36,999 bases of DNA, from NCBI GenBank assembly GCA_017553405.1, contig JAFZME010000052.1:1-36999 (forward strand). The letters are read 5' to 3'. The position numbers and the translations under genes are program-made. Each line of letters opens with the position of its first letter. Position 1 is the stretch's first letter. The notes under the pieces were generated by a model, which was given only the letters and a program-made list of their open reading frames with translations, made no database searches and was not told the DNA's origin. Shown here piece after piece: positions 1-36,999 of the stretch. The DNA is from Bacteroidales bacterium (lineage in GTDB: Bacteria; Bacteroidota; Bacteroidia; Bacteroidales; UBA932).

Positions 1-549
1 TTATATCACAGGTTCTGTGTTGGCGGCATCATAGGCTTTACGGATGTCAACCCTACAGGGTCGAAATGTATAGCGAACATCAGATTCCGCACCACTTCCG
101 GTACAAACCGAATAGGAGGTATCGCCGGGGAGATGATGATTGAGGAGATACACGACGTGACCTATAAAGGAACAGTGAACAGTAACGGCGCCAGTGGCAC
201 GAACTACACCGGAGGCCTTGTGGGTAATGTCGGAACAGGAACAAAGACATTTACCAATTGCACTGTGAGCGGTACTATGCGCGGACCCAACAGCACTTCC
301 CAACCCGCCGGCATCTTCTGTAGTTGTAAGGGCGGTGGAACAGGACCTACCATTAACATTGCAGGTTGTAAGGTTGGTTCTAATACCAGAGTCCAAGCGG
401 CCTCCTCAGGATATTTTATTACCATAGAATCAGCCAGCGACATTATAGCTAATAATGTGTTCGGGTCAAATGGCTCCAGCCATTCCTGTACGACCGGAAC
501 CAACGATGGTCTCAGCACTGTTGTAGACCCTGATACTATTACTTTGTGA
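1..549 (+). CDS. 3' end of a Gly/Asn-rich repeat surface protein (partial)
   Basis: The frame is open from base 1 to a TGA at 547-549 (182 codons seen), so the 5' end lies outside the window. The visible part has the GGI-x-G / GGLVGN spaced repeats with intervening 'C.V.G' strands, for example GGLVGNVGTG and NCTVSGT. The same pattern fills the three large adhesins further along, and it resembles GLUG-type beta-helical repeats. The C-terminus (about residues 95-182) carries AGC/VGS-like strands and no obvious sorting domain. The base composition looks more AT-rich than the neighbouring lipoprotein gene. The next gene's ATG overlaps this stop codon, which suggests translational coupling. An adhesin or surface-displayed role is inferred from the repeats; no substrate can be named. 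Confidence 0.7.
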   Translation, partial: LYHRFCVGGIIGFTDVNPTGSKCIANIRFRTTSGTNRIGGIAGEMMIEEIHDVTYKGTVNSNGASGTNYTGGLVGNVGTGTKTFTNCTVSGTMRGPNSTSQPAGIFCSCKGGGTGPTINIAGCKVGSNTRVQAASSGYFITIESASDIIANNVFGSNGSSHSCTTGTNDGLSTVVDPDTITL

Positions 550-1445
550 TGAAGAATCTTGTCAGAATATCACTGCTTGTGCTGCTTTTAGCGTGCGGAG
601 TTAAAGCGGATCACTGGGGAGCCCTTCTGGGGTTCCCCCCGGATCCGCCGGAGGAGGAGGGCGGAAAGCCCAAGAGGCATTACTACCAGGGGATGGACGT
701 CTATGGCGACACGATGGTGAGCCTTCAGGACGGCGGGTATGCAACCGTGTACCGCCTTGGGGCCGGCTCGTTCGAAAAGATATCCGCCTTTATGCTTGCT
801 TCCGCGCAGAAGTACAACCACGCCAACGTGGCTTCTTTCGGCATCGAGAAGGCGCAGGCAGGCGATCCGCTGCCGGTGCTCTATGTGAGCCAGTGCCACA
901 AGAAGCCGGTCGCGGAGGGCAAGGATGTCTGCTTCGTGGAGAGGCTTGCCCCCGACCTGCAGTCTTCCGAGATTGTCCAGATCATTAAGTACGATGATGT
1001 GAACGGCGACTACGGCTATGCCCTTCAGTGGGTGGTCGATCTCAAGGAAAAGATGCTCTACGGCTATGGTAACACTGTCAACAACAGCGACCCCTCCAAC
1101 CGCCACCGCATTGTGAAGTTCCACCTTCCGAAGCTCTCCGACGGTCCTGTCGTTGTCCTCAAACCGGAGGACGCGCTTGAGAACTACACCATCGAAGAGG
1201 TGTCGTCCTTCAAGTTCAACCCGATTGGCCAGGGCCTTTATATATATAAAGGTAAGCTCTATATGCCGACGGGCATCGGGACGGAGAAACACCCCTCGAT
1301 TCTCTATGTGTGGGACCTCAAGAAGCGCAGTATGAAGGAAATCGACCTTTCTGGCTGCACGACCGGCGAGCTCGAAGACATCGCTCTCTATGGCAACCGC
1401 TTCCTGATCCAGGGTCAGGACGGATTGTTCAGCGTGAAGATCTAG
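549..1445 (+). CDS. Beta-propeller-like lipoprotein
   Basis: A 298-residue protein with a type II signal ending in LLLAC, so it is probably a lipid-anchored envelope protein. The ATG at 549 is preferred: it overlaps the upstream TGA (TGATG), and a GTG at 546 only adds one Met. Repeated strand patterns such as GDTMVSLQDGG, LPVLYVSQ, QWVVDLKEKMLYGYG and KGKLYMPTG look like blades of a propeller. The whole body aligns by eye with the last ~250 residues of the large glycosidase-like protein at 3166-6255 (shared IVQxIxYD, W(V/M)VDxKxxxLYxYG and GIGQG / IGQG blocks), so the two are paralogues. Function is unknown; a binding or scaffolding role for a secreted enzyme is inference. A degenerate copy of its 3' end lies at 3110-3196. 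Confidence 0.75.
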   Translation: MKNLVRISLLVLLLACGVKADHWGALLGFPPDPPEEEGGKPKRHYYQGMDVYGDTMVSLQDGGYATVYRLGAGSFEKISAFMLASAQKYNHANVASFGIEKAQAGDPLPVLYVSQCHKKPVAEGKDVCFVERLAPDLQSSEIVQIIKYDDVNGDYGYALQWVVDLKEKMLYGYGNTVNNSDPSNRHRIVKFHLPKLSDGPVVVLKPEDALENYTIEEVSSFKFNPIGQGLYIYKGKLYMPTGIGTEKHPSILYVWDLKKRSMKEIDLSGCTTGELEDIALYGNRFLIQGQDGLFSVKI

Positions 1446-1449
1446 ATTT

Positions 1450-1473
1450 CAGCCCGGCCGGATGGTCGGGCTG
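1450..1473 (+). terminator. Hairpin after the propeller lipoprotein gene
   Basis: CAGCCCGGCC pairs with GGTCGGGCTG around a GGAT loop, giving a 10-bp stem with one G-U pair, starting 5 nt after the stop codon. It is followed by ATTTATATAC, only a weak T-tract, so intrinsic termination is likely but may be leaky. Confidence 0.6.
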
Positions 1474-1519
1474 ATTTATATACCATATCTTTTGCTACTT
1501 TCGCTTAGTCGGAGGCTTA

Positions 1520-1550
1520 CGCCAAAACTGCTCAAAAAAAGCAAATCTGG
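1520..1550. repeat. Imperfect inverted repeat at the 3' side of the ATPase gene
   Basis: GCCAAAACTGCT and AGCAAATCTGGC form an imperfect 12-nt inverted repeat (9 of 12 pairs) around a CAAAAAA loop. It ends 1 nt before the ATPase stop codon. The right arm differs by one base from AGCAAATTTGGC at 3045-3056, inside the inverted repeat on the other side of the gene, so the gene is bracketed by related sequences. Confidence 0.55.
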
Positions 1551-1551
1551 C

Positions 1552-2979
1552 TTAAAACTCCTCTGTGTTTTCAACGAACAAGTCTTTCAGTGTGAGCACT
1601 TTGTCAAAATCGCCACTGTGCTCTCCTTGCGTTAATCCTTTGGTTGTAACAAGGACTGTCCGGATGGATTCGTGCTTGGGATATTCAGACTGAAAAGAGT
1701 GGATGCGGTGCTCGAGCTTGCTGCTTTCTTCGGCGTCCTGAGTGTATTCATAACGGGAGTACTTCATCTCGCAGATGTCGGTTATGCCGTCGGCACGCTC
1801 GATGATCATATCAATCTGACCGGTGGGTCTGCCGGGTTTATTGCGCCAGGAGTAATACTTAGTAAGCATTGTGTCCAGACGGAGGGACTGGATAATCTCC
1901 CAGATATGGAACAGACAGATACGCTCGAAGGCCAGACCGTACCAGGTGTTCTGTCGAGGTGTGTTCAGCGTATGACGCCAATATGCGCGGTCAGTTACGG
2001 TGGAGTTGCAGAAGGTCAGGTAGAAGATGGTGAAGAAATCCACGAGGCGATACAGGCCGGCCGTCTTTTTCCCGCAGATGCTGTAGTAGCTGATGAGGTC
2101 GCAGTATACAAGATCTTTGAGAAGGTTGGTAAGTTCTTCTCCTGAGCTGATTTTCAACGTTTCGGATATTTCTTTCCGGGTCATTCCCTCCCGGCTGGAG
2201 GCAAGGAGCTTGACGATGTCCATATACTTTTCCGGATTCCGGAAGAGGGATTTGTACAAACGGCGGTATTCATTCCCCAATTCGGCATCGGTGGAAAAGA
2301 ACAGCATATCTATGTTCTCTGCAGAACTTTTGGCAGGATCAAGCAACGAAAAATAGTATGGAACGCCACCGAGAGCTGCGTAGAGTTGCAGGATGGTCAT
2401 ACGGTCCCATTTGTAGTTTTTGGCTTTGAAGTACATCTCCGTCTGGTACAGGCTGAAGGGACGCAGATGCATTTCGTGGGTAGGGCGGCGGTGCAAACCT
2501 CCACGGTTGTCTATTATGTTGCGAATCATCCAGGATGTGGCTGAGCCGCATATTACCAGGAAGACATTGTCATACCAGGAAGCGGTGTCGTTCCAGAAGA
2601 TGCCGAGTTCCTTGACGAAGTTGGAGTATTCAAAGTCGAAGCAGGGCACTTCATCTATAAAGATTACGCAGCGCTTCTTACGCTTGTTTTTGGCAATAAT
2701 GCTTCCGAGCGCTTTGAAAGCCTCTTTCCAGTTCTTGGGCACGGGGCCATCGTATCCGTAATGCGTCAAAGCTCCGAGAAAGGCATTCTTCTGGTCATCT
2801 TTGGCTCCTTCCAGAACACCGCTCGCATAAAAGTCGAATTTGTCTTTGAAGAAGTAACGGATAAGCGAGGTCTTGCCTACGCGGCGGCGTCCATACAGGG
2901 CTATAAATTCCGCCTTCCCGCTTTGATTATACTTGGCCAGTTTTGCCAGTTCTGTGTCTCTCCCGATGATTTTGTCCAT
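1552..2979 (-). CDS. AAA-type ATPase with C-terminal DUF234 / PD-(D/E)XK-like domain
   Basis: A 475-residue cytoplasmic ATPase of the family expanded in archaea and Bacteroidetes. The N-terminal IGRDTEL motif is followed by Walker A GRRRVGKTS (residues 30-38) and Walker B VIFIDEVP (D109, E110). A sensor-like CGSATSW lies at about 144-150, and a winged-helix-like stretch (TRKEISETLKISSGEEL) at about 267-283. The C-terminal part has GQID (D390) and ICEMK (E404, K406), the spacing expected of a PD-(D/E)XK nuclease fold. Length is normal and no motif is broken. It is a single-gene unit with its own promoter and a perfect palindrome upstream. Members are often scattered singly through genomes and their cellular role is not established. 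Mobility is inferred here from the flanking repeats, not from any transposase. Confidence 0.9.
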   Translation of the reverse strand: MDKIIGRDTELAKLAKYNQSGKAEFIALYGRRRVGKTSLIRYFFKDKFDFYASGVLEGAKDDQKNAFLGALTHYGYDGPVPKNWKEAFKALGSIIAKNKRKKRCVIFIDEVPCFDFEYSNFVKELGIFWNDTASWYDNVFLVICGSATSWMIRNIIDNRGGLHRRPTHEMHLRPFSLYQTEMYFKAKNYKWDRMTILQLYAALGGVPYYFSLLDPAKSSAENIDMLFFSTDAELGNEYRRLYKSLFRNPEKYMDIVKLLASSREGMTRKEISETLKISSGEELTNLLKDLVYCDLISYYSICGKKTAGLYRLVDFFTIFYLTFCNSTVTDRAYWRHTLNTPRQNTWYGLAFERICLFHIWEIIQSLRLDTMLTKYYSWRNKPGRPTGQIDMIIERADGITDICEMKYSRYEYTQDAEESSKLEHRIHSFQSEYPKHESIRTVLVTTKGLTQGEHSGDFDKVLTLKDLFVENTEEF

Positions 2980-2996
2980 AGAGATATGTGTTTTTG

Positions 2997-3031
2997 CAAA
3001 GATACTTTATTTATGTGAATGTTCCGCCAAA
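2997..3031 (-). promoter_or_regulatory. Probable promoter of the ATPase gene
   Basis: On the minus strand TATCTTTG (2997-3004) matches the Bacteroidetes -7 consensus TAnnTTTG exactly, 17 nt upstream of the start codon. A TTTG at 3028-3031 could serve as the -33 element, although the 23-nt spacer is longer than the usual 19-21. This TTTG lies inside the left arm of the palindrome at 3017-3065. Confidence 0.55.
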
Positions 3032-3065
3032 TTTCATTTTTTTTAGCAAATTTGGCGGAACATTC
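3017..3065. repeat. Perfect 18-bp inverted repeat upstream of the ATPase gene
   Basis: GAATGTTCCGCCAAATTT (3017-3034) and its exact reverse complement (3048-3065) are separated by a 13-nt T-rich spacer. The left arm overlaps the likely -33 region of the ATPase promoter, so it could be an operator or a transcript hairpin. It could also mark the end of a mobile cassette, given the related repeat at 1520-1550. It is not followed by a T-tract on either strand, so it is not a typical intrinsic terminator. Confidence 0.8.
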
Positions 3066-3109
3066 GTGTAGATGGCAAAGTGGATTTCCGGCAAAATGGA
3101 TTTTAAAAA

Positions 3110-3196
3110 GGGACCGGCGAATTGGAGGACATCAGCCTCTATCGCGGTCGCTTCCTGATCCAAGGTCAGGACGGATTGTTCAGCGTGAAGCGGTAG
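3110..3196 (+). pseudogene. Remnant 3' end of a second propeller-lipoprotein gene
   Basis: Read on the plus strand this gives 28 codons plus TAG, including RFLIQGQDGLFSVK, identical over that run to the end of the lipoprotein gene at 549-1445. At DNA level 3112-3201 matches 1361-1450 at about 75 of 90 bases by eye. There is no start codon and an in-frame TAA lies immediately upstream, so it is a fragment. It overlaps, antisense, the last seven codons of the large glycosidase-like gene. Confidence 0.8.
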
Positions 3197-6100
3197 ATTT
3201 CCGTCCCGACCTTGCTATGCCACAGGGCGAGGTAGAGCCAGCCTTCGCTTATGTCCATACCTTCGGGTTCGTACTTCAGGTCACGGATGTCCTGACACAG
3301 GATCTGCTTCTTCGTCCTGATGTCGTAGACGTGGAGCTTGCAGTAGTACGGCGGATAGCCGGCGCTTAAATATATACGCCCGTCCTGCACGAACCCGCCC
3401 TGGCCGATGCCCACTTCGTCATAGTACATACTCCATTGCACGTCGTCCGCCGTGAGATGGACCTCAGGCTCGTCCGGGGAGGGAAGAGGAAACCGCTTTA
3501 CCCAGCGCTCGCGCCAGCGTATGCCTCCATAGGTGTAGAGGAAGCCGTTTTTACGGTCCACCATCCAGTCCACCGGACCGGGATAGTCGGAACCGTCGGT
3601 GTCGTAATAAATCTTCTGGACGATCTTTGAGGAATCCATCCCGATTTCGGTCACCAGGCAGGCGTGGCCGCCGTTGTCTTCGGAGATATACAGGAGGGGA
3701 AACGGCGATTCCGGCGTAAGGCGCGCAGGTCCGAATACCGCATTGTTGCAATGGGAATCGTTGCCTTCGAGCTTGTAGTAGGACAGCGTGCGTTTTTCGG
3801 CCATATCGTAGATCTGACACCACCCCTTGTCGTGGATGATGACTGCAGTGTCGCCCTGGATGGCAAGGCCCTGACAGGAGAAGCGCCTTTCCTCAGTCGC
3901 CGGGATTGTCGCCACCAGTTCGGGCTCCATGGGCGGGATGCGGTCTTTGAAAACTTCGCCGGAGGGGCCTTTCCCCTCGAGGAAAGCCACCCATGCGCCA
4001 GCGCGCCCGTCCGGCCCTTTATGCTTCACAAGATCCGCCGCCATCACTCCGGAGAAGCTGTCCCAGCCCTCGGCGTCGAAGTGGTCGTGCGGCTCGGTGG
4101 CGTAATAAAAGCGGATGTTGCGGTCGCCGCGGATGGTGATGCGCATATACATCGGCTTGTGGCGCATCGCGCGCGGAAGTTTCCGGGCTTCCTGCAGCAC
4201 TGTGACTCCCTTGCATATCCGCCAGGCCACCATATACTGCCCGTCCGGGAAGTTCTCCCGACCGAAGACGAATCTGTTGTCCCCGTCCTTGAAGACCTGG
4301 AACCCTTTCATCTTGAAACGTCCTCGCTCCGGCGCCTCCACCTTCGCGCTCAGGACGAAACGCTCCTTATTGTCCAAGTTGGCCCGGATTGAGTCGCCGG
4401 GGGTGGGGATGAGAGTGTCGCATACCGACACGAGCACTTTCCCGTCGGAGATAATGGGCTCCACGGTGCGCCAGGACTTTGGCTCCAGTTCTACCCCGTC
4501 GGGGCAGGCAAACGGCTTTTCGGAATAGTTACACCAGGTGATGACACCGTTGCCATAAGTGGTTTTAAAGACTTTCGGGGCCACTTCTTTATGGTCGTCA
4601 ATAGTCTCATACTGCAGGTAGCCATATTCTTTCATATAATCCCATCCCTTGCGGATCTCGACTGCGGAATTGTGGACATCCTCGCTTGTGGCCGCGAACA
4701 GGTCGCAGGTAGGCGTGCCGATCCAGTTTTTGTCGTCGTCCCGGTGGGCCGCATAGAAATAGAAGGTGGGATGTCCGCCGTGCTCCTGCATCTTCATAGA
4801 CCATTCCGGCTCCTTGATCGTGTAGTTGACCGAACGGGAGAATGGGCAGGAATAGATATATCCGTTATAGACAATCTGCCACAGCGGGACGTAGGCATCG
4901 CGAAGCTTCTCAAAACTCAGAGTGTTTGGCCCAAGCATAGAGATATAAAGGGCGAAATCGAGTTCGGAAGACAGGTGGTCATAGCCGCCCTCGGAGGCGC
5001 AGCCGCCAATTTTGTCCTTCATCTCCCTGAGAGTCTTGCGAGCCCACTCGGCCGCCTGTGCGGGATTGTTGTAATGATTGGGATCCGCGCAGGCGTGCGG
5101 CGCTACTATTGAATAGACGTCGTTGTAGCCCACGCCGCGGAAGCCCATCCTGGCGAGCGAGTCGCAGTAGGGGACGACATATTTCTTGTACGCCTGCTCG
5201 TAGCACAGCTCGTACATTCGGCCTCCGCCGTAGACGAACCTGGAAAAACGCTCCCCGGAAGGCAGCAGGGCTACATCGCCAAGGTCGAAATCGGGTGAAA
5301 TCTCATAGCTGTCGCCGGTGCAGATGTGCGGGACAATCCGGAAGCCCCTTTCCTGCGCATAGGCAATCAGATGGCGGAGCCTCTCCTCGCCGCCCAATGC
5401 CGGTTCAGGAGGAAAGATGGTCGGGAAGCGGCCGTCGTGGCCGCGGATGTTCCATCCCACAAGCGTGATCTGGGCGCCAGGGACTCCCTGCGCGATGAGC
5501 GAATCGATGATCTCGCACACCTTGTCGAAGGTCACGGCCACCTTCATCGGCGGTTCGTTCTCGAGTGTCTGGTGCTCCACAGTGCAAGGCACTGGCTTCC
5601 AGCCCTGCCGGATGCGGATTTCCGGATAGTCCACGGCATATTTCAGCAGCGGGCGGTCCTTGACCTTTTCCTTCAGGGGCTGAAGCCCGCCCTGCGCAAG
5701 CCGGATCTTCCGGTACAGCCTGCCGATGCCGGCGTAGGTCGCATTCTCGCCTTCGAGCTTATAGAAACGGAGCACCCAGTCGCCGTCGTAGGACTTGTGG
5801 TCGAACGGAGTCAGCGCAAACACCTGTCTGTACTGCCCGCCGCGGCAGACTATCGAGACGTGGCTGTCGAAGCGGTAGTGAGGAAAGTATGCCATCCAGG
5901 CCTTGCCTTCCTTGACGCACCCCGCAATCGGCATCGGGTGGCGGTGCCTCAGTGAATGCCTTCCTTCCCGGCCTGGAAGCATCTTGGTGACTATGCCTTC
6001 GGCATTCACGTAGTAGCCGTCGGTCCCGGCAGTGGCGCTGGTGAAAACCGGTGTTACATACAGTGTGTCAACCCCGTCAATCTTCGCTTTCGGAAAGACG

Positions 6101-6255
6101 AATTCCTCAAATCCTCTGCCCCTCTTCAGCCTTACGGTATCTTCAACAACCGTCCCGCCGGTGCGCACAATGCGGATATATGCTGGCCCCCCGGCTCCAC
6201 GGCAGCTTCCTGCGGTCAGCGCGGTGACGGTAATCAGTAGGAAAATGATTCTCAT
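3166..6255 (-). CDS. Large putative glycosidase (TIM-barrel, GH101/DUF5696-like) with C-terminal propeller domain
   Basis: A 1029-residue exported protein. The signal has a possible lipobox AGSC (Cys18). Residues ~25-220 are a beta-rich N-terminal domain. Residues ~230-600 look like a TIM-barrel hydrolase with VGWNIRGHDG (266-275), IVPHICTGD, GYNDVYS (D379) and CASEGG (E422). By analogy with the GH101/GH36 superfamily, D379 and E422 are candidate nucleophile and acid/base; this is inference. Residues ~630-775 resemble a concanavalin-like sandwich. Residues ~779-1023 are paralogous to the lipoprotein at 549-1445. The last residues (TLNNPS) are read antisense through a gene remnant. The start lies 1 nt after the hipT stop, so it is probably transcribed from the hipBST promoter. 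Substrate is unknown; a glycan or glycoprotein O-glycan is plausible. Confidence 0.65.
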   Translation of the reverse strand: MRIIFLLITVTALTAGSCRGAGGPAYIRIVRTGGTVVEDTVRLKRGRGFEEFVFPKAKIDGVDTLYVTPVFTSATAGTDGYYVNAEGIVTKMLPGREGRHSLRHRHPMPIAGCVKEGKAWMAYFPHYRFDSHVSIVCRGGQYRQVFALTPFDHKSYDGDWVLRFYKLEGENATYAGIGRLYRKIRLAQGGLQPLKEKVKDRPLLKYAVDYPEIRIRQGWKPVPCTVEHQTLENEPPMKVAVTFDKVCEIIDSLIAQGVPGAQITLVGWNIRGHDGRFPTIFPPEPALGGEERLRHLIAYAQERGFRIVPHICTGDSYEISPDFDLGDVALLPSGERFSRFVYGGGRMYELCYEQAYKKYVVPYCDSLARMGFRGVGYNDVYSIVAPHACADPNHYNNPAQAAEWARKTLREMKDKIGGCASEGGYDHLSSELDFALYISMLGPNTLSFEKLRDAYVPLWQIVYNGYIYSCPFSRSVNYTIKEPEWSMKMQEHGGHPTFYFYAAHRDDDKNWIGTPTCDLFAATSEDVHNSAVEIRKGWDYMKEYGYLQYETIDDHKEVAPKVFKTTYGNGVITWCNYSEKPFACPDGVELEPKSWRTVEPIISDGKVLVSVCDTLIPTPGDSIRANLDNKERFVLSAKVEAPERGRFKMKGFQVFKDGDNRFVFGRENFPDGQYMVAWRICKGVTVLQEARKLPRAMRHKPMYMRITIRGDRNIRFYYATEPHDHFDAEGWDSFSGVMAADLVKHKGPDGRAGAWVAFLEGKGPSGEVFKDRIPPMEPELVATIPATEERRFSCQGLAIQGDTAVIIHDKGWCQIYDMAEKRTLSYYKLEGNDSHCNNAVFGPARLTPESPFPLLYISEDNGGHACLVTEIGMDSSKIVQKIYYDTDGSDYPGPVDWMVDRKNGFLYTYGGIRWRERWVKRFPLPSPDEPEVHLTADDVQWSMYYDEVGIGQGGFVQDGRIYLSAGYPPYYCKLHVYDIRTKKQILCQDIRDLKYEPEGMDISEGWLYLALWHSKVGTEIYRFTLNNPS

Positions 6256-6256
6256 A

Positions 6257-7144
6257 TTACGCTCTCAAAAAAGAATACAAACGCGAATGATAGTGCTCGT
6301 AGTATAATTTCTTGGATTCCGGGCTCAGGGATGATTCTTGGACCATTTGCTCGATTGCCGGATAGTCTGAACAAAATCTGTCCAGTTCGCGGATGACGGT
6401 AGTTTCATTCAGACCCAGAGATAATCCAAATTCCTTGAATTCTTTATTGCCGACACCTCTTGGGAATTTTCTTCCATCGGCAAAAAGTCCCTTCCTGAGC
6501 CCGAAAATACTGTCATCCGGTAAATGAATATGTGTATCTATCAAGTCATAGGCCGGGGCGAGCCGATAATCCCCATCCGGAGTCATCAGTACCGAGAAAT
6601 TCTTAAGATGTGCATCGCCATTGGAAAACAGGAAGTTATAGAGAATCAGGTCATAGAACTTGACCATCTCGATTTTCCAGGCCGGTAAATATCTGCGGAT
6701 TAGCATCCCGATTTCCTCATAACTGAGAGCGGCGTATTTATAATCCGGACCGTGAGTGTCACGGGTAATTCCCCCGAGTGAGGCAAAGTCTTCCTGTTGG
6801 ATCCTGCTTCCATCAGGAGCGATGTCATAGCGTTTTGTCAAGTAGCCCGGCTCTCCGTTTGCAAACTGACATAACTCGCAGTCGGCGGTCTCTATATGGA
6901 AAACCTTTCTTGCTATGCTCATAGTCAGGTGTTCATTCGCCGGACTGTCTGCCCGGCGTTCAAAATCGGACAATGCAGGTTTAAGGATATATGTCCCTCG
7001 CTCTCCTGCAGACGTAAGCCGGAATTCGCCGTCTTGTTTTATGACGGAGTATTTGCTCTGGGCCCCCGAGAGAGAAAAATGTCCTCGATTCTCATTCAGG
7101 CGTCCGGAATATGCATCATCGTTATTGAACGGCAGAATAATCAT
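6257..7144 (-). CDS. hipT: HipT-like serine/threonine kinase toxin
   Basis: A 295-residue protein matching the kinase core of HipA. It has SLSGAQSK (24-31, Gly-rich loop with an SxS pair, S24 and S26, like the autophosphorylated serines of HipT), YILKP (K55, ATP-binding lysine), SNGDAHLKN (174-182, catalytic Asp177, Asn182) and LAPAYDL (Asp200, metal binding). The HipA N-terminal subdomain is absent and is encoded by the preceding gene, with a 4-nt ATGA overlap. That is the hipB-hipS-hipT layout known from enteropathogenic E. coli, where HipT phosphorylates TrpS. The target here is not known. All catalytic residues are present, so it looks active. Its stop is separated by 1 nt from the start of a putative glycosidase. 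Confidence 0.9.
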   Translation of the reverse strand: MIILPFNNDDAYSGRLNENRGHFSLSGAQSKYSVIKQDGEFRLTSAGERGTYILKPALSDFERRADSPANEHLTMSIARKVFHIETADCELCQFANGEPGYLTKRYDIAPDGSRIQQEDFASLGGITRDTHGPDYKYAALSYEEIGMLIRRYLPAWKIEMVKFYDLILYNFLFSNGDAHLKNFSVLMTPDGDYRLAPAYDLIDTHIHLPDDSIFGLRKGLFADGRKFPRGVGNKEFKEFGLSLGLNETTVIRELDRFCSDYPAIEQMVQESSLSPESKKLYYEHYHSRLYSFLRA

Positions 7145-7467
7145 AGTGTAATGGGAATTACTGTTATGGTCCCCGGGGTGTCTGTTTGTGCAGTTGCGAG
7201 CAATATGCCGAAATCATCTTCACGGTCCAGTTTGTGGATAGCGGCTTGAACCGTCCGGTTGTGACCTTCGGAAAGCATATTCACGAAAAATGGGAACAGC
7301 CGATCCGAATGATATTCCTGCTCTGTTTTCGGCAGCGTAATACTTATTGCAGGAGCTTCTCCGTCCAGAAAATATGCGTCATCATATCTGAAGACATATT
7401 CTCTAGGGGAGGCTTCTGTCAGCACTCCCGCAAGGCGATTATTGTTATAGACGCGGGCGCTTCTCAT
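7141..7467 (-). CDS. hipS: HipS-like protein (HipA N-terminal subdomain)
   Basis: A 108-residue protein equivalent to the HipA N-terminal domain, with VYNNNRLAGVLTE at the N-terminus, ISITLPKTE in the middle and LFPFFVNMLSEGHNR toward the end. In characterised HipBST systems this small protein acts as the antitoxin towards HipT while HipB contributes DNA binding; that role is transferred by family. It overlaps hipB upstream and hipT downstream by ATGA at each junction, so all three should be translationally coupled. A frameshifted hipA is an alternative reading, but two clean ATGA junctions and the separate kinase start argue for a genuine three-gene system. Confidence 0.88.
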   Translation of the reverse strand: MRSARVYNNNRLAGVLTEASPREYVFRYDDAYFLDGEAPAISITLPKTEQEYHSDRLFPFFVNMLSEGHNRTVQAAIHKLDREDDFGILLATAQTDTPGTITVIPITL

Positions 7468-7661
7468 AACTTAATGCAAGTGGTTAGTACAAGTCCAAGG
7501 GTGTCAAGGACTTTATATAAAACATCAAGGGTGGGATTGCCCTCTTCCCGTTCAATCTTGGTAAGAGTGTTTATCCCGATTCCGGAGAGTTCAGCCAGTT
7601 GCCGCTGAGTTACTCCAAGCATTTTTCTGCGTCTTTTTATTTGCCGGCCTATAGAGTCCAT
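7464..7661 (-). CDS. hipB: HipB-like XRE-family DNA-binding protein
   Basis: A 65-residue helix-turn-helix protein: IGRQIKRRRKMLGVTQRQLA, then ELSGIGINTLTKIE and the NPTLDVLYKVLDTLGL helix typical of HipB/Cro-type regulators. The ATG at 7661 is chosen because it lies just downstream of an operator palindrome (7663-7678) and starts the HTH domain; the open frame extends upstream only through operator and promoter sequence. The protein ends on a TGA that overlaps the hipS ATG. It is expected to repress its own operon by binding the two TCACAnTATATTGTGA-type boxes, helped by HipS/HipT. Confidence 0.9.
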   Translation of the reverse strand: MDSIGRQIKRRRKMLGVTQRQLAELSGIGINTLTKIEREEGNPTLDVLYKVLDTLGLVLTTCIKL

Positions 7662-7662
7662 T

Positions 7663-7678
7663 TCACAATATATTGTGA
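7663..7678. promoter_or_regulatory. HipB operator 1 (downstream box)
   Basis: TCACAATATATTGTGA is a perfect 16-bp palindrome ending 1 nt before the hipB start codon, in the leader just downstream of the -7 element. A near-copy is at 7725-7740. Confidence 0.75.
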
Positions 7679-7687
7679 TTTCTTTAA

Positions 7688-7719
7688 CAAAGAAAAAGAA
7701 AATTCCTTGAAAAAACAAA
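7688..7719 (-). promoter_or_regulatory. hipBST promoter
   Basis: On the minus strand TTTG (7716-7719) and TTTCTTTG (7688-7695) are separated by 20 nt. This fits the Bacteroidetes TTTG-N19-21-TAnnTTTG pattern with one mismatch. The promoter lies exactly between the two palindromic operators. Confidence 0.65.
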
Positions 7720-7724
7720 TAAAA

Positions 7725-7740
7725 TCACATTATATTGTGA
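7725..7740. promoter_or_regulatory. HipB operator 2 (upstream box)
   Basis: TCACATTATATTGTGA matches operator 1 except for one base, so 7 of 8 pairs are palindromic. Centre-to-centre distance to operator 1 is 62 bp, close to six helical turns, so dimers on both boxes would face the same side of the DNA. Confidence 0.7.
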
Positions 7741-7752
7741 TAATTTTAGGAG

Positions 7753-7795
7753 AAAATAAAACTACGGCGGCGAGGCTGTAGGGCCTCGCCGCCGT
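7753..7795 (-). terminator. Intrinsic terminator of the five-gene adhesin operon
   Basis: On the minus strand a perfect 13-bp GC-rich stem (arms 7783-7795 and 7764-7776, loop of 6) is followed by AGTTTTATTTTC. It lies 23 nt past the stop codon of the adhesin gene that ends at 7818 and insulates it from hipBST. Confidence 0.88.
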
Positions 7796-7817
7796 GGAAA
7801 AGGAATCACATCGAGAA

Positions 7818-10800
7818 CTACTCGATGACGATGTTGGTCAGAGTCGATGTTGAGGCGAAGGCCCCTCCATCGGAAGACTGCGACACCAGGTTGCCGTTGT
7901 TCAGTTCTGTGACGGCAACGCCGTTCAGGGTAGTGCCGGTTGCCACGACGCACTTGGTGCTGGCACCGAAAGTGAGAACGAGACCATTAGCCTGAAGACC
8001 GCCGACATACAGGCCCGGAGCATTGACATTGGCGGCAAGTGCACCGGAAACGGAGCAGCCGTTGAACGTCTGGTTGCCGTTGGATTTGCCCAGGATACCG
8101 CCGGTGTAAACCTTGCTGCCGGAGGCTGACGTGTCGAGCTTGCCGGCAAACGAGCAGTCTGTAAAATCTGTCGCCGCGGTGTAACCGATGATGCCGCCCA
8201 CTTCAGAGTAATCCTTCTCGCAGAGGTTTGCGGTGATGTCGCATTCAACCTTGCAGTTGATGGTGGCCTTGTTGGTGTAGGATGCTATTCCGCCAAGACG
8301 GGTCTTGTGGGGGGATGATACGGTAATGTCTCCGTAGTTCTCACAGCCGGAGAATGTCTGGTTCGCCTTGTCGCAGGCAGACACGCCGCCCACATAGGAA
8401 AAAGCGGTGTTAGACGTGGAGCTGCCAAGGTTGACATTGATGGGCTTCCAGTTCTTGAAACCTGACCTCGTCTTGGCAGTAGTGCCGTTGAAAAAAGCAA
8501 TGACTCCGCCTATATATGCCTGCTTGTTCATCGACGTGACATTGACAGTGATGGGTTTGGAAGCGTCGCGTGTCTCAATCGGAGTTGTTGTGGCGCCGCT
8601 TTCCATAAGGGCGACGGAGCCGCCGACTATCAGCGTACCTGTGGCGAATGTACCTCCGGTTACGGTAATTGCACCGGTGGAGTAGCTGGTGTCGCTGAAC
8701 GTGAGCCCTCCGCAATGCCCGATGAGACCGCCTACGCGAAGGCCGTTGGTGCCGTCGGTCGGATGAGAGACTTCAATGTCGCCCGTGTTGACACAATTGC
8801 CGAAAGAGGAACTGGCCTGTCCGGTAATACCGCCGATAAGCGGGCAGTAAATACCGGCGTTGGTTGAGCCGGTCACTTTGACCTTTCCGTTGTTGGTGCA
8901 TCTTGCAATTCCGCTGGAAGCGTATCCCATAACGCCGCCGAGGCGCTGATAGGAGCCTGCGCACTGCTTATAGGTGGAAGGATCGCCTCCGGTAGAACGG
9001 AACAGGGTTACATCCAGCTCGCCATTGTTGGTGAGGGTGGTGCATCCTGCTGCATCCCCTTGTCCGCAGACGCCTCCGGCGTAGCTGGCGGCGGCCTTGG
9101 TTACGATGGTTATCTTGGCATTGTTGGTGCAAGAAGTGACGGGGATTTTACAATAGGCTACTATTCCGCCGAAGTACATATTCGTGCCGTTTCCGGTGGC
9201 CATCCAGGAATTGATGTCCATCGGACCGTAGTTGTGGCAGTCGGTGATGGCATTGCTGCCATTGTCGGACTTCTTTCCGGCCTGAGCTACGACACCGCCG
9301 AATTCAGGGTCGGCTTTCACACCGGCTCCGCTCGCGTCATCCGTGCCTCCGGCACAGGTGCCTTTGAAAGATACCTTGCCGTAGTTGGTGCAACCGGTCA
9401 CATTCTGGCTGACAAACGCGGCGACACCGCCCAAAGAGACTCCGGTGCCGCAGGCTGTGGATTCGTTGGTGGGTATTCTTACGCTGACATTGCCCTTCGT
9501 CGCATCGCCTTCAACGCCGTTGACGCAGTTGGTGACATCTCCGTCGAAGTAGCCGACAACACCGCCGACCTTGAAGTAGTTGCCGTTGCCGCCGGTTCCC
9601 TGGTTGTCTTCCATACTGCCTCCGTTGGTGAACATATAGGAGATATTTCCGGTGTTGACGCAGTGGTCGGCGATACCCTTCATACTGGCTTCAGAAACTT
9701 TGCTGATACTTGTGCCTCCGGCGATACCTCCCAGATAAGTCTGTTTTGCAGTTGAGTTGACCGTGTAGGAGATGTCGCCGTTGTTGGTGCAATATGAGAG
9801 GGCCAGGTTGGAACCGTTGTTGACATAGCCGGCAAAGGCGCCCAGGTACATATTGCCGGTCATCGACGATGCTGTGATGGAGATGTCGCTGTTGTTGACG
9901 CAGTTTTGGATGAGACCGTAGGAGACACCGGCCAAAATTCCTGCATACATACCGTCGACGTCTCCTTCGACCGGAGTAACGACGGCGTTGCTGGTGATGC
10001 CTTCAAGTGTGCCGTGGTTGTTTAAGTAGCGGGCAATAAAGCCGGCGCGACTGCCTGTGTTGGTGAAGGAGAAGGTGAGGGTGCAGCTGGAAGCCAGGGT
10101 GAAGTTTTTGACCACGCCGTCGGCGGCCGGATCGCTGTCGCGGCCAATAAGATTGAACAGAGGCACACCGACACTTGTCCAGTTGGTGATACTGTGGTTC
10201 TGGCCGTCGAGGGTGCCGGTGAAGGTGCCGGCTTCGGCAGCAAGGGTGACTCCGGAGAGGTCGATGTCGCTGGTGAACTTGGCAAGGCCGCCCTCAGGGA
10301 AGTTGCCGGCGCCGACAAGGGCGCGGAACCTTTCGAGGGAGGCGGCGTCGTGGATGTCGAAGTACCAGGTCCACTTGTTGGTGGCGCCGTCGGCATCGAG
10401 GGCGTCGAACTTCAGGCCTGTGCCCCGGGTGAAAGTCAGGGAGGAAGCGACAACGCGTTCGGCTTTCCAGTCGTCGTATCCTTCAGTGCCGGAGTTCTCG
10501 CCGTGGGTGTTGGAGGTCATCGAGAAGGACAGTTCGGCTACGGCCCCGGGGAGAACCGGAATGTAGTAGTCGTCGTCTTTCGAGAAGTATCCCTCGGCCT
10601 TTGTGATGGAAATGGTGGATGAGGTGCCCGTGCCGGAAATCGAAGCGTCGGCGACGCTGAAAGAGGCCGAGCCGGCGAGAAAGTCGGAACCGGCGGAAAG
10701 GACGATTTCCTTCACTTCTTCAGTCTGGATTTTGAATCTCAGATAGGAGAAGGCGTTCTTGAGGGTTACGCTCCAGTCGTCGCCCGACTTGGTGGCTGTG

Positions 10801-11234
10801 CCGATGGCGAGCATTGCGCCGTGGGCGACATTGTGATCGCCGATGCTCTGGACGGCAGGAAGCGAAGTGGTGATCTTTCCGTCAGCAAAGGTGGCGGATG
10901 CGTCATAGGGATAGAACGCGTAGATGGCAGTCGCACCATCGGAGATTTCTCCCGAGAAGGTGGCTGTGGCACCGGTGTAGTCGGACATAGAGAAGAGGAT
11001 AGGAGCATCGGTGTCGACATCGGTGAATACGCCGATCTGGTCGCCGTCTTCCCAGTAGATCGTGCCGGCGACGGGGTCCTGCACGAAGGTTTTTACGTCT
11101 TTGCCTTCGACCGAGAGGGAGATGGCCTTCTTGGCTCCGTGAACGGGCCGGCCTTCCTGTGGATTGTCAAGTTCCTTGTTGCAGGAAACGACGGTGAGCG
11201 CAAGCGCTGCCAAACAGTAGAAATACTTTTTCAT
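7818..11234 (-). CDS. Giant fimbrillin-like / GLUG-repeat lipoprotein adhesin (A)
   Basis: A 1138-residue protein. It has a lipoprotein signal (MKKYFYC... VVSC), a fimbrillin-like N-terminal domain (about 30-275, with IYWEDGDQIGVFTD and YAFYPYD), a linker NKWTWYFDIHDAASLERFRA, and then repeats of GG(V/I)xG...CxNxGxI filling the rest, which probably form a beta-helix. It ends LVSQSSDGGAFASTSTLTNI, nearly the same as its neighbour at 11435-14719. The ATG at 11234 is chosen because GGAGGAA (11241-11247) lies 6 nt upstream. The earlier ATG at 11247-11249 overlaps that site. Its C-terminal third is closest to the adhesin at 28067-32431, while its N-terminal half is closest to the tandem neighbour. 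It is probably surface-exposed; the ligand is unknown. Confidence 0.85.
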   Translation of the reverse strand: MKKYFYCLAALALTVVSCNKELDNPQEGRPVHGAKKAISLSVEGKDVKTFVQDPVAGTIYWEDGDQIGVFTDVDTDAPILFSMSDYTGATATFSGEISDGATAIYAFYPYDASATFADGKITTSLPAVQSIGDHNVAHGAMLAIGTATKSGDDWSVTLKNAFSYLRFKIQTEEVKEIVLSAGSDFLAGSASFSVADASISGTGTSSTISITKAEGYFSKDDDYYIPVLPGAVAELSFSMTSNTHGENSGTEGYDDWKAERVVASSLTFTRGTGLKFDALDADGATNKWTWYFDIHDAASLERFRALVGAGNFPEGGLAKFTSDIDLSGVTLAAEAGTFTGTLDGQNHSITNWTSVGVPLFNLIGRDSDPAADGVVKNFTLASSCTLTFSFTNTGSRAGFIARYLNNHGTLEGITSNAVVTPVEGDVDGMYAGILAGVSYGLIQNCVNNSDISITASSMTGNMYLGAFAGYVNNGSNLALSYCTNNGDISYTVNSTAKQTYLGGIAGGTSISKVSEASMKGIADHCVNTGNISYMFTNGGSMEDNQGTGGNGNYFKVGGVVGYFDGDVTNCVNGVEGDATKGNVSVRIPTNESTACGTGVSLGGVAAFVSQNVTGCTNYGKVSFKGTCAGGTDDASGAGVKADPEFGGVVAQAGKKSDNGSNAITDCHNYGPMDINSWMATGNGTNMYFGGIVAYCKIPVTSCTNNAKITIVTKAAASYAGGVCGQGDAAGCTTLTNNGELDVTLFRSTGGDPSTYKQCAGSYQRLGGVMGYASSGIARCTNNGKVKVTGSTNAGIYCPLIGGITGQASSSFGNCVNTGDIEVSHPTDGTNGLRVGGLIGHCGGLTFSDTSYSTGAITVTGGTFATGTLIVGGSVALMESGATTTPIETRDASKPITVNVTSMNKQAYIGGVIAFFNGTTAKTRSGFKNWKPINVNLGSSTSNTAFSYVGGVSACDKANQTFSGCENYGDITVSSPHKTRLGGIASYTNKATINCKVECDITANLCEKDYSEVGGIIGYTAATDFTDCSFAGKLDTSASGSKVYTGGILGKSNGNQTFNGCSVSGALAANVNAPGLYVGGLQANGLVLTFGASTKCVVATGTTLNGVAVTELNNGNLVSQSSDGGAFASTSTLTNIVIE
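10305..10413. repeat. Intergenic-paralogue DNA repeat, copy 1
   Basis: A 109-bp block inside adhesin A matches 13790-13898 in adhesin B at about 103 of 109 bases. It encodes the FDALDADG...FDIHDAASLERF linker. Identity this high within otherwise divergent paralogues points to recent duplication or gene conversion. Confidence 0.85.
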
Positions 11235-11240
11235 CATTCG

Positions 11241-11247
11241 TTCCTCC
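11241..11247 (-). promoter_or_regulatory. Strong Shine-Dalgarno site of adhesin A
   Basis: GGAGGAA on the minus strand, 6 nt before the ATG at 11234. Such sites are uncommon in this window. It fixes the start and matches the spacing of the site in front of adhesin B. Confidence 0.8.
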
Positions 11248-11252
11248 ATTGT

Positions 11253-11408
11253 TTACCAGTCATTGCCCATATCGTTTTCATTAGCTGCGTCCAGGGACTC
11301 GACATTGCTTCCCTGGAGCTCGTTACTGGCACAGAAATACTTTTCTATGCTCAGCCTCCTCACTTTGCAAAGAGGCTCGGTGTACGTTTTTGTTTTTGAA
11401 AAACTCAT
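11253..11408 (-). CDS. 51-aa small protein, paralogue 1 (ends NDMGNDW)
   Basis: A 51-codon ORF, too short for common ORF cut-offs, fills the gap between two giant adhesin genes. It starts MSFSKTKTYTEPLCKV and ends LQGSNVESLDAANENDMGND-W. Its length and C-terminal half match the second small ORF at 14734-14889, which is also 51 codons and ends DDMDDMGNDW. The stop lies 18 nt before adhesin A's start, with that gene's SD in between. The gap to the upstream adhesin stop is 26 nt, so it sits within the operon. There is no signal peptide or membrane helix, it has two Cys, and the C-terminus is acidic. I do not recognise a function. A leader, chaperone-like partner or peptide substrate are all possible. 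Confidence 0.75.
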   Translation of the reverse strand: MSFSKTKTYTEPLCKVRRLSIEKYFCASNELQGSNVESLDAANENDMGNDW

Positions 11409-11434
11409 AGTTTTGGTCAATTATGTTGTTAAAT

Positions 11435-14400
11435 TTATTCGATTACTATATTGGTCAACGTGCCGGTGGAAACGAAGGTCCCGCCGTCGGAAGACTGAGA
11501 CACCAGATTGTCGTTGGTCAGTGCGGTAACGGCAGTGCCATTTACGACAGCCCCGGATTTCACAACACACTTGCTGCTGTTGCCGAATTTCATAGCCAGG
11601 CCATTCGCCTGAAGACCGCCGACATACAAGCCAGGAACGTTATTGCCTGCCGCGCCGGTGAGCGTCCCTTCGAAGGTGCAGCCGTTGAAGGCGGAAGCGC
11701 CGTTGGATTTACCCAGCAGGCCGCCAGTATAAACCTTCTTGGTGGAGCCGGAAGTGTTGATTGTGCCTTTGTATGACCAGTTGGTCAATCCGGTCGCTGC
11801 AGTGTATGCGCTCACTCCGCCCACTTCCGAATAGTCGCGGCCCGTGCAGGATGCAGTGATGTCACACTCCACCACAGAGCCGTTGGCTGTTTGGTTCATA
11901 TAGGCATTAATCCCGCCGATGCGGATCTTGGCGTGACCGGTATATGTAAGGTCTCCGTAGTTTTTACAGTTGGTGAACACCTGCGAACCGGCGGAAGTGC
12001 CTGCAACACCACCAAGATAATAGAAGCCGCCATCCTGAGAGGTGGTTATGGAAAGGCTGATATTGCCGTGGTTTTCCAGACCGGTATGGGTGTTTGTGCC
12101 GGAACTGGGAGCGGGGATGGAACCGAAAACGCCGCCGAACCAGCTCTGTTTGATGGAACCGCAAGTGATGTCAAGATTGCCATTATTGCGGCAAGCGTTA
12201 TCAAGCCCCTGCGCGATGTTGCTCCGTCCCAAAACACCTCCGCAATAAATGGTCTTTCCGCTGTAAGTCAGGGTTATTTTACCGGAATTGTTTCCGGAGA
12301 AAGCGGCGCCCGCATATCCTACTGCACCGCCGATATCAATATTAGAGGAAAGATTGTCTGCTGCTGTGGTGGTCACAGTCATAGGGTTATTGTTTACGCA
12401 GGCGGAGGCTTCTGCCGTTGCGCGGCCTGCCACTCCGCCGATGCTGAGCTCGCTTGCCAGTTGCTTATAGGTGTCGACGGCTCCGGCTGTGGAACGTACC
12501 AGGCTGAAGGTGAGGTTTCCGTTGTTGGTGAGGCTTGAAATGACAGCTTGTACCTGCCCGATTACACCACCCATCCTCACAAATGCGCCTTTGGATTCTG
12601 TGGCCATTGGACCATTGTTGGAACAGTTGGAAACTGGGGCTTTGCTGTATCCTGCAACTCCGCCGAAGTTGAAGCCGGTGCCGTTACCTGTAGCCATCCA
12701 GCCCTTGAAATCCAGCGTGCCGTAGTTGTGGCAGTCCTCCAGTGAATATGAAGCAGGATCTGCGCTGGAACCAATTTGTCCTACCACGCCGCCTGCGCAA
12801 AATTCGGCTGAAATGCCGTTGCCGGCATTACTTGTTCCGCCGCCAGCGAAGGTTCCTTTTATGTTCACCGTTCCATAGTTCTTGCAACCGGTCATATTCC
12901 TGAGAACAAACGCTGCGACGCCTCCGATGGAGGGGCCGGTTGCGCACGCTGTGCTTTCATTTGTGGGGACAGTTACTGACACCTGTCCTTTGGCCGCGTT
13001 GCCATCTACGCCGTTGGTGCAATCGATAATGTTGCCTTCCCAGTAACCTGCAATGCCGCCTACTTTGAAGTAATTCCCGGTACCACCTGTTCCGGCATTG
13101 TCATCCATAGAGCCGCCGTTTGTGCAGTAATAACTGACATTTCCTGTATTGACGCACTCCTGAATGGTTCCCTTCGAAGAAGTCGCGCTCGCAATCGTAT
13201 TGGTGGAAGTACCGGCCGTGATTCCGCCAAGGAAAACAAAGTTGCCTTTAGCGTTGACACGATACAAAACATTTCCGTTGTTTGTATTCCTGTAAGCGGC
13301 TCGCTTGTCACCGGAGTTGAAATACCCGACCATACCGCCTAAATACACGTTACCACTGCTGACAGAAGATACGGTAATGTTCAAATTTCCGTTGTTTGTA
13401 CAGTTCTCCATCACACCGTAACAGCGGCCGGCCAGAAGGCCGTGGTATGTACCTCCTGTAACCGAAAGCCCGGTCTGGGAAACATTGGCATTGAAAGAAA
13501 TGTTATCCAGTTTTCCGGCGCTCTGAACATCAACGCAAATAAAGCCGAATGAACCCGTCAAAGGAGTGGGGAATGAAAGCGTGCAGGACGATGCGACTGA
13601 AAGGTTTTTCACTGTGCCCGTCACTACATTGAACAGGCCCCTTCCGCTGCTCGTCCAGTTGGTAAGGCTATGCCCCTGGCCGTCGAGGGTGCCGGAGAAC
13701 GTGCCGGCAGCGGCAGCGAGAGTTACACCGTTGAGATCGATGTCGCCGGTGAGCTTGGCGATACCTCCGTTGGCTGTGGAAGGGAAGCTGCCGGCGCCGA
13801 CAAGGGCGCGGAAGCGCTCGAGGGAAGCGGCGTCGTGGATGTCGAAGTACCAGGTCCACTTGTTGGTGGATCCGTCGGCATCGAGGGCGTCGAACTTCTT
13901 GGCTCTGCCCTGAGTGAATGCCATCGCGGCGGTGGCTGTGCGCTCGGCCTTCCAGTCGTCATATCCTTCAGTGCCGGTGCCCGAGCCGTGGGTGTTGGAG
14001 TCGATGGCGAAGGTGAATTCGCCGGCAGGAACCGTTACGGGGAGTACCGGGACATAGTAATATGTGTCCTTGGCAAAATAGCCGGACTCCTTCGTGACGG
14101 TGATGCTGTTGGCGCTGCCGCCGCTTACCATCGCTCCGCCGTTGGCCGTGAACTGAGCCTGTCCGCCGAAGTTGACGCTGCCGCTGCCGATCACGATGGT
14201 TTTCACATCCTCGGTCTGGATCTTAAACTTAAGATAAGAGAACACGGGCGTAAGCGTTACCGATAGATTGGCGCCGGTGCCTGTGGCTAAACCGGTCGTG
14301 AGCATAGCGCCTTTGGCGGTGTTGTTGCTGCCGATGGTCTGCGTCGTGGGAAGTGAAGTGGTGATTTTGCCATTCGCAAATGTGGCATTCTCGTCGTAGG

Positions 14401-14719
14401 GGTAGAATACATAGAAGGAAGATGCTCCTTCTGATACTTCGCCGGTAAAGGTGGCGGAAGCACCAGGATTGCCGGACATCGAGAACTCGCAAGGCGAGTC
14501 GGTGTCCAGATCAGTGAATACGCCGATCTTATCGCCCTCTTCCCAGAGAAGGGTGGCGCCGTCGTTGTCGACATAAGTCTTAATCTCATCCCTGCTCACG
14601 GAGAAAGTTACCGGAACTTTTCCGGTTGCGGGGGTTTCTTCTTCCGGATAGGTGATTTCCTTAGAACAGGAAAGGGCCGCGATGAAGCAAACCAGACAGA
14701 AGTAAAATATCTTTTTCAT
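11435..14719 (-). CDS. Giant fimbrillin-like / GLUG-repeat lipoprotein adhesin (B)
   Basis: A 1094-residue paralogue of adhesin A. It has a lipoprotein signal (MKKIFYFC... ALSC), a fimbrillin-like domain (about 30-275, LLWEEGDKIGVFTD, FYVFYPYDENA), the WYFDIHDAASLERF linker, and then about 800 residues of GGxxG / NxGxI repeats. It ends LVSQSSDGGTFVSTGTLTNI. The ATG at 14719 is preceded by AAGGAGGA with a 6-nt spacer. It carries the same 109-bp DNA block as adhesin A. In the middle of the repeat region (YRVNAKGNFVFLGGITAGTST) it is closer to the adhesin at 28067-32431 than to adhesin A, a mosaic pattern. It is probably anchored at the outer membrane and exposed; the ligand is unknown. Confidence 0.85.
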   Translation of the reverse strand: MKKIFYFCLVCFIAALSCSKEITYPEEETPATGKVPVTFSVSRDEIKTYVDNDGATLLWEEGDKIGVFTDLDTDSPCEFSMSGNPGASATFTGEVSEGASSFYVFYPYDENATFANGKITTSLPTTQTIGSNNTAKGAMLTTGLATGTGANLSVTLTPVFSYLKFKIQTEDVKTIVIGSGSVNFGGQAQFTANGGAMVSGGSANSITVTKESGYFAKDTYYYVPVLPVTVPAGEFTFAIDSNTHGSGTGTEGYDDWKAERTATAAMAFTQGRAKKFDALDADGSTNKWTWYFDIHDAASLERFRALVGAGSFPSTANGGIAKLTGDIDLNGVTLAAAAGTFSGTLDGQGHSLTNWTSSGRGLFNVVTGTVKNLSVASSCTLSFPTPLTGSFGFICVDVQSAGKLDNISFNANVSQTGLSVTGGTYHGLLAGRCYGVMENCTNNGNLNITVSSVSSGNVYLGGMVGYFNSGDKRAAYRNTNNGNVLYRVNAKGNFVFLGGITAGTSTNTIASATSSKGTIQECVNTGNVSYYCTNGGSMDDNAGTGGTGNYFKVGGIAGYWEGNIIDCTNGVDGNAAKGQVSVTVPTNESTACATGPSIGGVAAFVLRNMTGCKNYGTVNIKGTFAGGGTSNAGNGISAEFCAGGVVGQIGSSADPASYSLEDCHNYGTLDFKGWMATGNGTGFNFGGVAGYSKAPVSNCSNNGPMATESKGAFVRMGGVIGQVQAVISSLTNNGNLTFSLVRSTAGAVDTYKQLASELSIGGVAGRATAEASACVNNNPMTVTTTAADNLSSNIDIGGAVGYAGAAFSGNNSGKITLTYSGKTIYCGGVLGRSNIAQGLDNACRNNGNLDITCGSIKQSWFGGVFGSIPAPSSGTNTHTGLENHGNISLSITTSQDGGFYYLGGVAGTSAGSQVFTNCKNYGDLTYTGHAKIRIGGINAYMNQTANGSVVECDITASCTGRDYSEVGGVSAYTAATGLTNWSYKGTINTSGSTKKVYTGGLLGKSNGASAFNGCTFEGTLTGAAGNNVPGLYVGGLQANGLAMKFGNSSKCVVKSGAVVNGTAVTALTNDNLVSQSSDGGTFVSTGTLTNIVIE
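13790..13898. repeat. Intergenic-paralogue DNA repeat, copy 2
   Basis: The partner of 10305-10413. The six mismatches fall in three short clusters. Confidence 0.85.
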
Positions 14720-14725
14720 AATTTG

Positions 14726-14733
14726 TCCTCCTT
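14726..14733 (-). promoter_or_regulatory. Strong Shine-Dalgarno site of adhesin B
   Basis: AAGGAGGA lies directly after the stop codon of the 51-aa ORF and 6 nt before the adhesin B ATG. The arrangement would suit translational coupling between the small ORF and the adhesin. Confidence 0.8.
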
Positions 14734-14889
14734 TTACCAGTCGTTACCCATATCGTCCATATCATCGGGGTCCAGTGATCCCGCACCTGCGCCCTGGATA
14801 TTCTTACCGCTATCCAGGAAATCAGCCTCCAGGCAAATGAAAATCAATTCGCAACAGGGGGTGGTATAAAATACCGTTTCTCTTTTCAT
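14734..14889 (-). CDS. 51-aa small protein, paralogue 2 (ends DDMGNDW)
   Basis: A 51-codon ORF in the gap between the FN3 lipoprotein and adhesin B. It begins MKRETVFYTTPCCELIFICL and ends GSLDPDDMDDMGNDW. Compared with the ORF at 11253-11408, the shared features are equal length, Y-T-x-P-x-C near residue 9-13, an LQG/IQG then SLD segment, and the D-M-G-N-D-W terminus. Conservation at the protein level, despite different third positions in the MGNDW codons (GGT AAC GAC against GGC AAT GAC), argues that it is translated. It begins 14 nt after the stop of the upstream gene and ends 14 nt before adhesin B. No function is recognised. Its tight linkage suggests a role with the adhesin. Confidence 0.75.
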   Translation of the reverse strand: MKRETVFYTTPCCELIFICLEADFLDSGKNIQGAGAGSLDPDDMDDMGNDW

Positions 14890-14903
14890 CACTGTTATAA
14901 ATT

Positions 14904-17768
14904 TTATCTGACAAGTTCTATCTTGACGTCGTCAAGGAAGGCGCGGCGCTGGCTCCCTTCCGAGCTGCTGCGGGTGGTGCCGATGGCAATCCTGGCGCCC
15001 GGCTTGACGTTGTTGAGCGTAAATTCGAAATTCTGCATCCCTATCCTGGAGGGAATGGAGAAGGTCTTCTCGTAGGCGACCGTGCCGCTCTGGTAGGCCT
15101 GGTGCATAGAGCCCTGGCTGCCGAGGGTGACGTTGTCAATCACTTTGATGACCGCTTCGCCGGGGTCGAGGACCTTGACACCGTCTTCCGTGTAGGCTCC
15201 CATCCTGAAGGAGACCTTGATGGTAGAGTTGGACGGCAGGCAGTTGAGTGCGGGGGTGAGTATCTGGCACCAGGAGCCGGCGGCGCCCAGTTTGATGATG
15301 CCCGCCATACCGCACAGCGAGCCGGCCGCACTGCCCTCGTAGGATTCCGATATGGCGCCCCAGTCTTTCAGGCGGGACTGCCCGATGGCTCTCCAGGTCG
15401 TGTTGAGGAGGCCGTACTGGGTAGCGGTCTGGCAGAGATAAAGCTTTTCGGAAGAGCCTGCCAGCGGCTGTTCGCCGGATAGCGGCGTGAACGAAGGCAG
15501 GCTGCCCCTGTTGACGCTGCTGAAGCCGGGGAACCCTCCTCCGTACTCGGACAGGACGGGAAGTCCGCCCCAAAGCAGTTCGGAGAAATCTTCGAACAGG
15601 ATGGTCCCCGCTGTCGACACTGTGCCGGAGGGGAGAGTGACGACGCCGGATGCCGCAGTCGTGACATCCATAGTCCCGCTTATCTGTAGATCTTTGTTGG
15701 TGACGTTGAGGGTGTAGGCCGTCGACGGCTCAAGGCCGGTAAATACGAAGGACGGCCCGGTGGAAGCGTTCCACAGGGACAGGATATTGTCCGTCGCGCT
15801 CACTGTCATTTCATTAAGATCAGGTTCGCCGTATGCCGTGAGGGACAGCCGCACCACAAGCGACGAGCCCTTGTAGAGTTCGAGCCTGTAGCCGGTGAGG
15901 ATATCCATCGACCAGTTGCTGTCGGTGTACCAGCGGAAACCGATCTGCGTGGCATCGACGAAAGGTGCCGAAATATGGACGCTCTTCGTGACGGCGGGGG
16001 TGGTGACGGTCTTCACTTCCGACCATTCCGAAGCGAACAGATCGGAGTTGCGGGCCTTCACGCGAACGTCATAGGAGGTAAGCTGCTGCAGGCCGCGGAT
16101 CGTGAATGTGGTATAGGTCGTGTTGCCGGCGGAATGCCAGTCTTCTTCGTCGCTCATCTTGTATTCGACGTCGTAGGACGTTGCATTCTCGCATTCGGAC
16201 CAGTCGGCCCTGATCTGCCCTTCTCCTACGGTCAGCTGGATGCTCGGGGTGGGTACGTCGACGGCGGTCGAACCGTACTCGAGGACCTTTATGGAAATGT
16301 CGTCCACCACGAGTCGGTGCTGTCCGCTCTCGTTCTGGGAACGGTAGCCGCCTATGGCGAGCCGTACGCCGGGAGAGACATTATGGATGGTGAATGCATA
16401 TTCCGACATCGCAAGGTCGTTTTTCAGGTCGAATGTCTGGACCACGATGTCGGAGGAGGCGGATCTGATGATATTGTCGGAGATGGAGGCCCCGTCGATA
16501 ATGCGGATGCAGGTCCCGAGAGGATCCAGGGTTGAAGATGAAGATCCGAAAGGCGATGCCTTGAAGCGGACCTCAACGGTCGCTATGGAAGAAAGCGCAG
16601 AGAGCGGGGGAGTGACGACGGCGCCGACCTTGGACGAGGCACCGACTTTTACCGAACCGGGCCTGGCACAGACCATACCGACAGTGGTGGGGTCTTCTCT
16701 CCATTCGGCCCAGTCGGCAAGCGAGGCCCCCGATCCGATAAGGGCTTTGCGGAGAGTGTTGTACAATCCAATCTCCGTGCTCGGGGTGCACAGGTAATAG
16801 CCAAGGGAACCGCCGATGGGGTTCCATCCTCTTGCGGGAGTCAGGGCGGTGGCAGAACCTCGCTGTTCGGCGGAATAGCCTACGGCCTGGTTGACGGCGT
16901 CGCCGCCCCAGATTAGCTCGCTGAAGTCCTGGAACAGGATGACCTCTCCGGGCTGTGCGTAGCCGCTCTTTTTGTAGATGGCCTTTGCCGGCTCGGTCTC
17001 CAGGCGGAGGGGCTCGCTTCTGAACGTGACGTCTTCGCCCTGCTCGGTGGTAGTGCTGCATTCGGCGATGAACCAGTATGGCGTGCCGGGAGAGAGGCCG
17101 GAGAATATGAAGCGCGGAGCTTTGGAGAATATGGACCCGTCCGGGAAATCCCAGGACACAAGAAGATCCATACACTGCTCGTCGCGGTAGAGTTCAATTG
17201 ATGAAAGGGCGGCTTTGTCTATGGCCGCGTCCGAGAAATCGGTGACCGTCCATTCGACTACGGCAGTGGTCGGGGACACGTCCAGAAGACGGGCCGAAGC
17301 GCCTGTGACCGCTTCGATGTTTTCGTTCACGATGCCCTTTCCGAGTTTGATTACGGCCTTCTTGCCGGAGGCGTCGGTCACATAGACCCAGTCGGAATAG
17401 ACGGAACGGGGGTAATTGGCCCTTACCCTGGCATAATACTTTGAATTTACGGTCAGTCCGTTGAATATGATGCCGTCGTTTGTGCCGGACTTCGCCTGCA
17501 GGGTCTGCGACGCGGCGCCGGAATATACGTTGGCTCCAATCTCCGGATCTTTTACAATCTGTGCCGTGAATGACACTGCGCCTGCGGCTATGGCGTTGTC
17601 AACCTCCCAGTAGAACCCGAGGGCCGTGGAGGATGAGTTGGTCTCATCGTAAGTGACTCCGTCCGGTGGGACGGCGGATGGATCGATGCCGGTCTTGATC
17701 TCCCTCGTGCAGGAAATCATTGCCAGGACAGCCGCCAGAAGCGCTATTCGAGATGATATCAGTCTCAT
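14904..17768 (-). CDS. FN3 lipoprotein with two 'ELLWGG' modules
   Basis: A 954-residue lipoprotein (MRLISSRIALLAAVLAMISC). An upstream TTG at 17780 is in frame but adds nothing to the signal, so the ATG at 17768 is preferred. Order: two fibronectin-III-like domains (about 38-270), an ELLWGG module (about 277-493, FQDFSELIWGGD ... VVDDISIKVL), two more FN3-like domains (about 500-710, DWSECENATSYDVEYK), and a second module (about 718-954, FEDFSELLWGG ... FLDDVKIELV). Each module has a conserved G-L-x-NT block, a VK(L/V)GA block, a TP-L block and a terminal DD(I/V)xI strand, as in jelly-roll binding domains. No family name is recalled. First gene of the five-gene operon; probably a surface binding protein. 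Confidence 0.8.
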   Translation of the reverse strand: MRLISSRIALLAAVLAMISCTREIKTGIDPSAVPPDGVTYDETNSSSTALGFYWEVDNAIAAGAVSFTAQIVKDPEIGANVYSGAASQTLQAKSGTNDGIIFNGLTVNSKYYARVRANYPRSVYSDWVYVTDASGKKAVIKLGKGIVNENIEAVTGASARLLDVSPTTAVVEWTVTDFSDAAIDKAALSSIELYRDEQCMDLLVSWDFPDGSIFSKAPRFIFSGLSPGTPYWFIAECSTTTEQGEDVTFRSEPLRLETEPAKAIYKKSGYAQPGEVILFQDFSELIWGGDAVNQAVGYSAEQRGSATALTPARGWNPIGGSLGYYLCTPSTEIGLYNTLRKALIGSGASLADWAEWREDPTTVGMVCARPGSVKVGASSKVGAVVTPPLSALSSIATVEVRFKASPFGSSSSTLDPLGTCIRIIDGASISDNIIRSASSDIVVQTFDLKNDLAMSEYAFTIHNVSPGVRLAIGGYRSQNESGQHRLVVDDISIKVLEYGSTAVDVPTPSIQLTVGEGQIRADWSECENATSYDVEYKMSDEEDWHSAGNTTYTTFTIRGLQQLTSYDVRVKARNSDLFASEWSEVKTVTTPAVTKSVHISAPFVDATQIGFRWYTDSNWSMDILTGYRLELYKGSSLVVRLSLTAYGEPDLNEMTVSATDNILSLWNASTGPSFVFTGLEPSTAYTLNVTNKDLQISGTMDVTTAASGVVTLPSGTVSTAGTILFEDFSELLWGGLPVLSEYGGGFPGFSSVNRGSLPSFTPLSGEQPLAGSSEKLYLCQTATQYGLLNTTWRAIGQSRLKDWGAISESYEGSAAGSLCGMAGIIKLGAAGSWCQILTPALNCLPSNSTIKVSFRMGAYTEDGVKVLDPGEAVIKVIDNVTLGSQGSMHQAYQSGTVAYEKTFSIPSRIGMQNFEFTLNNVKPGARIAIGTTRSSSEGSQRRAFLDDVKIELVR

Positions 17769-17844
17769 ATCAAAAAACAAAAAACAGTGCGTTGCGGGGA
17801 TGCTACGTACTGTCAGGCGGCTGAGAATTTTCCGGATTGCACGA

Positions 17845-17852
17845 CAAATATA
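17845..17852 (-). promoter_or_regulatory. -7 element of the adhesin operon
   Basis: TATATTTG on the minus strand, an exact TAnnTTTG match 76 nt upstream of the start at 17768. No clear TTTG -33 element is present at normal spacing. Confidence 0.45.
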
Positions 17853-17911
17853 TAAAAATTTTAAACCAATGTTGCCTTTTTTGATATAATTTAACTGTTA
17901 AATACATAAGT

Positions 17912-17946
17912 TTTGATACCGTTTATTTATAAGTTTGCTATATTTG
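17912..17946 (+). promoter_or_regulatory. Promoter of the susC operon
   Basis: TATATTTG (17939-17946) matches the -7 consensus. TTTG at 17912-17915 is a possible -33 with a 23-nt spacer, a little long. The leader would be about 80 nt. Confidence 0.5.
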
Positions 17947-18032
17947 TTGTCGAGTTTTGGGGCAAGTGCCCGCTGTCATCGTCGGCTTGAGTGTAGCTGT
18001 CCGGATTGCACGTGGATAGAAACACTGTTGAA

Positions 18033-21000
18033 ATGAAGGCAGAAAAACTCAAATTTTATTCGGCGCTTTTCGCGTTGCTGTTTTTCCCGTGCATTATGGC
18101 GCTGGGACAGCAGAGAGAGGTGTCGGGTTTTGTCGTTGAAGCCGCGACGGGGGATCCTCTCCCCGGTGCCGCAATTATGGAAAAAGGCACCTCGAACGGC
18201 GTGACCGCCGAAGCGGACGGCTCCTGGAAGCTCCGTGTCGGCGACGGCGCCGTGCTGGTTGTCGACTTCTTCGGATTCAAAAGTCAGGAAGTCCCTGTTG
18301 GCGACCGTAGCGAGATCAGGATAGCCCTTGAAGAGGACACGATGACTCTCGAAGGCACGGTCGTCGTTGGATATGGCACCCTGAAAAAGACACAGCTCGT
18401 AGGAGCGGTCGAAAATATCTCCGGCGATGAGCTGGACCAGAGGACCAATCCTAACGTAGCCCGTACCCTCCAAGGTCAGGTGGCCGGTCTCAGCATCATC
18501 CAGTCCGACGGCAAACCGAACCACACGGGCGCCATCTATGTCCGTGGCGGCAACACCTCTTACAAGTCAAGATCATCTATGGGCTCTGCGTCCGACGGCA
18601 ACCATTCCATCGGCCAGGGCGGCTCGGCCCTCATCCTGATTGACGGCGTGGAAGGTTCGCTCACGTCCGTCAACCCCGACGACATAGAGACCATATCGGT
18701 CCTCAAGGACGCCTCGTCGGCGGCCGTTTACGGAGCCCGAGGCGCTTTCGGCGTCATCCTGGTCACGACCAAGAAGGCAAAGGAAGAAAAGATCACGGTC
18801 AGCTACCAGGGCTCCGTGGCGCTCAACCAGAGGACCGTCCTGTGGGAAGACCACATAGTCACCGACGGCCTCCAGTGGCTTGAGTCGGCATACGAGTTCT
18901 ACGAGAATGTCGCCAGGACTCCGACTTCCGCCGGCAAGAGCCCCGGTTCGCTCAACCAGTACGCCATCGGCTCCGACTATCTCGAGGCCTTCCGGGCCTG
19001 GAGGGCGGCCGGCAACACCGGCGAGGTCGGCGTCGACGACAACGGCAACTACCGCTACTTCGGAAGCACCAACTGGCTCAAGAAAATCTACAAGAGGGTT
19101 AATTTCTCGACATCGCACGCCATTTCCGTGAGCGGCGCCGCCGGAAGGTTCAATTTCCGCATCACAGGCCGTTATTACGGACAGGACGGCATATACAAGG
19201 TCGGGAAGGAGGACTACCACAAGTTCAATTTCCGCGCGAAGGTCGGTGCCCAGGTCACCAAATGGCTGGCGTTCGATTCCAACACCTATTTCTATAGGAA
19301 TATCTACGACCAGCCGATCATCAACTCCTCCAACACCATCCCCAACAGGATCCAGTATTACGGTTTCCCCATCTTCCCGGAGACCAATCCCGACGGCACC
19401 TACACCTACGGCGCCGCCTGGGGCGGATTCGAGGCGTTCAACGAGGGCAACACCAAGCAGCGCAACAACAACCTCTCCTTCTCCGAGACCTTCGGTATCG
19501 ACATAGTCCCGATCAAGGACGTCCTTAAGATCCGCGCCGACGTCACCTACAAGCTCCACCGCAACGGCGTCGAGCGTTCGATGGGCCAGAACATTTATTC
19601 TCCCGCCGCCGGAGTCACCCTCAATTCCACTGAGCAGGCCGACACCTACAAGTCGATGTGGAGGACGGAGAACGACATCATCACCGCGAACGCCGTCCTC
19701 ACCTGGACGCCCCGTCTGGGCGACAAGCACGACCTCAACGTCGTCGCCGGATGGAACCTTGAGGATTACAGGAGAAAGGCCTACTACGTCACCAGGAAGG
19801 GCCTCCTTTATGACGCCCAGCCCAACTTCGAGCTTATGGACGACGGCGGATCGGAGTACACCACCATTTCCATCACCGACAACGACGGCAACGCCTCCTA
19901 TGGCCTTGTCGGTTTCTTCGGCCGTATCAACTACACGCTCTTCTCCCGCTACATCTTCGAGTTTTCCGCCCGTTACGACGGTTCCTCGAAATTCCCTTCG
20001 AACTCACGCTGGGGCTTCTTCCCCTCCGGGTCCGTCGGCTGGAGGCTTTCGGAAGAGCCGTGGATGAAGTGGAGCCGCAAGGTGCTCGACAATTTCAAGA
20101 TAAGGGGCAACTACGGTGCGCTCGGCAATGCCAACATCAGCGCCTACCAGTATCTTGAGACCGTCGGCGTCAGCCGCTCCGGAGTGGTCATCAACGGTGC
20201 AAAGGTCCCGGTCGCAGGTCAGCCTACCAATATCCCGGACGAACTTACCTGGGAAAAGGTCAACACCTGGGATGTCGGACTCGACATCGATATGTTAGGC
20301 AACCGCCTCTCCTTCTCCGGCGACATCTATGTCAGGGACACCAAGGACCTTTATATCACAGGGCCAGAGCTTCCGGCCATCTACGGCGCCTCCGCGCCGA
20401 AGGGCAATTACGGCGCGCTTACCACTCACGGCTGGGAAATCACCCTCTCGTGGAAAGACCGCTTCACCCTTGCCGGCAAGCCGTTCGACTATTCCATCAG
20501 GGGAAGCCTGTGGGACAGCCGCACCTGGGTGGCCGCCTACAACAACTCTTCAGGCAACATCCTGGACTACTACGTGGGCAAGGAGCTCGGCGAGATGTGG
20601 GGATTCCGCACCGACGGCTATTTCCTTTCCAACGCCGAGGCCAACAACTGGGCCAAGGATTCCTATCACAAGAACGGCGACAACTTCCAGGCTTATGCCG
20701 GCGACCTCAAATTCGTCGACATCAACGGCGACGGTATGATTGACGTCGGAAGCGGTACGCTTGCTGACCACGGCGACCTCGAAAGGATAGGCAACGTCTC
20801 GCCCCGCTACCAGTTCGGCATCAACCTCGACTTCCGCTGGAACGGCATCGGCCTTTCGATGTTCTTCCAGGGAGTCGGCCATCGCGACTGGTATCCTTCC
20901 AGCGAGTCCGGCTTCTTCTGGGGAGGCTACAACCGTCCGTACTCCTATCTTATGAAGAACCAGACCGGCGACAATTACGTCCACGTGGACTATTCCACTG

Positions 21001-21392
21001 AAAACTGGACCGTCACCAACGCCGCCAAGAAGCCCTACTGGACCAGAAGGGTGGGCTATGCCGCCAACCGCAACGTCGGCCCGCTGACCTGGGAAAACGA
21101 CTATTACCTGCAGAATGCGGCGTATTTCAGGCTCAAGAACCTGACGATCGACTACACCTTCCCCGCATCCATCACGCAGAAACTCAAGATGAGTCAGTTG
21201 AAACTATACGTCTCGATGGAGAACATCCTGACGTTCTCTCCCATCCAGAAGGTCACGAAGATGTTCGACCCGGAAGTCATCGACGCCGGCGACAGCGACT
21301 TCTCCTCGTCCCGCGGACTTAACGGACAGGGCGACGGTTTCAGCTACCCGATGCTCAAGTCCTACACATTTGGTATTAACATAACGTTCTGA
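18033..21392 (+). CDS. susC: SusC/RagA-family TonB-linked outer-membrane transporter
   Basis: A 1119-residue protein with a Sec signal (cleavage near ALG-QQ). It has a carboxypeptidase-regulatory-like domain (about 27-105, VSGFVVEAATGDPLPGAAI), the SusC signature VVVGYGTLKKTQLVGAVENI, and a plug domain with DDIETISVLKDASSAAVYGARG. The long barrel ends in YTFGINITF with a terminal Phe, as expected for outer-membrane assembly. The start at 18033 fits the signal peptide; an in-frame TTG at 18006 would add nine non-signal residues. It opens an operon with susD 7 nt downstream. It would form a pedal-bin importer with SusD, powered by ExbBD-TonB. The substrate cannot be told from SusC alone. The symbol is used for the family, not for starch specificity. 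Confidence 0.93.
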   Translation: MKAEKLKFYSALFALLFFPCIMALGQQREVSGFVVEAATGDPLPGAAIMEKGTSNGVTAEADGSWKLRVGDGAVLVVDFFGFKSQEVPVGDRSEIRIALEEDTMTLEGTVVVGYGTLKKTQLVGAVENISGDELDQRTNPNVARTLQGQVAGLSIIQSDGKPNHTGAIYVRGGNTSYKSRSSMGSASDGNHSIGQGGSALILIDGVEGSLTSVNPDDIETISVLKDASSAAVYGARGAFGVILVTTKKAKEEKITVSYQGSVALNQRTVLWEDHIVTDGLQWLESAYEFYENVARTPTSAGKSPGSLNQYAIGSDYLEAFRAWRAAGNTGEVGVDDNGNYRYFGSTNWLKKIYKRVNFSTSHAISVSGAAGRFNFRITGRYYGQDGIYKVGKEDYHKFNFRAKVGAQVTKWLAFDSNTYFYRNIYDQPIINSSNTIPNRIQYYGFPIFPETNPDGTYTYGAAWGGFEAFNEGNTKQRNNNLSFSETFGIDIVPIKDVLKIRADVTYKLHRNGVERSMGQNIYSPAAGVTLNSTEQADTYKSMWRTENDIITANAVLTWTPRLGDKHDLNVVAGWNLEDYRRKAYYVTRKGLLYDAQPNFELMDDGGSEYTTISITDNDGNASYGLVGFFGRINYTLFSRYIFEFSARYDGSSKFPSNSRWGFFPSGSVGWRLSEEPWMKWSRKVLDNFKIRGNYGALGNANISAYQYLETVGVSRSGVVINGAKVPVAGQPTNIPDELTWEKVNTWDVGLDIDMLGNRLSFSGDIYVRDTKDLYITGPELPAIYGASAPKGNYGALTTHGWEITLSWKDRFTLAGKPFDYSIRGSLWDSRTWVAAYNNSSGNILDYYVGKELGEMWGFRTDGYFLSNAEANNWAKDSYHKNGDNFQAYAGDLKFVDINGDGMIDVGSGTLADHGDLERIGNVSPRYQFGINLDFRWNGIGLSMFFQGVGHRDWYPSSESGFFWGGYNRPYSYLMKNQTGDNYVHVDYSTENWTVTNAAKKPYWTRRVGYAANRNVGPLTWENDYYLQNAAYFRLKNLTIDYTFPASITQKLKMSQLKLYVSMENILTFSPIQKVTKMFDPEVIDAGDSDFSSSRGLNGQGDGFSYPMLKSYTFGINITF

Positions 21393-21399
21393 TCGCCTT

Positions 21400-23223
21400 A
21401 TGAAAAGAGTTTTCTATATATTTGCGATGACCTGGGCGGCCATTACGCTTGTTTCCTGCGACAAATTCCTTACCCGTAATCCCGAGAACAAGATTTCGGC
21501 GGAATTGTTCCTTTCCACCGAAAACGACCTCGCCCTTTACTCCAACGGCCTCATAGATGCGGCCCTCCCGGAGACTTCAATAGCCATCGGGGATGACGCC
21601 TACACCGATTTCTGCGCCACCAAGCTTTCTTCGGATTTTTATCATCCGGGGATATGGGGGCCGGACAAGGGCAGCGGCTGGTCCAGCGGCAACTTCAGTT
21701 TCATCCGCCGGTGCAACTATATGATCCACAATATGGACAAGGCCAAGGCGAACGTCTCCGACGAGACCTGGCGGCACTATATGGGCGTCGCCCGCTTCTG
21801 GAGGGCCTATGCCCATTTCCTCAAACTGCAGACCTTCGGCGACATCCCCTGGATAGACAAGTACCTCCAGCCGGACGATCCCATCCTCTTCGCCGGCCGC
21901 GACGACAGGGAATACGTCTTCCATATGATACTTGAGGATTTCGAGTATGCGTCGGAGAACTGCAACGACAACCTTGAACTCTCGAGGACCAACATCAACC
22001 GCTGGGTAGCCCTCGCTTTTATGGCAAGGGCCTGCCTGTGGGAAGGAACTTACCGTTCCTGCCACGACATCAACCCGTCCACAGGCGCGTTCTGGAACAA
22101 TTCATACGAGAGCGCGAACGAGATTCTCGCGAAGGCCGGTTCCGCCGCCGATGAAATCATTGAAAGCGGAGTCTTCTCCCTCCACACGGGCGACGTGCAG
22201 ACGGCCTACGGCGAACTCTTCAACCAGAACAAGGTCAATGCGGAGGAAGTCATCTGGGGCCGGGAGTACAGCGAGGAACTTGCCGTCTCCCACGACATCA
22301 CCGGACAGTACAATTCCCCGACCTGGGGACAGCAGTATTCACCTACGAAGGAATTCGTCAGGATGTACCTGAAAACGGACGGCAACCCGGTCACAAGGGA
22401 TGACGTCAGCATCACCGAAGAATTCGAAGGCAGGGACTGGAGGATGTGGCAGACCGTCAATTCTCCCGGCCATAAGTATCAGACGCTGACCGGAGAGATT
22501 GCCGACAAGCCGACAAAGTTCAATGAGGTGTTCACCGGCTACGCCTGGATCAAGTGGAACCAGGAGAAAGCCGAAAATTACCGTGCCGGAGCCGAGTGCT
22601 ACAACGCCCTGCCCATACTTCGCTATGGCGAAATCCTTCTGATCAAGGCCGAAGTCGCGGAGCGTCTCGGACAGATGTCCGAAAGCATATGGACTGCGAC
22701 GATAGGCGCTTTGCGCGCCCGTGCCGGTGTCGCGAGCATCTATCCAGGCAGCGCCGCCTACAGGGCTGACTCCTGGCTCAGGGATTACTATATGGAGGAC
22801 ATACAGCACTCGTCGATGTTGTCCAACACGCTTCTTGAGATAATGCGTGAAAGGGCCGTCGAGATGGCTATGGAAAGCGAATCCCGCCACGACGACCTTA
22901 TCCGCTGGAATATGGGCGACCTGATTGAAAGACGCTACAACCATCAGGGATGGCGCGGCATCTACATCACCGCGGCTGAAGCCGCAGGCGGCATCATTTT
23001 CAACGGCGCGACCTATCACGTCCGCGTCGGCGGATCCCACGACGAGTACAACTATCCGATAGCCAACACCGGCGCCGACCAGACTTTCAGCCTGTCCAAG
23101 GGCTCCTACGGCTATCTTATCTACAATTATAAACTTGAGTGGGACGACAAGATGTATGTTTCCCCCATTCCGACCGCCGCACTCAACGTCAACAAGAATC
23201 TCGGACAGAATAAAGGATGGTAA
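21400..23223 (+). CDS. susD: SusD/RagB-family substrate-binding lipoprotein
   Basis: A 607-residue lipoprotein (MKRVFYIFAMTW... LVSC, then DKFLTRNPENKIS as in SusD proteins). It carries a TPR-like helical region (ETWRHYMGVARFWRAYAHF) and the typical C-terminal ILRYGEILLIKAEVAERLG and ERAVEMAMESESRHDDLIRW motifs. It caps the SusC barrel and captures the ligand at the cell surface. It lies 7 nt after susC and 2 nt before the phosphoesterase start codon, so it is firmly in the operon. Confidence 0.93.
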   Translation: MKRVFYIFAMTWAAITLVSCDKFLTRNPENKISAELFLSTENDLALYSNGLIDAALPETSIAIGDDAYTDFCATKLSSDFYHPGIWGPDKGSGWSSGNFSFIRRCNYMIHNMDKAKANVSDETWRHYMGVARFWRAYAHFLKLQTFGDIPWIDKYLQPDDPILFAGRDDREYVFHMILEDFEYASENCNDNLELSRTNINRWVALAFMARACLWEGTYRSCHDINPSTGAFWNNSYESANEILAKAGSAADEIIESGVFSLHTGDVQTAYGELFNQNKVNAEEVIWGREYSEELAVSHDITGQYNSPTWGQQYSPTKEFVRMYLKTDGNPVTRDDVSITEEFEGRDWRMWQTVNSPGHKYQTLTGEIADKPTKFNEVFTGYAWIKWNQEKAENYRAGAECYNALPILRYGEILLIKAEVAERLGQMSESIWTATIGALRARAGVASIYPGSAAYRADSWLRDYYMEDIQHSSMLSNTLLEIMRERAVEMAMESESRHDDLIRWNMGDLIERRYNHQGWRGIYITAAEAAGGIIFNGATYHVRVGGSHDEYNYPIANTGADQTFSLSKGSYGYLIYNYKLEWDDKMYVSPIPTAALNVNKNLGQNKGW

Positions 23224-23225
23224 AA

Positions 23226-24992
23226 ATGAAAAGATATATTTCGATTTTATGCATTCTGGCACTGGCAGTTTCGTGCTCCAAGCCGAAAATCCCGTCTTAC
23301 TACTTCCCTGAGGAGGAAGAAGGCGGCGAGACCGCCCCGAAGGAGGTATACTCCGAAATCGCCGGGACGGCCATCGATCCTTCGCACAATGCAGTCGGCC
23401 TGATCAAGGACGCTGACACCGGCGCCGGTATTCCCGGCGTCAAGGTGACCGACGGCTATTCCTTTACGCTGACCGACGGGAACGGCGTCTACCAGTTCTC
23501 GGCCAACCGTTACACCCGTAACATCTATATCACCGTTCCGGCCGAATACGAGATTCCGCTTGACCCCGACACCCATCTGCCGCTTTTCTATTCCACGGAG
23601 AAGTTCGACCGCAAGCAGATGAACAGGAATGATTTCTCCCTCACGCGTCTGCCGGCAGTACAGGACAACTGGACGCTGCTCACCATCGGAGACCCCCAGT
23701 GCAACACCGTGGCCGAGCACGACCGCTACGTCAACGAGACGATCAAGGACATCAAGACCAACCTGAAAGCCCATAATGACAGCGGCGGCTATCCCAACGC
23801 CTATGCCCTGACGCTTGGCGACATCACTGAAGACAGCCCGTTCATCTGGCCACTGATGAAGCAGAGTATGTCCAACATCCTTGTCGGCGACCGCTACCTT
23901 CCTTTCTTCCAGTGCATCGGCAATCACGACCATAACGCCGAATACGCCACCCCCTACGAGGCGGCCAATACCTATATATCCGTCTTCGGTCCCACCGACT
24001 ATTCGTTCGACCGCGGCAAGGTCCACGTCGTCGTTTTGGACAATGTCATTGTCAAGGAAAACAAGACGACCACCTGGGGCTACGACGGCGGCCTTACCGA
24101 CCAGCAGTGGAAATGGTTCCAGGAGGATCTGTCCCTTGTCCCCGACAAGGCGGAAAAGGTAATCATCCTGGCCGCCCACATTCCGTGGCGCTACGGCGTG
24201 GAGAAAGACGGTGCGTGCGTCAGTTTCGACAGGCATTATGCCGATGTGCTGGAGGCTCTCACCGCTTTCAAGGAAGCCCACATTATGATCGGTCACACCC
24301 ACTACACCCACAATTACATCCACCACAAATACACCACGGCAGGCGGCACTCCGATTTATGAGCACGTCCAGAATGCGGCCTGCGGAGCCTGGTGGTCGGG
24401 CAATCTTTCCGCGGCAGGTTCGCCGAACGGCTACAACATCTTCGAGTTCCGCGGCAACGTGTTGTACAACTGGGTCGCCCGCGGGACCAATATGGACGAC
24501 AATGACGCCCAGATGAGGGTTTACGACGGCAACCAGACCTACGGCGAGATCCTCGGCGACAAGGATTACTGTTTCTCCTGGCTCAACGGCGGTTATATGA
24601 ATATGAATTCCGAATCCACAATGAACTCCACATATCGCCCCGGGCAGGCCCTTTTCAAGGACTGCTTCATAGCTGCAATATGGGGCGACGACGACACCAA
24701 CTGGAAAGTGGATATGGAATACGGCGGCAACGTGTATCCTATGCAGAGAGTCAAGAAGAACGTTGCCGATATGTGCGTGTCTTCGTGGTACCGCACCAAA
24801 CTCAACAAGAATACCGTTACCTGGTCCAAGGATCTTTGCACCTACTGGTATGTAAATATACCCGGTGTCAATCCCGCCACGGCAACCGGCTGGACCGTCA
24901 AGGCCCGCCAGACCATCCCTGGCAGCGGAATACAGAATATCTATACCTGTTCCGATAAGCTTCAGGTCGATTATACAGGTTTTGCTCACTGA
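23226..24992 (+). CDS. Calcineurin-like metallophosphoesterase lipoprotein
   Basis: A 588-residue lipoprotein (MKRYISILCILALAVSC). The ATG at 23226 is chosen for the lipobox; an ATG at 23217 overlaps the end of susD. Residues ~42-140 form a MetallophosN-type beta domain (GVKVTDGYSFTLTDGNGVY). The catalytic core has GDPQ (D156; Gln in place of the usual His of DxH, as is common in this subfamily), LGDI (D199), GNHDHN (N233, H234), AAHIPW (H318) and GHTHYTHN (H357, H359). A C-terminal MetallophosC-like domain follows (about 430-588). It should cleave a phosphomono- or diester at the surface or in the periplasm. With SusCD upstream and gpsA/glpT downstream, a glycerophospho-substrate is an attractive inference but is unproven. 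Confidence 0.9.
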   Translation: MKRYISILCILALAVSCSKPKIPSYYFPEEEEGGETAPKEVYSEIAGTAIDPSHNAVGLIKDADTGAGIPGVKVTDGYSFTLTDGNGVYQFSANRYTRNIYITVPAEYEIPLDPDTHLPLFYSTEKFDRKQMNRNDFSLTRLPAVQDNWTLLTIGDPQCNTVAEHDRYVNETIKDIKTNLKAHNDSGGYPNAYALTLGDITEDSPFIWPLMKQSMSNILVGDRYLPFFQCIGNHDHNAEYATPYEAANTYISVFGPTDYSFDRGKVHVVVLDNVIVKENKTTTWGYDGGLTDQQWKWFQEDLSLVPDKAEKVIILAAHIPWRYGVEKDGACVSFDRHYADVLEALTAFKEAHIMIGHTHYTHNYIHHKYTTAGGTPIYEHVQNAACGAWWSGNLSAAGSPNGYNIFEFRGNVLYNWVARGTNMDDNDAQMRVYDGNQTYGEILGDKDYCFSWLNGGYMNMNSESTMNSTYRPGQALFKDCFIAAIWGDDDTNWKVDMEYGGNVYPMQRVKKNVADMCVSSWYRTKLNKNTVTWSKDLCTYWYVNIPGVNPATATGWTVKARQTIPGSGIQNIYTCSDKLQVDYTGFAH

Positions 24993-25007
24993 TAAAGGTA
25001 AATTGAA

Positions 25008-28000
25008 ATGAAAAGAGCATTTTTCTTTTTGCTTGCCGCATTCCTTGTCGTTACGGCTTGCGAAAAAACAAAAGAGAACAACGGGAAAGAAGACGCTTCC
25101 TCCCTTGTCGAATTCAAGGCTGTAGTCGCCGACATCGACACCAGGGCCCTGTTTGACCCGGAAACGGGGAAGACCTCCTGGCAGAAAGGCGATGAAATCC
25201 TCGTAGACAACGGCCAGTCACGGGCGGTTTATGTCTACAACACATCCCGCGACGTGTTCGTGGCCAAGGAAAGCGCACTTGCGCTCGCCGACAGTTATTC
25301 CGCCTGGTTCCCCGTCGGGAGCGAGGCCGGTCTTCCTTCAACTGTCGACGTCTATCCCGGATATGTCAAGAATGCGCCTCTGACGGCGAAGGCCGGCAAG
25401 GATGCGGTGTTCAACTTCACCCATTCCTGCGCAATCGCCGCCGTGGAATTCCCGTCGGATATGATTGCCTATGGAAAGGAGAAGGACGTCAGGGAGATCG
25501 ATTTCGAAGGCGGAGCCACCCGGATCCATTACGACTGCACCAAGGCGGAGGTAAGCGCTTTGCAGCCGCTCTACCTTATCGTTCCCGCCGGGACATATCC
25601 GTCCGTAAATCTTGAATTCACCTTCACGGACGGCGTCAAATACTCCCTCTCGTGCGACAGCCAGGTCCGGATAACCGGCGGCGCGATGGCGATGATCGAC
25701 CTTGTCAAGCCGTGGACCCATTTCAGCGGCGGCACCGGCACTCAGGAGGATCCGTACAAGATAGCCACCCTGGCTGATTTCAAGGAACTCAGCGAGCTGC
25801 TCTCTTCCGAAGATGCGCAGGCTTTCTGTATGGCCGGTTATGTCCAGACTGAGGACATTGATATTTCCGCTTTCCGCGGATTCGCCCCGATGGGGAATAT
25901 GCCCTTCTCCGGAGTTTATGACGGAGCGGACCATTCTATCCTCGGAATGAAGTTCAACAACAAGGACTCCAAACCGTCAGGCCTTTTCAGCGAAAGCGAC
26001 GGGGCTCTCATAAAGAACCTTACGGTCGAGGCAAACGACTGCCGGAGCTCGGTTATGAATCTCGGCGGCTTTGTCGGTGTCGCCCGCAACACCACTTTCC
26101 TCGGCTGCACCTTCAAAGGAGAACTCGTGTCCACCGCGAAATCCGAATGGACTTCCTGGTCGTCAGCCACCGCTGTCACGACAGACAAGAACAATTTCGG
26201 CTTCTGCGGCGGTCTGGTCGCCTATTCCGACGGCTGTACCTTCGACGGCTGCTCGTTCGAGGGCAAGATCTCATCCTTCGGCAAGTGCATAGGCGGTATT
26301 ACCGGCTATGCCGCCGGAGAGACCGTCATCAAGAACTGCCGTGCGGCCAACGGTTCCGAGGTCTATACCTACTATCACGTCAACGGAGGTATAGCCGGTG
26401 CCATTGTAGGAGATTCGGTAATTGAGAACTGTTCTGCCGAGGCTTATGTCGGAAGCCTTGGTTTCTGGACCGGCGGTATCGTCGGATATGTCCAGAACGG
26501 CACGGTCAAGGAATGTGTGACCGGCTGCCACGCCAGCGTCAACGAGAGGCAGAACAACGCCGGCGGCATTGCCGGCGGTGTCCAGCCCCTTTCCGGCGGC
26601 TCCGCTGTCATCGACCGCTGCACCGCCTATTGCGACGTTCAGGGGCAATACAGCGTGGCCGGCATCGCGGGGACCATCGTCCCGGCCGGCAGCGTCAAGA
26701 TCTCCAATTGCACCTATGATGGCGGCGCCCTGTATTCCACCGGCACCAACGGCGGCAGCAACTGCTACAACCTCGTCGGCGGCATCTGCGGATGGATACA
26801 GAACAACAGCGGCGGCTGCGTCATAGAAAACTGCGCGGTCCGTCCTTCCGTTGTCAAGACATCCATCCAGAATGCACAGACCGGCAGCGACAACGCCATC
26901 AGCAATGGGGCAGTCGGCGGCCTTGTCGGCTTCGTCCACCCCAACGCGTCGCTGTCCAACTGCTACTCCACCCTTACGCCCGACAAACTGCTCTTCAAGT
27001 ACCAGAGTATCACTCCGTCGACTTTCAAGAACTACGGCGGCGTGTTCGGCACGCAGCGCAACGGCGTTACCTTCCCGTCCAATTGCTTCTATGACAGCAG
27101 TATCGGCTGCACGACGGATTCCGAAGAATTCGCCGCTTATAATACGGAACTGACGTCCGCCCAGATTACGGACGGCACCTTGCTCGCGGCCCTCAACGCG
27201 GCTTCTCCCGAGATTCCCTGGGTCGCGGGCGCAAACGGGTTCCCGTGCCTGCTTTGCCAGATTGCGGATCCCACGCCGCGCACGACGGTTCCCAAGCGCG
27301 TCAGCGTCATCGGCGACTCCATCTCGACATTCGCCGGCTATATCCCCGCGGGGTACAACTACCATTATCCCTGCGCTGACGGCAGCGTCACGGCCGTCAA
27401 CCAGACCTACTGGTACAGGCTCATATATGACAATATGAAGGATGCCCGTCTGGATATGAATATGTCATATTCCGGCTCCGCCGTCACCAGAAGCACCAAC
27501 ACTTCCTACAGCAGCAACCACTGGTACGACAACTGCTACGTCCAGCGCTACCTGCGCCAGGGCGGTGTCGGCAATCCGGACATAGTCCTGATCCACGGCG
27601 GCACCAACGACTGGGCCCACAACGACTGCCCGCTCTTCCCGGGCTCCGCCACTTGCAAGACGGCTCCCGCCCCTACGCCGGCACAGCTGGCGTCGGTCTT
27701 CGAAGCCGCCGACGCTGCGACGACAAGGTCGCAGATCGAGGCCCTTGGCGACACTGATTTCTGCTCTGCGTATGTCAAGCTCGTAAGGCTTCTCCAGCAG
27801 CAGTATCCCGGAGTAAAGATAGTCTGCATCATCGGCGACTATCTCTCCGAAGGCGTGGAGCAGAGCCTGCTCCTGATATCTTCCCACTACGGGCTGAGGG
27901 CTGTCGATCTCCTGGCCGTCAACGGCTTCAATGATCAGACTTATATGCCCAAACACGATTTCAACGGATCCTCCGGCTGCCACCCCAACGCCGTGGCTAT

Positions 28001-28055
28001 GAAATTCATCGCCGAGAAGATATATTCCGAACTTGGTTCCTGGCTTGAAAATTAG
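25008..28055 (+). CDS. Fimbrillin-like + GLUG repeats + SGNH hydrolase lipoprotein
   Basis: A 1015-residue lipoprotein (MKRAFFFLLAAFLVVTAC). The N-terminus (about 30-235) is fimbrillin-like (WQKGDEILVDN). Residues ~240-740 are a GLUG-type beta-helix opened by GGTGTQEDPYKIATLADFKEL. Residues ~761-1015 form an SGNH/GDSL hydrolase with block I VIGDSIS (Ser771), HGGTND (Asn867) and GCHPNAVAM (His992). The residue three before the His, normally the catalytic Asp of the DxxH motif, is Ser (989); the nearest Asp is at 984. It probably removes acyl groups such as acetyl from a glycan. It lies 15 nt after the phosphoesterase and 11 nt before the next gene. Confidence 0.85.
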   Translation: MKRAFFFLLAAFLVVTACEKTKENNGKEDASSLVEFKAVVADIDTRALFDPETGKTSWQKGDEILVDNGQSRAVYVYNTSRDVFVAKESALALADSYSAWFPVGSEAGLPSTVDVYPGYVKNAPLTAKAGKDAVFNFTHSCAIAAVEFPSDMIAYGKEKDVREIDFEGGATRIHYDCTKAEVSALQPLYLIVPAGTYPSVNLEFTFTDGVKYSLSCDSQVRITGGAMAMIDLVKPWTHFSGGTGTQEDPYKIATLADFKELSELLSSEDAQAFCMAGYVQTEDIDISAFRGFAPMGNMPFSGVYDGADHSILGMKFNNKDSKPSGLFSESDGALIKNLTVEANDCRSSVMNLGGFVGVARNTTFLGCTFKGELVSTAKSEWTSWSSATAVTTDKNNFGFCGGLVAYSDGCTFDGCSFEGKISSFGKCIGGITGYAAGETVIKNCRAANGSEVYTYYHVNGGIAGAIVGDSVIENCSAEAYVGSLGFWTGGIVGYVQNGTVKECVTGCHASVNERQNNAGGIAGGVQPLSGGSAVIDRCTAYCDVQGQYSVAGIAGTIVPAGSVKISNCTYDGGALYSTGTNGGSNCYNLVGGICGWIQNNSGGCVIENCAVRPSVVKTSIQNAQTGSDNAISNGAVGGLVGFVHPNASLSNCYSTLTPDKLLFKYQSITPSTFKNYGGVFGTQRNGVTFPSNCFYDSSIGCTTDSEEFAAYNTELTSAQITDGTLLAALNAASPEIPWVAGANGFPCLLCQIADPTPRTTVPKRVSVIGDSISTFAGYIPAGYNYHYPCADGSVTAVNQTYWYRLIYDNMKDARLDMNMSYSGSAVTRSTNTSYSSNHWYDNCYVQRYLRQGGVGNPDIVLIHGGTNDWAHNDCPLFPGSATCKTAPAPTPAQLASVFEAADAATTRSQIEALGDTDFCSAYVKLVRLLQQQYPGVKIVCIIGDYLSEGVEQSLLLISSHYGLRAVDLLAVNGFNDQTYMPKHDFNGSSGCHPNAVAMKFIAEKIYSELGSWLEN

Positions 28056-28066
28056 AGTTAACGGTT

Positions 28067-31000
28067 ATGAAACTGATAAAATCATTTTTCCTCTGTACCC
28101 TGGCCGTCATTGCGGCGGTGTCCTGCAATAAAGAGAAAGAAGTGCCGGAAGGCAGCCCGGTCGACCTTGTCTACAAGGCGTCCTATGCTCTTGACGGTTT
28201 TTCCTGGGAGAAGGGCGATATGTTCAGTCTCCTTGACGGAAACAATAATTTCGGTTTCCGTACTTCCGGTTCCGGTGCACGTGCGGAATTCTCCGGCACT
28301 GCGGTGAAGTACCCCGAAGGCGCAAGTTTGATAGCGGTGACTCCGTATTCGGAAGATTACGTCCTTGACGGACGGAATTTCCAGGCCGTGGTTCCTGCTT
28401 CGGTCACTGCGTATCCCGGAGTGAAGGAAGGCGGCATCGCCGTCGGCATTCCTGACGGCGACGAGATAGTGTTTAAGCACGTCAACGCCTTCCTGGAGGT
28501 CGAACTCACCCGCGGCGACGTGAGGGGCCTTGTCCTTCGCGGCGGCAACGACGAGAACCTGGCCGGCACGTACCGTGTGAACGTGGCATCTTCCGGTGCC
28601 GCAACGATGACGCTTACCGGCGAAGGCTCTTCTTCGCTTGCGGTCGTAGGCGAGCTGACTCCCGGCAAATATTATATCCCCGTCCCTCCGCAAGGATATA
28701 ACGGATTCAGGTTTTCCGTGAAGACCACTTCCGGTTTCGGAGACTGTGTCATAGAGAACTATCCGAGACTTCAGCCCGGCACCATCTACTCCGTCGGCAA
28801 GGTGGACGAGAATCTGGACATTCATTCGATGACGCTTCCTCTTGTGGAGCTTCACGCCGCCACTTCGTCAACCATCGCAGTGACCTGGTCCATAAGCGAC
28901 TTCCTCGATATCCCGACCGATATTACCGAAGACTGGAGCGTAGGTATCTATAACGACGCGGCCTGCTCCGATCTGCGCGTCAGCTGGAACATCCCCGCCG
29001 CTGCCTGGACTTCCCTGAACGGCAACACCGCGGCTTCTATCGGAGGCCCGTATTCGCCTCGCTTCGAATTCTCCGGACTTCCGCAGCAGACTGATTTCTG
29101 GGTAAAAGTATGGTATACCGACCGTCCCGATTATGCTTCCGCTCCGCTCAAGGTCACTACGCTTTCTTATGAGAACAAGCAGCTTCCTTCAGCAACGGCT
29201 GCAGAAGGGGATCTCCTCCTTTCAGAGGACTTCGGAGAACTCCTCTGGGGCGGTGACATCGCAACCCGTTCATACGGTTATTCCGATGAGAACCGTTCTT
29301 CCGTGACTGCACTTCACAGCGCGGAAGGGGAAAATCCTGTCGGCGAGTACACCATCGACGGAGTGAAGCACAAGTTCTATCTCGTCAACCCGACCATTGA
29401 GATCGGACTGTTCAACACGCTCGGCAAGACTTTGTCCGCGACACGTCTTGCGGATTGGACTTCAATCTCCGAGGACAACTCGGACGGAAAGCTCCTCGCG
29501 CGTCCAGGCTATGTCAAGCTCGGCGCTTCCAGCAAGACGGGCGGTATCGTCACTCCTCCGCTCAACTGTCTTGAGAACAAGGCCCTTGTCACTGTCAAGT
29601 TCAAGGCTCATCCTTACAAGGAGTCCTCCGTCGATCCGCTGGACGGTTCGGTATTCGCCGTCACGAGCGACGAGACCGGAGTGTCCGTCCTTAAGGACTA
29701 CGTCCTCGGCAAGAAGGCCGACTTCACCATCTCCAGTGATGAGTTATGGAAGGAATACAGTCTCGACGTCGTCGTCAAGCCGGGCGACCGTGTGGCGATT
29801 TCCTCCAGAAGGGCGTCCGGGACGGGACAGTGCCGTTTCCTCGTCGACGAGATGAGCCTGACTCTCAAGCAGTATATCAACGACACGAAAGTGTATACGA
29901 TAGCCACTGCCCAGGATCTTGTGGACTTCCTCTCCGTTGCCGGCGATTACACTCCGGAGGATGATCCTGTGGTCTTCACCGCGGATATCGACCTTACGGG
30001 AGTTTCTCTCCCCGAAGGCGGGACGTTCCTCGGCACGCTTGACGGGCAGGGCCATAAGATCAGCAAGTGGAATAATGAAGAGAAAGCGCTGTTCGCCACT
30101 CTCGGAAAAGACTCCGAAGGTGAAATCGGGGTGGTCAAGAACCTCATAATCGACGCATCCTGCACGCTCACGCCCGCTCTTGACGGCAACTTCGGTTTCA
30201 TCGCCGACACCATCGAAAGCAGCGGCGTCATCGACGCAGTTACCACGAACGCACCGGTTGCGCTTGAGGTCGCCTCGATAGCTTCGCCGCGTGTCGGTAT
30301 GCTCGCCGGCGTCTCCTACGGACTTATCCGCAACTGCACCAACAACGGCAACTTCTCGCTGACGACATCGGCGGCTCCAGGCAATCTTTATCTTGGAGGC
30401 CTCGTCGGCTACATCAACTCGGGCGACAGAGCCGGCCTTTCCAACAACGTCAACAACGGTGACATTTCCTACCGTGTCAACGCTAAAGGCGCGTACGTCT
30501 TCATCGGCGGTATCGCTGCCGGCACAAGCACCCGCAAGATCTCGGAGGCTACGTCTTCCCGCGGCCACATCGAACAATGCCTGAATACGGGCAACATCAC
30601 ATACGTGTCCACCAACGGCGGTTCACTCGCAGACAATGAAGGAACGCCCGGCACCGGCAACTACATCAAGGTCGGCGGTGTCGTCGGCTACTTCGAAGGC
30701 AGTATGACCGGCTGTACGAACGGTGTCGCAGGCGACGCGTCCAAGGGCAAGGTCACCGTGACCATTCCTACCAGTGCGTCAGGCGCTTGCGCGACCGGAT
30801 CATCCATAGGCGGCGTGGCCGCATTCGTGATGAGGGATGTAGAAGGCTGCGTCAACTTCGGCAAGGTTACCGTGAAGGGTACCTTCGCGGGAGGCACTGC
30901 CGACATCCAGGGAGGCGGTGTCAAGACCGACTTCTGCGCCGGCGGCATCGTCGCCCAGTGCGGCCCTGCATCGGGCGGTGATTCTTACTCTGTCAGTGGC

Positions 31001-32431
31001 TGCCACAATTATGGCGAACTCGACATCAATTCCTGGATGGCCACCGGCAACAATTCGGGGATGTACTTCGGCGGTATCGCCGGCTGGCTCGGCCTTCGCG
31101 CAAGCGAATGCGTCAACGAAGGAAAGATCGGCATCTCTTCAAAGGCTGCCTCCAACTATGTCGGAGGTGTCTTCGGGCAGAGCGCATTTGCTGCAACCGG
31201 GGTCGTCAACCACGGTGAGGTGAATGTGACACTGCTCAGGGACAACACGGCTTCAGACAACAAGCAGAGCGCCGGGACCTACCACCGTATCGGCGGTGTC
31301 GTCGGCTACTCGGCCGCCGGCCTGTCCTCCAGCTCCAACGACGGGAAGATCGTTGTCGTCGGTTCCTCCAACCAGGGAGTTTTCTGCCCGCTTGTCGGCG
31401 GCGTGTCAGGGCAGGCGAGCGGTTCGTTCGATGCTTGTGTCAACACCGGCGAAATCTCCGTCACCCATCCGGCCGACGGGACCAACGGCCTCCGCGTGGG
31501 CGGCTTGATCGGCCACTGCGGCGGCCTGCCGTTCTCGGGCGAGTGCTATAATACCGGTGCCATTACGGTCACTGGCGGCACCTTCTCGACAGGTACGCTG
31601 CTGGTCGGTGGAGCTGTCGCATATATGGAAAGCGGGGCAACAACGACTACGCCCATCGAGAGCCGTGATGCCACAAAGCCTGTCACTGTAACGGTTGCCC
31701 ATATGGAGAAGCAGCCGTACATTGCCGGTGTCATTGCCTATATCAACGGCACTACGGCGAAGACAAGGTCCGCACTCAAGAACTGGAAGCCTCTCATTGT
31801 CGACCTCGGCACCACCACTTCCGCGACTGCTTACGCGTATGTCGCGGGCGTCTCAGCCACGGCCAACACCAACCAGACATTCTCTGCTTGCGAGAACTAC
31901 GGCGACATATCCGTCATAAGCCCGTTCAAGACGCGTCTTGCCGGTATCTCCTCCTACACCAACAAGCCGACCGAAAACTGCAAGGCTGATTGTGACATTA
32001 CCGCCAAGCTCTGCGAGAAGGATTTCTCCGAAGTCGGAGGTATCGTTTCCTACACTGCAGCGACCGGATTCACCGGCAATTCCTTCACTGGAAAGATTGA
32101 CGTATCGTCTTCCAGCTCAAAGGTTTACACTGGCGGTATCCTTGGTAAGTCCAACGGCAACTCTGTCTTTGAAGGATGCTCATTCTCGGGCGACATCTCC
32201 GGCAGTGTCAATAATCCCGGACTGTATGTCGGCGGCCTCCAGGCTGATAATCTGGCCTTCACCTTCGGTGGCGCTGAACTGGAAACCAGATGTGTCGTCG
32301 GTTCCGGCTCCAAACTTAACGGGACTGTCGTCACAGCCGATGATATGGACAACACCCATCTTGTATCCCAATCTTCCGATAACGGAGAGTTTAGCTCCAC
32401 ATCGACCATTATTTATATTGCGGTACTGTAA
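28067..32431 (+). CDS. 1454-aa fimbrillin/FN3/ELLWGG/GLUG-repeat lipoprotein adhesin (C)
   Basis: A lipoprotein (MKLIKSFFLCTLAVIAAVSC) that unites domains found separately in the divergent operon. It has a fimbrillin-like domain (about 30-260, FSWEKGDMFSLLDG), an FN3-like domain (about 265-375), one ELLWGG module (about 383-600, SEDFGELLWGGD ... LVDEMSLTL), then GLUG-type repeats (about 606-1454) opened by YTIATAQDLVDFLSVAG. The repeat region is closely related to adhesins A and B and ends LVSQSSDNGEFSSTSTII. It looks like a fusion of the FN3/ELLWGG lipoprotein with an adhesin. The position between the esterases and gpsA suggests surface binding of the same substrate. The ligand is unknown. 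Confidence 0.85.
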   Translation: MKLIKSFFLCTLAVIAAVSCNKEKEVPEGSPVDLVYKASYALDGFSWEKGDMFSLLDGNNNFGFRTSGSGARAEFSGTAVKYPEGASLIAVTPYSEDYVLDGRNFQAVVPASVTAYPGVKEGGIAVGIPDGDEIVFKHVNAFLEVELTRGDVRGLVLRGGNDENLAGTYRVNVASSGAATMTLTGEGSSSLAVVGELTPGKYYIPVPPQGYNGFRFSVKTTSGFGDCVIENYPRLQPGTIYSVGKVDENLDIHSMTLPLVELHAATSSTIAVTWSISDFLDIPTDITEDWSVGIYNDAACSDLRVSWNIPAAAWTSLNGNTAASIGGPYSPRFEFSGLPQQTDFWVKVWYTDRPDYASAPLKVTTLSYENKQLPSATAAEGDLLLSEDFGELLWGGDIATRSYGYSDENRSSVTALHSAEGENPVGEYTIDGVKHKFYLVNPTIEIGLFNTLGKTLSATRLADWTSISEDNSDGKLLARPGYVKLGASSKTGGIVTPPLNCLENKALVTVKFKAHPYKESSVDPLDGSVFAVTSDETGVSVLKDYVLGKKADFTISSDELWKEYSLDVVVKPGDRVAISSRRASGTGQCRFLVDEMSLTLKQYINDTKVYTIATAQDLVDFLSVAGDYTPEDDPVVFTADIDLTGVSLPEGGTFLGTLDGQGHKISKWNNEEKALFATLGKDSEGEIGVVKNLIIDASCTLTPALDGNFGFIADTIESSGVIDAVTTNAPVALEVASIASPRVGMLAGVSYGLIRNCTNNGNFSLTTSAAPGNLYLGGLVGYINSGDRAGLSNNVNNGDISYRVNAKGAYVFIGGIAAGTSTRKISEATSSRGHIEQCLNTGNITYVSTNGGSLADNEGTPGTGNYIKVGGVVGYFEGSMTGCTNGVAGDASKGKVTVTIPTSASGACATGSSIGGVAAFVMRDVEGCVNFGKVTVKGTFAGGTADIQGGGVKTDFCAGGIVAQCGPASGGDSYSVSGCHNYGELDINSWMATGNNSGMYFGGIAGWLGLRASECVNEGKIGISSKAASNYVGGVFGQSAFAATGVVNHGEVNVTLLRDNTASDNKQSAGTYHRIGGVVGYSAAGLSSSSNDGKIVVVGSSNQGVFCPLVGGVSGQASGSFDACVNTGEISVTHPADGTNGLRVGGLIGHCGGLPFSGECYNTGAITVTGGTFSTGTLLVGGAVAYMESGATTTTPIESRDATKPVTVTVAHMEKQPYIAGVIAYINGTTAKTRSALKNWKPLIVDLGTTTSATAYAYVAGVSATANTNQTFSACENYGDISVISPFKTRLAGISSYTNKPTENCKADCDITAKLCEKDFSEVGGIVSYTAATGFTGNSFTGKIDVSSSSSKVYTGGILGKSNGNSVFEGCSFSGDISGSVNNPGLYVGGLQADNLAFTFGGAELETRCVVGSGSKLNGTVVTADDMDNTHLVSQSSDNGEFSSTSTIIYIAVL

Positions 32432-32451
32432 CAAGAGTAAAGTTTTATTAT

Positions 32452-33510
32452 ATGGCAAAGAAAATCATTATCCTTGGAGCCGGTATGATGGGCTCCGCGC
32501 TGGCGTTCCCGGCAGCAGAAAACGGGAATGACGTCCACATCGTGGGCACCTGCCTCGATGACTCGATCATCGACGGCTACATCGCCACCCGCAAGCACGA
32601 GAAATTCTGCCGTCCTTTCCCTGAGAACGTGCATTTCCACTATTTCAAGGACTGGAAGAAGGTGGCCGAGGGCTGCGATTTTATGATCGGCGGCGTGTCG
32701 TCGTTCGGCGTGGACTGGTTCCTTGAGGAGATTCTGACGCAGCTGGATCCTTCTATGCCGGTTCTCAGCGTGACGAAGGGCCTTCGTGCCACGGAAGACG
32801 GCACCCTGCTCTCGTATCCGGGCTTCTGGGAGAGCGAGCTTGCAAAGCGCGGCATCCACCGTGAGATATGCGCCATCGGCGGTCCCTGCACCTCCTACGA
32901 ACTGGTGTTTATGGATCCGTCGGAGGTCGGCTTCTGCGGCCGCGACCGCAAGGTCCTGAAGATGATGAAGGAGGCGATGCAGCGCCCTTACTACCACATC
33001 TCGCTGACCGATGACGTCATCGGTCTCGAGAGTGCCGTCGCACTCAAGAACGCCTATGCTATGGCCGTGACTCTCGCCGTCGGGCTCAACACCCGCTGGC
33101 ACGGTCCGGACGAGCCGCAGCACTACAACTCGCAGGCGGGGACCTTCACGCAGGCAGTGCGCGAGACTCACGCCCTGATGCAGATGCAGGGCGGCACCTT
33201 CGAGAGCGAATGCATCGGCCTCGGCGACCTCTATGTGACGATATTCTCCGGCAGGACACGCCGCTGCGGCGTCCTTATGGGAGAAGGCCTCAACTACGAG
33301 CAGGTGACCGAGGCGCTCGCCGGCATCACGCTGGAGTCGCTGGTCATCACGAGGGTGATGGGTAAAGCCATCAGGCGCAAGGCCGAGCTCGGACTTGTGG
33401 ACCTGAAGAATTTCCCTCTTCTTATGCACATCGTGGACATCCTCGACAAGGGCGCGGCCGACGCCGACCTGCCCTGGGAGGCATTTACCTTTGAGAATTT
33501 CAGGCAGTAG
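32452..33510 (+). CDS. gpsA: NAD(P)-dependent glycerol-3-phosphate dehydrogenase
   Basis: A 352-residue cytoplasmic enzyme converting dihydroxyacetone phosphate and glycerol-3-phosphate. It has the Rossmann GAGMMG motif (9-14), LSVTKGL, the AIGGP motif, the catalytic lysine in ALKNAYAMA (about K199) and LGDLYVT near residue 260, all conserved and correctly ordered. It follows adhesin C after 20 nt with no terminator and precedes the GlpT-like gene by 3 nt. GpsA is normally housekeeping for phospholipid synthesis. Placement at the end of a SusCD operon beside a glycerol-3-phosphate transporter may give it a catabolic or supply role. Confidence 0.93.
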   Translation: MAKKIIILGAGMMGSALAFPAAENGNDVHIVGTCLDDSIIDGYIATRKHEKFCRPFPENVHFHYFKDWKKVAEGCDFMIGGVSSFGVDWFLEEILTQLDPSMPVLSVTKGLRATEDGTLLSYPGFWESELAKRGIHREICAIGGPCTSYELVFMDPSEVGFCGRDRKVLKMMKEAMQRPYYHISLTDDVIGLESAVALKNAYAMAVTLAVGLNTRWHGPDEPQHYNSQAGTFTQAVRETHALMQMQGGTFESECIGLGDLYVTIFSGRTRRCGVLMGEGLNYEQVTEALAGITLESLVITRVMGKAIRRKAELGLVDLKNFPLLMHIVDILDKGAADADLPWEAFTFENFRQ

Positions 33511-33513
33511 CGG

Positions 33514-34962
33514 ATGAAACCGACGACCAAAAGTTTCAAATACTGGCAGTGGCGGGTGATCATCTGCTCGATGATCGGCTACTCCATCTTCTATTTCGTC
33601 AGGAAGAACTTCTCCTTTGCGATGCCTGCCCTTGCGGCTGAGTATGGCATCGGAGACCTTCAGCTGGGCACCATCCTGACGGCGGTGGGCGTGATATACG
33701 GTATATCCAAGTTCATCAACGGCTTCATCGCCGACAGGGCAAACGCCCGCTGGCATCTCGTCATCGGCCTCACGGTCTGCGTCCTTCTCAACTTTCTGTT
33801 CGGCTGGACGGCAAAGTTCAGCGCCTGGATTACAGGATCGCCGAACGGTCCTGACTTCGTCAACGCGATGGTCTGGTCCATCGGTATCCTGCTGGTGCTC
33901 AACAATGTATTCCAGGGCTGCGGCTTCGCCCCGTGCAACCGGCTGATGGTCCACTGGGTGCCTCCGAAGGAACTGGCGACCAAGATGAGCATCTGGAACA
34001 CCTCGCACAGCGTCGGCGCCGGCATCGTCTCCATACTCTGCGGAGCGATTATCGGCGGGATGGGCGTGAATATGGCTGGCTCGGGCGCGACCGTGGAGCA
34101 GATTGCCGCCAACCTCGGCAGGGCGGTGGACGACCCTGTCGTCATCCAGGCCGCATCCCACGTTGGTGCGTGGCAGTGGTGCTTCTGGATTCCGGCTCTG
34201 ATAGGCACTCTCGGCGTGTTCTTTATCCTCATCACGCTCCGTGACACGCCCAAATCCGTGGGCCTTCCGGAGCTGGAGGGGACCAAGACGGCCCTCGACG
34301 ACAACGACACTTCTGCGGAATACCGCAAGTTCGTCAAGAAGCGCGTTCTCGGAAGCCCGGTTGTCTGGGCTCTGGCCATATGCGACCTGTTCGTGTATAT
34401 CGTCCGCTTTGCGGTGCTCGACTGGGGCCCGAAATTCCTCCAGCAGGGGGAGAGCGCCCTCTCGCCGCAGCTTGCCGGCTGGACGATAGCCATCTTCGAG
34501 ATTGCCGGCTGCGCGGGAATGATCTTCGCCGGCTGGGCGACCGACAAGCTCCTTAAGAGCAAGGGCCAGAGGATGTGTGTCATCGAGATGATCATCACCG
34601 CCGTCTGCCTGGTCGGCCTCTGGCTGCTGCCTAAGGGCCATCCCATCGCTATGCTCGTCCTGCTGGCCGTCTCGGGCTTCTTCCTCTACGGCCCGCAGGC
34701 GCTTCTCGGCGTCATCGCGTCCAACCACGTGACCAAGAAGGCGGCATCCTCCGCAGTCGGTCTCATCGGCCTGATGAGCTATGTCAGCACTATCTTCACC
34801 GGCTTCGGCGTGGGCCTTCTTTCCAACCTGTTCCACGACGCTTTCTGGAACAATCTCTTCCTCATTATGGCCGGCGTCGCCGTCATCGGCGGTCTCGTCG
34901 TAGTCCCTCTGTGGAAGATGAAGGACGACGGCTACGTCCACGACGTCCCTGAGAAAGAATAA
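33514..34962 (+). CDS. glpT: GlpT/UhpT-type organophosphate:phosphate antiporter (MFS)
   Basis: A 482-residue, 12-TM inner-membrane transporter. Family landmarks include YFVRKNFSFAMPALA (R30, equivalent to GlpT Arg45), GFAPCNRLMVHWVPPKEL, SIWNTSHSVGAG (H165) and VYIVRFAVLDWGPKFL (R298, equivalent to Arg269). These line the phosphate site of the E. coli protein, so an organophosphate such as glycerol-3-phosphate or a hexose phosphate is the likely substrate. Proximity to gpsA favours glycerol-3-phosphate, but UhpT-like specificity cannot be excluded. It is the last gene before the exbB promoter, and no terminator hairpin was seen after it. Confidence 0.9.
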   Translation: MKPTTKSFKYWQWRVIICSMIGYSIFYFVRKNFSFAMPALAAEYGIGDLQLGTILTAVGVIYGISKFINGFIADRANARWHLVIGLTVCVLLNFLFGWTAKFSAWITGSPNGPDFVNAMVWSIGILLVLNNVFQGCGFAPCNRLMVHWVPPKELATKMSIWNTSHSVGAGIVSILCGAIIGGMGVNMAGSGATVEQIAANLGRAVDDPVVIQAASHVGAWQWCFWIPALIGTLGVFFILITLRDTPKSVGLPELEGTKTALDDNDTSAEYRKFVKKRVLGSPVVWALAICDLFVYIVRFAVLDWGPKFLQQGESALSPQLAGWTIAIFEIAGCAGMIFAGWATDKLLKSKGQRMCVIEMIITAVCLVGLWLLPKGHPIAMLVLLAVSGFFLYGPQALLGVIASNHVTKKAASSAVGLIGLMSYVSTIFTGFGVGLLSNLFHDAFWNNLFLIMAGVAVIGGLVVVPLWKMKDDGYVHDVPEKE

Positions 34963-34970
34963 AAATATTT

Positions 34971-35001
34971 TTTGCGTGTAGTGCGAAATTCGTTAAATTT
35001 G
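34971..35001 (+). promoter_or_regulatory. exbB promoter
   Basis: TTTG (34971-34974), a 19-nt spacer and TAAATTTG (34994-35001) give a full match to the Bacteroidetes promoter pattern. It starts 9 nt after the glpT stop. The expected start of transcription is near 35008. Confidence 0.75.
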
Positions 35002-35009
35002 CAGTTTGA

Positions 35010-35023
35010 TGCCTAATTAGGCA
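35010..35023. promoter_or_regulatory. Palindrome in the exbB leader
   Basis: TGCCTAATTAGGCA is a perfect 14-bp palindrome at the expected transcript start. It is flanked by a 10-bp inverted repeat, CGTTAAATTT at 34991-35000 and AAATTTAACG at 35034-35043, whose left arm overlaps the -7 element. It may be an operator or leader structure. Confidence 0.5.
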
Positions 35024-35053
35024 AAAAATTGTCAAATTTAACGCTTGCACTAT

Positions 35054-35797
35054 ATGTTATTCAATCTTCTTCAGGCCGACACGACGCTCCAGGAGGTCGC
35101 CGAAGCCATCAATGCCCAGGCTGCAGCTGCGCCCGCCGTCGAGGCGACCGAGATGCACGAAAGCCTCTTTGAGTTGTTCCGTATGGGCGGAGCCCTTATG
35201 TGGGTGCTCCTCGTCCTTTCGATCGTTGCAATCTACATCATCGGTAAGAAATGGTGGACCATCCGTAAGGCTTCCAAGATCGACCCCAACTTTATGAACG
35301 ACATCCGCGACTACATCGGCGAGGGTAAGTTCAAGTCGGCGATCACCCTCTGCCAGAGGTACGACAACCCTGTCGCAAGGATGATCGAGACCGGCATCAA
35401 GAGGCTCGGCCGCCCTATGGCCGACCTCCAGAACGCGGTCGAGAACATCGGCAATGTCGAGGTTGCACGTCTTGAGAAAGGTCTCCCTGTCCTCGCTTCC
35501 ATCGCGGGCGGCGCTCCTATGATCGGTTTCCTCGGGACGGTCATCGGTATGGTCCAGGCCTTCTTCAATATGTCCAAGGCCGGCAACAACATCGACATCA
35601 CGATGCTCTCAGGCGGTATCTACACGGCTATGATCACGACGGTCGGCGGCCTTATCGTAGGCATCATCGCCTACTTCGGCTACAACTGGCTCACCTCCAG
35701 GATCTCCGACCTTGTCTACAAGATGGAGAGCTCGACCATCGAGTTCGTCGACATCGTCCTCAACGAGCCCGATGCCGAAGGCGAAGAGTCCAAATAG
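35054..35797 (+). CDS. exbB: ExbB-like proton channel subunit (MotA/TolQ/ExbB family)
   Basis: A 247-residue inner-membrane protein. The ATG at 35054 is preferred to an in-frame TTG at 35045. A first membrane segment (about 46-66, ALMWVLLVLSIVAIYII) is followed by a cytoplasmic domain, then APMIGFLGTVIGMVQAF (with the conserved LGTV threonine) and TTVGGLIVGIIAYFGYNWL. It forms the pentameric proton channel around ExbD that energises TonB. Its neighbours exbD (11 nt on) and tonB confirm the assignment over TolQ or MotA. It would power the SusC upstream and others in the cell. Confidence 0.93.
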   Translation: MLFNLLQADTTLQEVAEAINAQAAAAPAVEATEMHESLFELFRMGGALMWVLLVLSIVAIYIIGKKWWTIRKASKIDPNFMNDIRDYIGEGKFKSAITLCQRYDNPVARMIETGIKRLGRPMADLQNAVENIGNVEVARLEKGLPVLASIAGGAPMIGFLGTVIGMVQAFFNMSKAGNNIDITMLSGGIYTAMITTVGGLIVGIIAYFGYNWLTSRISDLVYKMESSTIEFVDIVLNEPDAEGEESK

Positions 35798-35808
35798 CCT
35801 GAACTGAT

Positions 35809-36219
35809 ATGGCACTCAAGCGGACCACAAAGACAGACGCATCGTTCGCGTTGTCCTCAATGACGGACATCGTGTTCCTCCTGCTGATCTTCTTCCTTGT
35901 GACCTCCACGCTGATCAACCCCAACGCCCTCAAGCTCCTCCTCCCGAAGAGCACCGGCCAGGTCAGCGCGAAAGCCACGGTGAGCGTCAGCATCAAGGAC
36001 TGGCACGACGACACCTACACCTACCACGTCAACGGTGACGAGAATCCTCTCAGCTACGAGGCCGTGGAGGACGAGCTCATCACCCTCCTCCAGAGCGAGG
36101 AAGACCCGACGTTCTCGATTTTCTCCGACGAGTCCGTACCCGTCAGGGAGATCGTGGCCATTATGAATATAGCCAAGCGCAACCACTACAAAGTCATACT
36201 TGCAACTCAGCCGGAGTAA
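35809..36219 (+). CDS. exbD: ExbD-like proton channel subunit
   Basis: A 136-residue protein with one N-terminal membrane helix, SMTDIVFLLLIFFLVTSTLI. Asp20 matches the essential proton-binding Asp25 of E. coli ExbD. A periplasmic alpha/beta domain follows (YHVNGDENPLSYEAVEDEL, VPVREIVAIMNIAKRNHYKV). It sits between exbB and tonB with 11-nt and 1-nt gaps, so it is co-transcribed. Length is normal. Confidence 0.93.
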   Translation: MALKRTTKTDASFALSSMTDIVFLLLIFFLVTSTLINPNALKLLLPKSTGQVSAKATVSVSIKDWHDDTYTYHVNGDENPLSYEAVEDELITLLQSEEDPTFSIFSDESVPVREIVAIMNIAKRNHYKVILATQPE

Positions 36220-36220
36220 G

Positions 36221-36999
36221 ATGAAGATTTATATACGCGATCGCGAAAAGCAGGAAAAAGTCTCGCGGTGGACCGGAGTCGGTCTCACCGTGGCGATGCA
36301 TATCGCCCTCGCGCTCATTCTCATCTTCTCCAACCTGACCTACCTCTATCCTCCGCCGCCGGAGATGAATTTCCTCATAGATTTCACCGACGAGGAGGAA
36401 GAAGCCGCGAAGATTCTCGAGACTCCGGAGGGCAGGGAGCCCGAGGCGGAAAACGTCGACACCGAGAAGCCCGTGGAGCTCGTCCAGAGAAGCGAGTCGC
36501 CCCACGTGAGCACCAAGCCCAACCTTACTCCGGCGACCAAGCCGGACCCCCACGGCGACGTGGAGGTCCCGACTCCGAAGCAGGAGGAGCCCGCGCTCGA
36601 CCCGAGGGCGTCGTTCCCCGGCATGGCGAAAAAAGACACCTCGCTGACCGCGCCGCACTCCTCGAGCGAAGCCTCGCAGACCTTCAAGCCCGGTCAGAGT
36701 GACGGCAATATCAAGGAAGGCAAGACCACCGGCAGCGCATCCGCCTCCGTCAAGGGGCGCAGCGTCATAGGCTCGCTTCCGAAGCCCGCCTACACGTCCC
36801 AGAACGACGGCATAGTGGTGGTGGCTATAAAGGTCGACCAGTACGGCACCGTCACGGAAGCCATTGCCGGTGCAAACGGCACGACCGTGACCGACAAGGA
36901 GTTGTGGGCTGCTGCCAGGGCGGCTGCGATGAAGGCCCATTTCAACCAGAGCGCCGACGCTCCGGTCCTGCAGGATGGCACAATCACATATATATTCAA
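36221..36999 (+). CDS. tonB: TonB energy-transducer protein (3' end outside window)
   Basis: The open frame runs from the ATG at 36221 to the end of the window (259 codons). It lies 1 nt after exbD and is easy to miss because no stop codon is reached. A cytoplasmic start is followed by one membrane helix (about 20-42) with T23xxxH27, the counterpart of the SxxxH motif of TonB. Next come PPPPEMNFLIDF and an acidic, Pro-rich spacer (about 55-190). The C-terminal domain has VVVAIKVDQYGTVTEAIAG and ends near GTITYIF, the start of the last TonB_C strand, so only a few residues are missing. It transmits ExbBD energy to outer-membrane SusC-type receptors. Confidence 0.9.
   Translation, partial: MKIYIRDREKQEKVSRWTGVGLTVAMHIALALILIFSNLTYLYPPPPEMNFLIDFTDEEEEAAKILETPEGREPEAENVDTEKPVELVQRSESPHVSTKPNLTPATKPDPHGDVEVPTPKQEEPALDPRASFPGMAKKDTSLTAPHSSSEASQTFKPGQSDGNIKEGKTTGSASASVKGRSVIGSLPKPAYTSQNDGIVVVAIKVDQYGTVTEAIAGANGTTVTDKELWAAARAAAMKAHFNQSADAPVLQDGTITYIF

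Follow-up and report, generated by a model that had tools for sequence, protein, structure and literature searches.

The window, a 36,999-nucleotide stretch of DNA from an uncultured Bacteroidales bacterium, contains two small open reading frames (ORFs), A and B, each encoded on the minus strand directly ahead of a large lipoprotein-type adhesin gene (Table 1). The first-pass annotation had singled out the pair of 51-codon ORFs for their equal length and matching ends, and both observations hold: the proteins are 40% identical and end in DMGNDW, and some conserved codons differ synonymously at the third position, for example GGC/GGT and AAT/AAC within the MGND part. A plus-strand reading of the two intervals was rejected, as the frames there are unrelated. 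An SD-like stretch lies between each ORF stop and the adhesin start, again as first described, and the statement that the ORFs fill the only gaps in the adhesin operon is correct for the stretch from the fn3-containing lipoprotein-type gene through both adhesins. This fn3 gene probably belongs to the same operon as the twin ORFs and adhesins. Adhesin A has a further in-frame ATG at 11249, and adhesin B has full-length orthologues in L203 and L204 (identity 64–65%).

Table 1. Features of the twin-ORF locus, in order of reading on the minus strand.
Feature	Position	Strand	Remarks
fn3-containing lipoprotein-type gene	14904..17780	minus	directly upstream; ORF as listed, true start possibly further in
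Precursor peptide gene B	14734..14889	minus	51 aa + stop; family HMM E=8e-13; translation (14889..14734) MKRETVFYTTPCCELIFICLEADFLDSGKNIQGAGAGSLDPDDMDDMGNDW
Precursor B, predicted leader	14889-14818	minus	codons 1-24
Precursor B, predicted core	14817-14737	minus	from L25; candidate phospho-Ser S27
SD-like AAGGAGG	14727..14733	minus	between precursor B stop and adhesin B start
Partner adhesin B, lipoprotein type	11435..14719	minus	MKKIFYFCLVCFIAALSCSKE; without Pfam match
Precursor peptide gene A	11253..11408	minus	51 aa + stop; family HMM E=1e-13; translation (11408..11253) MSFSKTKTYTEPLCKVRRLSIEKYFCASNELQGSNVESLDAANENDMGNDW
Precursor A, predicted leader	11408-11334	minus	codons 1-25
Precursor A, predicted core	11333-11256	minus	from C26; candidate phospho-Ser S28
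SD-like GGAGG	11243..11247	minus	between precursor A stop and adhesin A start
Partner adhesin A, lipoprotein type	7818..11237	minus	MMKKYFYCLAALALTVVSCNKE; GLUG match sub-threshold only

The window ORFs have no Pfam or NCBIfam match (E<=1). For eight relatives (E<=5), NCBIfam gave nothing and Pfam a single match at chance level (DUF3072, E=0.059); three further relatives also had no NCBIfam match. When our family profile was run against the six-frame ORFs of the window, the next-best ORF after the twins had an E of 8. Since this profile includes both window sequences, independent support comes from L203, L204 and L207, whose small ORFs in the equivalent position end in MGIDW, MGVNW and MGDDW, respectively (the profile score of the last is weak, E 0.01). 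The MGNDW ending was rejected as a family hallmark, as it marks only the tail of the adhesin A/B class and its orthologues; the true hallmark is an N-terminal YxxP...E..[FI][CA]xS part.

The profile yielded 743 matches across 198 genomes of the window's taxonomic family, mostly 40–57 aa long, dispersed, and numbering up to 20 per genome. Members comprise a leader, Y-x-x-P...E..[FI]-[CA]-x-S, followed by an acidic tail that varies between members and usually has an aromatic residue close to its end. Across 123–124 distinct members, Y and P are invariant because both define the alignment register, while the remaining positions are E in 82%, [FILV] in 98%, C/A/L in 95% and S in 78%. The tails contain 25% D/E and 2.7% K/R, and an aromatic residue lies within six residues of the C-terminus in 108/124. 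Serine is missing near its expected place in seven of 123 members, one of which is a misread register. Three matches judged spurious (L028, L084 and L085) were left out of the signature, motif, dN/dS, SD and core–adhesin counts, and retained in the lipoprotein-adjacency count. Selection on the protein, as had been proposed, is seen as purifying selection among family relatives: dN/dS is 0.13–0.62 in the 18 pairs with measurable dS, out of 30 independent pairs, which were picked by protein identity (biasing dN down) and do not include the window pair.

The proposal that a small protein and an adhesin form a repeated unit proved general. Downstream DNA could be read for 126 distinct family matches, and in 105 of these a lipoprotein gene comes next, compared with 77/1500 and 101/913 for control ORFs; at least five of the 21 others (L021, L026, L087, L202 and L242) precede lipoprotein-like genes missed by our strict pattern or distance limit. 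Bacteroidales fimbrillins (Fim/Mfa) are lipoprotein-type adhesin subunits on the cell surface; homologues of the twins do occur beside other fimbrillin-like genes, and many partners, including the two in the window, have no fimbrillin match in Pfam. Among the papers listed in literature searches, none was on a small-peptide partner of Bacteroidales fimbrillins. The median gap between precursor and lipoprotein start is 12 nt, and an SD match of at least 5 nt precedes 26/105 paired lipoprotein genes, compared with 33/433 other genes and 1/121 precursor starts. Such spacing would suit a cis-acting upstream ORF that controls adhesin translation by coupling, stalling or ribosome destabilisation through its acidic end. 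We consider this highly improbable, because conservation peaks N-terminally (YxxP...E..F.xS) instead of at the last codons, and because some members have no lipoprotein gene downstream, three of them, for example, lying after C10 or M6 proteases. Two further findings, co-occurrence with a PqqD-type protein and shared clusters, also argue against cis-acting control.

Among the 198 genomes, the precursor is present in 129 and the PqqD subfamily in 145; both occur in 121, the precursor only in eight, PqqD only in 24 and neither in 45 (Fisher p=6e-19; this and the other co-occurrence counts are uncorrected for shared ancestry). The precursor and PqqD searches found the identical nine of 20 genera (p=6e-6), and within the window's genus precursors are present in 83 of 98 PqqD-positive and three of 15 PqqD-negative genomes (p=1e-6). 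Fimbrillins do not explain this tracking, since PF13149 is present in 173/198 genomes and in 14 of the 15 PqqD-negative genomes of the genus; precursor-free genomes commonly carry fimbrillin genes. Outside the family, PqqD is present in 12/15 precursor-positive genomes, a count that includes three with hits unlike real members (G614, G622 and G851; 11/12 without them), against 1/38 precursor-negative genomes, which had been listed earlier and are not a fresh draw (p=2e-8). At the order level only, the counts are 11/12 and 1/20 (p=1e-6). The eight precursor-positive genomes without a PqqD match (8/129) hold 12 of the 743 matches, and G784 likewise has a precursor with no PqqD found. In a looser 61-genome set, nine genomes lack a PqqD match, of which seven have precursor matches at E<=1; among the genomes without PqqD, G340 (85% complete) has 13. 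An initial look using the NTP transferase PF14907 alone (found in 37/61 genus genomes) gave no useful information, as it is missing from several genomes rich in precursors.

The precursor also lies with putative maturation genes in same-strand clusters in G011, G049, G009, G122, G089, G839 and G859, and partly in G349, where the precursor cluster has PqqD and a presumed HprK-like ORF while S26 and ABC genes are in a second locus. In several lineages the operon set consists of precursor, lipoprotein, HprK-like kinase, archaeal-type signal-peptidase-like (S26) protein, PqqD and ABC exporter. The NTP transferase is a usual but not constant member: PF14907 is present in both Pfam-scanned cassettes (G656 and G839), and NTP_transf_5 was not seen in the G011 and G049 clusters. 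G839 has the order precursor-lipoprotein-HprK-S26-PqqD-NTP_transf_5-ABC, and in G656 a cluster of this kind includes a precursor but no lipoprotein gene.

Key residues of the enzymes are conserved, with Ser, His and Asp invariant in 18/18 S26 proteins and a P-loop in 13/14 HprK-like kinases. The best PDB match of the S26 protein is SEC11A (2.6e-5), and the G839 protein matches TIGR02228 (E=1.4e-10, 41.3 bits) below the cut-off of 51.85; by this likeness it appears to be an archaeal-type SpI-like leader peptidase. PqqD of G839 matches PF05402 above the cut-off (1.2e-8), and the PqqD profile matches TfuB1 (6jx3, 9e-5). The kinase matches TIGR04352 below the cut-off (3e-7), with weak PDB matches (HprK at 0.46). 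The G839 transporter contains ABC_membrane and ABC_tran domains, and that of G656 matches MsbA best in NCBIfam (3e-77, below the model cut-off).

In the window's own genome, contig 10 carries PqqD, NTP_transf_5 and a partial ABC gene, and a second PqqD/NTP_transf_5 pair is on contig 144. The first 15 regions around PqqD or NTP_transf_5 genes contained a precursor in three (one by eye only, E 2.1), which is about what copy density predicts by a rough estimate, so these regions carry no linkage signal. The absence of a precursor from the other 12, all in the window's genus, points to maturation mostly in trans. Among the 150 precursor matches listed (counted by eye), four lie within 6 kb of PqqD on the same strand (expected 0.43, p=0.001); two of these are orthologous, and counting three gives p=0.01. 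Outside the family, the figure is 4/26 (<=6 kb, same strand; expected 0.05, p=3e-7). Several of the operon regions were chosen because precursor and maturation gene lay close.

Among the closest known systems is that of the linear polyphosphorylated peptides (LPPs), RiPPs described by Popov et al. (2026, PMC13381572). In the accessible text of that paper, LPP precursors are 35–200 aa, conserved at the N terminus (a YxxP...S part) and variable at the C terminus, and clusters hold one to three of them with an HprK-like kinase, a stand-alone RRE, an archaeal-type SpI-like leader peptidase, an NTP transferase and an MsbA-like exporter, and without a macrolactam cyclase. The leader consensus is YxxPxVLxHQxIxFETxxS, the phosphorylated Ser is core residue 3, and the authors state that the biological roles are unknown. 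The systems described here share the YxxP...S precursor with its variable C terminus, the kinase, RRE, peptidase and exporter genes (with the NTP transferase in some cassettes), the lack of a macrolactam cyclase in the cassettes scanned and the location of loci inside polysaccharide clusters. They differ in host, as its discussion restricts LPPs to Bacillota (the peptidase network being 'predominantly' Bacillota) whereas ours are in Bacteroidota, and in having up to 20 dispersed matches per genome, mostly away from maturation genes. Most of our precursors also precede a surface lipoprotein gene, whereas the word 'lipoprotein' has 0 occurrences in the LPP paper, and the core is acidic, often with an aromatic residue near its end. 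YxxP is kept, while the HQ and FET parts of the LPP leader motif are found in 0/123 members, and Ser is at +19 from Tyr in 91/123 (+18 in the LPP motif).

Two other systems also share features with ours. Paeninodin- and Bsf-type phosphorylated lasso peptides, in the portions of PMC10368454 and PMC7533575 available, likewise depend on a PqqD-type B1 protein to recognise a YxxP leader; their tailoring enzymes are HPr-kinase-like and nucleotidyltransferase proteins, they have an ABC exporter, and they use a B2 protease where our clusters have the signal-peptidase-like protein. Neither lasso cyclase C nor the B2 leader protease was found among the Pfam-scanned cassette proteins of G656 and G839; the other cassettes were checked by gene map only. 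Bacteroidales RiPP clusters and bacteroidetocins (PMC10352776) likewise involve small precursors with leader and core, though the available passages describe GG-motif leaders and peptidase-containing transporters, and neither 'fimbri' nor 'YxxP' appears anywhere in that paper.

We propose, with a probability of about 0.78, that the twin ORFs are LPP-like RiPP precursors of Bacteroidota, matured mostly in trans and each paired with an adhesin. Many scattered precursor/adhesin pairs would share one maturation machine. The stand-alone PqqD-type protein would bind the Y-x-x-P leader, the HprK-like kinase would phosphorylate the well-conserved Ser of [CA]-x-S, and the archaeal-type signal-peptidase-like enzyme would cleave off the leader. 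Where present, the NTP transferase may attach a further group, and the MsbA-like ABC transporter would export the linear acidic core. The core would then work with the adjacently encoded lipoprotein adhesin, most likely by binding to it as an accessory piece of high charge density. Cleavage before C/A would make the phosphorylated Ser core residue 3; given this and the LPP precedent, it appears more likely than a signal-peptide-like cut after [CA]-x-S by the -3/-1 rule, for which a fixed register gives C/A/L at -3 in 103/123 members and S/G/A/T at -1 in 99/123. The leader-end consensus, [CA]-x-S-[GS], bears a superficial likeness to GG-type sites, yet a double-glycine (C39) leader bacteriocin family is hardly credible, as the Pfam-scanned ABC transporters (G839 and G656) have no C39 peptidase domain and the cassette has the signal-peptidase-like protein instead.

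The core sequence covaries with the adhesin. Core similarity increases with adhesin relatedness, from -0.01 to 0.15 at 20–40% adhesin identity (p=2e-22), and leader similarity from 0.28 to 0.33 (p=0.001), in pairs that are not independent. This covariation, like the frequent pairing with lipoprotein genes, would also fit an unmodified adhesin partner, for instance a small chaperone in the cytosol or a peptide that aids secretion or assembly. We regard such a partner as very unlikely: it leaves unexplained the joint presence and absence with PqqD and the clusters in which the family sits together with kinase, peptidase, PqqD and ABC exporter genes, and the G656 member lies in such a cluster without any lipoprotein gene. 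Of the functional partners suggested in the first-pass annotation, the 'leader' fits a leader-plus-core precursor, as the family co-occurs with RiPP maturation and export genes and in several lineages lies in one operon with them. Nothing supports an unmodified peptide that aids secretion or assembly.

Alternatively, the same RiPP pathway could produce a bacteriocin or signal, with the lipoprotein as immunity protein or receptor instead of adhesion partner. RiPPs often serve competition, a lipoprotein encoded next to a peptide can give immunity, and core and lipoprotein covary; however, immunity lipoproteins are small, unlike the complete partners read here (~300–2200 aa, many >600), and the presence of as many as 20 precursor matches in one genome also speaks against this role, which we consider unlikely. 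The LPP-like reading, if true, would place a widespread LPP sister system in Bacteroidota with a surface lipoprotein adhesin as its frequent genetic partner, making the role of these peptides directly testable, and would explain hundreds of small genes for which Pfam and NCBIfam models are absent in the members tested. More tentatively, and less likely than not, the peptide repertoire may equip the adhesin repertoire, with each mature phosphopeptide from the shared machine dedicated to its own adhesin as ligand or subunit. Such a role would be the first function for the LPP class and a new way to build bacterial surface structures from ribosomal peptides. Our results suggest that bacteria of this kind pair adhesins with dedicated modified peptides, and the tail is more closely tied to adhesin type than is the leader.

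The twin 51-aa ORFs (precursors A and B) and the lipoprotein-type adhesins behind them are listed below with their neighbours. Searched against Pfam and NCBIfam, neither precursor matched anything at E ≤ 1. Three metagenome-assembled genomes of Bacteroidales or Bacteroidia (UBA3764, RUG12515 and RUG14270) have a small ORF at the same position, ending in MGIDW, MGVNW and MGDDW, respectively, and the proteins behind these ORFs share 64, 63 and 46% identity with adhesin B over the best segment. These relatives suggest a Bacteroidota origin for the window. The profile search found no family match in front of the window's adhesin paralogue, and no small ORF was recognised in front of two fusion-type paralogues (L205 and L206) that share its arrangement. 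At one of the three loci with a small ORF in this position (L204), a 602-aa protein behind an orthologous adhesin resembles, by eye, the window's DUF5696 protein at its N terminus.

Features of the adhesin region and the paralogue in the window
Feature	Position	Strand	Details
Precursor A	11408..11253	minus	51 aa; C-terminal end NDMGNDW
SD-like stretch, precursor A/adhesin A	11243-11247	minus	
Adhesin A, lipoprotein-type	11237..7818	minus	starts a few bases past precursor A end
Precursor B	14889..14734	minus	51 aa; C-terminal end DDMGNDW
SD-like stretch, precursor B/adhesin B	14727-14733	minus	
Adhesin B, lipoprotein-type	14719..11435	minus	starts a few bases past precursor B end
Adhesin paralogue	28067-32431	plus	1454 aa; extra N-terminal parts
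HipA-type genes, split into separate ORFs	6257-7718	minus	directly past adhesin A; HTH 84 aa, HipA N-terminal domain 108 aa, HipA_C 295 aa
DUF5696 protein	3166-6255	minus	1029 aa; match 9e-39; downstream of adhesin operon

Profile searches with a stepwise enlarged alignment (2, 18 and then 55 sequences) revealed a large and divergent precursor family. The window's genome holds 20 matches (at E ≤ 10 in one search and E ≤ 0.01 in another), and 743 matches (E ≤ 0.01) lie in 129 of 198 family-level genomes (completeness ≥90%, the window's genome among them). Order- and phylum-level draws gave matches in 14 of 247 and 4 of 296 genomes, counts that include the window's genome and some spurious hits. 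Where regions were read closely, members scored E ≤ 0.0012, apart from an obvious one at 3, and the remaining ORFs scored E ≥ 1. Members have a median length of 47 aa, and the signature across 123–124 distinct members comprises Y-x-x-P (invariant partly because Y and P define the register), E at +13 (82%) and [FI]-[CA/L]-x-S (S 78%), followed by a tail with 25% Asp/Glu, 2.7% Lys/Arg and, in 108 of 124 members, an aromatic among its last six residues. We infer a leader containing YxxP and a variable acidic core.

A lipoprotein-signal ORF lies next downstream (−53 to +80 nt, median 12) in 105 of the 126 distinct matches with enough downstream DNA; by the same test this holds for 77/1500 other ORFs of 40–75 aa and 101/913 long ORFs in the same lipoprotein-rich regions. 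SD matches of at least 5 nt precede 26/105 of these lipoprotein genes, against 33/433 other long genes, and 1/121 of the precursor ORFs themselves.

Precursor, lipoprotein and maturation genes form one cluster on one strand in seven genomes (G011, G049, G009, G122, G089, G839 and G859, the last with polysaccharide-type genes in between), among regions chosen for closeness of precursor and PqqD genes. The clearest cassette, in G839, was checked by Pfam and NCBIfam, and runs precursor, lipoprotein (661 aa), HprK-like kinase (236), S26 signal-peptidase-like protein (165), PqqD, the putative leader binder (88), NTP_transf_5 (374) and ABC transporter (536); in the other clusters some genes, NTP transferases above all, are named by position and likeness. 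G656 has an HprK-related protein (287 aa), a signal-peptidase-like protein (149 aa), a PqqD-like protein (89 aa), NTP_transf_5 and an MsbA-like ABC transporter. G349 clusters a precursor, lipoprotein, PqqD and presumed HprK-like ORF, with a presumed NTP transferase on the opposite strand and the S26 and ABC genes in a second locus. Part or all of the set also occurs in the window's genus, where no precursor was found inside 12 of the 15 PqqD or NTP_transf_5 regions read. Contig 10 of the window's genome has PqqD and NTP_transf_5 genes together with the beginning of an ABC gene; a second PqqD/NTP_transf_5 pair, on contig 144 (L189), adjoins capsule-type genes. Capsule/exopolysaccharide-like surroundings of such genes were seen by eye there and at L194, L195, L163 and L272, and the available text on linear polyphosphorylated peptides (LPPs; PMC13381572) reports the like for LPP clusters in Bacilli.

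Precursor and PqqD-subfamily genes co-occur: of the 198 genomes, 121 have both, 8 the precursor only, 24 PqqD only and 45 neither, and PqqD-positive genomes hold 731/743 matches. Of the 20 genera, nine are positive for the precursor, and exactly these nine are positive for PqqD (p = 6e-6). The fimbrillin control (PF13149) is positive in 173/198 genomes, so adhesins are common where precursor and PqqD are both absent; within the window's genus, PqqD-negative genomes have fimbrillins in 14/15 but precursor matches in only 3/15 (6 matches). Outside the family, PqqD occurs in 12/15 precursor-positive versus 1/38 precursor-negative genomes, the 38 being those among the genomes listed by the order- and phylum-level draws rather than a fresh draw (order level alone, 11/12 versus 1/20). 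The co-occurrence counts are uncorrected for ancestry; the association recurs across nine or ten more families. Of the nine genomes without a PqqD match in a looser set of 61, seven had precursor matches at E ≤ 1.

This gene set (HprK-like kinase, SpI-like peptidase, RRE, NTP transferase and exporter) is described for LPPs in the available text of Popov et al. 2026 (PMC13381572), which gives the leader motif YxxPxVLxHQxIxFETxxS, RRE-dependent cleavage by the SpI-like peptidase and phosphorylation of core Ser3. Its results place the peptidase group predominantly in Bacillota, and its discussion describes LPPs as restricted to Bacillota and of unknown role. The precursors retain YxxP and the Ser, which is at +19 from Tyr in 91/123 of them and at +18 in the LPP motif as given there, but HQ and FET occur in none of the 123; we therefore call the family an LPP-like variant rather than a proven LPP member. 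The S26-like proteins have invariant Ser, His and Asp (18/18), in the order reported for the catalytic residues of LppS (available text, PMC13381572), and SEC11 subunits are the best solved relatives of their profile. Against TfuB1, a lasso RRE (6jx3), the PqqD profile scores 9e-5. An RRE survey (PMC12710340) gives YxxP as the lasso motif, and 'Bacteroid' occurs 0 times in its available text. The scanned cassette proteins of G656 and G839 include no cyclase or B2 protease. The HprK-like proteins match HprK-related models weakly, with a P-loop, G[KE]SGTGKSTH, in 13/14. Searches of the open-access literature, which excludes most subscription papers and all preprints, gave no title, abstract opening or passage describing the precursor family or Bacteroidota LPP-like clusters.

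Core similarity tracks the adhesin. For 83 lipoprotein pairs of 20–40% identity, the core score went from −0.01 to 0.15 (p = 2e-22) and the leader score from 0.28 to 0.33 (p = 0.001), and 23 pairs of 40–60% identity scored 0.42 and 0.47, respectively; the pairs are not independent of one another. If one machine served many peptides, each dedicated to a particular adhesin, the leader would be expected to be shared and the core to match the partner. Our first choice is that the peptide binds its adhesin, where it would act; an immunity or receptor role at the lipoprotein comes next. Exceptions to the lipoprotein pairing include one member at the head of a modification-gene cluster (G656) and three directly behind proteases, two C10 and one M6 (L155, L156 in G656, and L161 in G741). 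Two of these three proteases carry type IX sorting domains, and given the protease-adjoining members, the peptide may also be paired with secreted proteins of other kinds.
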